A stretch of 64,000 nucleotides of DNA from Henricia sp. BOLD:AAB3569 (lineage: Eukaryota; Echinodermata; Asteroidea; Spinulosida; Echinasteridae): positions 2,170,001 through 2,234,000 of the forward strand of contig JBBELK010000297.1 of NCBI GenBank assembly GCA_037783545.1. The letters run 5' to 3'. A program made the position numbers and the translations under genes. Numbering within the stretch: position 1 is the stretch's first letter; every line of letters begins with the position of its first letter. The notes beneath the pieces were generated by a model. The model was given only the letters and a program-made list of their open reading frames with translations, had not been told where the DNA came from and searched no databases. Below are positions 1 through 64,000 of the stretch, one piece after another.

Positions 1-3000
1 ACACACATGAGAACCCTGTACTGGTGAGTAACCATGCACCGATAATCACTGTGATGAGACAGTCACACAGAGTAGCACCTTGAATACACACATGAGAACC
101 CTGTACTGGTGAGCAACCATGCACCGGTAATCACTGATGAGACATTTACACAGAGTAGCACCTTGAAGACACACATGAGAACCCTGTACTGGTGAGCAAC
201 CATGCACCGATAATCACTGATGAGACATTTACACAGAGTAGCACCTTGAAGACACACATGAGAACCCTGTACTGGTGAGCAACCATGCACCGATGATCAC
301 TGATGAGACATTTACACAGAGTAGCACCTTGAAGACACACATGAGAACCCTGTACTGGTGAGCAACCATGCACCGGTAATCACTGATGAGACATTTACAC
401 AGAGTAGCACCTTGAAGACACGCATGAGAACCCAGTACTGGTGAGTAACCATGCACCGATAATCACTGATGAGACATTCACACAGAGTAGCACCTTGAAT
501 ACACACATGAGAACCCTGTACTGGTGAGCAACCATGCACCGGTAATCACTGATGAGACATTTACACAGAGTAGCACCTTGAAGACACGCATGAGAACCCT
601 GTACTGGTGAGCAACCATGCACCGATAATCACTGATGAGACATTTACACAGAGTAGCACCTTGAAGACACACATGAGAACCCTGTACTGGTGAGCAACCA
701 TGCACCGATAATCACTGATGAGACATTCACACAGAGTAGCACCTTGAATACACACATGAGAACCCTGTACTGGTGAGCAACCATGCACCGGTAATCACTG
801 ATGAGACATTTACACAGAGTAGCACCTTGAAGACACGCATGAGAACCCTGTACTGGTGAGCAACCATGCACCGGTAATCACTGATGAGACATTTACACAG
901 AGTAGCACCTTGAAGACACGCATGAGAACCCTGTACTGGTGAGCAACCATGCACCGATAATCACTGATGAGACATTTACACAGAGTAGCACCTTGAAGAC
1001 ACGCATGAGAACCCAGTACTGGTGAGTAACCATGCACCGATAATCACTGATGAGACATTCACACAGAGTAGCACCTTGAATACACACATGAGAACCCTGT
1101 ACTGGTGAGCAACCATGCACCGGTAATCACTGATGAGACATTTACACAGAGTAGCACCTTGAAGACACGCATGAGAACCCTGTACTGGTGAGCAACCATG
1201 CACCGGTAATCACTGATGAGACATTTACACAGAGTAGCACCTTGAATACACACATGAGAACCCAGTACTGGTGAGTAACCATGCACCGATAATCACTGTG
1301 ATGAGACAGTCACACAGAGTAGCACCTTGAAGACACACATGAGAACCCTGTACTGGTGAGCAACCATGCACCGGTAATCACTGATGAGACATTTACACAG
1401 AGTAGCACCTTGAAGACACGCATGAGAACCCAGTACTGGTGAGTAACCATGCACCGATAATCACTGATGAGACATTCACACAGAGTAGCACCTTGAATAC
1501 ACACATGAGAACCCTGTACTGGTGAGCAACCATGCACCGGTAATCACTGATGAGACATTTACACAGAGTAGCACCTTGAAGACACGCATGAGAACCCTGT
1601 ACTGGTGAGCAACCATGCACCGATAATCACTGATGAGACATTTACACAGAGTAGCACCTTGAAGACACACATGAGAACCCTGTACTGGTGAGCAACCATG
1701 CACCGATAATCACTGATGAGACATTCACACAGAGTAGCACCTTGAATACACACATGAGAACCCTGTACTGGTGAGCAACCATGCACCGGTAATCACTGAT
1801 GAGACATTTACACAGAGTAGCACCTTGAAGACACGCATGAGAACCCTGTACTGGTGAGCAACCATGCACCGGTAATCACTGATGAGACATTTACACAGAG
1901 TAGCACCTTGAAGACACGCATGAGAACCCTGTACTGGTGAGCAACCATGCACCGATAATCACTGATGAGACATTTACACAGAGTAGCACCTTGAAGACAC
2001 GCATGAGAACCCAGTACTGGTGAGTAACCATGCACCGATAATCACTGATGAGACATTCACACAGAGTAGCACCTTGAATACACACATGAGAACCCTGTAC
2101 TGGTGAGCAACCATGCACCGGTAATCACTGATGAGACATTTACACAGAGTAGCACCTTGAAGACACGCATGAGAACCCTGTACTGGTGAGCAACCATGCA
2201 CCGGTAATCACTGATGAGACATTTACACAGAGTAGCACCTTGAATACACACATGAGAACCCAGTACTGGTGAGTAACCATGCACCGATAATCACTGTGAT
2301 GAGACAGTCACACAGAGTAGCACCTTGAAGACACACATGAGAACCCTGTACTGGTGAGCAACCATGCACCGATAATCACTGATGAGACATTTACACAGAA
2401 TAGCACCTTGAATACACACATGAGAACCCAGTACTGGTGAGCAACCATGCACCGATAATCACTGTGATGAGACAGTCACACAGAGTAGCACCTTGAATAC
2501 ACACATGAGAACCCAGTACTGGTGAGTAACCATGCATGCACCGATAATCACTGTGATGAGACAGTCACACAGAGTAGCACCTTGAATACACACATGAGAA
2601 CCCTGTACTGGTGAGCAACCATGCACCGGTAATCACTGATGAGACATTTACACAGAGTAGCACCTTGAAGACACACATGAGAACCCTGTACTGGTGAGCA
2701 ACCATGCACCGGTAATCACTGATGAGACATTTACACAGAGTAGCACCTTGAAGACACACATGAGAACCCTGTACTGGTGAGCAACCATGCACTGGTAATC
2801 ACTGATGAGACATTTACACAGAGTAGCACCTTGAAGACACACATGAGAACCCTGTACTGGTGAGCAACCATGCACCGGTAATCACTGATGAGACATTTAC
2901 ACAGAGTAGCACCTTGAAGACACACATGAGAACCCTGTACTGGTGAGCAACCATGCACCGGTAATCACTGATGAGACATTTACACAGAGTAGCACCTTGA

Positions 3001-3600
3001 AGACACACATGAGAACCCTGTACTGGTGAGCAACCATGCACCGGTAATCACTGATGAGACATTTACACAGAGTAGCACCTTGAATACACACATGAGAACC
3101 CTGTACTGGTGAGCAACCATGCACCGATAATCACTGATGAGACATTTACACAGAGTAGCACCTTGAAGACACACATGAGAACCCTGTACTGGTGAGCAAC
3201 CATGCACCGGTAATCACTGATGAGACATTCACACAGAGTAGCACCTTGAATACACACATGAGAACCCTGTACTGGTGAGCAACCATGCACCGGTAATCAC
3301 TGATGAGACATTTACACAGAGTAGCACCTTGAAGACACACATGAGAACCCTGTACTGGTGAGCAACCATGCACCGGTAATCACTGATGAGACATTTACAC
3401 AGAGTAGCACCTTGAAGACACACATGAGAACCCTGTACTGGTGAGCAACCATGCACCGGTAATCACTGATGAGACATTTACACAGAGTAGCACCTTGAAG
3501 ACGCACATGAGAACCCTGTACTGGTGAGCAACCATGCACCGGTAATCACTGATGAGACATTTACACAGAGTAGCACCTTAAATACACACATGAGAACCCA
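1..3600 (+). repeat. 83/85-bp satellite derived from a C2H2 zinc-finger coding repeat
   Basis: About 43 head-to-tail monomers of 83 bp, with 85-bp variants near 50, 1300, 2300, 2465 and 2550. Each aligns to the in-frame 84-bp finger repeats just downstream, which read HMRTHT, then a Q-P-C linker, then CDETVTQSSTLNTH. Relative to that repeat every monomer has one added base in the linker (CCCAT became CCCTGT) and most have lost two bases (CACTGTGATG became CACTGATG), giving 85 or 83 bp. The finger frame is therefore closed by TGA just after the linker insertion in almost every monomer. The array is not coding now. The finger origin is clear from the linker and the STLNTH helix. I infer that a broken finger exon was amplified as a satellite. 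Antisense 75-residue frames repeat every 83 bp only because the monomer does. Confidence 0.88.
305..2301 (+). repeat. Two copies of a 998-bp higher-order repeat (12 monomers each)
   Basis: Variant monomers recur in the same order 998 bp apart: those at 395, 478, 561, 644, 727, 810, 893, 976 and 1059 match those at 1393, 1476, 1559, 1642, 1725, 1808, 1891, 1974 and 2057. Eleven 83-bp monomers plus one 85-bp monomer give 998 bp. Single variants such as the CCCAGTACTGGTGAGTA monomer also recur 581 bp (seven monomers) apart inside each block. From about 2300 the order breaks down and monomers become more uniform. This nested arrangement is the usual result of unequal exchange in satellites. Confidence 0.82.
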
Positions 3601-4170
3601 TACTGAAGAGCAACCATGCACCGGTAATCACTGTGATGAGACAGTCACACAGAGTAGCACCTTGAATACACACATGAGCAGCGGCGGCGCTACGGGGGAG
3701 CAAATGCCCCCCCCCCCCGGTTATTTTTTTTGCCCTCCCAGTTTGCCCCCCAGTTTTTTCCCCGATGGCGGAAATTGAGTTTAATCCCAAACCATTGCAC
3801 CCAATTTGTTACAATGTTGTTTGCGCTGTAAATAATAAACTCAATTTCATCCATCATATTTAGCTGGCACCATAAAAAAATCCCAATTAATACACTTTAC
3901 AAAATTACATTTTTAAAATAGATTTTTGTTTTTCCCCCTGAATTTAAGTTTTCCCCCTCTTGCTCCCCCAGATTAACAGGTCTGGTGCCGCCGCTGCACA
4001 TGAGAACCCATACTGAAGAGCAACCATGCACCGGTAATCACTGTGATGAGACAGTCATGAGTAGCACCTTGAATACACACATGAGAACCCATACTGATCA
4101 AGAGCAACCATGCACTGGTAATCACTGTGATGAGACAGTCACACAGAATAGCACCTTGAATACACATCAG
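3590..4170 (+). pseudogene. In-frame C2H2 zinc-finger remnant, split by a MITE
   Basis: At 3590-3678 and again from 3997 to about 4160 the repeat keeps the original 84-bp (28-codon) period and reads HMRTHT-EEQPC, then CDETVTQSSTLNTH, on the plus strand. The first Cys of the usual Cys-X2-Cys pair is displaced by a TGN insertion-like stretch, so the fingers are already degenerate. A 6-bp loss near 4055 and a 3-bp gain near 4097 keep the frame. The block is interrupted by the inverted-repeat element at 3679-3996. It is the best local template for the satellite before it. There is no start codon, promoter or intact gene context. Confidence 0.7.
3679..3996. mobile_element. hAT-like MITE, 318 bp, with 8-bp target duplication
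   Basis: The ends are perfect inverted repeats, CAGCGGCGGC at 3679 and GCCGCCGCTG ending at 3996. A second inverted block lies further in (GGGGGAGCAA near 3694, TTGCTCCCCC near 3960). The element is flanked on both sides by the same eight bases, CACATGAG (3671-3678 and 3997-4004). An 8-bp duplication with CA...TG ends fits the hAT superfamily. The interior is C-rich on the left and AT-rich in the middle and has no transposase frame, so it is non-autonomous. It interrupts a zinc-finger repeat exactly at the H-M-R codons. Confidence 0.82.
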
Positions 4171-4700
4171 TGGTGACTTAAAAACACACATGAGAACCCA
4201 TACTGGTGAGCGGCTCTGTGTATGCAGAGACTGTGATGCAACATTCACACGGAGTGGTGACTTGAAAACACACATGAGAACCCATAGCGGTGAGCGGCTC
4301 TGTGTAGTGATGCAACATTCACACAAAGTGGTGACTTGAAAACACACATGAGAACCCATACCGGTGAGCGTCTAGTCTCTGTGTATGCAGAGACTGTGAT
4401 GCAACATTCACACGGAGTGGTGACTTGAAAACACACATGAGAACCCATACTGGTGAGCGGCTCTGCATGTGAAGTGATGCAACATTCACACGGAGTGGTG
4501 ACTTGAAAACACACATGAGAACCCATATCGGTGAGCGTCTAGTCTCTGTGTATGCAGAGACTGTGATGCAACATTCACACGGAGTGGTGACTTGAAAACA
4601 CACATGAGAACCCATACTGGTGAGCGGCTCTGCATGTGAAGTGATGCAACATTCACACGGAGTGGTGACTTGAAAACACACATGAGAACCCATACTGGTG
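4171..4700 (+). pseudogene. Degenerate C2H2 zinc-finger array (second finger type)
   Basis: Plus-strand repeats of a different finger type: linker [10 protein letters not shown], then CVCRDC, then [17 protein letters not shown]. At about 4214-4282 one finger is complete with spacing C-X2-C-X12-H-X3-H. Its neighbours are broken in the segment between the linker and the first Cys: some lack about 10 bp and read GERLCV then shift frame, others gain 5 bp (CGTCTAGTCTC). The damage alternates in a two-finger pattern repeated at about 4260-4440 and 4440-4620, so an already broken pair was duplicated. No gene start or end was found. Confidence 0.78.
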
Positions 4701-4889
4701 AGCGGCCATATGCATGCAGCTATGCGACATTATGGTGTGACACTATGTGTGGATCGATGCATAACAACACACTATATGAGAACCCATGCTGGTGAGTTTC
4801 CATATCCATGCAGCTACTGTGATAAAACATTTTGTATTGTATCAAATGCAGAAAAACATTTCCGTATACCCACACTGGGAAGCGGCGTA
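4701..4889 (+). pseudogene. Terminal degenerate zinc finger
   Basis: Continues the finger array. After one very corrupt finger, 4770-4880 reads [19 protein letters not shown], then an N-A-E-K-H helix and FRIPTLGS, a finger with both Cys and the first His but with the second His region decayed. The sequence stops at a TA dinucleotide where a pogo-like element begins. The last 60 bp recur on the minus strand near 24200-24270, again next to a copy of that element. Confidence 0.65.
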
Positions 4890-5046
4890 CAGTAAACTCT
4901 CATGCACTCCTCAAGGGACCAAAATAATTAGAGCTTTATATCCAGAAAGCGCTATAACCAATGCGTATATATACAATGCTGAGAATAACATTCGGGACCA
5001 AAAAAAAGGAGCTTTATATCAGGAGGAGCTTTGTATCAGGGGGCGT
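4890..5046 (+). mobile_element. pogo/Tigger-like MITE, one end missing
   Basis: Begins with CAGTAAACTCTC directly after a TA, the expected start of a pogo-like inverted repeat with TA target. The body matches the complete copy at 23802-23969 in inverse orientation, including AATTAGAGCTTTATATC and GGAGCTTTGTATCAGGGG. The far inverted repeat is gone after about 5046. Non-coding. Confidence 0.72.
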
Positions 5047-5867
5047 CGTGGGGAGCGCAAAAACAAAACAAATGCCACTTTTTGTGCTTATAAAGTAGTT
5101 AAATATTGCCTCGGATTGCACCACAGAGCATCTAGAATCCATCTAGAAGCCGCTAGGGCTTCCCACTATGCGCTTGCTATTTCATTGTCATCAGCATTTC
5201 ATGCTTAACCATTTCACCCCCCCGCCCGCTTTTCAAAATCCTGGATCCGCCCCTGTCATGTTAGTTCAACAGCATGTTACAGATCGTGTTAGTGTAACAG
5301 ATCTGTTGTCAGATCTGTTCAGTTAATCTGAACTAGGTGGGTGGTGTTAATTGTGATTAATTTAGCACTTTCGTGATTTTCAATAAATTGAGTTTAATTT
5401 TCAACACAACTTAATTGAAAGAAAACTCAATCATCTCGGTTTATTTGACCATATTTAGCATTTTAATGCAAATGGAGCCACAGTGGTAGGGAATTTGACC
5501 ATGGTTCTACAGGACGAATTGTTCCCACACATGTGGACTTTATGACGTACTATACCATTGATGACGTCATCATGTGCTCGGTGGTTACGTAATATGATCT
5601 CAAATGACAAAATCTTGAGAACTGTAATAGATATTGGAAAGATTCTTTCACCCCATATATGTACATTTAAGAACATGATGAGATTGACTGCACCAATAAT
5701 GACGTCATCAGTACGCACGATTGGAGTGCGTTAAAGAGGCACCGTTTTAAGAGGATTACCAGACAGTAATAGCTAAAATCATTGTCCCATTTTGTGAATT
5801 GTAATTTGAAATGAATAAAAAGGTTGGTTAGTCACATTACAAAGAATTCAATTTTACTCTCTCCAAC
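5047..5867. other. Non-coding stretch
   Basis: No convincing gene. AT-rich sequence with a C-rich run near 5215-5230, short direct repeats of AACAGATC near 5285-5325 and two TGACGTCATCA palindromes near 5569 and 5701. An 87-codon antisense frame (5455-5718) has no recognisable domain and no exon borders. Confidence 0.5.
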
Positions 5868-5955
5868 ATACTCCTAGAACTATGGGAGATATACCTGTCC
5901 CCCATAGTTCTAGATATCCCCCATAGTTCTAGATATCCCCCATAGTTCTAAGGGT
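5868..5955. repeat. 19-bp tandem repeat with an inverted copy
   Basis: Three direct copies of CCCCCATAGTTCTAGATAT lie at about 5897-5950. They are preceded at 5872 by the same word inverted (CTAGAACTATGGGAGATAT), so the block can fold into a hairpin. Confidence 0.75.
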
Positions 5956-6055
5956 ATCTTCAACATACAGATATCTTGTCAGTTCTCCCACAATAACCAG
6001 ATTTTCTGTCTGTCAAATCATATTAACTTAAAATATCTTGTGCTTTATCTCAAAG

Positions 6056-6171
6056 TGCATCCGGATGAGTGTTATCTGTACAACCAGCTTGAAGCCTCCA
6101 TGTTGGCCGAGTACCAGTTACCAGAGATGCTTAATAGGACGCCGCTGGACGAACTCTGCTTACGGATCAAG
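6056..6171 (+). CDS. Single exon of a DEAH-box RNA helicase (DHX36-like)
   Basis: The plus-strand frame contains CYLYNQLEASMLAEYQLPEM, then RTPLDELCLRIK. This is the strongly conserved stretch that follows motif VI in DEAH/RHA helicases such as DHX36, DHX57 and DHX29 (family pattern CYHLY...YQLPE(I/M)LRTPL-ELCL-IK). It ends at a good donor, ATCAAG|GTAGGA, at 6171/6172. A plausible acceptor TATCTCAAAG ends at 6055, giving a 116-nt exon entered in phase 1. Two oddities: the His normally after CY is absent, and an extra Asn codon sits before RTPL. No other helicase exon was found nearby, so this may be one exon of a gene with long introns or a stranded, decaying fragment. Confidence 0.6.
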
Positions 6172-6196
6172 GTAGGAAAGGAAATGCTCTATAAAT

Positions 6197-6895
6197 TATG
6201 GAAAGAATTCCCAACTCGGACGTCACTAATTTTTCCTATATAAGTAATTTCCCCTCCAATTTGGAGGGGAAAAATATGAAGATTTTACTAGGAAAAATTT
6301 GAATTCTTCTTAGTTGTTTAGTGCAGGAGGGGTTATGTGACATCCAACTTGTAGATTCTTTCTGTTAATGATGTCTTTTAACCACTCTGCAGCAACTATA
6401 GCTGTATAGCCACTTTCCATAAACTGGCTTTGTATAGCTCTGGGGCAGGAGACTTGATGATATGAATAGTTTTAATTTTCAAGTCATAAATCAGTTTTAT
6501 TTCCATGTCAAGTCACAGCTCAATTTGACCAGATTTAAATGTCATGCATAAAACGAGCCCAAGCAACGCTGTACAGTGCGACTAAAATGGTCGCATGGTG
6601 CTTAAAAATGCTATATATGTAACCAGTGGTTAAATTCTTATCGTCATTTTTATGGCGACCACAAAATTCGCACATTAGTCGCCCAACAAGGTGGGCATCG
6701 GTGATGTTTACGGGCGGTACAATTGGTACGAATTTAGTACTCGGACCTCACTAATTTTGCCTTAAAACAATTTATTATACATCAATAAGTGAAAATCTAA
6801 TGAAGAAACCAAAATTTAGAGGGGAAAAAATATGAAGAATTTACTAGGAAAAAATGAGGGCTTATGTGACGTCCGACTTGTAAATTCTTTCCGTA
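6197..6895. mobile_element. Inverted-repeat element (MITE-like), about 700 bp
   Basis: The left end, GGAAAGAATTCCCAACTCGG followed by ACGTCAC (6199-6225), is mirrored at the right end by GTGACGTCCGACTTG and AATTCTTTCC (6870-6892). A shorter internal copy of the right end lies at 6335-6362, and a GGGGAAAAATATGAAG-type block occurs at both 6264 and 6822, so the element is either nested or internally duplicated. There is no coding sequence. It starts about 25 bp downstream of the helicase exon donor. The target duplication is unclear. Confidence 0.55.
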
Positions 6896-7195
6896 CAATC
6901 TAGTGTTCTGCTCTCTTACTTGCGGCATGCAATAGACAAGCTAGTGCCTACTCGTGCATGATGCACTGTGACAATGTGACTGCCCATGGCCGCCATGCAT
7001 AAGGTCTATTGTCTTGTGTACAAACTCGGCCCCAGACTGACCCGGACGCGCATTTTTTTTTTACACCACTGAGTGGAATTTGGCAGAAAATGCACCATTT
7101 CACTGCTGGTGAAGAGACTAAAGTTCCCTGTACGTATACATGTGCTATACAATGCGCTGTACACATATATGCATGTAGATTGTGTGCGCTACAAA
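6896..7195. other. Non-coding stretch
   Basis: Nothing recognisable. Open frames on both strands here lack domains and good splice borders. Confidence 0.4.
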
Positions 7196-7226
7196 CGTAC
7201 GTACGTACGTACGTACGTACGTACTG
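7194..7226. repeat. (ACGT)n microsatellite
   Basis: About eight uninterrupted copies of the self-complementary tetramer ACGT. Confidence 0.95.
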
Positions 7227-7479
7227 TACATGTATTATAATAAGATAAATTTCATGATTGATTAGAAAGGAAAAAGAAGAACTGCATACATATTAAAATA
7301 TTAGCCAAAGGATCAGTGCATGTTTTTTATGTTAAATGAATGGTAAAATATTTTTGTAAAAATAAAACATCGATCGACAACAGTCCCCAAAAGTATGTAT
7401 AAGCCTATAGGCCTAAGGCATTTCCTTCCTCCATGTATAAGGTTTTGTTTCTAAAACTTTTTTTTTCTTCTTTCGAATT

Positions 7480-7592
7480 CCCTTGAGACACGTTTCGATC
7501 GTTTTTTCGAAACGCGCGTTTCGATCGTCCTTTCAAAACGTTTCGATCAATCTTTCGAAACGGCGTTTCGATTGTTCTTTCGAAACGATGTT
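7480..7592. repeat. Minisatellite of TTTCGATCG...TTTCGAAAC units
   Basis: Four imperfect copies of about 25-28 bp, each containing GTTTCGATCG followed by CTTTCGAAACG. Each copy is itself near-palindromic around TTCGAA. Non-coding. Confidence 0.75.
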
Positions 7593-8061
7593 TAATCGTT
7601 GAGAGACCAGCTCTTCCCTGCATGGTAGTACAGACCTAGCTCATTCTGTAAAACCCATTCCCAATTGATTGCTTTCGATGACGTAGAACATCCGGGAATG
7701 TGTGGTGGTCAACAGTCACGCAAGTACACGCACGCACGCACCAATAGACGTACATGAACACGCATAAAAAATACTGACCAGCGTATTTGCATTTGAAGAT
7801 GCCGCACACGGGCGTTGTGATACGTTCAAATTATTGAGCATGCACTCGGCTTGTAAAAACGAAAACTGTGCTTTTACTTGATCGCGATTTTTAGCCTGAA
7901 GAAATACGTTTTTTATTTTTCTCGATACAACAGCCATGCTATGGCGCAACATCATAAAAATAAAGCAAGTTTAAGCAATTAAGCTTTTCTTGCTCTTTTT
8001 GCCGGTTATTACTGCAGCCACGTGGGTCATGAAAAATGCCCACCAAAATCAATAGGCTTAA

Positions 8062-8198
8062 AGGCACAGGCTCGTCAGCGATGCGCACGTGCGCACTAAA
8101 TACATGCCACGAAATACGCAGGTCCATGTCTTTGCTATGGAGCTGTGTATTTTGTGGCACGAATTTGGCACGTGCGCATTCCTGACGAGCCTGTACCT
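8062..8198. mobile_element. TTAA-flanked hairpin MITE, copy 1 (137 bp)
   Basis: Long inverted repeats begin AGGCACAGGCTCGTCAG and end CTGACGAGCCTGTACCT. They pair over most of the length, with GCACGTGCGCA and TGTATTTTGTGGCAC blocks inside. TTAA stands on each side (8058-8061 and 8199-8202), the target of piggyBac and Kolobok elements. Related copies are at 16114-16246 and 32499-32586. Non-coding. Confidence 0.8.
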
Positions 8199-8212
8199 TT
8201 AACCCGTGTCAG

Positions 8213-8276
8213 TATTGGACTAATTTTGGTAAAACTTAAGGAGATCTCCGTAAGTTTTACAAAACTTAGTCCAATG
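8213..8276. repeat. Near-perfect palindrome
   Basis: Arms GGACTAATTTTGGTAAAACT (8217) and AGTTTTACAAAACTTAGTCC (ending 8272) flank the centre GGAGATCTCC. A related word, TTAGTCCAATGTGGACACGG, occurs at 24968-24987, suggesting a short inverted-repeat element family. Confidence 0.7.
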
Positions 8277-8816
8277 CGGACGACCGGAAAACACCCGAAA
8301 TTGTAAACTGTTTACTGTCGATTGTAATTTTTACGCTCTGTCGCTGTAACTTTTCCGGGCGAGCTGAGTCGCGGAAGAATTACATTGTGCGGACAGGCAT
8401 TGTAATGTAAAACCAATAGAACACATGTTGTGGTCATGTAACTTCTGTGTGAACCTGAATGATGAGGTGACATAATTCATTCAGGTTTACGTGGCGGAGG
8501 ACATGTAATCTGTGGGCCAAAAATAAATCCATGTGTAGACGCACGGAATAATTACCAAGATGGAATGTTAAACATCTAGTATCCCCCCCGTCCACATTTT
8601 CCTTTTAGTTTTCTTGTTTATCACGGAGGTGTATGTGTCTACAATACCAAAAATCGACAGCCTTTTGTTTAATGCAATTCAGTTCCGACCTTCTTAACCC
8701 GAAAATCTGAAATGCTCGAGGTTACTTCATTTGTTGATAAACAGGGTAATTGACGTCATCCTGTGAAGAACTAAAAAACAGCCTTTGGTGCAGTATTGAA
8801 TGGCAAACATGGTTTT
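8277..8816. other. Non-coding stretch with small inverted repeats
   Basis: No gene seen. A minor inverted pair, AACCTGAATGATGA with TTCATTCAGGTTT, lies at 8451-8488. Confidence 0.4.
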
Positions 8817-8929
8817 GTTTCGCACCAGCACCGCGGGAATAAACACTGAAGGCTGGATCATGCAGAACTTTTTTGAGCATGCATGGATGACTTCAAGATA
8901 ATTTATTCCCGCGGTTGCTGAAACGAAAC
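8817..8929. repeat. Foldback element with CACCGCGGGAATAAA arms
   Basis: The left arm (8817-8843, containing AGCACCGCGGGAATAAA) is the inverse of the right arm (8902-8929, containing TTTATTCCCGCGGTTGCTG). The spacer is about 58 bp. Non-coding, MITE-like, with no clear target duplication. Confidence 0.7.
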
Positions 8930-9540
8930 GATAGAGTGTCTCAGCTTATGGCCTAGATACCGGATTAAATTTTGTCCGGCTCTGAAGGGAAAAACTATCG
9001 CAAGTGGCTTTTGTTTCTGAAGAAAAAAAAAAAGAAGAGAATCTAGCATTTAACAAAAACAGCAAAAATTTTCTACAAATATACAAAATTATAGGGCTTT
9101 TGTTTCGAAAAAAAGAATAAGGAGAATGACCAGATTTTGTTCAAAGAATGGAATTCGTTTTAACCTAACAATCATAAAATACCTCCCCAAAATACTATCA
9201 ATGAGAAGAAAATGGAACATTTGCTTTCTACAATTTGGATATATGTGACCGCGTATCAATTAGTTCATTAACCCGTTGATTAGCGACTACCGGTATGAGT
9301 ATACTCGTATTAACAGGTGTACCAGATTCTGCCACTACAAGTATACTCGTAGCAAATAAAAGTTTTTTTAATTGTAAATGGAATGCACTGGCATCACTGA
9401 TAACGCAACGAATACGCTGCTGGTGTCCGTTATAGGCTGACAAAGTGTTAAACTAAAAGTCGCCCTTTTATATCTATGATCTGAGAGGGTAGCGAAAGGT
9501 GATGTGTTTGATTAGCCGTCGATTTTAGCCAGGCCAAATC
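8930..9540. other. Non-coding AT-rich stretch
   Basis: No gene recognised. The words GTATACTCGTA and AGTATACTCGTA recur at 9297 and 9338. The antisense frame 9228-9443 has no known domain. Confidence 0.4.
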
Positions 9541-9700
9541 AACCCCTTCTTGCAGTATAACTGCACTTATGTGGTCGCTCATCACTCATTTTCCTATAAT
9601 AAATACATGGTGGGTTATCATGTGTCTTTTCATATTACTCCTGTCATTGAATGTCTTGGTGCTCCCCAATACATGTCATCATATAAGATTGCTATTGTTA
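9541..9700 (-). pseudogene. Zinc-finger debris, copy 1
   Basis: Shares about 140 bp with 10180-10325, including TGCACTTATGTGGTCGCT, ATGTGTCTTTTCATATTACT and GGTGCTCCCCAATACATG. On the minus strand the paired copy encodes a finger start (HKCSYCKKGFQ). In this copy the Cys region is altered by AGTATAACTGC. An (ATT)n run at 9695-9725 marks the junction with the Penelope-like insertion. Confidence 0.55.
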
Positions 9701-9726
9701 TTATTATTATTATTATTATCATTATA

Positions 9727-10115
9727 TACTGTGGGTAGCCGTGTTAGTCAAGCAAAACTATGAAGGAAATTAAAGTAGCACTTAAAGACTAACTAAAGTA
9801 ATAACTGCATAAGCTTTCGTAGCAACAACTACTTCATCAGATGCAATGAAGCTACACATGATCATCAACATGGGTATATAATCTAGTGTGGGTGTAGTCA
9901 AGCATGTCCGAACAAAAGGCTGTCCTGAGTCATAACTGGGCATAGTGTGACATGAAACCACGATCCCTATTGAGTCCAGCTTCAATGCAGCCAAGTCTCT
10001 GGATGATCTTTTGTTCCTCTGCTTCTCTGTCCATCCTGGTTTTGAAGCTCTTTTGTTTGAGCACAGCAACTTTCAGGTCAATGAGTGCTACTTTAATTCT
10101 TTAAGTGCTACTTTA
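9727..10115 (-). mobile_element. 3' fragment of a Penelope-like element
   Basis: On the minus strand, reading from about 10075, a frame contains KQKSFKTRMDREAEEQKII followed by GLNRDRGFMSHY. This resembles the C-terminal end of Penelope-like proteins, where a GLNRD...SHY motif is common. It is followed by the hammerhead core at 9804-9847, then TTAGTCTTTAAGTGCTACTT and GACTAACACGGCTACCCACAG, words I know from Penelope-type tails in other animals. The 5' part (reverse transcriptase) is absent. The TTTAAGTGCTACTTTAAT word occurs at both ends (about 9763-9790 and 10085-10120). It lies between two copies of a zinc-finger remnant. Family assignment is from memory. Confidence 0.68.
9804..9847 (-). 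ncRNA. Hammerhead ribozyme core in the Penelope-like fragment
   Basis: Minus strand, 5' to 3': stem I strand AUUGCAU, core CUGAUGA (9840-9834), an extra A, stem II GUAG with loop UUGUUG and CUAC (9832-9819), core GAAA (9818-9815), GC, UU, then AUGCAGU. AUUGCAU and AUGCAGU pair over seven positions with one G-U, placing the predicted cut after CUU (9811/9810). Both catalytic boxes are intact. Stem III is reduced to a G-C step without a loop, so self-cleavage might need a dimer. Minimal hammerheads of this kind are known in Penelope-like retroelements. Activity is not shown by sequence alone. Confidence 0.72.
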
Positions 10116-10129
10116 ATTTCCTTCATATT

Positions 10130-10335
10130 ATTATCATGTGTCTCTTAAAGTGACCATGTGTGGTCTTTCTTTGGAACCCCTTCTTGCAGTAGCTGCACTT
10201 ATGTGGTCGCTATCATCACTCATTTTCCTATAATAATGCATGGTGGGTTCCCATGTGTCTTTTCATATTACTCCCGTCATTGAATGTCTTGGTGCTCCCC
10301 AATACATGTCATCATATGTCTCTTAAAGTGGCCAC
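10130..10335 (-). pseudogene. Zinc-finger debris, copy 2
   Basis: The minus strand over 10160-10205 reads HKCSYCKKGFQ, the first half of a C2H2 finger, then KTTHGHFKRHMM over 10128-10160. The rest (10205-10325) repeats the sequence at 9549-9690. Stops and frameshifts break it. Same family of debris as elsewhere in the window. Confidence 0.6.
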
Positions 10336-10349
10336 ACAGAAATTAGTGG

Positions 10350-10504
10350 CGTCGTATTTCAACTCCAGCCGAGTCTTCTAAAAAGACAATTTACTTAGAC
10401 GAGAAAGTTAATTAGTTGTTGTTTTTTTTTGATTCTTTTTTTTGTTGTCTACTTAATTGCGTCTTTGTTGACCTTTTGGCCTCAGTTTCGCTGAAAAAAA
10501 AAAA
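10350..10504 (+). mobile_element. Poly(A)-tailed retroposed insert with target duplication
   Basis: A 155-bp insert ends in a run of A (from 10494) and is flanked by AAATTAGTGG on both sides (10340-10349 and 10505-10514). The related region at 24275 reads TTAATTAGTGGCCTTATG without the insert. This is the signature of LINE-driven retroposition. The body has two T-rich runs and no frame or recognised RNA family. Confidence 0.72.
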
Positions 10505-10507
10505 AAA

Positions 10508-10990
10508 TTAGTGGCCTTATGTATTCATATTGGCTGGGATTGACAATCATATTATTCGTTGCTAGCAGTAACACATTGAATTCCAATTGGCTTTGTGCCG
10601 TCCACATTTTCTACATACTAGCTGAGACATCTTACGAAGGCTTGATCTGTTGACGTAAATCCTTGATCTTAGGTACATACATGTATAGCACGAAGGCAGG
10701 ACTCTAGCATTTCCTTCTTAAGGCACATCTTACTGGGCCCTGCTTTGCCGTTTTAGTCTTACTCCGTAAGATTAGTGACAACAAATCTCGAGCAACACGC
10801 AGGATGTGGCGTGCACATACTTGATGGCGTTTAATACGCAGTAGCATTTTTCCTACGAAGATCATGGCGTCTGTGAGAGTGGTCAATAACACAGAACGCA
10901 CACTTCATGGCACTGGATGGCCCCCAGTTATGGCAGACCCGCAGGACGTCATCACATACATTACTAGGTCGATCATCAGCTTGGACCTCC
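10508..10990. repeat. Dispersed repeat, copy 1 (also at 24275-24725)
   Basis: From ATTAGTGGCCTTATGTATTC through CCTACGAAGATCATGGCGTC to about 10990, this matches 24275-24725 with scattered differences. The 3' part overlaps the LINE tail, so the repeat may include LINE 3' sequence. Open frames in it on both strands are unsupported. Confidence 0.7.
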
Positions 10991-11171
10991 TCGGGGTATC
11001 TCCTCCAGCCGGGAGTTGGCGGATGGCCTCTCCTAGAGTTGATGGCAATACCCATAGCTTTTTTTGGCTGGGATGTTATCAGCCAGGCGAGCAACGTGAC
11101 CGAAGAAGGTGGTGTGGCGACGTTGGATTAGGTGGTTGATGGTTGGCAACCCTGTTGTGTGGGTGACCTCG

Positions 11172-12419
11172 TTATTGCTGACGAAGTCGAACCACTGAGC
11201 GTTGACTCCTTTGGTGGAATGACTCGAGTCTTCTGAGATCGGATTTCAGAAGGGTCCAGGTTTCTGAGCCATATAGCAGGACAGGAATGACGCAAGCCCT
11301 GTATATGCCCAGTTTGGTGGTGAGTTTCAGGCTCTTTAGCCTCCAGATTCTGCGTAGACTATCCCTGGCGGATGAGGCGAGACCGAGTCGTCTGAGGATG
11401 TCGGGTTCACTGCGCCCAGTGTTGGAGATCTTACTGCCAAGATACACGAAATCCTCCACAAGGTCGACAGACTGGCCGTTTACCATAATGTGGGAGGGAG
11501 TGCTGCAGTCACTTGGTGTCAAGACTTGGATTTTCGTTTTCTGCCAGGGGATGTTGAGACTGAGATTGGCAGCCTCGGTCTGAAAAGACTGGAGTGCGCC
11601 TCTCAGATCTTTGACCTCGTTACAGACAAGAGCGACATCATCAGCGTAGTCCATGTCTGAGAACTTGAACTGGCCGATGGTAATCCCCACGTCTGCGGTT
11701 GCCCTATCGAGTATCCAGTCCATGGCGCGACAGAGGGTGCCAGTGTACAGCCCTGTTTTACGCCAGATCTTGTGAGAAAACTGTCAGAGGTGTTCCTTCC
11801 TTGTCGCACCTTAGCAGTGGTATTGGTGTGGAGATCTTTGATAAGGTTGAGGAGATGGTGGGGAACGCTGATGACTTGAAGGGCTTTCCAGAGTGCTTGT
11901 CTATCGACCAAATCAAAGGCTGCCTTGAGGTTGACATAGGCCACGGAAAAGGGTTGGTTGAACTCGTGGTGCAGCTCGGACAACAGACGGAGGGCGAGAA
12001 TGGCGTCCAGTGTGGAGCGGCCAGCCGTGAATCCGGATTGCTCGGGTCGTCTGTGCTTAACTAGCAAGGGGTTCAACCGGGCTGGGAGGACGTGGGCGAA
12101 AACTTTCCCCGGAACGGATAGAAGCGTGATGGGTCTGTAGCTGCTACATTCAGTGCGGGGGCCCTACCCTTTGTAGAGTGTAACTATGATGCCCTCTTTC
12201 CATTCTGCTGGGGTTTTTCCTGATCGCCATACCTGTAGTAAGAGCCTGTGGAAGACAACTAATCGGGTCGATGGCGCACTTCAAGAGCTCAGGAGGGATG
12301 TGGTCAGGGCCGGCTGCTCTGCCGTTCTTCAGCCTTTTGATGGCTGATTTCACCTCTTCGAGAGTGGGGGCGTCCTCGGAAGTTACCGGGTCTGTTGGAG
12401 GAGCAATGGGAGTATCCAT
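11172..12419 (-). pseudogene. LINE reverse transcriptase fragments
   Basis: Three overlapping minus-strand frames cover one RT. 12419-12150 has KNGRAAGPDHIPPELLK. 12076-11603 has QSGFTAGRSTLDAILALR, a degraded catalytic-Asp region (YVNLKAAFD) and SGVKQGCTLAP. 11723-11172 has the YADDVAL active site and YLGSKIS, ending in LLYGSETWTLLKSD. Frameshifts near 12150 and 11650 separate them. In region A the usual D-x-x-x-A-F-D reads N-L-K-A-A-F-D, a changed catalytic residue. Confidence 0.83.
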
Positions 12420-12952
12420 GTCTGGACACGGTGGAGCTGATGGGTGGCTTAAGGCAGCTTTAAAATGCTCTCTCCATCTTTCTTGAGACTCCTTGTCTGA
12501 TGAGCAGGGCGAAACATTTGGTTTGTTAATGGTTGGGCTGGTACTCCTATCAAATTTTGGGCGGAGCTCTTTGATGACTTTATAGGCGGATTTAAGGTTT
12601 TAGCAGGAGAAGTTGTTGTCGATGCTTTTGGAGAGGTTCTCGAGGTAGACTTCTCTATCTCGCTTAGCCTTGGCTCGGAAGACTCCTTGCAAACGCCTAT
12701 GTTATGCGTGATGGTTGTTCAGTCTGGCTTTCGATTTTTCATCAAGAACCTCGAGGGTTTCCTCAGTGAGCCATGGACGTCGTTTGAGGCGTTTCTTCTA
12801 ACCAATTATTTCGTCGGCTGTTTCACTGATAGTTGAACTACTACAGGACCAGGCAGCTTCCACGTTGTCTGGGAGGTCATCTAGGGCTTGGAACCTGTTT
12901 CGGATTGTGACTGAATATTTTGATGCCAGGGTTTTATCCTTGATGACCTGTT

Positions 12953-13999
12953 TCACATCTTACAAGGGAGTGGGGGCTTCTTGGAATGGAAGCGAGGCAT
13001 GAGTGCTAGTGTTGCGATTAGTAGACGATGATCTGTGTTTGCTGGGGCTTCAGCTCCTCTGTAGACCCTGTAAGATTTTACTATCTTCCGGTTTTGGACA
13101 AGAATGTGATCAAGCTCTTTTCGTGTGTGACCATCATTGGAGATCCAAGTCGCTCTGTGGATGTTGCGGCGCCGGAACCAGCTGCCAGTTATAGAGATGG
13201 TTTGTGAGGCGCAGAAGGAGAGGATTCTTACTGAATTGTCATTAATGGAACCGGGGTTGTAAGGGCCTAGGATGGACTCGAAACCATTCCTTGAACAACC
13301 GGGGGTGGCGTTCATGTCACCGAGGACAACAAGCTCATCGTGGGGAGGGATATCCTCGGTGATGGCGGTGAGTTGGTTATAAAATTGATTCTTGGCGTGG
13401 TCATCAGATGTATTTGTTTGTGCATAGGCTACGATAATGGATAGCTGACCATGGCGATGCTGTAGTCTTACGTAGAGTAGGCGGTCAGAAATCGACTGCC
13501 ATTTAGTGATGGCCTTGTTGAAAGGCGGACAAACGAAGAGGGCTACACCGTTGATCTTTGTAGGACCACCGGAGTGTATGAGTGTGGCCTCTTCGGATTG
13601 ACAAATGCCACTGTCGACTAGTCTGGCTTCAGTGACACCTAGCACGGAGATGTTGTACAGATTCATTGGATGGATAATAGCCGTTTGATATCCATTCCCA
13701 TTAAGGGTTAAGGCGTTCCGGGTTGCAATTCGAAAGAACTTGCGTAGGTCCGTCTTGGGCGTCGTGACATTCGGCCTCATCGGAGAGGCACCTTTCCGAG
13801 TAGGGCTTTGAGTGCCGCTCGTCATTAGTGCAGGGTTCCTGCGGCTTTGGCTGTTGACGCTGAGTGGAGCAGGGGCTTTAACCCTGAGGCTAGTAGTTGT
13901 GTTCATAGAAGATCGGTTGCCCCTGGGTTGCCACAATGGTGGTGGTATGTGGCATAACTCTGCCTCCTTGGGACAGGGGAGACGAGAGCACTCTTCCAC
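12953..13999 (-). pseudogene. LINE endonuclease domain fragment
   Basis: A 348-codon frame. Residues of about 90-330 form an exonuclease-endonuclease-phosphatase fold: IATRNALTL near the start, VTEARL (catalytic Glu), YAQTN, GDMNATPG (Asp and Asn), then the ending NTDHRLL with the catalytic Asp-His. The function would be nicking of target DNA. The N-terminal third is Ser/Pro/Arg-rich like a linker. The frame closes at 12953 (TAAGATG on the plus strand), well before the RT, so the ORF is interrupted. Confidence 0.82.
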
Positions 14000-14267
14000 G
14001 TCAGTCCCTCAGCCGCAAGGCCGAGATTAGCAGGGTTCACCACGAGCAGGTGTGGAAAGGATTTGAATGTGAGAGGCTGTAAGATCCAAGGGCCTACGTC
14101 ATGACTGCCTCATTTTCGTCGGCTAACGCTGACTATGATCCACCCAGTTCGTCAGGTGAGTGACGCATCGCATTCCTCTGTTTGAATTATATGGCTTGAA
14201 TCCCAATGAGGACTGTATTTCTTTGACTGCATAATTTGTTTCCATTCTGCCTTTGACCCATCGTTAG

Positions 14268-14453
14268 ACAACCGACAGTCAACCTCAACTGGAAGACGTC
14301 ATGGCTACGACCGAAACCTTCATGCATGAACACAAGGACCGCCTTGGGCCACAAGAGCAGTACGTACTGCAACGTGGTGTATACGATCTACGATCACACT
14401 TTGATAAGTCCAACCAGAAGGCACAGGACTGGCTCAGACAAATGCAGGATAAG
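14268..14453 (+). CDS. Spectrin-repeat-like coding exon
   Basis: An exon of exactly 186 nt (62 codons, phase 0 at both ends) between TCGTTAG (acceptor, AG at 14266-14267) and GATAAG|GTTGGT. The only open frame has helical, charged residues, including QLEDVMATTETFMHEHKDRL and LRSHFDKSNQKAQDWLRQMQ. A Trp in the second helix with heptad-like spacing is typical of spectrin repeats in dystonin/MACF, nesprin or dystrophin relatives. The other two frames have stops or poor composition. It continues straight into TGA after the donor, supporting an exon end. A second exon of similar character lies at 35301-35409 on the same strand. Which spectrin-family gene it belongs to is unknown. Confidence 0.7.
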
Positions 14454-15194
14454 GTTGGTTGAGAACACTTTGCTAAAGTTTAACTTTTGATTGATTTTGT
14501 GATTTTCTCAAAATGACAAACCTCTATTTTAGCAATTCTGCATCTTTATTTAGGCTGAAAGTAATACAATATATTATCTGCATTTTCAAATCAAATTTTG
14601 ACAAAACAGAATAGCATAAATAGCATGATTAGCTTTGTAATATCAAGGCTGCACTTTCCCTGTTTGTGGGAGATCATAAGTTTCAATTTGAAGCATTTTG
14701 CAGTGTTCTCCAAGTGTATATTAAAGCATGGCGACTCGCCATACTTAATTTTTGACATACACTGTGGGAATTCGCCGCCATGCTTGAAAAAAATCGCCGC
14801 CATCCTTAAAAAGTCACTGCAATGCTACGAAAAATCACTCAGTTTAATAACTGAAGCACAAGTGCATCCGAAATGCCGAAGTTCAAAGCACTATTACGCG
14901 GCCTTATCAACGATGATGCGCCAGCGTGTTTTACAAATCATACGAAAATAACCTGGCAGCTTGATCGGCCGGTGCAGCAGCCGATTTCACGAAACTGACG
15001 CAGTTGCATAAGCCCACTTGCGCAACGTTTTATTGCGTAAGTAGCGGAACAATTTAGCGCCGGCTTAAACTACAACTTGTGCTCTTACCAAGTGGATCTT
15101 GGCAACACTTTGGCGAGACCTATTTGGGTGAAGAAATGAAAGAGGTATTTGGGTCAAGACTGGCAATAAATTAAGCATTTTAAATGTTAGTTAC
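14454..15194. other. Intronic or intergenic stretch
   Basis: No gene. A repeated word, AATCGCCGCCAT, with CATGCTTGAAAAAA and CATCCTTAAAAAG neighbours at 14770-14815, suggests an old tandem duplication. The 117-codon frame at 14598-14951 has no recognisable domain. Confidence 0.4.
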
Positions 15195-15621
15195 ATTGTA
15201 CAATATTTCAAGCAATAATGGGTTTAACATGCTACACCAACAAATTAGTAAAAAGCAGGTTCTCGTGTGAATATTAAAGGGGGCAAAATTATGCTATTTT
15301 AAAAATCATGGTCAGACAATACCAGTACGTCTTCGAGAATATTACATGTACATTTTCAGGCCTCATGATGAACTTACTTTTCCGCCAATCAACACACCCT
15401 TTACATGTGTAACAGATTTTATTGGAAAGTTGTATCGCCGTAAACTGCTGAAATTGGTCTGGGTTCTTCTTCTTGATGTGTTCTGCCTTTATTGAATATA
15501 AAATATACAATATATGTATAAGTGAGCAAGTGTAAGGCTAGGTATGTGCAGGCTTAGACTACTAAATGCAAGCCATCTTGTACATATGTCATAAAAGACA
15601 GCTTAGAACTGGCCGTGGAAA
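15195..15621. repeat. Left flank of the duplicated locus (matches 37195-37605)
   Basis: The segment from TTTCAAGCAATAATGGGTTT to AGAACTGGCCGTGG is repeated almost unchanged at 37195-37605, with only small differences such as a 5-bp indel near 15408. At 37606 the match jumps to sequence equivalent to 18620 or so, meaning about 3 kb is missing in the second locus. No coding sequence. Confidence 0.85.
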
Positions 15622-16113
15622 CATTGCCTAAGTGGAGCAATGTCTAAAATACATGCAAGTACAAACCATACAGAGCTTACAAATAGAAATAAAATAAAAC
15701 TTACTGCTTGTCTGTAGGAAGGTGGTCCCCCTTTTTTTTATTAAACAGATAGTATTGTTTCATCAGATTAGTACTTTTTGTCGGGCTGAATATTCTCCGC
15801 ATAGTTAGATGTTTTCTTAGAGGTATCTGTAATTTAATATACCCAATGCTTCATGAGCATTGCATATTAGATGGGCACAGAAAAAAATGGCACCATGATT
15901 TTGCAATATAGATGCGAAATAAATGAAATCAACTTGCAGGTTCAGTTGAAATATACTTGATTACATTTTTTGCCATGATATTGTCTTACACGGCATTATT
16001 AGTGCAACTCCTGCTGTTTGCCATGTCTAGATTTCAGACATTTCATCACAGTCCTGTTTAAACCAGGGTTCTAGCTCCATGCAGTCAAGAGAAAGGGGCG
16101 TTGGTTGGCCCAA
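15622..16113. other. Non-coding stretch
   Basis: AT-rich, no gene, no strong repeat recognised. Confidence 0.4.
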
Positions 16114-16246
16114 TGGCACAGGCTCGTCAGCAATGCGCGCGCGCGCCAAATGCGTGCCAAGAAATTCGCAGCTCCATGCCTTTGCTATAGAGCTGCGTAT
16201 TTCGTGCACGAATTTGGCGCGCGCGCATTGCTGACGAGCCTGCCCC
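16114..16246. mobile_element. TTAA hairpin MITE, copy 2
   Basis: Inverted repeats GGCACAGGCTCGTCAGCAAT and ATTGCTGACGAGCCTG with GCGCGCGCGCC/GGCGCGCGCGC arms. The TTAA is kept on the right (16247-16250) and mutated on the left. The alternating GC in each arm could adopt Z-DNA or a cruciform. It abuts the composite repeat unit that starts near 16262. Confidence 0.72.
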
Positions 16247-16769
16247 TTAAATTCCAATTGGCAAACCAAAAGAGCAAAGAATAAATTACATGGATAGACA
16301 CATTATACAGTGGATCCAGGGAGGGTGCAATAAACTAAACAAGGGGCCTAGGTATATGGACTGATGAATATTCATGAGGTAATAAAACCACTAATCCTTA
16401 GCCAGGCACACCATGTGTCCTTCAATGGTTCAGGACAATGTAATGCCAAAGCACATGTTTTTACTCTAACTTAAAAGTTAAGATTAAAAGTTAAAAGTAC
16501 ATAAAAACAAGCCAAAAACTATACAAGAGTCGCAGTAAAGTCTAAAATTTCAAGTTTAAATGCAGGGAGAACTTAAATTCAAAATGGTTTTACAACTAAA
16601 AAGCAGAGTAAAGTTGTTATGTTGTTTCAAATTCAAGAAAACTTCTTGTGAATGTCTTGATGTTCGAATGGTTGATGATGACACATCTTTCCCAAATCTT
16701 GATATAGAGTCTCAGTCCCCCTGCCTCGATCTTCTCTCTATAACTACATAAACCTTATGTAAATGACAA

Positions 16770-17137
16770 GTGTCACAAACTCCTTGGTGCAACAGAAGAC
16801 ACAATATACTGGGCCCTAGCTGCTTTGCTACTCGATCCGAACCCATGCAGACTAGATTATGTTTGCAGTCCCTACCTAATTGGCTAATATTTGGACTTAA
16901 TTGTCGTATACCATATACCATACCAGTATGGGTTCTCATGTGTGCCTTAAAGTCGCTATAGTCCGTAGAGCTAATATTTGGACTTAATTGTCGTATACCA
17001 TATACCATACCATACCATACCATACCAGTACGGGTTCTCATGTGTGCCTTAAAGTCGCTAGTCTCAACGAAAGCAACATCATGTCGATTTGGATCTATAC
17101 GGACCTCCTTGAAATCTGGGAAGGAGGCAAAAAACAA
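16770..17137 (-). pseudogene. U1A/U2B''-like RRM2 half exon joined to zinc-finger debris (copy A)
   Basis: The minus-strand frame begins near an acceptor-like CTTCCCAG and reads FKEVRIDPNRHDVAFVE, close to the RRM2 of U1A/U2B'' (family pattern GFKEVRLVPGRHDIAFVE). It then passes without a break into TSDFKAHMRTRTG, a C2H2 helix and linker, and a second DFKAHMRTHTG. The frame continues to CDTCHLHKVYVV and stops near 16712. An 8-bp deletion removes the residues before FKEV. No finger has both Cys and both His. Confidence 0.72.
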
Positions 17138-17589
17138 CTCGTAGATTTAATTCATCGCCATCGGCAAGAATGATAGTCCTTAATTGTGAGCTTCCAAAAT
17201 GCAACACTCTGCAAAAATCGGTCAAGTTTTTGTGGCCTGAAAGGAGCGTGTTCAGAAAAATGAATTTTGTTTTAACCTACATTAATTGTGTAACAATCGT
17301 ATAAAATATCTCCCCAATATACTATCCATGTGAGTAAGACAGGAAGTTTGCAATCGTCAATTTGGATATGTGGAAGCCGAAAGGTTGTTGTAATCACTGC
17401 TTTATATAACTAGATAAATTAGTTTACTAAATTTTGGTGGATTTTTTTACGATATCCTTTGAAATACATGTATATGGATTAAGGGCACAACATTTCAGAA
17501 AACTGAAACGAGAGAACCACAGTGATACCAATTGTATACTTAAAAGGATCAAAGTACAACCATGGGATTATACGATACTATAAACTCAC

Positions 17590-18884
17590 TCGTCACAGAG
17601 TTTCTTCTCCAGTTCTGTCAATGAATTGTAGATCTCTTTGTTGGCTATGCGATGCCAAAGGGGGCGTTGCTCGTAGCTGCTAATGAGTAAACGAGATGCC
17701 TCTCCACCCCGCCGCTTGTTGAACAGAAACAGTCGTGCTAAGGTTATCTCAACCAAAGCAGTCCATGCTTCAGGGGACGGTGACTTTTGAAGAACTGCCT
17801 TTGATCTCTCCAACTCAGCATCCATGTAGCTCCGCAGCTTGACAAGATCAGAAGTCGGGGGAAGTACATCCCCTTTATTGTATTTACGCTTAGCCATCGT
17901 TGCAAGAGCATGCGAAGATATCTTCTCTGACCACTCGTGCTCATGTAGCTGGAGGTACATCTCACACTCCTGGAGAAGGCTACTATTTTTTTTCCCGCAA
18001 AGCTAATCCTTGAAGTATGAGAGCACACTTCTTCAGAGAGTACCCCAGTTTCAGGGAAAGTGAAGGGATGCCAATCTCAGGAATGTCTCCATCAGAACCT
18101 TCGTTCCGTTCACTTATCTTCATAACTGCAGCTACTATCATATCGAAACATTCAGGCTTTAAGTAGTCAGCCAGATACGTGTCATCATCTGCCCCCATGG
18201 ATCGTAAGACCACCAGAAGGCGCCCAAGTTGGCGTAAACGTTGGGAGATGTATTGTGATTTCTGAGGACCCACTTTGTGCAGCAAGCTCTTTCCAAGACC
18301 CTTTATGAGCTTATCACTTTTCACTATCAGTGACACTGAGTCATGAGTCATTTTGGACAGAATATGCTTATTTAGAGAGGCATCTTCTTCAGCAGATGAT
18401 TCCAGAAAAGGCTGCATAAGCATCCGACTTTCTTGTTGGACCTTATGATGCGAGCTGTCATTAGGCAAATCCCCCGGTGCTTTTGGCTGCAGGCAGGATT
18501 TCTTGTGACGCCACAGATCAGAGCGAATGAAAAAACCCAAACAAACGGGGCAGGGTAGGTACTCCGACACTTTGACTTCCTGACCCCTTGGAGGCTTCCT
18601 CACAACAATCAATTCCCCTTTGTTTGTTGAGATGACTCGCATGTTATGGTACAAGTTACCCTGCAAACGCAGCTGCTCAAACGACTTACTTCTTCTGTTT
18701 GTTCCTCTTAATGTTTCCTCTGAAGCCACTGCTTCCTTCACAGCAAATTCTTCTGCATGCTTAGACTTTAAATGCCTTGCAGCTTTTGAAACAAGCTGAC
18801 CACAAAACAGACAGGCCTGTCGTTTTTCATACGAGCGGATGTACCTGTCTTCCTGTTCCTCACTGACATGAACATTGCGCACTC
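17590..18884 (-). pseudogene. C2H2-domain, recombinase-family-like exon (copy A), frameshifted
   Basis: Minus-strand exon between acceptor TTCTTGTTTAG and donor-like GACGA|GTGAGT. The first part has two zinc-knuckle-like motifs: CLFCG followed by HLKSKH, and CPVC followed by RSDLWRHKKSC. It then has a helical region (YISQRLRQLGRLLVVLRSMG) ending at ALREKK and TAG. A run of eight A (17993-17986) shifts the frame. Dropping one A would carry reading into a second segment with ALATMAKRKYN and RGGEASRLL. From memory, proteins with this layout in aquatic animals often end in a tyrosine-recombinase-like domain, which is not present here. Four copies in the window share the frameshift. Confidence 0.62.
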
Positions 18885-19682
18885 CTAAACAAGAAAGAAG
18901 ACAGGAGTGCAAATTTATAACAGTACATTTCCCAATATGAAACGGTTTTCTTGATTATTCTTGATACAATATACATAGACATTTACCAAAGACATTTTCT
19001 TACGAAGATGGCGTCTGTGAACTTAACAAGACATACAATAACTTGTTAGCGGCTATATGTATGTGTAACCGTGGAAAACGACACACTATATGGGGATATC
19101 TTAATACAGGACAATAGAACTCAATAAAAACGACACTGGGGAGGGAGCTAAGGACCAAGTCGCGAACTGTTTTTAAAGAAAGGTTTAATGAATAAAAAAC
19201 CAAAATGAAAAAGACCAAATAATCAACTAAAATTAATAACTGAACTAAAATCTTAAACTTGAAACCAACTTATAACCAACTAACATTTATAAAAAACTTA
19301 TTTGAGAGAAACTAAAAGCCAACACAGTGTAAAGTAAAAAGTATGAACCAGCAGGGGGTACAGACGAGTAGAAATATTCTGGCAGGAATAGCTTCGAAAC
19401 ACAGTTGAGGAGAGAGGATACATTTAGATGTCTTTACTCTTTGCTGCCAGGTCTGTACACTGACCGTGCGACAACAGTCACAGGCCAGTGACCTACACTA
19501 AACCACAAACTAATTTACATAAAAGGGGACACACTACATGAAGGACAAGTTACACAGAAAATGGGACACAGACAAGATAAAACAGAGGGACCATGAACAA
19601 AGTACACAAGGGGAGGAACTCCTATATAAGAAAGGGAGATAATTTATACATAATAAAGGACTATATTTTATCTCTTCGGCAC

Positions 19683-19842
19683 ATCTGCAGCTACCCGAGC
19701 TGTTATGAGGCATTCACACGGAGTAATGTATTACAAAGACACATAAGAATGTATGCAGAATCTGTGATGTGACATTGCCACAGGGCATCAACATAAAAAC
19801 ACACAATAATTAAGCCATACAGGTGAGCGGCCTTAGCTACAT
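19683..19842 (+). pseudogene. Zinc-finger debris (copy A)
   Basis: The plus strand reads CYEAFTRSNVLQRHIR, a finger lacking the first Cys of the usual pair, then CDVTLPQGINIKTH with a stop, and KPYR-like linker remains. The same block recurs at 40710, 46140, 51540 and 58500 within the array. Confidence 0.6.
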
Positions 19843-22470
19843 GCATGATTCGTCTTGTCGTCGTATACAGACCTCCGTGCTCCGGTTCGAACGGCAAGAG
19901 GTCTGTTTCAGACTTTTTGTCCGAGTTCACGTCTTTTATGGAGGGAATTCTTCACACAAGGGGTCGCCTTCTTATTGTCGGCGACTTCAATTTTCGCATT
20001 AATGCTACTGGTGCTTATTGTGACGCAGTTTCGTTCATGGAACTACTTCATTCTATGGACCTGGCACAACATGTTCGAGGTGCTACACATGACAAAGGAG
20101 CCACACTCGATTTGGTCATCACCCGGACTAGCGACACTCTGCTTGGTGACATAACAATAGACTGGTCACTACCGTCAGATCACGCTGCATTGCATTTTTC
20201 ATCTGTTCTTGAGCGTCCATCTGTACTGAGGACTCGGACTTCGCGGCGTGATCTTAAAATAATCGATATTGACTATTTCAAGCACAGAGTTGGTACGATT
20301 TTTTCCCAACAGGGTTGTTTTGGACAGTCTCCATCAGATCTTTTTCAGACATATAGCTCTGTATTGTCTGCTATATTGGATGAAGTGGCACCTATGAAAT
20401 CAAAAGTTCGCTATGATAAGCCTCGTGCACCGTGGTTTAAAGACTATCTTCTTGTTGCGCGTCAGGAACTGCGCAAACTGGAGAGACAATGGCGTTCTTC
20501 TGGGCTTGAAATACATATGCAGATTTACAAAAAGAACCGTAATGCATATTTTCAGTTTGTGTCTAGGTGCCACACTGAATACTATCGCGATCAAATTGAG
20601 ACTGCAGATCAAAGGACACTTTTCAGAATTATTGACAATATTTCAGGAGGCAAGAAGGGCACGGCATCAATACTTCCAGACTGTAAATTTCCTGTATTAA
20701 GTGAAAAAAGTTCTAAATTTTTTAGGTTCAAAATTGAAAAGTTAAGGCAAACTTTCTCAACAGATGTTTTGACAGGGTGCTCCATACTGTTGCAAAGTAC
20801 CGGTACATGTACAAGCAAATTTGCCTTTTTTGAACCTGTGACCATTCAATCTGTTGCGAAGCTTATACAAAAACTTCCTCCGAAGTTTTGCTCACTGGAT
20901 CCTATACCCACGTCATTGTTAAAGCATTGTGCAGAACAGGTTGCTCCGGTAATTGTTGATATTGTTAATTCTTCTTTTTTGACAGGGGAATTTCCTGATG
21001 GTTGTAAACACGCACTAATTCGTCCATTGCTAAAGAATCAAAAAATGCCTCAGAATGATCTCAGTAGTTATAGACCTGTTTCTAATTTGTCCTTTGTGTC
21101 AAAAATCATTGAAAAGTCTGTGTATTTACAACTTAATTCATATCTCTGCGAGTTTTCTCTTTATGCGAAATGTCAGTCTGCATACAGACAGCGCTACAGC
21201 ACTGAAACGGCTCTACTGCGGGTCCAGAATGATTTGCTGTTTGCTCTTGGTGAACGAAAAGATGTCATTCTTATTTTATTAGACTTATCGGCCGCTTTTG
21301 ACCCAATCGATCACGGTATCTTGCTGCAAAGACTGTGTTCTAGGTTTGGAATTGAGGGTACTGCATTGAAATGGTTTCAGTCATTTCCCCAGGGGTCGGT
21401 CCTTGGACCTGTTCTTTTCAGTTTATATACAGCACCCCTGGAGGACATCATAGTTCGTTATGGCTTGCAATACATGATGTATGCAGATGATACCCAAATC
21501 TACGTCACTTGTCGGGGTACTGAGCATTCGGTCAGTGTTCTGGAGCAATGTTTGGGGGAAATCCGTCTTTGGATGCGTGACAATTTGCTTGCACTGAATG
21601 ATAGGAAGACAGAGTTAATTAAATTTTCCTCCAAATTTGCTTCACACACTGTCAGCTCAGAGCCCCCATGTGTTGTTCATATTGGTGATGCAGATGTATA
21701 TCCTTCTGATAAGGTTCAAAACCTTGGTGTAATATTAGATTCAGCTGGCACCATGCGTGCTCAGGTCTCAAATGTGTGCAAAAAGGCTTCATTTGCACTT
21801 TGGAAAATTGGAAAAATTCGTTCTCTTTTGGATTCCAAAACTACAGAAAAGTTGGTGCACGCCTTTATTACATCCCGGATTGACTATTGCAATAGCCTTC
21901 TTTTTGGTATTCCTGCCAAAGAAGTTCGAAAATTACAAGTGATACAAAACTCTGCTGCCCGTCTAGTTACCAGGATTAACAAATATGAAAATATCACTCC
22001 AGTTATGAAAAAGCTGCATTGGCTCCCGGTGCAACAGAGAATCGAATTCAAAATTCTTTGTTTGACATACAAAATTTTAAACGGTATGGCCCCGGATTAT
22101 TTAGATGAGCTCCTGCGTGTCCGTGATACTGGCCGCTGTTTGAGATCGAATTCTCAGGGAGAATTGTATCTGTTCCAACCTGTTGGCGGTAACAAGTACT
22201 ACAGTGACAGGGCATTCCAGGTCTGTGCACCGAGACTTTGGAATGCCCTGCCACTGTTAGTACGTGGTGCCGTTTCATATGAAATTTTTAAAGGATCTCT
22301 TAAAACACATTATTTTTATTTTTTTTTAGGAAGATATAAAATTGTCAAATATTTTTGTACTTTTTAATGTGCTGTATTTTAATGTGTTTTTACTGTATAT
22401 GTAAAGCGCCCTGAGATAATTTTTATGGAGGGCGCTCTATAAGAATTTATTATTATTATTATTATTATTA
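19843..22470 (+). mobile_element. CR1/L2-superfamily LINE, 5' truncated
   Basis: Carries an 840-codon frame (endonuclease remnant plus RT), a short 3' UTR ending GGAGGGCGCTCTATAAGAAT and an (ATT)n tail at 22446-22469. Such microsatellite tails are usual for CR1/L2-like LINEs. Left of it the composite unit stops at CTACATGCATG. Right of it the unit resumes at ACTACATCAACC, leaving out about 2.35 kb of unit sequence, so the insertion came with a deletion or with recombination between adjacent units. Confidence 0.87.
19845..22367 (+). CDS. LINE ORF2: endonuclease remnant and reverse transcriptase
   Basis: Residues 1-140 are the C-terminal half of an APE endonuclease (VVYRPP, GDFNF, LDLVITR, SDHAALHF). 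The RT follows: SSYRPVSNLSFVSKIIEK, QSAYRQRYSTETALL, LLDLSAAFDPIDH, PQGSVLGPVLFSLYT, the YADDTQIY active site, LGVILDS, and the thumb with RIDYCNSLLFGIP and LHWLPVQQRIEFKI. It is open throughout. About 27 residues are missing in frame between LKWFQSF and PQGSVLGP (21372-21387), where the related LINE at 37828 has them. That removes part of RT motif B surroundings, so the enzyme is probably inactive. The endonuclease N-terminus is also absent. Confidence 0.87.
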   Translation: MIRLVVVYRPPCSGSNGKRSVSDFLSEFTSFMEGILHTRGRLLIVGDFNFRINATGAYCDAVSFMELLHSMDLAQHVRGATHDKGATLDLVITRTSDTLLGDITIDWSLPSDHAALHFSSVLERPSVLRTRTSRRDLKIIDIDYFKHRVGTIFSQQGCFGQSPSDLFQTYSSVLSAILDEVAPMKSKVRYDKPRAPWFKDYLLVARQELRKLERQWRSSGLEIHMQIYKKNRNAYFQFVSRCHTEYYRDQIETADQRTLFRIIDNISGGKKGTASILPDCKFPVLSEKSSKFFRFKIEKLRQTFSTDVLTGCSILLQSTGTCTSKFAFFEPVTIQSVAKLIQKLPPKFCSLDPIPTSLLKHCAEQVAPVIVDIVNSSFLTGEFPDGCKHALIRPLLKNQKMPQNDLSSYRPVSNLSFVSKIIEKSVYLQLNSYLCEFSLYAKCQSAYRQRYSTETALLRVQNDLLFALGERKDVILILLDLSAAFDPIDHGILLQRLCSRFGIEGTALKWFQSFPQGSVLGPVLFSLYTAPLEDIIVRYGLQYMMYADDTQIYVTCRGTEHSVSVLEQCLGEIRLWMRDNLLALNDRKTELIKFSSKFASHTVSSEPPCVVHIGDADVYPSDKVQNLGVILDSAGTMRAQVSNVCKKASFALWKIGKIRSLLDSKTTEKLVHAFITSRIDYCNSLLFGIPAKEVRKLQVIQNSAARLVTRINKYENITPVMKKLHWLPVQQRIEFKILCLTYKILNGMAPDYLDELLRVRDTGRCLRSNSQGELYLFQPVGGNKYYSDRAFQVCAPRLWNALPLLVRGAVSYEIFKGSLKTHYFYFFLGRYKIVKYFCTF

Positions 22471-23234
22471 ACTACATCAACCTTATGTAAATGACAAATG
22501 TCACAAACTCCTTGGTGCAACAGAAGACACAATATACTGGGCCCTAGCTGCTTTGCTACTCGATCCGAACCCATGCAGACTAGATTATGTTTGCAGTCCC
22601 TACCTAATTGGCTAATATTTGGACTTAATTGTCGTATACCATATACCATACCAGTATGGGTTCTCATGTGTGCCTTAAAGTCGCTATAGTCCGTAGAGCT
22701 AATATTTGGACTTAATTGTCGTATACTATACCATACCATACCATACCATACCAGTACGGGTTCTCATGTGTGCCTTAAAGTCGCTAGTCTCAACGAAAGC
22801 AACATCATGTCGATTTGGATCTATACGGACCTCCTTGAAGCCTTGAAATATGGGAAGGAGGCAAAAAACAACTGGTAGATTTAATTCACCGCCATCGGCA
22901 AGAATGATAGTCCTTAATTGTGAGCTTCCAAAATGTAACACTCTGCAAAAATCGGTCAAGTTTTTGTGGCCTGAAAGGAGCGTGTTAAGAAAAATGAATT
23001 TTGTTTTAATCTACATTAATTGTGTAACAATCGTATAAAATATCTCCCCAATATACTATCCATGTGAGTAAGACAGGAAGTTTGCAATCGTCAATTTGGA
23101 TATGTGGAAGCCGAAAGGTTGTTGTAATCACTGCTTTATATAACTGGATAAATTAGTTTACTAAATTTTGGTGGATTTTTTTACGATATCCTTTGAAATA
23201 CATGTATATGGATTAAGGGCACAACATTTCAGAA
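22471..23234. repeat. Second partial composite unit at the first locus
   Basis: Matches 43208-43975 of the array, then ends at CACAACATTTCAG, where the array continues AAACTGAAACG and this copy reads AATGGTGATAAC. With the unit at 16262 it shows that this locus also once held at least two units in tandem. Confidence 0.8.
22500..22849 (-). pseudogene. U1A/U2B''-like half exon joined to zinc-finger debris (copy A')
   Basis: The minus strand reads IFQGFKEVRIDPNRHDVAFVE and then TSDFKAHMRTRTG as in the other copies. Here the acceptor AG just before ATTTCAAGG is AT (22850-22851), so splicing from the neighbouring exon at 23609-23705 would be damaged. The pentamer tract at 22726-22752 has a copy number that breaks the frame between the two finger helices. 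Confidence 0.7.
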
Positions 23235-23608
23235 TGGTGATAACAAAAATATGACATGATATATTACAAAAATCTTAATTGACCCCCCATGGGAAAACAA
23301 AACTATTAAAAGGGGCGTTATTTCCACTCGCGATTAGAAGCCCTTGTTGATAAAACTGCCATGTAGAAATTACAGCCACATAGGTGCAGTAATGTGTTTT
23401 TGTGTCAAGTTGAATGGTAAAAGTCTTTTACAAAAGACTTTTTTTCAGAAAACCACATTCAGTTAAATTCTCACACATTTTGGACTGAAATATAATCATG
23501 TACTGTATACCTTTAATAATGATAGCGCTGTTAATACAACAACATGCTTTTAAGCAGGGGTAAATTTAAGCCCAAGAATTGGAAGCAAGAATTGAAAGCA
23601 GTACTCAC

Positions 23609-23705
23609 TGTTTGAGGAGCACGTTGAGCATGTGCTCATTGATTTCTAGCTCTGGGAGTTTGGTCAGTATCAATAATGACTTATTGGGCAGCTGGTCTGG
23701 CATCC
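23609..23705 (-). CDS. Exon resembling the start of RRM2 of U1A/U2B'' snRNP protein
   Basis: Minus strand, 97 nt. The acceptor TTTCTGTAG is at 23706-23707 and the donor CAAACA|GTGAGT at 23608. It encodes MPDQLPNKSLLILTKLPE, then LEINEHMLNVLLK plus CA. The family pattern is PPN-ILFLTNLPEETNE-ML--LFNQ. The next exon-like block downstream on this strand (22849) starts A-TTT-CAA-GGC, so joining gives Gln-Phe-x-Gly-Phe-Lys-Glu with the right phase, as in U1A/SNF (NQFPGFKE). U1A and U2B'' bind stem-loops of U1 and U2 snRNA. The sequence is diverged and the next acceptor is mutated, so this is a decaying or fast-evolving paralogue. Confidence 0.62.
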
Positions 23706-23801
23706 CTACAGAAATATACAAAATACAAAATGTACTAGTTAGATTGGAAATAATAGGGTTATCTGTCAAAGACGCTGGTCCGATGGACTTGTGCATGAAT
23801 A

Positions 23802-23969
23802 CAGTAAACTCTCGTTATAACGCCCCTGATACAAAGCTCCTCCTTATATAAAGCTCCTTTTTCTTGGTCCCGAATGTTATTCTCAGCATTGTATATACGC
23901 ATTGGTTATAGAGCTGGATATAAAGCTCTAATTATTTTGGTCCCTTGATGAGCGCATGGGAGTTTACTA
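23802..23969. mobile_element. pogo/Tigger-like MITE, complete (168 bp)
   Basis: Ends CAGTAAACTC and GAGTTTACTA are inverted (one mismatch) and flanked by TA on each side (23800-23801 and 23970-23971). TCTCGTTATAACGCC at the left is typical of pogo-type termini. No transposase. It is related to the truncated copy at 4890. Confidence 0.82.
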
Positions 23970-24204
23970 TAGATAGTATTCGAACACGTGCAAATACGCC
24001 ATTTTGTAAGTCAAATAATTGTGGAAGTGACGTGCGTGCGCGTTGCGTGTGTCTCTGGTGGGCGTAGCGCGGTTTAGTTCACCAATGGGAGCCTTCGTAC
24101 AGAGCGTTACGCGTGCTATGGACACACGCAGCGCGCGCGCGCATTGCTTCCGCAGTGGCGCGGCGTTGTTTGACACACGACATGACGTCATGAGAAAGCT
24201 ATCA
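23970..24204. other. GC-alternating spacer between MITE and finger debris
   Basis: Absent from the related junction at 4880-4890, where finger and MITE touch at TA. Contains GCGCGCGCGCGC near 24131 and TGACGTCATGA near 24183. Either an insertion here or a deletion there. Confidence 0.45.
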
Positions 24205-24275
24205 ATACGCCGCTTCCCAGTGTGGGTACGGAAATGTTTTTCTGCATTTGATACAATACAAATGGGGAGACTTAA
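24205..24275 (-). pseudogene. Zinc-finger debris shared with 4823-4889
   Basis: The minus strand carries TTGTATTGTATCAAATGCAG, then AAAAACATTTCCGTACCCAC and CTGGGAAGCGGCGTA, the same as the terminal finger at 4823-4889. The frame reads a YQMQK/NAEKH finger helix. Confidence 0.65.
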
Positions 24276-24725
24276 TTAGTGGCCTTATGTATTCATATTG
24301 GCTGGGATTGACAATCATATTATTCGTTGCTAGTATGTAACACATTTAATTCCAATTGGCTTTGTGCCGTCTATATTTTCTACATACTGAGACATCTTAC
24401 GAAGGCTTGATCTGTTGGTGTAAATCCTTGATCTTAGGTACATATAGCACGAAGGCAGGACTCTATCATTTCATTCTTCAGGCACATCTTACTGGGCCCT
24501 GCTTTGCCCTTTTAATAGTGACAAAATTAAATTTCGAGCAACACGCAGGGTGTGGCGTGCGCGTACTTGATGGCGTTTAATACGCAGTAGCATTTTTCCT
24601 ACGAAGATGGCGTCAGTGAGAGTGGTCAATAATACAGAACGCACACTTCATGGCACTGGATGGCCCCCAGGTATGGCAGACTCGCAGGAGTCATCACATA
24701 CATTACTAGGTCATCAGCTGAGACT
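24275..24725. repeat. Dispersed repeat, copy 2 (also at 10508-10990)
   Basis: Matches the first copy from AATTAGTGGCCTTATGTATTC to the CATTACTAGGTC end, with several indels. It lacks the poly(A)-tailed insert. Contains CCTACGAAGATGGCGTCAGT, a YY1-like word. Confidence 0.75.
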
Positions 24726-25486
24726 CCCGGGGTCATGCTCAAATCGTTAACACCTAATGACCGATTCAGAAATCGTGAAAAATTATATTTCGAAAACCTT
24801 ACTTTTGCTTACGATTTATCCACTTAAAACGGACAATTTGAAATAAACAGCGGTATAAGTCGGCTGGAGGGATATGTGGACTATTGAACAAAAAACAAAT
24901 ACTGGATTTTTCGTCAACGGGGATTCTAGCTCTTTAACAGTGACTCGCGGAAACCTTTTACATAAATTAGTCCAATGTGGACACGGCTATATATACACAC
25001 TGTCAGTGTACCATCAAATTTATAGTACATTTTCCTTAACACTTTGTAGAAGCTTGTTCCGTTGCATATAAAAATCACTTTATATGCAAATAAAAATTCC
25101 AAATTTTGTGGAAATGTCTACCACTTAATGGAATTACCCTTTATATGTGTTATATTTGAATGGTTTCATTGCAAAATGCTATATTATTAATTGGCCATTT
25201 GAGAAAACTGCGTTTTCCAAGCATTACAGCCAATTTTCGAATTCCAATAAGTAATTTTTTTAAGGTGGATATATTGGTAAACATTCCTAAGATATAGGGG
25301 TAAAAATGTTTAAATTTGTTAAATAATACATTTAAAGAAAAAGGCTCTACTTACCACAGTAGTAAAGTATTTTTTTAAAATTGATTTAATGTTTAGTACG
25401 AATAAGTGATTATGTTTTAGGGATTATGACCCAGGGACCGCCGGATTAAATAAAGTCGATACAAATATCCGTGAGTTCGGGAAATC
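24726..25486. other. Non-coding AT-rich stretch
   Basis: No gene recognised. The TTAGTCCAATGTGGACACGG word at 24968 relates to the palindrome at 8213. Confidence 0.4.
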
Positions 25487-25507
25487 TGGATGCAGTGAAA
25501 AGCAACT

Positions 25508-25582
25508 CGGCTCCACCTGGATTCGAACCGCGGACATGCTTAACGTGCAGACTCCCTTCCAATTCAGCTACATGTATGAAGC
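25508..25582 (-). tRNA. tRNA-like sequence (SINE head or tRNA pseudogene)
   Basis: Minus strand, 75 nt. The ends GGCTTCA and TGGAGCC pair as a 7-bp acceptor stem with one G-U. Box A TAGCTGAATTGG and a perfect box B GGTTCGAATCC are present. The anticodon loop ACGTTAA would give GTT (Asn), but only three stem pairs form there and the T stem is poor. So a working tRNA is unlikely, and a tRNA-derived repeat or pseudogene is more probable. A second copy is at 62711-62786. Confidence 0.6.
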
Positions 25583-26387
25583 CAACCGGTGGTCTCAAAT
25601 CATGGCATGTAGTGCAGTTGTTCCATGCTGATTGAGATTGGCTATCACGCGAGCTAATAACAGGCCCTGTACAGAGGGGATAAACCATTCAATGAGATAA
25701 CCATTGTTTAGGAATACTAAATTTTAAAACCAGCTGGATTAATTGTAAGTACCGGTAGTTACTTGGGGTGATGTAAAATGTGAAATGTCTGTGAACCAGG
25801 CTTTCAAAAATTCAAGTGAGCTCAAGTAAGCATACATCTGGGTCTTTCTATAAATTAGGGGTCCAAAAGTGTGACATTTAGTGTCCCCCGTTACACCTGA
25901 TATGTGTTCTTTTTCGTACAAAAATCGTTAAAATGGCTTTTAAACCATTTTCTATGAATTGTACTCACTCTTTGAGATGGAAAGTATTTAAAGAATGTGT
26001 CCTCAATTTACAAAAACAAGATGTAAAATGTAATGGGGACACCACCACTGGACCCCTAATTTATAGAAAAACCCATCTTGTGCTTTTCTTGTGCTTTTAT
26101 TATCGAAATTTGACTATTTATTAAAATACCGGTATAAATCCCTTCCTCACTACTGCAACTATAATTGAAAACGCATGCCAATGGCACATCCACATGTACG
26201 TATGTCAATGTTAAGGTGGAAAACGGTAAAGCTTCGTAAGATCACTTATGTGCATGCGCACGCAAATTTTGTGGTCGATAAATTATGCAATTATAAGATT
26301 GATTCAAAATTCAGTGGTACATGTATGACCGTAGGCATAGACAAAAATGATTGTGCAAAAAGTATTTTATGTGGCCGTTATTGTGGA

Positions 26388-26475
26388 GTGTTATGGCCGA
26401 GCGGTCTAGTGCGTCGAACTCAAGTTCCTGTGCCAGTACTAGAATGTGGGTTCGATTCCGGGCCATTGTTTTTGA
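26388..26475 (+). mobile_element. tRNA-Leu-derived SINE, internally deleted
   Basis: Box A TGGCCGAGCGG (26394-26404), a CTCAAGTTC anticodon-like region (CAA) and box B GGTTCGATTCC (26449-26459), as in a tRNA-Leu head. It passes directly into TTGTTTTTGACAATATATA, while the copy at 63640 has about 105 more bases of body in between. Confidence 0.7.
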
Positions 26476-26760
26476 CAATATATATATTTTTTAAATATTT
26501 GTTTTTTAATTAAATGATACCAGCAATTGACGGATTTCCACTGTCAAACACGGTGGTTTGATTGAAATGTATGCTAAATTTAATACTAACCAATTTGAAG
26601 AGCTAGGGATGATAAGACGGCATCCCGTGGCAAATAACTTTTTTTTCAAATTGCAATGTTGGCATCTACGATACAAGGGGAATGATGGATAAGTAATATT
26701 GACTGAAAACACTACATATAACACTATAAGTAACTAACAATGTTAGTTGCTCATAGTGTT

Positions 26761-27634
26761 AGTAGATGAATACTTCTCTAATTTAGTAATTTTTCAAATT
26801 TGGTACATGTAAGATCATTTTCTTTATCAATAGTTTAAAAAAAAGTTTTTAGTAGGCTAGGAGGCGCCTGTCTCCTGGAAAGGTCGAGACATCACTGATG
26901 CTGGTGGAGGGTTAACCTAATCCTTCACTGGCGGGACAGGCGTATCCCCATACTTCGGTTTGGGCATTCAGTAATTTATTTTGCAGTTCTCATATTTTTT
27001 GGGTAGTAAACGTAGTTGAGATTTAAACACTCAGAAGCTCGTAACATCATTTACGTATTTCTAAAGACAAATAGCTTAGGCCTGCTTCAAACGTCGCACT
27101 GATGCCTAGTCGATTTAAATTCAACTTGGCACGACGTTAGCACATGTAAGCACGGCAGTGGTTTCAAACGTCGAACTTAATTGCAAACTCCGAGTCCAGC
27201 TCAAATACTTCCCACATGGCGGATGAGTATTGTACATGTCATGGGCACGTCACGTCCATTCTGTCCATTATATGTCACCATATTTATTATTTTGATGCGC
27301 TTATTTGTTGGTTATTTCTTTGCTTGCATGCGCCCTCCTAACTGTTAACACAATTGCGGCCCAACTTCGAACTGGAATTTATTTCGACACGGCATAAGCG
27401 CGAGGTTTAAAGCGGACCTTACTCGACTGCAGATAAGTGAGAGTACAAAAAGCTAAGAGTTGATCAAATCGGCTGTTTCAGCAAAGGAGAAGGGATTTTC
27501 TCTTCTTCCTAGCTGAAAGACTTGTTTGGTTTGGAGTGAAAAAAAGCATGCCAAAATTCAATTTAGTAAAATGCTATTGGGAGATTGAATATTAAATTTG
27601 TTAAACACGGCCTAATTGAATTTATATATTTATA
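26761..27634. other. Non-coding stretch
   Basis: No gene. TTCAAACGTCG words recur at 27086 and 27170 in a possible old inverted-repeat element. Confidence 0.35.
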
Positions 27635-27955
27635 AAGGCCAATTTACATGATCATACTTTTCTTCAAAATCTTCATCCAACATTTGTATAATGATGTTCA
27701 CACTTGTTCAAGGTCACTAGACGTATGTACCAGACATTGTTCACGAATGGTTTATGGATTTTGTGGATTTTCATACAACCTCAAATACCATGTGACCTAA
27801 TTCTGTAATCGGATTGGTTTAGAAGTTGATTATCATGCAACATGTTCAAAGCTTGTTTGCAGATGTTCAATTTCCCATACACTATATAACATTTTCTCCT
27901 GAACATCATGTTGGATGAAATTCATGAATAAAAGTATATCGTGTAAATTGGCCTT
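27635..27955. mobile_element. MITE with TA target (321 bp)
   Basis: Begins AAGGCCAATTTACATGAT and ends with its inverse, ATCGTGTAAATTGGCCTT. Pairing extends inward to the TTCATCCAACA/TGTTGGATGAA blocks. TA flanks both sides (27633-27634 and 27956-27957), suggesting the Tc1/mariner superfamily. Non-coding. Confidence 0.78.
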
Positions 27956-28198
27956 TAGTGACGGCTTGGTGATGGCAAAGGGAACAGACCACTAGGGAGG
28001 AGTTGTCAAAGGCCACTTAAGTAGGACAGACTAATGGGGCTGATAAAGCAACTAATATAGTAGTTGGGTGAACACATGTCCCCATTGGTTATAGTCAAAG
28101 GAGTTATGTTTGATTGTGACTTTGATTTTATGTCATGCCCTCCTGCTGCAAGTACACGTTCTTGTAATTATATTTAACAACAAACATCAACTCTATAG

Positions 28199-28407
28199 TT
28201 AGGGGTCGTCCAAAGTTGTCAACATTTTCACGGTTTTACAAAGCGTACGGGGGGGCGGGGGGGGGGGGGGGGGCGTCAAGGGCCAATTTTAACATTTCAC
28301 GGTTGTGACAAACCATGTTAAGTAGTATTCTTTTGGAGGGAGGGTTGTCCTGGAAAATACTATGCCTTGTAGAACTGTAAAAATGTTAACTTTGGGCAGC
28401 CCTAGTT
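28199..28407. mobile_element. MITE with TAGGGNTG-type ends and a long G tract
   Basis: The left end AGGGGTCGTCCAAAGTTGTC followed by AACATTTT mirrors the right end AAAATGTTAACTTTGGGCAG followed by CCCT. AGTT may be a 4-bp target duplication. A run of about 17 G near 28259 interrupts the element. Confidence 0.65.
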
Positions 28408-28599
28408 TTGGACGGAAAGTCCAAAATGTTTTTTTGTTGGGCAGGTGCTGCCTTACTGATTTGCCAGTTGGTGATCGTTGCCGATACGTTAACATTGTAT
28501 AAGCTTTAAAGAATGCGTTTGATCTTTCGCATCAAAGTCGTATAGAGTCCAACTGCGAGCTCGTGGTTCAAAAATGCGGGACATTGGTTTGGTACAATG

Positions 28600-28780
28600 T
28601 GAGCTGCCAAAGTCAGAAACTGAAGAGTCATCTCTGCTAACTTACATTTCACAGATCGTAGTTGATCTCGACGCCATCGGCCTTAATCACGATCAGGCTG
28701 TCTGTGCTTCACAAGATCGGGCAGGATGGCTGAGACAAATTTCGAGAATTTAAGCTAATGGCCACTGGTCACAACGTCTG
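28600..28780 (+). pseudogene. Possible LINE tail fragment
   Basis: The plus strand reads DLDAIGLNHDQAV followed by SQDRAGWLRQI, resembling the D-L...G...A-x-DR..WR end of many LINE ORFs. Short and isolated. It could equally belong to the gypsy remnant that follows. Confidence 0.35.
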
Positions 28781-28799
28781 TCAAAACGGGCTCGAGTAG

Positions 28800-30800
28800 C
28801 GTCAACTATAACTGATCTGGGAGATTCTGTGCAAGACTTGTTGGCTAGGAGTTCAGATGGGTTTGAGAAAGATCAATCTGATTCTCTTTGATGTTTGCTT
28901 GGGACAACGTGCTCCCATTTGAGTTATGTTATGCCCCAAGTACATTGACGGAAGTTGTTCTGCAGGGATTACAATGGGAATTGTCTCATTTACTTCGATG
29001 ACATCATTATTTATTTCAAGGATTTTGATGAACACATTAGCCAGTTGTCTGTGGTCTGAAACTTAAGAAGTGTCTACTTGCACGTCACGAAGTTGGCTAT
29101 TTAAGACACATATTGTGTCTTCTAAGAGTATCGATCGCTACATATCCCTAAAAGGCGCGACTACAAGTCCCGTCTCGAAATCAAAACGGAACGAAATGTT
29201 GTAGCACTTGCAAGTGTTACTCTTTGTAAAACAGATCAATGTTGTAGCGTAACTAAGAGAGAATTGCTGGCAGTTGTAGTGCTTAAAGTGATGAACAATC
29301 GCGACGTTCATGGACCATGTTTCCTGTAGCATACAGATCATGAGTCACTACAGTTTACAAGATGGTTGTTCAGTTCAAAGGAACTAGAAGGGCAAATTGC
29401 ATGCTGGATAGACATCTTGAACTCTTTTGATTTCGACATTCAACATCGTCCTGGCAGCTAGGAAACACTAACACGTATGCACTATCTAGGTACCCTCATG
29501 CTGAAGGATTTGTTGCATTCCATATGCCAAGTTGAAGCCAAGAAGACATCGCTGATGACATTTTGTCACCTGAATTATCGAATGGATAGTACTGTCGCCA
29601 CTGACATGGACAGCAAAACCACTACCCTCATGCTGAAGTGCAGTCGATCCACATGGAACCAAGAAGACATCGTTAAAGCACAGCACGCTGATGACATTTT
29701 GTCACCAATCATCGAATGGAAATGGGCTGGACAAAGACCCGATAGTACTGTCGCCACTGACATGGACAGCAAAACCACTACCCTCATGCTGAAGTGCACT
29801 CGATCCTCTGTGCAGTCCACATGGAACCAAGAAGACATCGTTAAAGCACAGCACGCTGATGACATTTTGTCACCAATCATCGAATGGAAATGGGCTGGAC
29901 AAAGACCCGATAGTACTGTAGCCACTGACATGGACAGCAAAACCAAAGGCTACTTTGTACCTGTGTGACCAACTGGAGTTACATCAACAATGGTCTAATG
30001 ACATTGGTGATGGCTCTCAGACGCTTAGAGTGATGTAGAAACAACTGAAAATCATTGCCCATGGTATGTCTTTATCTGGGGGTCACCTTGGTGTTGAAAT
30101 GAATGGAGTCTTTTGCTATGCCCAATCAGAAAGAAGAGACAGTGGCTCGAATTCTTGTAGAGGAAGTAATTTTTCATGTTGGCATTCCAGTGGTTATCCA
30201 CAGCAATCGATGCAGAAACTTTGAAGTGGCTCTCTTTCAGCAGATTTCAGATGTCGGGTGTATACAAGACTAAAACCACAGCGTTACCATCCGCAAACAG
30301 ACGGGCTAGTGGAACATTTCAGACTGATTTCAATGTATATCGGAGATGATCAGTTTGATTGGGATGATCATTTGCAATGAGCACTCGTCCACAAAGTGTA
30401 CACCAAATTTCCCGATGTTGGGAAGCGATGTTAACTTCCCTCTTAATCTGATGGCAGGAGTAAGTCCAGATTCCTCAGATGAGCCAACTGATATATTTGT
30501 TTACAATATACCCCGCAATGGTTGAGAAAGGCTTAACATCCAAATGTATGTGCAGACATTTCTAAGGCAATGAAATGACAGAAGCGGCTCTGTGACTTTA
30601 AGAAAACTGGGAGCCCATTTCAGTAAGGAGATCTTGTCTGGCTGTACATTTTTCAGAAGAGACGAAGTAAAAGTCCTAAACTACAAATTTTGGAGTGGTC
30701 CTCATAAAGTCATCCATTTTTGGATGCCAATTATTGTGTTCGACTTGCTAATGGAATTTATCCTCGTACTGTCCATTTTGATTTGCTAAAGCCATATTAT
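28800..30800 (+). mobile_element. Ruined Ty3/gypsy retrotransposon (pol)
   Basis: Plus-strand pieces in the order of a Ty3/gypsy pol. First comes LLARSSDGFEKDQ upstream of the RT, then RT remains (LPFELCYAPS, LKLKKCLLARHEVGYL). RNase H remains follow at about 29235-29465 (TKRELLAVV, FDFDIQHRPG). Next is the linker (29477-29968), then integrase-type remains including YHPQTDGLVEHF-like sequence near 30280 and a C-terminal RLANGIYPRTVHFD near 30750. Stops and frameshifts are frequent and the RT is partly deleted. No long terminal repeats were identified, so the edges are approximate. It is a dead copy. Confidence 0.8.
29585..29935 (+). repeat. In-frame tandem duplication within the gypsy linker
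   Basis: The segment starting GATAGTACTGTCGCCACTGA occurs at 29585, 29741 and 29909, with periods of 156 and 168 bp, both multiples of three. The 12-bp difference is CTCTGTGCAGTC near 29806. The 163-codon frame 29477-29968 stays open across it. Confidence 0.85.
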
Positions 30801-30989
30801 GGACGGTAAATTAAGCTACTTTAGTTGATGATGATTGCTCAGATAGTCTAAATATCTTTCTCAAGACCAAACGATTATCTCTAGTGACACAGATCTTTTG
30901 TTGGCAGAGATGGCTGATCAGAGCGACTTTGATGTTGCATCGAATGTTCTTTCTGCACACATGTACCACTAGACTGCATTTGTCATAGA

Positions 30990-31422
30990 CCCGTTCTCAC
31001 TAGAGAAAAAGCTTCGTTCAATAAATATTAGTTAATCAGCGCTAGTTAATGAAGCATGCGTTCATATATCACTTAACGAAGAGCAACCGCTGACGAAGAT
31101 CGAATGAAGCTGTGGGAGGTCGTACATGAGCGTCGCGCATCAAGCGATGAGCTTCAAAGTTCTAGAAACGCTGTGTGGTTTTCCAGCGGCGCGTCAAAAA
31201 CAACTCTTGCTTAGCGCTCGACACACAACGTGCTTGTGCAACGTCAGGCTCGCCAAATCACTTCGTCGAACAAAGGGAGCTGTTCACATTACAAATTTGC
31301 TTTGTCAAATGAAGTGATTCTAATCATCGTCGAATGAAGAGGCGTGCGTTCACATCAGGAAATCTTTGTCGAATGATCATCGAATCATCGCCGAACAAAG
31401 TGATTTCTCTTGTGAGAACAGG
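30990..31422. mobile_element. Inverted-repeat element (433 bp), complete
   Basis: Ends CCCGTTCTCACTAGAGAAA and TTTCTCTTGTGAGAACAGG are inverted with two differences. GTCATAG flanks both sides (30982-30988 and 31423-31429), with A/T at the eighth position. The interior is full of TTCGTCGAA-type words and has no real ORF. Likely a hAT-type MITE. Part of a second copy is at 35552. Confidence 0.75.
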
Positions 31423-31618
31423 GTCATAGTCGCCCTCAAGCTTAAATAAGGAGAGATGACTATGAATTATTTGAACTTTAGTACTAGGTCACAAGCTCAA
31501 AAAAGTCGGCATTTCATGCATAATAGGCTCTTAAGTGTGGTCATGTTTTGTGTTTTAATGGTCTTTCCTTTGCCTATTACTAAATTTCATCTGATTTTTC
31601 TGGATTGCAAAGTGTAAA

Positions 31619-31688
31619 TGCAAAAGGTGAATTGAAAAGGTGGATCAGATCCGGGTCTGATTCGCCTTTTTCAAGTCACCTTTTGCGG
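31619..31688. repeat. Short foldback repeat
   Basis: GCAAAAGGTGAATTGAAAAGG-like left arm (31619) and CTTTTTCAAGTCACCTTTTGC-like right arm (31665-31686). Hairpin with a short centre around AGATCCGGGTCT. Confidence 0.7.
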
Positions 31689-31689
31689 T

Positions 31690-32240
31690 ACAGTTGAACC
31701 ACCCAATTGTCAAGGTCGCTTGTCGTTTAAATCCTACATGTACCGCGATACAGATTTGGCAATTTGAGCGTCCTTGGGGGCAGTGCCTACCGTAGGTTTA
31801 ATCAACGAATCCGTGCATGCACTGCGGTCACGGCGGTGACTTTAGTGGTTTGTACGTAAACACTGGTAAAGGCGAGTTAAAGCCAAATCAAGGTGTATAG
31901 TGTAAATATGGCAAATGTTCAATTTTGTGGTCGCAATAAAAATGCCAGGTTTGTATCCACCTTAATCGTTTCTAGTGTAAACAGGGTGTAAGAGTTGCAT
32001 GTACATTGTAGTTGACTGATATTTAGTGTAAATAATAACTCTTTCAGTGTCAAGGCCCGTACAAGTACGATCTATTATATGTACTCTAAATATCGTACAT
32101 CGTATATCGTACATATACAACATTGGCACTTTTAAACAGGTTTTCTTCTTCAAAAATGCCATAATATGCAATATCATCGAAGTACGGCGTCGTAGTTTCC
32201 CGAGAGTAGTCTGAGCAGTTCTGAGCAGCTCTGAGCAGCT
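31690..32240. other. Non-coding stretch upstream of a possible gene start
   Basis: Contains GTACGATCTATTATATGTAC and TATCGTACAT repeats near 32065-32115. Three CTGAGCAG copies at 32209-32238 lie just before the ATG at 32244. Confidence 0.4.
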
Positions 32241-32243
32241 AAG

Positions 32244-32397
32244 ATGGCGGCGCCCATAGTAAAATGCACTCACTTCTCTGCAGAGGAAGTTTTTGAGTAT
32301 TTATTTTCAGAATTGGCCAGTGAAAAAGATCGATTTTTATCACTTAATAAAACAATACCATCAATTCTAGAATCTATAAAAGAATATACAACATTTG
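32244..32397 (+). CDS. Possible first coding exon of an unrecognised gene
   Basis: The ATG lies in AAGATGGCGGCG, a strong start context that is also a YY1-type motif. The product begins MAAPIVKCTHFSAEEVFEYL and continues acidic and helical. A good donor ATTTG|GTGAGT lies at 32397/32398, so 51 codons plus one base would be exported to the next exon. Without splicing the frame runs to a TAG at 32474. I do not recognise the protein. It lies between the two spectrin-like exons on the same strand, so it could be an alternative first exon or a nested gene. Confidence 0.45.
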
Positions 32398-32498
32398 GTG
32401 AGTACAACACTTTAGAGTTAACCGTTGAAAAAGTGCTAGCACTGAAAGAGTTAATTACATGTAGTTGTAAATAGGGTAAGTTTCAGTGTAAGCTTTAA

Positions 32499-32586
32499 AG
32501 GCAGGGGCTCGTCAGCAATGCGCACCCCTAATTCGTGCCACAAAATACGCAGCTGCACGTAGCAATATGCTGACGAGCCTGTACCT
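32499..32586. mobile_element. TTAA hairpin MITE, copy 3 (internally deleted, 88 bp)
   Basis: Ends AGGCAGGGGCTCGTCAG and CTGACGAGCCTGTACCT with TTAA on both sides (32495-32498 and 32587-32590). It lacks about 50 bp of the interior of copy 1. Confidence 0.82.
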
Positions 32587-32977
32587 TTAATCTACATGTA
32601 CACTGACAGTCAATGAAAGCATATCACTTTTTATGTTTAGAAATAAACATGCCCTTAGCAATTTGTAGTGTACATGTACATGTATACCGCATTCTAGACA
32701 CAATAGTTATAGCACTCGGACCAGTGAATTTCACACTACAATTACTTTATTTATTAACAACTTTGTTGTTTAAATCTTAAGGGTGATGCGTTTTCATTGA
32801 CTGTCAGTATATTTTGTTAACATATGGGGGCAATTACATGAACAAAATGGACATTTCCAGAAAATTTAGAATTATACCGAACTTGTGAGGAAAATGGGAT
32901 TAGATGATAGCAATTGGGACAAGCTTCCACAAAAACAGAATTGGTGCTGAATTGTTGTGGAAAATGTACTACAAATT

Positions 32978-33248
32978 CGTCTAAGCTAAGACGTCCTAAC
33001 TTTTGGATATTGCAAGACAATTTTCATAGCTAAGATGTCATAAATTCAGTTAGGACATATGATGTGTCTCAGACTTAAGACGGTTATATTGCAATCCACC
33101 CCAGGGGTGGATTGCAATATTACCGTCTTAGGTCTGAGACACATCATACAATGTATGTCCTACCTGAATTTATGACATCTTAATTAGCTACGACACATTG
33201 AAAAATGTCTTGCAATATCCAAAAGTTGGGACGTCTTAGCTAAGACAT
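32978..33248. repeat. Long palindrome, arms about 125-145 bp
   Basis: The left arm (32978-33102) and right arm (33104-33248) are inverse copies with small indels, meeting at CCACCCCAGGGGTGG with almost no spacer. Shared words include CTTTTGGATATTGCAAGACA and TGATGTGTCTCAGAC. This looks like two elements with GGGGTGGATTGCAATA ends joined head to head. The right one may continue to 33739, where CCAACCCAG closes an inverted end. Confidence 0.82.
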
Positions 33249-33739
33249 AAAAGCTTGTAGGCCTATGTCTTTACTGTTGTGAGCGGCGTTCCAATCGCAT
33301 TCGTTCCAATCACATCGCGTTCCAATCACATCGCGCATGTGCATTTACATGATACATTACTTGTCAATTGTTGCTGCCGTACGTACGCGTGACAGTGGCA
33401 TGAAAAACATAGTGAAAACTTTCAGAATTAACCGTAGGCCCAGCTTGAATCATAATTTCGTTTCAGTGAAAAGTTTAAACTGAGTTAAAGAAAGACAAAC
33501 TATCAAAAAATAAGTTGTTGATCCTAGTCAAAATGCTCATTTTGTCTGAATTGAGCAGAAAATTTCGAACAATTTTCTAAAGACATAACTTAGGACACAT
33601 ATTAGGTGTCTTAAATTTTATGTGTCCTAGAACCCAAGTTGGGATACATAAATGTTTATTGCAAGGCAAAATAATGTATGATGTCTTAGTGATGTCAGAG
33701 TTAGGACGTCCTAACTGTCTTTATTGCAATCCAACCCAG
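33104..33739. mobile_element. Inverted-repeat element with GGATTGCAATA ends
   Basis: Left end CAGGGGTGGATTGCAATA and right end TATTGCAATCCAACCCAG (with one extra TA/TT variant). Internally it has AGGACGTCCTAA-type palindromes. Non-coding. It shares its left arm with the long palindrome. Confidence 0.55.
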
Positions 33740-33972
33740 ACCTCTTAGTTGAAACATGATTAACAACTGCATCATACACAATCATCCTTGAGAACTTCTG
33801 ACCTTCCTTCTGCAGAGTTGTACTTCTATAACAAGCCGATGCATGCAAGCTTTCTACTGTTTCTTCAAGTTTCAGCTTTTCATTTTCCAGTGCTCTTATC
33901 TCTGCATCTCTGCCTTAGTTATCACTCCGAGTGAACGTTTTCCTCCAATAATCACACTTCATTTTCCTAAAA
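33711..33972 (-). pseudogene. Zinc-finger piece plus coiled-coil-like frame
   Basis: The minus strand over about 33968-33918 reads, after CATTTTAG (acceptor-like), KCDYWRKTFTRSDN, a finger whose second Cys is Trp, then a stop. In another frame 33913-33711 is open: AEIRALENEKLKLEETVESL, then LQKEGQKFSRMIVYDAVVNH, ending with a stop inside the inverted-repeat element. The helical composition looks genuinely coding, perhaps from a transposase or other coiled-coil protein, but I cannot identify it. Confidence 0.4.
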
Positions 33973-34100
33973 TGATAAAAATAAACAATGATAATGATTG
34001 CATCTTACGTAGCTCACTGCCAATATTATTTGGTGCTTGCTATATTAAAATTAATAATTAAGGCTATTGCAAGTTAATTGATCTCTTGTTTAGGAAAACA
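33965..34100. repeat. Intron-like repeat, copy 1 (also 34490-34640 and 35808-35945)
   Basis: CCTAAAATGATAAAAATAAA, then CAATGATAATGATTGCATCT and ATTTGGTGCTTGCTA, occur at all three places. On the minus strand it ends with TTTATCATTTTAG just before zinc-finger-like sequence each time, as an intron 3' end before a finger exon would. Confidence 0.75.
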
Positions 34101-34259
34101 TATACTATTACCACTACTAGCTACATGTATGTCGGCATTAAAAGCCAAGCTCTCCAGTGGAGGTACCACACATCGCGATCGATCATACAAGCTGCCAGTT
34201 CTTCCATGTTTGTTATATCTGCATCCAACAAGAGAGAGTTGACCATCGTCATTGGTGGA

Positions 34260-34489
34260 CGTCCAACTCTCATCTACATGTACATCAACCTGATACATAC
34301 TTAACTGACAAATGTCCCATGTGCGTCTTATGACGGCGGTTATGTGCAAATATGCCCTCTCGCTAGTATGGGGCCTCATGTGCATGTTTAAGGCACCAGT
34401 CTCTGTTAATGTACATTATCACGGTGTTTGTGTGCACGTGGCAGTATGGGTTCTCATGTGTTTTTTTTTTGGAAAATCCCCCGGCAGTT
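34260..34489 (-). pseudogene. Zinc-finger debris
   Basis: The minus strand contains ACACATGAGAACCCATACTG, then a block reading TGALNMHMRPHTSERAYLH and CDICQ-like remains near 34310. Finger linkers are recognisable but the Cys/His sets are incomplete and the frame has stops. The first half recurs at 35715-35790. Confidence 0.55.
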
Positions 34490-34640
34490 CCTAAAATGAT
34501 AAAAATAAACAATGATAATGATTGCATCTTACATATGTAGCACACTGCAATATCATTTGGTGCTTGCTACATGTATATTAAAATGAATAATTAAGGCAAA
34601 TGCAAGCTTATTGATCTGTTCTTTAGGAAAACATATAAAA
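34490..34640. repeat. Intron-like repeat, copy 2
   Basis: Second copy of the ATGATAAAAATAAACAATGA block, extended to TTGATCTGTTCTTTAGGAAA. Confidence 0.75.
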
Positions 34641-34724
34641 AAACATGAACATCTTGCAAAATTGTCATTATTCAGAAAAATAAATACTTCCGATAGTTGT
34701 GACCACTCTGTGTCAATGTCTTAA

Positions 34725-35095
34725 TGTTTGAATGGTTGATGAAGACACATCTTTCCCAAATCTTGATTTAGAGTCCCCCTGCCTTCTCTCTAACTACATC
34801 AGCCTTATATAACTGACAAATGTCTCATGTATGGGTTCTCATATGTCTCATGTGTGTCTTCAAGTCTTCAATTCTTGTGAATGTCTTGATGTTTGAATTG
34901 TTGATGATGACACACCTCTTTCCCAAATCTTGATTTAGAGTCCCCCTGCCTTCTCTCTAACTACATCAGCCTTATATAACTGACAAATGTCTCATGTATG
35001 GGTTCTCATATGCGTCTTCAATTCTTGTGAATGTCTTAATGTTTGAATTGTTGATGATGACATAAACCTTATGTTACTGACAAATGTCACAAAGT
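34725..35095 (-). repeat. Tandem 150-bp repeat related to the zinc-finger gene tail
   Basis: CATCTTTCCCAAATCTTGAT, then GCCTTCTCTCTAACTACATC and TGTCTCATGTATGGGTTCTC, recur at 34745, 34915 and (partly) 35035. The same text in slightly different form precedes each U1A/finger chimera in the 5.4-kb unit (for example 43145-43240). Confidence 0.68.
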
Positions 35096-35300
35096 CCCTA
35101 GTGCAACATCTTTGAATCGGTCTTGTAATCGATTTCCTTCTGATAAGACACTATGTAGACATGACTTAGCAATACATCAAACTTGCTAAAAAATAAATGT
35201 TGCTTGACATTTCTAAACCACTAACCAAAATAAGGGAAAACCAATAGTATATAAATGAATTGAAATAACATTAACTGGATGCCTACTTGAACCTGGCCAG

Positions 35301-35409
35301 ACTGTATGCTGACCGTGTGCGTGTCATGAATGACCAGGCTGATTGGGTGACGAGTGTAGAACAGCAATTGGACAATCAGGGACCTCTCAGTAATGACATC
35401 GGGACATTG
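35301..35409 (+). CDS. Second spectrin-repeat-like coding exon
   Basis: Between GGCCAG (acceptor at 35299-35300, with a branch-like TTAAC about 25 nt upstream) and ACATTG|GTAAGA. The frame reads LYADRVRVMNDQADWVTSVE, then QQLDNQGPLSNDIGTL. The W-x3-(V/L)E-x2-L and GPLSND pattern is that of the first helix and turn of spectrin repeats in plakin/nesprin-type proteins. The exon begins in phase 2 (one base completes a codon) and ends in phase 0. The exon at 14268-14453 ends in phase 0, so at least one more exon would have to lie between if both belong to one gene. Confidence 0.62.
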
Positions 35410-35551
35410 GTAAGATCAGTACAATAAGATGAAGGTAAGTGCAGGCGTGGCTTTTACAAAATGTGACATCTGTATCGCCTTTATCGATCGTCATTTGCAT
35501 TTGTTATCTTGCACAGTTCTCTACAAGTTACAGTTAAAGATCGATCCTGCA

Positions 35552-35605
35552 GTACCCGTTCTCACTAGAGAAAACACTTTGTTCGACGAAGATTACCGGT
35601 AGTTA
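35552..35605 (+). mobile_element. Left end of the 30990-type element
   Basis: CCCGTTCTCACTAGAGAAAA with TTTGTTCGACGAAG, as at 30990. The rest of the element is missing. Confidence 0.65.
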
Positions 35606-35633
35606 ATCATCATGCGCATATGGCTCGAAATAC

Positions 35634-35722
35634 CCACTGGACCGGTGGACCGAGGCCAGCAATTTAAGCCTCGGTCTAGTGCTTTCTCTACCGTACTAGA
35701 CCAGTGGACCAGTGGTCCTGTT
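35634..35722. repeat. Nested palindrome
   Basis: CCACTGGACCGGTGGACC at the left and GGACCAGTGG at the right enclose an inner hairpin GGACCGAGGC/GCCTCGGTC. Cruciform-prone, possibly a small inverted-repeat element. Confidence 0.6.
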
Positions 35723-35945
35723 AATGTACATTATCACGGTGTTTGTGTGCACGTGGCAGTATGGGTTCTCATGTGTTTTTTTTTGGGAAAATCCTCCTGC
35801 AGTTCCTAAAATGATAAAAATAAACAATGATAATGATTGCATCTTACATATGTAGCACACTGTCAATATCATTTGGTGCTTGCTACATGCATATTAAAAT
35901 GAATAATTAAGGCAAATGCAAGTTTATTGATCTGTTCTTTAGAAA
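35715..35945 (-). repeat. Intron-like repeat and finger debris, copy 3
   Basis: TGTTAATGTACATTATCACG through GGTTCTCATGTGTTTTTTTT and on to the ATGATAAAAATAAACAATGA block, as at 34405-34635. Confidence 0.75.
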
Positions 35946-36603
35946 AGTCAGTTTTTAAGTTTCTGCAATTTTGTTTTAAGAGTAGTGCCACAATTTCCCC
36001 AGAATAATTAAAGTGTGACCCAACAAGTGCATTATAGCATTTTCGATGTGTCTGTGGGAAAGCATTTCTTGGCTTTTAAAACAGCATTTTTTTTTTCGGC
36101 AAGAGTGTCAAAAAACTGTGTTTGACTTAAATAAATGAGCGGCTCGAAAAACTATGCCAAACAGTCAAAACCTTGTTTCGAGGTGTTTTTTTGTGTGCGG
36201 TCTGAGAATAAAGAAAATAATAAACTTCTCAATTTCTTACTATTTTTTTTCATCGGCATCAACTGGTTTACGAGGTCCGACTGCATGCACCGTTTGTAAC
36301 AGTGTTCCAGTCATGTAATCTATCTGTAACCCTTTCAATCCCAGGTTATGTCAAGTTGGGATAAGCTTGTGATTAACTGCGAACAATTGCAATTAACCTC
36401 TAATAATCAATTCAATGCATAGCCAAAGCCCACCTAGGGTTTGCAACGACTGCCTACTGGAACTTAATAAGATATTCTTGATATGCCTGCGCATCGTGAA
36501 AGATGACGTACTGTATATGCTTGGAGTGGTAGTATTGTCTACCACGCTGTCATATTGCTGATCTGCTTTGCTAGGCTTGACTGGGGGCGCTATCATTCCG
36601 TGG
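35946..36603. other. Non-coding stretch
   Basis: AT-rich, no gene or clear repeat recognised. Confidence 0.35.
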
Positions 36604-36876
36604 TTACCTCTGATGTAGCTCCCCAACCAGAACCTTAGTCAAGTACATGTGTTTGATGCCACTTGCATTAGGCTTTGCATACTGGTCCCTAGCAGAGTAA
36701 CTTGCCTGGACTGCAAAGTAGGTACCATTTCCAAATACGGTTGCTGTTGGATAAAAAAATGGAATGACATACATTTCAAAGACAACTTTTTTCTTAACGT
36801 GATCAATGTGGTCATTCCACATAAGGTTCTCATCTACATGTAACCCTAAGTGCTTACATCCACAAGAGGTTCTCAT
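36604..36876 (-). pseudogene. LINE RT C-terminal fragment
   Basis: The minus strand reads [20 protein letters not shown] followed by VKKKV, the conserved (K/Y)LG-x-x-(D/I)-x-x-L-x-W-x-x-HI motif after the RT active site of many LINEs, then diverges. About 90 codons remain. Confidence 0.6.
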
Positions 36877-37036
36877 CTACATGTAACCCTATAGGTGCTT
36901 ACATCCACAAGAGGTTCTCATCTACATGTAACCCTACAGGTGCTTACATCAACAAGAGGTTCTCATCTACATGTAACCCTATGCTTACATCCACAAGAGG
37001 TTCCCATCTACATGCTGTAACACTAGGTGCTTACAT
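36817..37036. repeat. 48-bp minisatellite grown from LINE coding sequence
   Basis: Five copies of a unit containing GGTTCTCATCTACATGTAAC followed by CCT...GGTGCTTACATCCACAA. Its minus strand in the first copy is the codons for [12 protein letters not shown] of the adjoining RT fragment. Insertions of ATA/ACA in later copies put stops in frame, so the later copies are not coding. Confidence 0.8.
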
Positions 37037-37194
37037 CTGGAAACTCCTTTTTAAGGGCTATCCACATATATTAATATTAATTGTATCTCTTTGGACCTTT
37101 CGTAAACTCGGTTTATAGTGCCAATGAGCATGAATTCATTTTTTTTTAAACAGTCAAACTTAACATGTTGCTATCTAGCCAACACTTAACACTT

Positions 37195-37605
37195 ATTTCA
37201 AGCAATAATTGGTTTAACATGCTACACCAACAAATTAGTAAAAAGCAGGTTCTCGTGTGAATATTAAAGGGGGCAAAATTATGCTATTTCAAAAATCATG
37301 GTCAGACAATACCAGTACGTCTTCGAGAATATTACATGTACATTTTCAGGCCTCATGATGAACTTACTTTTCCGCCAATCAACACACCCTTTATGTGTAA
37401 CGGATTTTATTGGAAAGTTGTATCGCCGTAAACTGCTGAAATTGGTCAGGGTTCTTCTTCTTGATGTGTTCTGCCTTTATTGAATATACAATATACAATA
37501 TATGTATAAGTGAGCAAGTGTAAGGCTAGGTATGTGCAGGCTTAGACTACTAAATGCAAGCCATCTTGTACAGATGTCATAAAAGACAGCTTAGAACTGG
37601 CCGTG
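37195..37605. repeat. Left flank of the array locus (matches 15195-15621)
   Basis: Near-identical to 15195-15621. It joins the composite repeat at CCGTGG|TTTGTTGAGATG with about 3 kb of the other locus left out. Confidence 0.87.
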
Positions 37606-37827
37606 GTTTGTTGAGATGACTCGCATGTTATGGTACAAGTTACCCTGCAAACGCAGCTGCTCAAATGACTTACTTCTTCTGTTTTTTCCTCTTAATGTTT
37701 CCTCTGAAGCCACTGCTTCCTTCACAGCAAATTCTTCTGCATGCTTAGACTTTAAATGCCTTGCAGCTTTTGAAACAAGCTGACCACAAAACAGACAGGC
37801 CTGTCGTTTTTCATACGAGCGGATGTA
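37606..37827 (-). pseudogene. C2H2-domain exon, 5' piece in monomer B
   Basis: Corresponds to 18620-18842: SYEKRQACLFCGQLVSKAAR, then KSKHAEEFAVKEAVASEETL. The 3' part of the exon is deleted to the left. A LINE splits it on the right, and the remaining exon start lies at 39847-39890. Confidence 0.75.
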
Positions 37828-39844
37828 ATAATAATAATAATAATACAAGCATTTGTAAAGCGCCATCTATCTATGTAAACATATTCCGAGGCGCTGTCCA
37901 GAACTATACAGATAATTATTATACATGTACATGTATGTATACTTGAAACAAAACCAGCAATCTAATTATAAGTTGAGTTAAACAGGAAAGTTTTAAGAAG
38001 GCATTTGAAGGTATGTAAAGATTGACAGCTACGAATTTCCTGAGGCAAAGAGTTCCATAGAGTGGGCGCCGTAACTGAGAAGGCATGGTCCCCATACGAT
38101 GTTCTTGTTCTTGGTGTCACAAGAAGATGTTTGTCAGATGACCTTGGGTGGCGATTAGGGGAATACTGGGTGAAGAGATCCTGCAGATATGTTGGTGCGC
38201 TGTCATTGAGGGCTTTCCAGGTAAGTAGGATTATTTTGAAGGCAACCCTCTGTTTGACTGGAAGCCAGTGAAGATTTCTCAGGACTGGAGTAATGTGGTC
38301 AAATTTCCGTGTTCGGGATAATACACGAGCCGCAGTGTTTTGAACATGTTGAAGTTTGCACATGAGAGTGTTGGTGATTCCAAACAGAAGTGAGTTGCCA
38401 TTATCCAACCTTGATGTCACGAGAGCATGGATAAGGATGGCAGCCGACTCATCAGTCAGGATTCGGCGGATGCTGTTGATGTTTCTAATATGGTAGTATG
38501 ACGTTTGGCAAACTTTCTTGACATGCGATTCCATTGACATCGTGCTGTCAAACATGATGCCAAGATTACGTGCAGTCGTAGAACGTTGAATATTAGAAGT
38601 CCCAATTTGCATCTGGTTGCATCTGATTTTAACCTGGCTACGTTTGGAAGTTATAATTAGAAGTTCGGTCTTGTCGTCGTTAAATTTTAATTTATTCCTG
38701 GTCATCCATTGCTTAAGATCACAAACACATTGTTCAATACGCTGTCTCACGGAATGTTCGTCGTCTTGGTTTCCTAGATGAAACGATCCATATATCTGTG
38801 TGTCGTCTGCATAGCAATGAACTTGAAGTTGATGCCTTCGTACAATAGCGGCAATAGGCTCGGAGTATATTGTGAAGAATAAGGGACCCAATACCGATCC
38901 TTGAGGGACGCCAGAAGAAAGCGAGATGGGAGATGATAAAGTTCCATTGATGTTCACAGTCTGTGTTCGATGACATATATATGATCTAATCCATTGCAGG
39001 GCTGGACCAGTAACGCCGAAGAACTGAAGGCGGTGCAATAAAACATCATAGTCTATAGTGTCGAATGCTGCAGAGAGATCAAGGAGAACAAGGAACACAC
39101 CACGCTTATCATCAACTGCCCGGAGAATATCGTTCTTAACTCTTTGAAGAGCAGTCTCTGTTCCATGATGTTTTCTATACGCAGATTGCAATGGTTCATG
39201 TAGATTGTGTTCAGTCAGATGATCAGTAATTTGGGAATAAACAACCTTCTCTATTACTTTGGATATGAATGAAAGGTTGGATACGGGACGAAAGTTCTTG
39301 AGGTTTTCAGGATCGAGGGTGGGTTTCTTCAGCAGAGGAGTCACCAGGGCATTTCTAAATTGCTGTGGGAATTTAGAAGATTGAAGAGACAGGTTGACAA
39401 TTTTGGAGATAACTGGAGTCAAAATATTCAGATTGTTCTTTAGGAGCCAGGTAGGAATTGGATCCAAATCGCACGTCTTTGATGGTGATGATTTGATGAT
39501 TTTCCTGATTTCCTCATCCAGAGCTGGTGTGAATTCTTCCAATGGTGTAATATCAGAGTGAGATGGTTCAGTGGTATACGGCTGCATACGATCTAGATCG
39601 CGGTCAAGATTATTACGAATGTTCCGAATCTTTGTTATAAAATAATCACTAAAAGTTGTTGCCAATTCCTGTTTATTGTCGTGTGTGGGTAGTTTAGTTT
39701 TTCCTTTGTTGTGGAGTAGAGATTCAACAATTTTGTAGAGCTCTCTCTGGTTCCCACAGCTGGCTAGTTTTTCTTTGAAGTACGATGATTTGGCACTGTT
39801 GATCATATTAACAACACAGAGTCGTTGCGCTTTAAATTGGTTTC
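37828..39844 (-). mobile_element. CR1/L2-superfamily LINE inserted in the C2H2-domain exon
   Basis: Minus-strand element with an (ATT)n tail (37828-37846), GTAAAGCGCC in its 3' UTR and an open RT. It sits between GGATGTA and CCTGTCTTCC, which are adjacent in the intact units (for example 45317). It is 5' truncated: the endonuclease is absent. No clear target duplication beyond TA. Confidence 0.88.
37962..39844 (-). CDS. LINE reverse transcriptase, open frame
   Basis: About 627 codons from the element, open without interruption. Order: a basic region, KNFRPVSNLSFISKVIEK, QSAYRKHHGTETALQRV, LLDLSAAFDTIDYD, SSGVPQGSVLGPLFF, the YADDTQIY active site, LNFNDDKTELL-type motif, LGIMFDSTMSMESH, then LHWLPVKQRVAFKI. 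All RT motifs are present, including the stretch lost in the LINE at 19843. The frame continues 11 codons further upstream into the interrupted host exon (to an ATG at 39878), a chance in-frame fusion. It could make RT if transcribed, but without the endonuclease it is unlikely to move on its own. Confidence 0.88.
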
Positions 39845-40709
39845 TACCTGTCTTCCTGTTCCTCACTGACATGAACATTGCGCACTCCTAAACAAGAAAG
39901 AAGACAGGAGTGCAAATTTATAACAGTACATTTCCCAATATGAAACGGTTTTCTTGATTATTCTTGATACAATATACATAGACATTTACCAAAGACATTT
40001 TCTTACGAAGATGGCGTCTGTGAACTTAACAAGACATACAATAACTTGTTAGCGGCTATATGTATGTGTAACCGTGGAAAACGACACACTATATGGGGAT
40101 ATCTTAATACAGGACAATAGAACTCAATAAAAACGACACTGGGGAGGGAGCTAAGGACCAAGTCGCGAACTGTTTTTAAAGAAAGGTTTAATGAATACAA
40201 AAACCAAAATGAAAAAGACCAAATAATCAACTAAAATTAATAACTGAACTAAAATCTTAAACTTTAAACCAACTTATAACCAACTAACATTTATAAAAAA
40301 CTTATTTGAGAGAAACTAAAAGCCAACACAGTGTAAAGTAAAAAGTATGGAGCAACTGTCAGGGGGTACAGACGAGTAGAAATATTCTGGCAGGAATAGC
40401 TTCGAAACACAGTTGAGGAGAGAGGATACATTTAGATGTCTTTACTCTTTGCTGCCAGGTCTGTACACTGACCGTGCGACAACAGTCACAGGCCAGTGCC
40501 CTACACTAAACCACAAACTAATTTACATAAAAAGGGACACACTACATGAAGGACAAGTTACACAAAAAATGGGACACAGACAAGATAAAACAGAGGGACC
40601 ATGAACAAAGTACACAAGGGGAGGAACTCCTATAAAAGAAAGGGAGATAATTTATACATAATAAAGGACTATATTTTATCTCTTCGGCACATATGCAGGT
40701 ACCCGAGCT

Positions 40710-40850
40710 GTTATGAGGCATTCACACGGAGTAATGTATTACAAAGACACATAAGAATGTATGCAGAATCTGTGATGTGACATTGCCACAGGGCATCAAC
40801 ATAAAAACACAATAATTAAGCCATACAGGTGAGCGGCCTTAGCTACATGC
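40710..40850 (+). pseudogene. Zinc-finger debris in monomer B
   Basis: Same CYEAFTRSNVLQRHIR block as 19683. Also present at about 46135-46275, 51535-51670 and 58495-58635 (monomers C, D and E). It is followed by a (GTAT)n run whose length differs between monomers. Confidence 0.6.
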
Positions 40851-41282
40851 ATGTATGTATGTATGTATGTATGTATGCAGACACTGTGGAGACATATTAT
40901 GGTGCAGCTGTTATCAATCTGTAAACAATACTATAAGGTACTAACCTGGGATCGATCTTGAAGACTCCTTAAATCATCTGACTTAAATGTCTTACAACCA
41001 AAACTGCATCCACTTTGTTCCATCTCATGTAATTGTCTATCGCATTACAATTTCGATTTTAAATTTATTGTTCGCAACGGAAATTATTGATATTTACATG
41101 GTTTCAACATACATATACATTACATAAAAACTGAATATAAAGTTATTTCACTCCCACAAATTGATGCATACCATCCTCTAATTCACTTCCTAAAGATAAA
41201 GAAAAATAAAACAAAACAAATCTTAAGATGATAATGAATAATATAATTTTGAGCCAAGTTTCACACAAGTACATATAAAATG

Positions 41283-41320
41283 TGAAACGTTTTGATCCGA
41301 GGATCTTCATCAGTGACTGA
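41283..41320 (-). ncRNA. Hammerhead-like motif with a changed core base (monomer B)
   Basis: Minus strand: CACTGATGA (core CUGAUGA at 41313-41307), extra A, stem II GATCC with loop TC and GGATC, then AAAACG where GAAACG is expected. The first G of the GAAA box is A, so it should be inactive. The same text is at 46700-46730, 52109-52140 and 59061-59092. It resembles the Penelope-type hammerhead layout, but no Penelope coding sequence was seen near it. Confidence 0.5.
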
Positions 41321-41475
41321 CAAGAACGAGTTCTGTCTGACCAAAACGAATCTTATGAAAACATTTCTCAAATATTGTCCAAGTTAAGATAGCAAGACAG
41401 CTCTAGGCTTAACTGCCTGTTAAATTACATGTACATGTATAGGTGTGTTAAGAATTTTCCAGAAAATAAAACCAG

Positions 41476-41815
41476 TTATGGAATCATACATGTATAAAAT
41501 ACCTGGGCTGGGCTCGCAGGATTTGCGGAAAAGCTAAAACATCCAAAATACGAGCGCTGGTAGAACGTGAACACGACGTGAAAAACTTCGGTCAAACCAC
41601 AACACGTGAAGCTATCAATCATCCTACCTTCTGGATCCGCCGGTGACGCCTTCCATTTATGTGACACTTGTAACTCTGGTGAACAAATGGAAATTATACG
41701 CAGTGTGAAATCTTTGTCGGGAAAAACAACCGTAATTGTAAAGTAAACAATCCCCGCTCGTAAATTCTGTCTCAAGCCTTGCAATTGTTTTGTTTATGTC
41801 GTGTGAAAAGAGCTT
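41476..41815 (-). promoter_or_regulatory. TATA-led exon-like block of the unit (monomer B)
   Basis: The minus strand has GTATATAAAGCTC near 41820, a TATA-like box. It is followed by a 5' region and an open frame (AGIVYFTITVVFPDKDFTL, then HKWKASPADPE) ending at a donor CCAGAAG|GTAGGA near 41633. The frame has no ATG. Exon phase 1 at the donor matches the phase at the acceptor of the C2H2-domain exon 1.7 kb further along the same strand. So it may have been the first exon of that gene, with the start codon lost or elsewhere. Copies at 46891-47235, 53935-54190 and 59253-59590. Confidence 0.4.
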
Positions 41816-42004
41816 TATATACTAACAGCATACGCGTTGCATTTTACTTGGCATTCTTTGCAAAAGTGTTGTGTATAGCTGCCTTTGCTTCCTGTTTTAC
41901 GTGTAAAGAAACAAAGATTGTTAGTCCATGAGACAAGGTAAAAAAATTCCACAAAAACAGGTACCATTCGGAGGGACTACATCTATTCCCCTCTGGTTTC
42001 GGAT

Positions 42005-42255
42005 GAATTGGGCTGGGGTTGGGGTGGGTCGGGCCACGATGGGCGGGGCTGGGATAGGCCGACCTGGAATGGGCTAGGCTTCTTTGGCCTTGGGTTGGAC
42101 TGGGCTGGGCTGGGCTGGGGTGGTATGAGGTGGGTTGGGCCGAGATTGGGCTGGGCTGGGTGGATGGCTTCAGGCTAGGGTGGCTTCGGGTTACGGCCAG
42201 GCCAGTTTTGACATGTTTGAGCTTGGCTGGGCTGGAAGGGCTTCATCGAGCTGGG
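42005..42255 (+). repeat. G-rich GGGCTGGGCT block (monomer B)
   Basis: Degenerate short tandem copies of GGGCTGGGCT and GGGTTGG on the plus strand, several with four G3 runs in a row, able to form G-quadruplexes. Repeated at 47421-47670, 54375-54625 and 59775-60025. No gene in it. Confidence 0.75.
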
Positions 42256-42429
42256 CTTCATGCTTGGACATAATAGATATCACTGGAAAAGTGTTTGCAA
42301 ATTAGTAAAATTTAAGTGCACTAATTCCACAAATGTTCATGGATGAATTCAAATGACGAAGTGTGTGGTTTGGAAATTTCCTGCGAATTTGAATGCTGGT
42401 CGATGCAGTTGTTAAATCTGAATGGAATT

Positions 42430-42690
42430 GCATATGTAACCGTGAACAATGACACACTATGGGGATAGCTCAATAACTGAATAAAAATGACACCGGGGAC
42501 CTAAGGACCAAGTCGCAAACTGTTTTTAAAGAAAGGTTTATTGATTAACGACACCAAAATTAAACAGACCAAATATAATCAACTAAAATTAAACTAAACT
42601 AAATTCTTAAATTTGAAACCAACTTATAAAACCAACTAACAAGAAACCTGCAAAAAACCAACTAACACCAACACAGTGTAAAGTATTTAT
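42430..42690. repeat. Sub-repeat i of the unit (diverged from sub-repeat ii)
   Basis: TATGTAACCGTGAACAATGA, then GGACCAAGTCGCAAACTG and TTTTTAAAGAAAGGTTTAT, down to CCAACACAGTGTAAAGTA. Clearly related to 45495-45775 (TGTGTAACCGTGGAAAACGA, then GGACCAAGTCGCGAACTG) but diverged, with indels. The two enclose the U1A/finger chimera and the C2H2-domain exon. They could be remains of terminal repeats or of two copies of one small element. Confidence 0.65.
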
Positions 42691-43207
42691 AAACCTAGAG
42701 GCAAAATCAGGGAACCTGTAAACAAGCAAAACCAAAAGAGCAAAGAATGAATTACATGGATAAACACATTATACACTGGATCCAGGGAGGGTGCAATAAA
42801 CTAAACAAGGGGCCTAGGTATATGGACTTATGAATATTCATGAGGTAATAAAACCACTAATCCTTAGCCAGGCACACCATGTGTCCTTCAATGGTTCAGG
42901 ACAATGTAATGCCAAAGCACATGTTTTTACTCTAACTTAAAGGTTAAGATTAAAAGTTAAAAGTAAATAAAAACGAGCCAAAAACTATACAAGAGTCGCA
43001 GTAAAGTCTAGAATTTCAAGTTTAAATGCAGGGAGAACTTAAATTCAAAATGGTTTTACAACTAAAAAGCAGAGTAAAGTTGTTATGTTGTTTCAAATTC
43101 AAGAAAACTAATTGTGAATGTCTTGATGTTCGAATGGTTGATGATGACACATCTTTCCCAAATCTTGATATAGAGTCTCAGTCCCCCTTTCTCGATCTTC
43201 TCTCTAT

Positions 43208-43592
43208 AACTACATCAACCTTATGTAAATGACAAATGTCACAAACTCCTTGGTGCAACAGAAGACACAATATACTGGGCCCTAGCTGCTTTGCTACTCG
43301 ATCCGAACCCATGCAGACTAGATTATGTTTGCAGTCCCTACCTAATTGGCTAATATTTGGACTTAATTGTCGTATACCATATACCATACCAGTATGGGTT
43401 CTCATGTGTGCCTTAAAGTCGCTATAGTCCGTAGAGCTAATATTCGGACTTAATTGTCGTATACTATACCATACCATACCATACCATACCATACCAGTAC
43501 GGGTTCTCATGTGTGCCTTAAAGTCGCTAGTCTCAACGAAAGCAACATCATGTCGATTTGGATCTATACGGACCTCCTTGAAGCCTTGAAAT
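43208..43592 (-). pseudogene. U1A/U2B''-like half exon fused to zinc-finger debris (monomer C)
   Basis: Minus strand: polypyrimidine GCCTCCTTCCCAG acceptor (43594-43593), then FQGFKEVRIDPNRHDVAFVE (43592-43532), directly TSDFKAHMRTRTG, a TGGTA pentamer tract, DFKAHMRTHTG, later CDICHLHKVDVVIERRS and a stop near 43178. The RRM2 segment is broken off where U1A would continue F-D-N/T-E. The frame is open for 174 codons here and in monomers D and F. Same pieces at 48624-49008 (D), 55575-55960 (E) and 60985-61370 (F). With the upstream U1A-like exon present only at 23609-23705, these copies have no partner exon. Confidence 0.75.
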
Positions 43593-44066
43593 CTGGGAAG
43601 GAGGCAAAAAACAACTCGTAGATTTAATTCATCGCCATCGGCAAGAATGATAGTCCTTAATTGTGAGCTTCCAAAATGCAACACTCTGCAAAAATCGGTC
43701 AAGTTTTCGTGGCCTGAAAGGAGCGTGTTCAGAAAAATAAATTTTGTTTTAACCTACATTAATTGTGTAACAATCGTATAAAATATCTCCCCAATATACT
43801 ATCCATGTGAGTAAGACAGGAAGTTTGCAATCGTCAATTTGGATATGTGGAAGCCGAAAGGTTGTTGTAATCACTGCTTTATATAACTAGATAAATTAGT
43901 TTACTAAATTTTGGTGGATTTTTTTACGATATCCTTTAAAATACATGTATATGGATTAAGGGCACAACATTTCAGAAAACTGAAACGAGAGAACCACAGT
44001 GATACCAATTGTATACTTAAAAGGATCAAAGTACAACCATGGGAATATACGATACTATAAACTCAC

Positions 44067-45361
44067 CTGTCACAGAGTTTCTTCTCCAGTTCTGTCAATG
44101 AATTGTAGATCTCTTTGTTGGCTATGCGATGCCAAAGGGGGCGTTGCTCGTAGCTGCTAATGAGTAAACGAGATGCCTCTCCACCCGGCCGCTTGTTGAA
44201 CAGAATCAGTCGTGCTAAGGTTATCTCAACCAAAGCAGTCCATGCTTCAGGGGACGGTGACTTTTGAAGAACTGCCTTTGATCTCTCCAACTCAGCATCC
44301 ATGTAGCTCCGCAGCTTGACAAGATCAGAAGTCGGGGGAAGTACATCCCCTTTATTGTATTTACGCTTAGCCATCGTTGCAAGAGCATGCGAAGATATCT
44401 TCTCTGACCACTCGTGCTCATGTAGCTGGAGGTACATCTCACACTCCTGGAGAAGGCTACTATTTTTTTTCCCGCAAAGCTAATCCTTGAAGTATGAGAG
44501 CACACTTCTTCAGAGAGTACCCCAGTTTCAGGGAAAGTGAAGGGATGCCAATCTCAGGAATGTCTCCATCAGAACCTTCGTTCCGTTCACTTATCGTCAT
44601 AACTGCAGCTACTATCATATCGAAACATTCAGGCTTTAAGTAGTCAGCCAGATACGTGTCATCATCTGCCCCCATGGATCGTAAGACCACCAGAAGGCGC
44701 CCAAGTTGGCGTAAACGTTGGGAGATGTATTGTGATTTCTGAGGACCCACTTTGTGCAGCAAGCTCTTTCCAAGACCCTTTATGAGCTTATCACTTTTCA
44801 CTATCAGTGACACTGAGTCATGAGTCATTTTGGACAGAATATGCTTATTTAGAGAGGCATCTTCTTCAGCAGATGATTCAAGAAAAGGCTGCATAAGCAT
44901 CCGACTTTCTTGTTGGACCTTATGATGCGAGCTGTCATTAGGCAAATCCCCCGGTGCTTTTGGCTGCAGGCAGGATTTCTTGTGACGCCACAGATCAGAG
45001 CGAATGAAAAAACCCAAACAAACGGGGCAGGGTAGGTACTCCGACACTTTGACTTCCTGACCCCTTGGAGGCTTCCTCACAACAATCAATTCCCCTTTGT
45101 TTGTTGAGATGACTCGCATGTTATGGTACAAGTTACCCTGCAAACGCAGCTGCTCAAACGACTTACTTCTTCTGTTTTTTCCTCTTACTGTTTCCTCTGA
45201 AACCACTACTTCCTTCACAGCAAATTCTTCTGCATGCTTAGACTTTAAATGCCTTGCAGCTTTTGAAACAAGCTGACCACAAAACAGACAGGCCTGTCGT
45301 TTTTCATACGAGCGGATGTACCTGTCTTCCTGTTCCTCACTGACATGAACATTGCACACTC
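44067..45361 (-). pseudogene. C2H2-domain, recombinase-family-like exon (monomer C), frameshifted
   Basis: 1295 nt between acceptor TTCTTGTTTAG (45366-45362) and donor GACAG|GTGAGT (44066). Part one (about 300 codons) has CLFCG...HLKSKHAEEF, CPVCLGFFIRSDLWRHKKSC and a helical QRLRQLGRLLVVLRSMGADD region, ending ALREKK-stop. An A8 run (44470-44463) causes the stop. With seven A the reading would pass into LLQECEMYLQLHEHEW, ALATMAKRKYNKGDVLPP and NKRRGGEASRLL, the order seen in related proteins as I remember them. Here RR is RP (44183 region). The catalytic C-terminal domain expected downstream is absent from the unit. Confidence 0.65.
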
Positions 45362-45494
45362 CTAAACAAGAAAGAAGACAGGAGTGATTATTCTTGATAC
45401 AATATACATAGACATTTACCAAAGACATTTTCTTACGAAGATGGCGTCTGTGAACTTAACAATACATACAATAACTTGTTAGCGGCTATATGTA

Positions 45495-45775
45495 TGTGTA
45501 ACCGTGGAAAACGACAAACTATATGGGGATATCTTAATACAGGACAATAGAACTCAATAAAAACGACACTGGGGAGGGAGCTAAGGACCAAGTCGCGAAC
45601 TGTTTTTAAAGAAAGGTTTAATGAATAAAAAACCAAAATGAAAAAGACCAAATAATCAACTAAAATTAATAACTGAACTAAAATCTTAAACTTGAAACCA
45701 ACTTATAACCAACTAACATTTGTAAAAAACTTATTTGAGAGAAACTAAAAGCCAACACAGTGTAAAGTAAAAAGT
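45495..45775. repeat. Sub-repeat ii of the unit
   Basis: See sub-repeat i. Also at 19064-19345, 40065-40350, 50890-51175 and 57855-58140. Preceded on the plus strand by TTACGAAGATGGCGTCTGTG, a YY1-like word with an ATG that opens only 13 codons. Confidence 0.65.
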
Positions 45776-46890
45776 ATGGAGCAACTGTCCGGGGGTACAG
45801 ACGAGTAGAAATATTCTGGCAGGAATAGCTTCGAAACACAGTTGAGGAGAGAGGATACATTTAGATGTCTTTACTCTTTGCTGCCAGGTCTGTACACTGA
45901 CCGTGCGACAACAGTCACAGGCCAGTGACCTACACTAAACCACAAACTAATTTACATAAAAGGGGACACACTACATGAAGGACAAGTTACACAAAAAATG
46001 GGACACAGACAAGATAAAACAGAGGGACCATGAACAAAGTACACAAGGGGAGGAACTCCTATATAAGAAAGGGAGATAATTTATACATAATAAAGGACTA
46101 TATTTTATCTCTTCGGCACATATGCAGGTACCCGAGCTGTTATGAGGCATTCACACGGAGTAATGTATTACAAAGACACATAATAATGTATGCAGAATCT
46201 GTGATGTGACATTGCCACAGGGCATCAACATAAAAACACACAATAATTAAGCCATACAGGTGAGCGGCCTTAGCTACATGCATGTATGTATGCAGACACT
46301 GTGGAGACATATTATGGTGCAGCTGTTATCAATCTGTAAACAATACTATAAGGCACTAGCCTGGGATCGATCTTGAAGACTCCTTAAATCATCTGACTTA
46401 AATGTCTTACAACCAAAACTGCATCCACTTTGTTCCATCTCATGTAATTGTCTATCGCATTACAATTTCGATTTTAAATTTATTGTTCGCAACGGAAATT
46501 ATTGATATTTACATGGTTTCAACATACATATACATTACATAAAAACTGAATATAAAGTTATTTCACTCCCACAAATTGATGCATACCATTCTCTAATTCA
46601 CTTCCTAAAGATAAAGAAAAATAAAACAAAACAAATCTTAAGATGATAATGAATAATATAATTTTGAGCCAAGTTTCACACAAGTACATATAAAATGTGA
46701 AACGTTTTGATCCGAGGATCTTCATCAGTGACTGACAAGAACGAGTTCTGTCTGACCAAAACGAATCTTATGAAAACATTTCTCAAATATTGTCCAAGTT
46801 AAGATAGCAAGACAGCTCTAGGCTTAACTGCCTGTTAAATTACATGTACATGTATAGGTGTGTTAAGAATTTTCCAGAAAATAAAACCAG

Positions 46891-47235
46891 TTATGGAATC
46901 ATACATGTATAAAATACCTGGGCTGGGCTCGCAGGATTTGCGGAAAAGCTAAAACATCCAAAATACGAGCGCTGGTAGAACGTGAACACGACGTGAAAAA
47001 CTTTGGTCAAACCACAACACGTGAAGCTATCAATCATCCTACCTTCTGGATCCGCCGGTGACGCCTTCCATTTATGTGACACTTGTAACTCTGGTGAACA
47101 AATGGAAATTATACGCAGTGTGAAATCTTTGTCGGGAAAAACAACCGTAATTGTAAAGTAAACAATCCCCGCTCGTAAATTCTGTCTCAAGCCTTGCAAT
47201 TGTTTTGTTTATGTCGTGTGAAAAGAGCTTTATAT
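46891..47235 (-). promoter_or_regulatory. TATA-led exon-like block (monomer C)
   Basis: Copy of 41476-41815 with TATATAAAG at about 47236-47228 and the CCAGAAG|GTAGGA donor at about 47045. One coding difference (Glu to Lys in LTEVFHV) lies after the donor. Confidence 0.4.
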
Positions 47236-49465
47236 ACTAACCGCATACGCGTTGCATTTTACTTGGCATTCTTTGCAAAAGTGTTGTGTATAGCTGCCTT
47301 TGCTTCCTGTTTTACGTGTAAAAAAAACAAAGATTGTTAGTCCATGAGACAAGGTAAAAAAATTCCACAAAAACAGGTACCATTCGGAGGGACTACATCT
47401 ATTCCCCTCTGGTTTCGGATGAATTGGGCTGGGGTTGGGGTGGGTCGGGCCACGATGGGCGGGGCTGGGATAGGCCGACCTGGAATGGGCTAGGCTTCTT
47501 TGGCCTTGGGTTGGACTGGGCTGGGCTGGGCTGGGGTGGTATGAGGTGGGTTGGGCCGAGATTGGGCTGGGCTGGGTGGATGGCTTCAGGCTAGGGTGGC
47601 TTCGGGCTACGGCCAGGCCAGTTTTGACATGTTTGAGCTTGGCTGGGCTGGGAGGGCTTCATCGAGCTGGGCTTCATGCTTGGACATAATAGATATCACT
47701 GGAAAAGTGTTTGCAAATTAGTAAAATTTAAGTGCACTAATTCCACAAATGTTCATGGATGAATTCAAATGACGAAGTGTGTGGTTTGGAAATTTCCTGC
47801 GAATTTGAATGCTGGTCGATGCAGTTGTTAAATCTGAATGGAATTGCATATGTAACCGTGAACAATGACACACTATGGGGATAGCTTAATAACTGAATAA
47901 AAATGACACCGGGGACCTAAGGACCAAGTCGCAAACTGTTTTTAAAGAAAGGTTTATCGATTAACGACACCAAAATTAAACAGACCAAATATAATCAACT
48001 AAAATTAAACTAAACTAAATTCTTAAATTTGAAACCAACTTATAAAACCAACTAACAAGAAACCTGCAAAAAACCAACTAACACCAACACAGTGTAAAGT
48101 ATTTATAAACCTAGAGGCAAAATCAGGGAACCTGTAAACAAGCAAAACCAAAAGAGCAAAGAATGAATTACATGGATAAACACATTATACACTGGATCCA
48201 GGGAGGGTGCAATAAACTAAACAAGGGGCCTAGGTATATGGACTTATGAATATTCATGAGGTAATAAAACCACTAATCCTTAGCCAGGCACACCATGTGT
48301 CCTTCAATGGTTCAGGACAATGTAATGCCAAAGCACATGTTTTTACTCTAACTTAAAGGTTAAGATTAAAAGTTAAAAGTAAATAAAAACGAGCCAAAAA
48401 CTATACAAGAGTCGCAGTAAAGTCTAGAATTTCAAGTTTAAATGCAGGGAGAACTTAAATTCAAAATGGTTTTACAACTAAAAAGCAGAGTAAAGTTGTT
48501 ATGTTGTTTCAAATTCAAGAAAACTAATTGTGAATGTCTTGATGTTCGAATGGTTGATGATGACACATCTTTCCCAAATCTTGATATAGAGTCTCAGTCC
48601 CCCTTCCTCGATCTTCTCTCTATAACTACATCAACCTTATGTAAATGACAAATGTCACAAACTCCTTGGTGCAACAGAAGACACAATATACTGGGCCCTA
48701 GCTGCTTTGCTACTCGATCCGAACCCATGCAGACTAGATTATGTTTGCAGTCCCTACCTAATTGGCTAATATTTGGACTTAATTGTCGTATACCATATAC
48801 CATACCAGTATGGGTTCTCATGTGTGCCTTAAAGTCGCTATAGTCCGTAGAGCTAATATTCGGACTTAATTGTCGTATACTATACCATACCATACCATAC
48901 CATACCATACCAGTACGGGTTCTCATGTGTGCCTTAAAGTCGCTAGTCTCAACGAAAGCAACATCATGTCGATTTGGATCTATACGGACCTCCTTGAAGC
49001 CTTGAAATCTGGGAAGGAGGCAAAAAACAACTCGTAGATTTAATTCATCGCCATCGGCAAGAATGATAGTCCTTAATTGTGAGCTTCCAAAATGCAACAC
49101 TCTGCAAAAATCGGTCAAGTTTTCGTGGCCTGAAAGGAGCGTGTTCAGAAAAATGAATTTTGTTTTAACCTACATTAATTGTGTAACAATCGTATAAAAT
49201 ATCTCCCCAATATACTATCCATGTGAGTAAGACAGGAAGTTTGCAATCGTCAATTTGGATATGTGGAAGCCGAAAGGTTGTTGTAATCACTGCTTTATAT
49301 AACTAAATTTTGGTGGATTTTTTTACGATATCCTTTGAAATACATGTATATGGATTAAGGGCACAACATTTCAGAAAACTGAAACGAGAGAACCACAGTG
49401 ATACCAATTGTATACTTAAAAGGATCAAAGTACAACCATGGGAATATACGATACTATAAACTCAC

Positions 49466-50760
49466 CTGTCACAGAGTTTCTTCTCCAGTTCTGTCAATGA
49501 ATTGTAGATCTCTTTGTTGGCTATGCGATGCCAAAGGGGGCGTTGCTCGTAGCTGCTAATGAGTAAACGAGATGCCTCTCCACCCCGCCGCTTGTTGAAC
49601 AGAATCAGTCGTGCTAAGGTTATCTCAACCAAAGCAGTCCATGCTTCAGGGGACGGTGACTTTTGAAGAACTGCCTTTGATCTCTCCAACTCAGCATCCA
49701 TGTAGCTCCGCAGCTTGACAAGATCAGAAGTCGGGGGAAGTACATCCCCTTTATTGTATTTACGCTTAGCCATCGTTGCAAGAGCATGCGAAGATATCTT
49801 CTCTGACCACTCGTGCTCATGTAGCTGGAGGTACATCTCACACTCCTGGAGAAGGCTACTATTTTTTTTCCCGCAAAGCTAATCCTTGAAGTATGAGAGC
49901 ACACTTCTTCAGAGAGTACCCCAGTTTCAGGGAAAGTGAAGGGATGCCAATCTCAGGAATGTCTCCATCAGAACCTTCGTTCCGTTCACTTATCGTCATA
50001 ACTGCAGCTACTATCATATCGAAACATTCAGGCTTTAAGTAGTCAGCCAGATACGTGTCATCATCTGCCCCCATGGATCGTAAGACCACCAGAAGGCGCC
50101 CAAGTTGGCGTAAACGTTGGGAGATGTATTGTGATTTCTGAGGACCCACTTTGTGCAGCAAGCTCTTTCCAAGACCCTTTATGAGCTTATCACTTTTCAC
50201 TATCAGTGACACTGAGTCATGAGTCATTTTGGACAGAATATGCTTATTTAGAGAGGCATCTTCTTCAGCAGATGATTCAAGAAAAGGCTGCATAAGCATC
50301 CGACTTTCTTGTTGAACCTTATGATGCGAGCTGTCATTAGGCAAATCCCCCGGTGCTTTTGGCTGCAGGCAGGATTTCTTGTGACGCCACAGATCAGAGC
50401 GAATGAAAAAACCCAAACAAACGGGGCAGGGTAGGTACTCCGACACTTTGACTTCCTGACCCCTTGGAGGCTTCCTCACAACAATCAATTCCCCTTTGTT
50501 TGTTGAGATGACTCGCATGTTATGGTACAAGTTACCCTGCAAACGCAGCTGCTCAAACGACTTACTTCTTCTGTTTTTTCCTCTTACTGTTTCCTCTGAA
50601 GCCACTGCTTCCTTCACAGCAAATTCTTCTGCATGCTTAGACTTTAAATGCCTTGCAGCTTTTGAAACAAGCTGACCACAAAACAGACAGGCCTGTCGTT
50701 TTTCATACGAGCGGATGTACCTGTCTTCCTGTTCCTCACTGACATGAACATTGCACACTC
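49466..50760 (-). pseudogene. C2H2-domain, recombinase-family-like exon (monomer D), frameshifted
   Basis: Same exon, borders and A8 frameshift (49869-49862) as monomer C. Here NKRRGGEAS is intact. One Val/Ala pair differs from C (KEAVASEETV). Confidence 0.65.
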
Positions 50761-52377
50761 CTAAACAAGAAAGAAGACAGGAGTGATTATTCTTGATACA
50801 ATATACATAGACATTTACCAAAGACATTTTCTTACGAAGATGGCGTCTGTGAACTTAACAAGACATACAATAACTTGTTAGCGGCTATATGTATGTGTAA
50901 CCGTGGAAAACGACACACTATATGGGGATATCTTAATACAGGACAATAGAACTCAATAAAAACGACACTGGGGAGGGAGCTAAGGACCAAGTCGCGAACT
51001 GTTTTTAAAGAAAGGTTTAATGAATAAAAAACCAAAATGAAAAAGACCAAATAATCAACTAAAATTAATAACTGAACTAAAATCTTAAACTTGAAACCAA
51101 CTTATAACCAACTAACATTTATAAAAAACTTATTTGAGAGAAACTAAAAGCCAACACAGTGTAAAGTAAAAAGTATGGAGCAACTGTCAGGGGGTACAGA
51201 CGAGTAGAAATATTCTGGCAGGAATAGCTTCGAAACACAGTTGAGGAGAGAGGATACATTTAGATGTCTTTACTCTTTGCTGCCAGGTCTGTACACTGAC
51301 CGTGCGACAACAGTCACAGGCCAGTGCCCTACACTAAACCACAAACTAATTTACATAAAAAGGGACACACTACATGAAGGACAAGTTACACAAAAAATGG
51401 GACACAGACAAGATAAAACAGAGGGACCATGAACAAAGTACACAAGGGGAGGAACTCCTATATAAGAAAGGGAGATAATTTATACATAATAAAGGACTAT
51501 ATTTTATCTCTTCGGCACATATGCAGGTACCCGAGCTGTTATGAGGCATTCACACGGAGTAATGTATTACAAAGACACATAAGAATGTATGCAGAATCTG
51601 TGATGTGACATTGCCACAGGGCATCAACATAAAAACACACAATAATTAAGCCATACAGGTGAGCGGCCTTAGCTACATGCATGTATGTATGTATGTATGT
51701 ATGCAGACACTGTGGAGACATATTATGGTGCAGCTGTTATCAATCTCTAAACAATACTATAAGGTACTAGCCTGGGATCGATCTTGAAGACTCCTTAAAT
51801 CATCTGACTTAAATGTCTTACAACCAAAACTGCATCCACTTTGTTCCATCTCATGTAATTGTCTAACGCATTACAATTTCGATTTTAAATTTATTGTTCG
51901 CAACGGAAATTATTGATATTTACATGGTTTCAACATACATATACATTACATAAAAACTGAATATAAAGTTATTTCACTCCCACAAATTGATGCATACCAT
52001 CCTCTAATTCACTTCCTAAAGATAAAGAAAAATAAAACAAAACAAATCTTAAGATGATAATGAATAATATAATTTTGAGCCAAGTTTCACACAAGTACAT
52101 ATAAAATGTGAAACGTTTTGATCCGAGGATCTTCATCAGTGACTGACAAGAACGAGTTCTGTCTGACCAAAACGAATCTTATGAAAACATTTCTCAAATA
52201 TTGTCCAAGTTAAGATAGCAAGACAGCTCTAGGCTTAACTGCCTGTTAAATTACATGTACATGTATAGGTGTGTTAAGAATTTTCCAGAAAATAAAACTA
52301 GTTATGGAATCATACATGTATAAAATACCTGGGCTGGGCTCGCAGGATTTGCGGAAAAGCTAAAACATCCGAAATAC

Positions 52378-53916
52378 CCCTTACGAAAATGTCCTGTGGT
52401 ATTCCTGTGGTACATGTAGATACCACAGAAATTACCACAGGAAAAGTATTTACCGCCGGAGTACCACACATATTTATGTGGTAATGCCAACGCTGGATAT
52501 CCAGGTCCTGTGGTATTCTTGTGGTACATGTAGATACCACAGGAATTACCACAGGAAAATCAATACCACACAATTTTATGTGGTACCCTTACGAACATGT
52601 CCTGTGGTATTCCTGTTGTACTGCTGTGGTACATGTAATTACCACAGGGTACCACACAGATTTGTGTTGTAATGCCAATGCCAGATATCCTGATCCTGTG
52701 GTAATCTTGTGGTACAGATAGATACCACAGAAATACCACAGGAAAAAAACATTATCACAAGAGTACCACACAGGTTTGTGTAGTAATGTCAATGCCAAAT
52801 ATCCTGGTCCTAAATACCACAGCAATTACCACAAGAAAAATATAGGGATGCGTACCACAGAAACCAGAGTACCACAGGAACCGATTACCACACGAACCGA
52901 GTACCACAGGGACGCGTACCACAGGAACCAGAGTACCACAGGAACCGATTACCACATGAACGAGTACCACAGGGACGCGTACCACAGGAACCAGAGTCCC
53001 ACGGGAACCGATTACCACACGAACGAGTACCACAGGGACGCGTACCACAGGAACCAGAGTACCACCGGAACCGATTACCACACGAACGAGTACCACAGGG
53101 ACGCGTACCACAGCAGAGTACCACAGGAACCGATTACCACAGGAACCGATTACCACACGAACGAGTACCACAGGGACGCGTACCACAGGAACCAGAGTAC
53201 CACAGGAACCGATTACCACACGAAAAGAGTACCACAAAAAGAACCACAGGAACAAGTGGACATGAATATGCAAATCGGAAACACAATGTACCAATTTACT
53301 GTAATGCACATTGTCGGATGCCATGTATACATAATGTATTATGTTCTGAATTGAAATTGTACTCATTTATCAAATAGAAATATGCATCAATACATTTTGC
53401 ATAATGCCATACTTAAAGCATAATGCCCTCTTTTTTGTTTTATGTTTGTTTTTACCCGTGACCAACCATGGATAGATAGCTGCATTTGGCCAATGGCCTG
53501 GTAAACATTTAAGTCTTGAGCACTAAACATTCCGACACAAGTTAATGCTCTTTGCAGTGGTTCTTGTGGGCACAGAATGAACAACACTGGTTCAACCCCG
53601 AACCACTGCTGAACTGACCCGTAGTCTGGTTTGGCAGCTTTAAGTTGGACAAACCAAACAAAAAATTGGTAAGATTTCGATTGACTTGATTGTTATCACA
53701 GGAATATCACCACGGGAATGTTACTACAGGAATTTTACCACAGGAAATTTACCACAGGAATTTTACCACAGGAAATTTACCACAGGAACTTCCTGTGGTA
53801 ATAATGTCCTGTGGTATATGTCCCAAAATACCACAGGAATATTCCTGTGGTAATGTCCTGTGGTAATGTCCTGTGGTATTTTTTTGTGGTAATACCACAG
53901 GACTTTTTCGTAAGGG
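52378..53916. mobile_element. Foldback element of ACCACAGGAA words, 1539 bp (monomer D)
   Basis: Ends CCCTTACGAAAA and TTTTTCGTAAGGG are inverse. Beside them lie further inverted stretches (GTCCTGTGGTATTCC at the left, GGTAATACCACAGGAC at the right). The other monomers read AAAATACGAGCG without a break at this point; here AC appears on both sides, so AC is probably a 2-bp target duplication. The inner sequence is nearly all ACCACAGGAA and its complement CCTGTGGT, inverted between the two halves of the left region, with about 400 bp of unrelated AT-rich sequence at 53270-53690. Long frames on both strands (for example 52755-53366) come from the 63-bp period and are not genes. Confidence 0.8.
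52845..53250. repeat. 63-bp tandem repeat inside the foldback element
   Basis: About six copies of a 63-bp unit made of four shorter words (ACCACAGGAACCAGAGT, ACCACAGGAACCGATT, ACCACACGAACGAGT, ACCACAGGGACGCGT). One copy is shortened near 53110. Because 63 is a multiple of three, every frame repeats. Confidence 0.85.
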
Positions 53917-53934
53917 ACGAGCGCTGGTAGAACG

Positions 53935-54190
53935 TGAACACGACGTGAAAAACTTCGGTCAAACCACAACACGTGAAGCTATCAATCATCCTACCTTCTG
54001 GATCCGCCGGTGACGCCTTCCATTTATGTGACACTTGTAACTCTGGTGAACAAATGGAAATTATACGCAGTGTGAAATCTTTGTCGGGAAAAACAACCGT
54101 AATTGTAAAGTAAACAATCCCCGCTCGTAAATTCTGTCTCAAGCCTTGCAATTGTTTTGTTTATGTCGTGTGAAAAGAGCTTTATATACT
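53935..54190 (-). promoter_or_regulatory. TATA-led exon-like block (monomer D)
   Basis: Same block as in monomers B and C, split from its downstream part by the foldback element at 52378-53916. Confidence 0.38.
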
Positions 54191-56428
54191 AACCGCATAC
54201 GCGTTGCATTTTACTTGGCATTCTTTGCAAAAGTGTTGTGTATAGCTGCCTTTGCTTCCTGTTTTACGTGTAAAAAAACAAAGATTGTTAGTCCATGAGA
54301 CAAGGTAAAAACATTCCACAAAAACAGGTACCATTCGGAGGGACTACATCTATTCCCCTCTGGTTTCGGATGAATTGGGCTGGGGTTGGGGTGGGTCGGG
54401 CCACGATGGGCGGGGCTGGGATAGGCCGACCTGGAATGGGCTAGGCTTCTTTGGCCTTGGGTTGGACTGGGCTGGGCTGGGCTGGGGTGGTATGAGGTGG
54501 GTTGGGCCGAGATTGGGCTGGGCTGGGTGGATGGCTTCAGGCTAGGGTGGCTTCGGGCTACGGCCAGGCCAGTTTTGACATGTTTGAGCTTGGCTGGGCT
54601 GGGAGGGCTTCATCGAGCTGGGCTTCATGCTTGGACATAATAGATATCACTGGAAAAGTGTTTGCAAATTAGTAAAATTTAAGTGCACTAATTCCACAAA
54701 TGTTCATGGATGAATTCAAATGACGAAGTGTGTGGTTTGGAAATTTCCTGCGAATTTGAATGCTGGTCGATGCAGTTGTTAAATCTGAATGGAATTGCAT
54801 ATGTAACCGTGAACAATGACACACTATGGGGATAGCTCAATAACTGAATAAAAATGACACCGGGGACCTAAGGACCAAGTCGCAAACTGTTTTTAAAGAA
54901 AGGTTTATTGATTAACGACACCAAAATTAAACAGACCAAATATAATCAACTAAAATTAAACTAAACTAAATTCTTAAATTTGAAACCAACTTATAAAACC
55001 AACTAACAAGAAACCTGCAAAAAACCAACTAACACCAACACAGTGTAAAGTATTTATAAACCTAGAGGCAAAATCAGGGAACCTGTAAACAAGCAAAACC
55101 AAAAGAGCAAAGAATGAATTACATGGATAAACACATTATACACTGGATCCAGGGAGGGTGCAATAAACTAAACAAGGGGCCTAGGTATATGGACTTATGA
55201 ATATTCATGAGGTAATAAAACCACTAATCCTTAGCCAGGCACACCATGTGTCCTTCAATGGTTCAGGACAATGTAATGCCAAAGCACATGTTTTTACTCT
55301 AACTTAAAGGTTAAGATTAAAAGTTAAAAGTAAATAAAAACGAGCCAAAAACTATACAAGAGTCGCAGTAAAGTCTAGAATTTCAAGTTTAAATGCAGGG
55401 AGAACTTAAATTCAAAATGGTTTTACAACTAAAAAGCAGAGTAAAGTTGTTATGTTGTTTCAAATTCAAGAAAACTAATTGTGAATGTCTTGATGTTCGA
55501 ATGGTTGATGATGACACATCTTTCCCAAATCTTGATATAGAGTCTCAGTCCCCCTTCCTCGATCTTCTCTCTATAACTACATCAACCTTATGTAAATGAC
55601 AAATGTCACAAACTCCTTGGTGCAACAGAAGACACAATATACTGGGCCCTAGCTGCTTTGCTACTCGATCCGAACCCATGCAGACTAGATTATGTTTGCA
55701 GTCCCTACCTAATTGGCTAATATTTGGACTTAATTGTCGTATACCATATACCATACCAGTATGGGTTCTCATGTGTGCCTTAAAGTCGCTATAGTCCGTA
55801 GAGCTAATATTCGGACTTAATTGTCGTATACTATACCATACCATACCATACCATACCAGTACGGGTTCTCATGTGTGCCTTAAAGTCGCTAGTCTCAACG
55901 AAAGCAACATCATGTCGATTTGGATCTATACGGACCTCCTTGAAGCCTTGAAATCTGGGAAGGAGGCAAAAAACAACTCGTAGATTTAATTCATCGCCAT
56001 CGGCAAGAATGATAGTCCTTAATTGTGAGCTTCCAAAATGCAACACTCTGCAAAAATCGGTCAAGTTTTCGTGGCCTGAAAGGAGCGTGTTCAGAAAAAT
56101 GAATTTTGTTTTAACCTACATTAATTGTGTAACAATCGTATAAAATATCTCCCCAATATACTATCCATGTGAGTAAGACAGGAAGTTTGCAATCGTCAAT
56201 TTGGATATGTGGAAGCCGAAAGGTTGTTGTAATCACTGCTTTATATAACTAGATAAATTAGTTTACTAAATTTTGGTGGATTTTTTTACGATATCCTTTG
56301 AAATACATGTATATGGATTAACGACACAACATTTCAGAAAACTGAAACGAGAGAACCACAGTGATACCAATTGTATACTTAAAAGGATCAAAGTACAACC
56401 ATGGGAATATACGATACTATAAACTCAC

Positions 56429-57723
56429 CTGTCACAGAGTTTCTTCTCCAGTTCTGTCAATGAATTGTAGATCTCTTTGTTGGCTATGCGATGCCAAAGG
56501 GGGCGTTGCTCGTAGCTGCTAATGAGTAAACGAGATGCCTCTCCACCCCGCCGCTTGTTGAACAGAATCAGTCGTGCTAAGGTTATCTCAACCAAAGCAG
56601 TCCATGCTTCAGGGGACGGTGACTTTTGAAGAACTGCCTTTGATCTCTCCAACTCAGCATCCATGTAGCTCCGCAGCTTGACAAGATCAGAAGTCGGGGG
56701 AAGTACATCCCCTTTATTGTATTTACGCTTAGCCATCGTTGCAAGAGCATGCGAAGATATCTTCTCTGACCACTCGTGCTCATGTAGCTGGAGGTACATC
56801 TCACACTCCTGGAGAAGGCTACTATTTTTTTTCCCGCAAAGCTAATCCTTGAAGTATGAGAGCACACTTCTTCAGAGAGTACCCCAGTTTCAGGGAAAGT
56901 GAAGGGATGCCAATCTCAGGAATGTCTCCATCAGAACCTTCGTTCCGTTCACTTATCGTCATAACTGCAGCTACTATCATATCGAAACATTCAGGCTTTA
57001 AGTAGTCAGCCAGATACGTGTCATCATCTGCCCCCATGGATCGTAAGACCACCAGAAGGCGCCCAAGTTGGCGTAAACGTTGGGAGATGTATTGTGATTT
57101 CTGAGGACCCACTTTGTGCAGCAAGCTCTTTCCAAGACCCTTTATGAGCTTATCACTTTTCACTATCAGTGACACTGAGTCATGAGTCATTTTGGACAGA
57201 ATATGCTTATTTAGAGAGGCATCTTCTTCAGCAGATGATTCAAGAAAAGGCTGCATAAGCATCCGACTTTCTTGTTGGACCTTATGATGCGAGCTGTCAT
57301 TAGGCAAATCCCCCGGTGCTTTTGGCTGCAGGCAGGATTTCTTGTGACGCCACAGATCAGAGCGAATGAAAAAACCCAAACAAACGGGGCAGGGTAGGTA
57401 CTCCGACACTTTGACTTCCTGACCCCTTGGAGGCTTCCTCACAACAATCAATTCCCCTTTGTTTGTTGAGATGACTCGCATGTTATGGTACAAGTTACCC
57501 TGCAAACGCAGCTGCTCAAACGACTTACTTCTTCTGTTTTTTCCTCTTACTGTTTCCTCTGAAGCCACTGCTTCCTTCACAGCAAATTCTTCTGCATGCT
57601 TAGACTTTAAATGCCTTGCAGCTTTTGAAACAAGCTGACCACAAAACAGACAGGCCTGTCGTTTTTCATACGAGCGGATGTACCTGTCTTCCTGTTCCTC
57701 ACTGACATGAACATTGCACACTC
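56429..57723 (-). pseudogene. C2H2-domain, recombinase-family-like exon (monomer E), frameshifted
   Basis: Same exon, borders and A8 frameshift (56832-56825) as monomers C and D. Confidence 0.65.
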
Positions 57724-59252
57724 CTAAACAAGAAAGAAGACAGGAGTGATTATTCTTGATACAATATACATAGACATTTACCAAAGACATTTTCTTACGA
57801 AGATGGCGTCTGTGAACTTAACAAGACATACAATAACTTGTTAGCGGCTATATGTATGTGTAACCGTGGAAAACGACACACTATATGGGGATATCTTAAT
57901 ACAGGACAATAGAACTCAATAAAAACGACACTGGGGAGGGAGCTAAGGACCAAGTCGCGAACTGTTTTTAAAGAAAGGTTTAATGAATAAAAAACCAAAA
58001 TGAAAAAGACCAAATAATCAACTAAAATTAATAACTGAACTAAAATCTTAAACTTGAAACCAACTTATAACCAACTAACATTTATAAAAAACTTATTTGA
58101 GAGAAACTAAAAGCCAACACAGTGTAAAGTAAAAAGTATGGAGCAACTGTCAGGGGGTACAGACGAGTAGAAATATTCTGGCAGGAATAGCTTCGAAACA
58201 CAGTTGAGGAGAGAGGATACATTTAGATGTCTTTACTCTTTGCTGCCAGGTCTGTACACTGACCGTGCGACAACAGTCACAGGCCAGTGACCTACACTAA
58301 ACCACAAACTAATTTACATAAAAGGGGACACACTACATGAAAGACAAGTTACACAAAAAATGGGACACAGACAAGATAAAACAGAGGGACCATGAACAAA
58401 GTACACAAGGGGAGGAACTCCTATATAAGAAAGGGAGATAATTTATACATAATAAAGGACTATATTTTATCTCTTCGGCACATATGCAGGTACCCGAGCT
58501 GTTATGAGGCATTTACACGGTGTAATGTATTACAAAGACACATAAGAATGTATGCAGAATCTGTGATGTGACATTGCCACAGGGCATCAACATAAAAACA
58601 CACAATAATTAAGCCATACAGGTGAGCGGCCTTAGCTACATGCATGTATGTATGCAGACACTATGGAGACATATTATGGTGCAGCTGTTATCAATCTGTA
58701 AACAATACTATAAGGTACTAGCCTGGGATCGATCTTGAAGACTCCTTAAATCATCTGACTTAAATGTCTAACAACCAAAACTGCATCCACTTTGTTCCAT
58801 CTCATGTAATTGTCTATCGCATTACAATTTCGATTTTAAATTTATTGTTCGCAACGGAAATTATTGATATTTACATGGTTTCAACATACATATACATTAC
58901 ATAAAAACTGAATATAAAGTTATTTCACTCCCACAAATTGATGCATACCATCCTCTAATTCACCTCCTAAAGATAAAGAAAAATAAAACAAAACAAATCT
59001 TAAGATGATAATGAATAATATACTTTTGAGCCAAGTTTCACACAAGTACATATAAAATGTGAAACGTTTTGATCCGAGGATCTTCATCAGTGACTGACAA
59101 GAACGAGTTCTGTCTGACCAAAACGAATCTTATGAAAACATTTCTCAAATATTGTCCAAGTTAAGATAGCAAGACAGCTCTAGGCTTAACTGCCTGTTAA
59201 ATTACATGTACATGCATAGGTGTGTTAAGAATTTTCCAGAAAATAAAACCAG

Positions 59253-59590
59253 TTATGGAATCATACATGTATAAAATACCTGGGCTGGGCTCGCAGGATT
59301 TGCGGAAAAGCTAAAACATCCAAAATACGAGCGCTGGTAGAACGTGAACACGACGTGAAAAACTTCGGTCAAACCACAACACGTGAAGCTATCAATCATC
59401 CTACCTTCTGGATCCGCCGGTGACGCCTTCCATTTATGTGACACTTGTAACTCTGGTGAACAAATGGAAATTATACGCAGTGTGAAATCTTTGTCGGGAA
59501 AAACAACCGTAATTGTAAAGTAAACAATCCCCGCTCGTAAATTCTGTCTCAAGCCTTGCAATTGTTTTGTTTATGTCGTGTGAAAAGAGC
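59253..59590 (-). promoter_or_regulatory. TATA-led exon-like block (monomer E)
   Basis: Same block as in monomers B to D, with the TATA-like box near 59590. Confidence 0.38.
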
Positions 59591-61884
59591 TTTATATACT
59601 AACCGCATACGCGTTGCATTTTACTTGGCATTCTTTGCAAAAGTGTTGTGTATAGCTGCCTTTGCTTCCTGTTTTACGTGTAAAAAAACAAAGATTGTTA
59701 GTCCATGAGACAAGGTAAAAAAATTCCACAAAAACAGGTACCATTCGGAGGGACTACATCTATTCCCCTCTGGTTTCGGATGAATTGGGCTGGGGTTGGG
59801 GTGGGTCGGGCCACGATGGGCGGGGCTGGGATAGGCCGACCTGGAATGGGCTAGGCTTCTTTGGCCTTGGGTTGGACTGGGCTGGGCTGGGCTGGGGTGG
59901 TATGAGGTGGGTTGGGCCGAGATTGGGCTGGGCTGGGTGGATGGCTTCAGGCTAGGGTGGCTTCGGGCTACGGCCAGGCCAGTTTTGACATGTTTGAGCT
60001 TGGCTGGGCTGGGAGGGCTTCATCGAGCTGGGCTTCATGCTTGGACATAATAGATATCACTGGAAAAGTGTTTGCAAATTAGTAAAATTTAAGTGCACTA
60101 ATTCCACAAATGTTCATGGATGAATTCAAATGACGAAGTGTGTGGTTTGGAAATTTCCTGCGAATTTGAATGCTGGTCGATGCAGTTGTTAAATCTGAAT
60201 GGAATTGCATATGTAACCGTGAACAATGACACACTATGGGGATAGCTCAATAACTGAATAAAAATGACACCGGGGACCTAAGGACCAAGTCGCAAACTGT
60301 TTTTAAAGAAAGGTTTATTGATTAACGACACCAAAATTAAACAGACCAAATATAATCAACTAAAATTAAACTAAACTAAATTCTTAAATTTGAAACCAAC
60401 TTATAAAACCAACTAACAAGAAACCTGCAAAAAACCAACTAACACCAACACAGTGTAAAGTATTTATAAACCTAGAGGCAAAATCAGGGAACCTGTAAAC
60501 AAGCAAAACCAAAAGAGCAAAGAATGAATTACATGGATAAACACATTATACACTGGATCCAGGGAGGGTGCAATAAACTAAACAAGGGGCCTAGGTATAT
60601 GGACTTATGAATATTCATGAGGTAATAAAACCACTAATCCTTAGCCAGGCACACCATGTGTCCTTCAATGGTTCAGGACAATGTAATGCCAAAGCACATG
60701 TTTTTACTCTAACTTAAAGGTTAAGATTAAAAGTTAAAAGTAAATAAAAACGAGCCAAAAACTATACAAGAGTCGCAGTAAAGTCTAGAATTTCAAGTTT
60801 AAATGCAGGGAGAACTTAAATTCAAAATGGTTTTACAACTAAAAAGCAGAGTAAAGTTGTTATGTTGTTTCAAATTCAAGAAAACTAATTGTGAATGTCT
60901 TGATGTTCGAATGGTTGATGATGACACATCTTTCCCAAATCTTGATATAGAGTCTCAGTCCCCCTTCCTCGATCTTCTCTCTATAACTACATCAACCTTA
61001 TGTAAATGACAAATGTCACAAACTCCTTGGTGCAACAGAAGACACAATATACTGGGCCCTAGCTGCTTTGCTACTCGATCCGAACCCATGCAGACTAGAT
61101 TATGTTTGCAGTCCCTACCTAATTGGCTAATATTTGGACTTAATTGTCGTATACCATATACCATACCAGTATGGGTTATCATGTGTGCCTTAAAGTCGCT
61201 ATAGTCCGTAGAGCTAATATTCGGACTTAATTGTCGTATACTATACCATACCATACCATACCATACCATACCAGTACGGGTTCTCATGTGTGCCTTAAAG
61301 TCGCTAGTCTCAACGAAAGCAACATCATGTCGATTTGGATCTATACGGACCTCCTTGAAGCCTTGAAATCTGGGAAGGAGGCAAAAAACAACTCGTAGAT
61401 TTAATTCATCGCCATCGGCAAGAATGATAGTCCTTAATTGTGAGCTTCCAAAATGCAACACTCTGCAAAAATCGGTCAAGTTTTCGTGGCCTGAAAGGAG
61501 CGTGTTCAGAAAAATAAATTTTGTTTTAACCTACATTAATTGTGTAACAATCGTATAAAATATCTCCCCAATATACTATCCATGTGAGTAAGACAGGAAG
61601 TTTGCAATCGTCAATTTGGATATGTGGAAGCCGAAAGGTTGTTGTAATCACTGCTTTATATAACTGGATAAATTAGTTTACTAAATTTTGGTGGATTTTT
61701 TTACGATATCCTTTGAAATACATGTATATGGACCAAAACCTTTAATAACTTAATACAGTTCCCCCAATACATATACCAAATTAATTCTTTTACAGGTTTT
61801 ATCAAAAAACGTACTATCCAAAATCAATTCCAAAACTCGTCACAAATACATTTAAAGCAATAACTAACCAATTATTAAACTTAC

Positions 61885-62016
61885 GAGTTTTCTTCATTGG
61901 TGTGTCTTGGTGGTTGAGCTCCGCTCCGACCCGGCCAAGTCTCATCATCAGAAACCCTGAAGGCAAACGTTCTCGGTCCTGCTTAACCAAAGACTGAATC
62001 ATTTGCATTGAGACAC
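61885..62016 (-). CDS. Possible coding exon of an unrecognised gene
   Basis: Minus strand, 132 nt. Acceptor ACAAATCAG (62018-62017) and donor AAACTC|GTAAGT (61884), phase 1 at both ends. The frame reads VSMQMIQSLVKQDRERLPSG, then FLMMRLGRVGAELNHQDTPM. The composition looks coding and the sequence is unique in the window, lying just past the array end. No domain recognised. It has no strong polypyrimidine tract. Confidence 0.38.
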
Positions 62017-62689
62017 CTGATTTGTATCGCCCTAAGCAAACATTGCCCTGGTTTCATACTTTGATGGTGACCCAAAAGATGAAATTGAAATCGGACGAGC
62101 TCACTCACACACAACCATACTTGATCAGAGGTACAAGCACACTGATCCTTTCTCTATACTAAACCCTCATCTCAAACCTTATGCCTAACACTTCATCGCA
62201 CTAACACAAAACTTTATTTCAAATCACCCCAACATTCCTAAGTCAGGCTGTTCACATACACAAAAACATTATCCAAGTAAGACTACCCATAACTACTGGC
62301 TTAGTGTTCACCACAATAAGCATTACATTCCACAAACAAAAATAGAACAATATCTAATCCTTTTCCTTAGGTTGCAAAAAGCTACCAGTGTAAAAGGAAT
62401 ACTTTAAGCCCACAATCTTTACCGTGCAAAGAATTTAACCAACTTAAGAAAACTATATAGAAAGCACATTTTTAAGACGACTATTGAAAACCCCAAAACC
62501 ACAACAATAAAGAGGGTCTAACTGACCCTTGGGTTGAGAAACTTTATATAAAGAAAACTTTCACAAAGAAAACTCATGGCCTAATTCAAATTAAATAGGG
62601 GGGTGCATATAATTATATGGGAAATGGAATAATCCATTAAATAAAGAGGTAAGTATATACATATATGTCAAAAAAAAAAGAAAATACTT
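62017..62689. other. Non-coding AC-rich stretch
   Basis: Unique sequence between the array and the duplicated right flank. No gene or repeat recognised. Confidence 0.4.
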
Positions 62690-62710
62690 CAACACTGGAT
62701 GCATTGAAAA

Positions 62711-62786
62711 GCAACTCGGCTCCACCTGGATTCGAACCGCGGACATGCTTAACGTGCAGACTCCCTTCCAATTCAGCTACATGTAT
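62711..62786 (-). tRNA. tRNA-like sequence, second copy
   Basis: Same box A, box B and acceptor-stem ends as at 25508-25582. Copied with the flank. Confidence 0.58.
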
Positions 62787-63637
62787 GAAGCCAACCGGTG
62801 GTCTCAAATCATGGTACATGTAGTGCAGTTGTTCCATGCTGATTGAGATTGGCTATCACGCGAGCTAATAACAGGCCCTGTACAGAGGGGATAAACCATT
62901 CAATGAGATAACCATTGTTTAGGAATACTAAATTTTAAAACCAGCTGGATTAATTGTAAGTACCGGTAGTTACTTGGGGTGATGTAAAATGTGAAATGTC
63001 TGTGAACCAGGCTTTCAAAAATTCAAGTGAGCTCAAGTAAGCATACATCTGGGTCTTTCTATAAATTAGGGGTCCAAAAGTGTGACATTTAGTGTCCCCC
63101 GTTACACCTGATATGTGTTCTTTTTCGTACAAAAATCGTTAAAATGGCTTTTAAACCATTTTCTATGAATTGTACTCACTCTTTGAGATGGAAAGTATTT
63201 AAAGAATGTGTCCTGAATTTACAAAAACAAGATGTAAAATGTAATGGGGACACCACCACTGGACCCCTAATTTATAGAAAAACCCATCTTGTGCTTTTCT
63301 TGTGCTTTTATTATCGAAATTTGACTATTTATTAAAATACCGGTATAAATCCCTTCCTCACTACTGCAACTAGTGCAAGGATTGTGTCCGTTTTAAATCC
63401 CAAAATTTCCTATAATTGAAAACGCATGCCAATGGCACATCCACATGTACGTATGTCAATGTTAAGGTGGAAAACGGTAAAGCTTCATAAGATCACTTAT
63501 GTGCATGCGCACGCAAATTTTGTGGTCGATAAATTATGCAATTATAAGATTGATTCAAAATTCAGTGGTACATGTATGACCGTAGGCATAGAAAAAAATG
63601 ATTGTGCAAAAAGTATTTTATGTGGCCGTTATTGTGG

Positions 63638-63830
63638 AGTGTTATGGCCGAGCGGTCTAGTGCGTCGAACTCAAGTTCCTGTGCCAGTACTAGAATGTGG
63701 GATCGATTCCGGGCCATGACGGATTGTGGCACTTGTGCTCTTGAACAAGGCACTTAATTACACTTGTTCCATCCTTCGGAAGGGATGTAAAGCCAATTTT
63801 TGCCAATGTTTGTTTTGTTTTTGACAATAT
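63638..63830 (+). mobile_element. tRNA-Leu-derived SINE, fuller copy
   Basis: Head with box A TGGCCGAGCGG and box B altered by one base (GGATCGATTCC). The body has CTTGTGCTCTTGAACAAGGC followed by ACTTAATTAC, like the CTTGAGCAAGGCACTTAA core of several animal SINEs, then GGAAGGGATGTAAAGCC. It ends near TTTGTTTTGTTTTTG. The equivalent copy at 26388 lacks the body. Confidence 0.75.
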
Positions 63831-64000
63831 ATATATTTTTTAAATATTTGTTTTTAATGAAATGATACCAGCAATTGACGGATTTCCACTGTCAAACACG
63901 GTGGTTTGATTGAAATGTATGCTAAATTTAATACTAACCAATTTGAAGAGCTGGGGATGATAAGACGGCATCCCGTGGCAAATAACTTTTTTTCAAATTG

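Follow-up and report, generated by a model that had tools for sequence, protein, structure and literature searches.

Does the hammerhead-like motif at positions 9804 to 9847 of this stretch of Henricia DNA (64,000 nucleotides, in the following called the window) belong to a mobile element, and if so, to which kind? An earlier note on the same DNA had placed an intact hammerhead ribozyme core in a Penelope-like fragment. Our analysis leads to a similar placement: the feature is likely the 3' portion of a Penelope-like retroelement that is truncated at its 5' end and lies on the minus strand, inserted into an AT-rich target and carrying in its pseudo-LTR a hammerhead nearly devoid of stem III. 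This hammerhead looks like a new example of the small Penelope hammerheads already described, not like a new phenomenon.

Layout of the hammerhead motif

Sequence reading, a pattern scan and a structural scan all placed the hammerhead core on the minus strand, running from 9847 to 9804. The predicted RNA reads AUUGCAU-CUGAUGA-A-GUAG-UUGUUG-CUAC-GAA-A-GC-U-U^AUGCAGU and has the following parts:

9804..9847, minus: hammerhead motif (sequence, pattern scan, structural scan with shuffles, fold of 44 nt)
9847-9841 and 9810-9804, minus: the two strands of stem I
9840-9834, minus: CUGAUGA box, followed by the extra A at 9833
9832-9829 (9828) with 9822-9819 (9823), minus: stem II
9818-9816, minus: GAA, followed by A15.1 (9815), GC (9814-9813), U16.1 (9812) and U17 (9811)

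The CUGANGA and GAAA boxes stand in the right order and stems I and II are both present, in a type I layout. Stem I consists of seven pairs including one G·U, and stem II of four Watson-Crick pairs, to which a U·G may be added (4-5 bp); one extra A separates CUGAUGA from stem II. Stem III is reduced to the single pair A15.1-U16.1, which encloses GC, and loop III is self-complementary (AGCU palindrome). The cut is predicted between 9811 and 9810 (U9811^A9810). The earlier note had described the boxes, a 4-bp stem II, a 7-bp stem I and a one-step stem III in this order and had set the cut at 9810/9811. Sequence and scans bear out the former and the layout agrees with the latter; the strand, which was not named there, is the minus strand. 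Its word "intact" is correct insofar as the core is unbroken, but carries little weight, since the identical 29-nt arms and the 12-bp repeats described below allow for a young copy. The hammerhead copy may simply be young, and for the same reason the unbroken core says little on selection.

Small hammerhead variants of Penelope-like elements have reportedly been described by Cervera and de la Pena in 2014 and by Lunse et al. in 2017. De la Pena and Flores reportedly found in 2001 a viroid hammerhead with an additional nucleotide in its core, a precedent for the extra A. As portrayed in reviews, the small Penelope variants resemble our motif in the type I order, the full CUGAUGA and GAAA boxes, the virtual lack of stem III, the pseudo-LTR-like surroundings and the palindromic loop III. 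It differs from them in being present in one copy only, with no tandem partner, and perhaps in the extra A after CUGAUGA.

The insert that carries the motif

Around the hammerhead, flanking 12-bp repeats, inverted arms and the likeness to published Penelope anatomy delimit an insert of 403 bp:

9541..9684, minus: left host repeat unit, a zinc-finger-like relic interrupted by the insert (93% identity to 10175-10317; flanks aligned as an empty site)
9711..9722, no strand: left copy of the 12-bp direct repeat TATTATTATCAT, a proposed target-site duplication, within a TTA-rich tract
9723..10125, minus: the insert
9723..9760, minus: 3' "tail" of 38 nt, recognised by comparing the 3' end with the inverted arm; the inverted copy at the opposite end lacks it
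9748-9729, minus: AC-rich stretch ACUAACACGGCUACCCACAG at the predicted stem-loop
9743..9793, minus: predicted stem-loop, GUUAGUC (9793-9787) with GACUAAC (9749-9743)
9759..9787, no strand: inverted-repeat arm of 29 nt directly downstream of the hammerhead, 29/29 to the reverse complement of 10099-10127
9930..10100, minus: frame of 56 codons (10100-9933) with its stop (9932-9930), ending in REAEEQKIIQRLGCIEAGLNRDRGFMSHYAQL on translation
10099..10127, no strand: 5'-end inverted arm, sharing its outermost 2 nt with the right direct repeat
10126..10137, no strand: right copy of the 12-bp direct repeat
10175..10317, minus: right host repeat unit, uninterrupted

The 12-bp repeat is exact. When the right zone was shuffled 2000 times, 7 shuffles reached 12 nt and 146 reached 9 nt; likewise, among 1568 further 32-nt pieces taken from the window, a single one matched the left zone over 12 nt. 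The target, which is AT-rich, contains ATT, and the repeat corresponds to the short target-site duplication of Penelope-like elements. A border at 9685-10132 with a 7-bp repeat (one mismatch) was set behind 9723-10125 with its exact 12-bp repeat. Either border may be the true one, since the TTA tract makes the left side hard to read. The host units, when translated on the minus strand, yield pieces such as FNDRSNMKRHMITHH, which judged by eye have the look of a decayed C2H2 zinc finger. Both the 12-bp repeat and the TTA tract are missing from the right host unit, which hence does not display the exact pre-insertion site.

Read 5' to 3', the insert consists of an inverted pseudo-LTR piece, the end of an endonuclease-like frame, the 3' pseudo-LTR with the hammerhead, and the tail. 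In a BLAST comparison of the window with itself the inverted arms aligned over 42 columns (90.5% identity, E 4e-10). The right arm reaches the border of the insert and the left arm lies 36-38 nt inside the left border. The 29/29 arms and this asymmetry of 38 nt correspond to the inverted 5' pseudo-LTR and the optional tail of 30-40 nt of Penelope-like elements. With the start of stem II (9832) taken as nucleotide 1, the 3' end including the tail falls on nucleotide 110 (9723). The fold of 9724-9803, which contains the stem-loop, has an energy of -10.3 kcal/mol (a single fold without shuffle control).

These features are directly relevant to the attribution to a Penelope-like fragment made in the earlier note: it is supported by the 12-bp direct repeat, the inverted 5' copy, the 38-nt tail and the matching distances, none of which was listed there.

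The 56-aa frame appears to resemble the C-terminus of a Penelope GIY-YIG endonuclease; it has no match in Pfam and none in PDB. A pattern for such an endonuclease end matched once in the window. However, this pattern was composed after the peptide was known, and thus the single match is no independent evidence. Stops occur in all three frames from 9847 to 9723, so that no reading frame passes through hammerhead and tail. The insert could be a damaged or non-autonomous copy descended from an element whose ORF started at the hammerhead. No telomerase-like reverse transcriptase domain is present in the insert, which at 403 bp is too truncated to leave room for one; the reverse transcriptase matches in the window belong to other ORFs.

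Comparison with known Penelope-like elements

In PAc, the Poseidon element of Anolis carolinensis, about 110 nt separate the hammerhead from the 3' end, which has an AC-rich stem-loop and an optional tail of 30-40 bp, and the element inserts into AT-rich targets with ATT (PMC11167929). Reverse transcription of this lizard element starts 111-118 nt from the point equivalent to the start of stem II (PMC11167929). The insert is like PAc in the distance from hammerhead to end, the AC-rich stem-loop, the tail and the AT-rich target with ATT. The ORF starts at the hammerhead/tail region both in the Anolis element (PMC11167929) and in rotifer elements (PMC3846280). In PAc, compared here by its description, the ORF begins at stem II; this start is not kept in the insert, because the three frames from 9847 to 9723 contain stops.

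Adineta vaga Pen2a/Pen2 are described as having an inverted 5' pseudo-LTR, a tail of 31 bp that is optional, and target-site duplications 8-10 bp long (PMC3846280). Whereas these elements are presented there with full or long ORFs, the insert has a C-terminal remnant and a 12-bp repeat. From the layout, the direct repeats, the arms, the tail missing at one end and the distances, which can all be read off the DNA, we infer that the insert is a member of the Penelope-like elements.

Chance expectation for the motif

A structural scan of both strands of the 64-kb window for relaxed layouts (stem I ≥5, stem II ≥4, 0 or 1 extra nt, loop III 2-30 nt) gave one result, the hammerhead at 9847→9804. In 300 dinucleotide shuffles of the window, again on both strands, 8 relaxed layouts appeared in total; one of these had stem I ≥7, and none combined stem I ≥7 with a 2-nt loop III. 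CUGANGA and GAAA lie 8-35 nt apart at 11 places in the window, and at a further place, 12497, with 7 nt between them. Among all these only 9847→9804 passed the pairing scan. The two-box pattern scan found 2 cases in the window where 0.13 were expected.

Could the string nevertheless be an accident of an AT-rich, repeat-rich window, with the flanking features unrelated to it? The 8 layouts in 300 shuffles amount to about 0.03 per window, so that some would turn up if many windows were scanned. Thus the motif alone is weak in a large scan, and it is the setting that adds most weight. Hammerhead models are among the 4,227 Rfam families. The covariance-model search called for by the earlier note, carried out with Rfam 15, turned out against it: no hammerhead matched at gathering score in the window, at E≤10 in 1,201 nt or even at E≤10 in 60 nt, although the models may or may not cover minimal Penelope variants. 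This is in favor of an accident, as is a bacterial record with an exact match to the string whose stem II is unpaired (see below). On the other hand, the tight layout is absent from the 300 shuffles, and the motif sits where published Penelope-like elements carry their hammerhead. We therefore regard an accidental origin as improbable.

The bacterial record was the only match of the hammerhead pattern in genome contigs (Clostridia MAG, L001 7762-7797). It was rejected as a chance match, having no paired stem II and no Rfam match and lying in what by eye is a protein-coding stretch. It is a useful false positive for the string pattern.

Other element types

The insert could also be a unit of the retrozyme or satellite type, i. 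e. a small, non-autonomous repeat that carries a canonical hammerhead of type I and gives rise to circular RNA of about 170-400 nt. Its 403 bp are near this size range, the topology is type I and the setting is low in G+C; metazoan retrozymes likewise have a type I hammerhead in a unit of a few hundred bp (PMC7229834). However, the described metazoan non-LTR retrozymes have canonical hammerheads in tandem repeats (PMC7229834), whereas the window contains one hammerhead layout and 9723-10125 no tandem array except for the TTA tract. Moreover, the insert lacks stem III and has a protein-end-like frame, and the inverted arm and the tail asymmetry fit Penelope, which makes a retrozyme very unlikely.

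Equally remote is a DNA element of the foldback or MITE-like type, bounded by terminal inverted repeats, in which the hammerhead is incidental. The inverted arms, which match exactly over 29 bp and lie near both ends, would be in line with such an element, as would the direct repeat. Yet only the right arm is at the border, the left one being 36 nt within it, an asymmetry which the tail of a Penelope-like element explains, and the protein-end-like frame and the hammerhead share the same sense.

A C/D-box snoRNA-like sequence is hardly credible: SNORD74 is the top Rfam family at the hammerhead (16.8 bits; E 0.067 in the search with 60 nt), owing to the likeness of CUGAUGA to a C box, but its gathering score is 41, most of the model is skipped and E rises to 1.3 over 1,201 nt.

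Search for relatives

In viral contigs the full hammerhead pattern had no match. Looser patterns gave 7 loci there, none of them with CUGANGA in the 60 nt upstream, and other forms gave none. The endonuclease-like peptide had 30 pattern matches in viral contigs, of which none was confirmed; five phage records from the search with this peptide were dropped at E 3-7. With the DNA of 9690-10140, matches were found neither in phages nor in plasmids. The collections searched are prokaryotic or viral, and hence the absence of relatives says little about animals.

Predicted folding

The bare 44-nt core folds with stems I and II at -12.0 kcal/mol. A stretch of 61 nt folds no better than its shuffles (z -1.00, with 31 of 200 doing as well), and the fold of minimum energy is different from the hammerhead. 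The pair probability of stems I and II was 0.11-0.13 in this stretch, 0.47-0.68 when 168 nt were folded and 0.24-0.46 with a context of 400 nt. In nearest-neighbour energies, a double hammerhead has -20.7 kcal/mol as compared with -21.8 for two single ones (2 x -10.9). The best dimer (-26.8 kcal/mol) is another fold, not the double hammerhead, which is thus disfavoured by the energy model.

Possible mechanism

The two ends of the insert suggest that reverse transcription started at two sites 38 nt apart, which would have produced one tailed end and one inverted end without tail. As to the hammerhead, two copies in RNA, from tandem elements or from two transcripts, might join their stems III via AGCU to form a double hammerhead; because AGCU is a palindrome, they could share a stem III of 4 bp. 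The double hammerhead would then cut at U9811^A9810 and release unit-length RNA with 5'-OH ends. Alternatively, the protein of the element could aid the folding of a single hammerhead copy. Most likely it is tandem RNA that would be cut, either as a dimer or with protein. A transcript from the present locus should cut poorly, because it has one hammerhead copy only, and at such a single-copy locus the motif may do nothing.

Reviews describe the Penelope hammerheads as minimal, without helix III and in tandem, state that they may cut as dimers, and call their role unknown (PMC7761336, PMC6466107). The PAc hammerhead cut only in the presence of protein, mutants of it did not alter insertion in vitro, and RNA-seq showed no ends at the cut site (PMC11167929). 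In view of these findings, cutting at this locus, like dimerisation and the order of events, is what we infer from the model and not more.

Possible conservation of the 3' module

Vertebrate Penelope-type repeats appear to have the same boxes, GCUUAUGC, GUUAGUC and GACUAACACGGCU, together with a different but paired stem II; such a recurrence, to which the earlier note had also pointed, would amount to covariation over a great distance. Tentatively, and with slightly more doubt than confidence, we suggest that the 3' module (hammerhead with the extra A, GCUUAUGC, the stem-loop GUUAGUC...GACUAACACGGCU and tail) is a homologous unit common to abundant Penelope-derived repeats of vertebrates with another paired stem II. 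It would then be an RNA module maintained by selection in animals only very distantly related, in which the ribozyme and the stem-loop at the start of reverse transcription act together. If this is true, the hammerhead positions or exposes the site at which the enzyme of the element starts copying. Furthermore, if the module is conserved down to vertebrates, covariation in stem II would demonstrate that the ribozyme fold as such is under selection. Searches of paper text with the short motif strings returned papers that, by title only, are on unrelated subjects, and we do not claim that such covariation is absent from print. A literature search for Penelope hammerheads together with Branchiostoma gave PMC11167929 alone.

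Independently of this suggestion, 430 bp display a hammerhead, a stem-loop at the start of reverse transcription, tailed and tailless 3' ends and a target-site duplication, and thus are a compact test object. The borders of this insert, which lies in a different genome, seem to be predicted by the rule obtained in vitro with the lizard element (two start sites, separated by the tail).

Other features of the window

Domains of LINE-type reverse transcriptases and endonucleases (Pfam) are encoded at 19845-22367 (plus), 37962-39878 (minus), 11172-11723 (minus) and 12953-13999 (minus), all outside the Penelope insert. The first 4731 nt are occupied by a long C2H2 zinc-finger-like array with units of about 83 bp (44 copies in 1-3678) and units of 74-84 bp up to 4731. 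Together with such arrays, the LINE-type reverse transcriptase ORFs suggest an animal genome. Large, near-identical tandem segments fill 39845-61732, e. g. 41550-49354 and 53917-61732 with 99.3% identity over 7822 columns. They are recent segmental repeats, related to 16263-19847 and in part with a period of about 5.4 kb. Finally, 52844-53256 is a complex minisatellite with nested periods of 15, 16, 63, 138 and 201, built on GTACCACAGGAACC.
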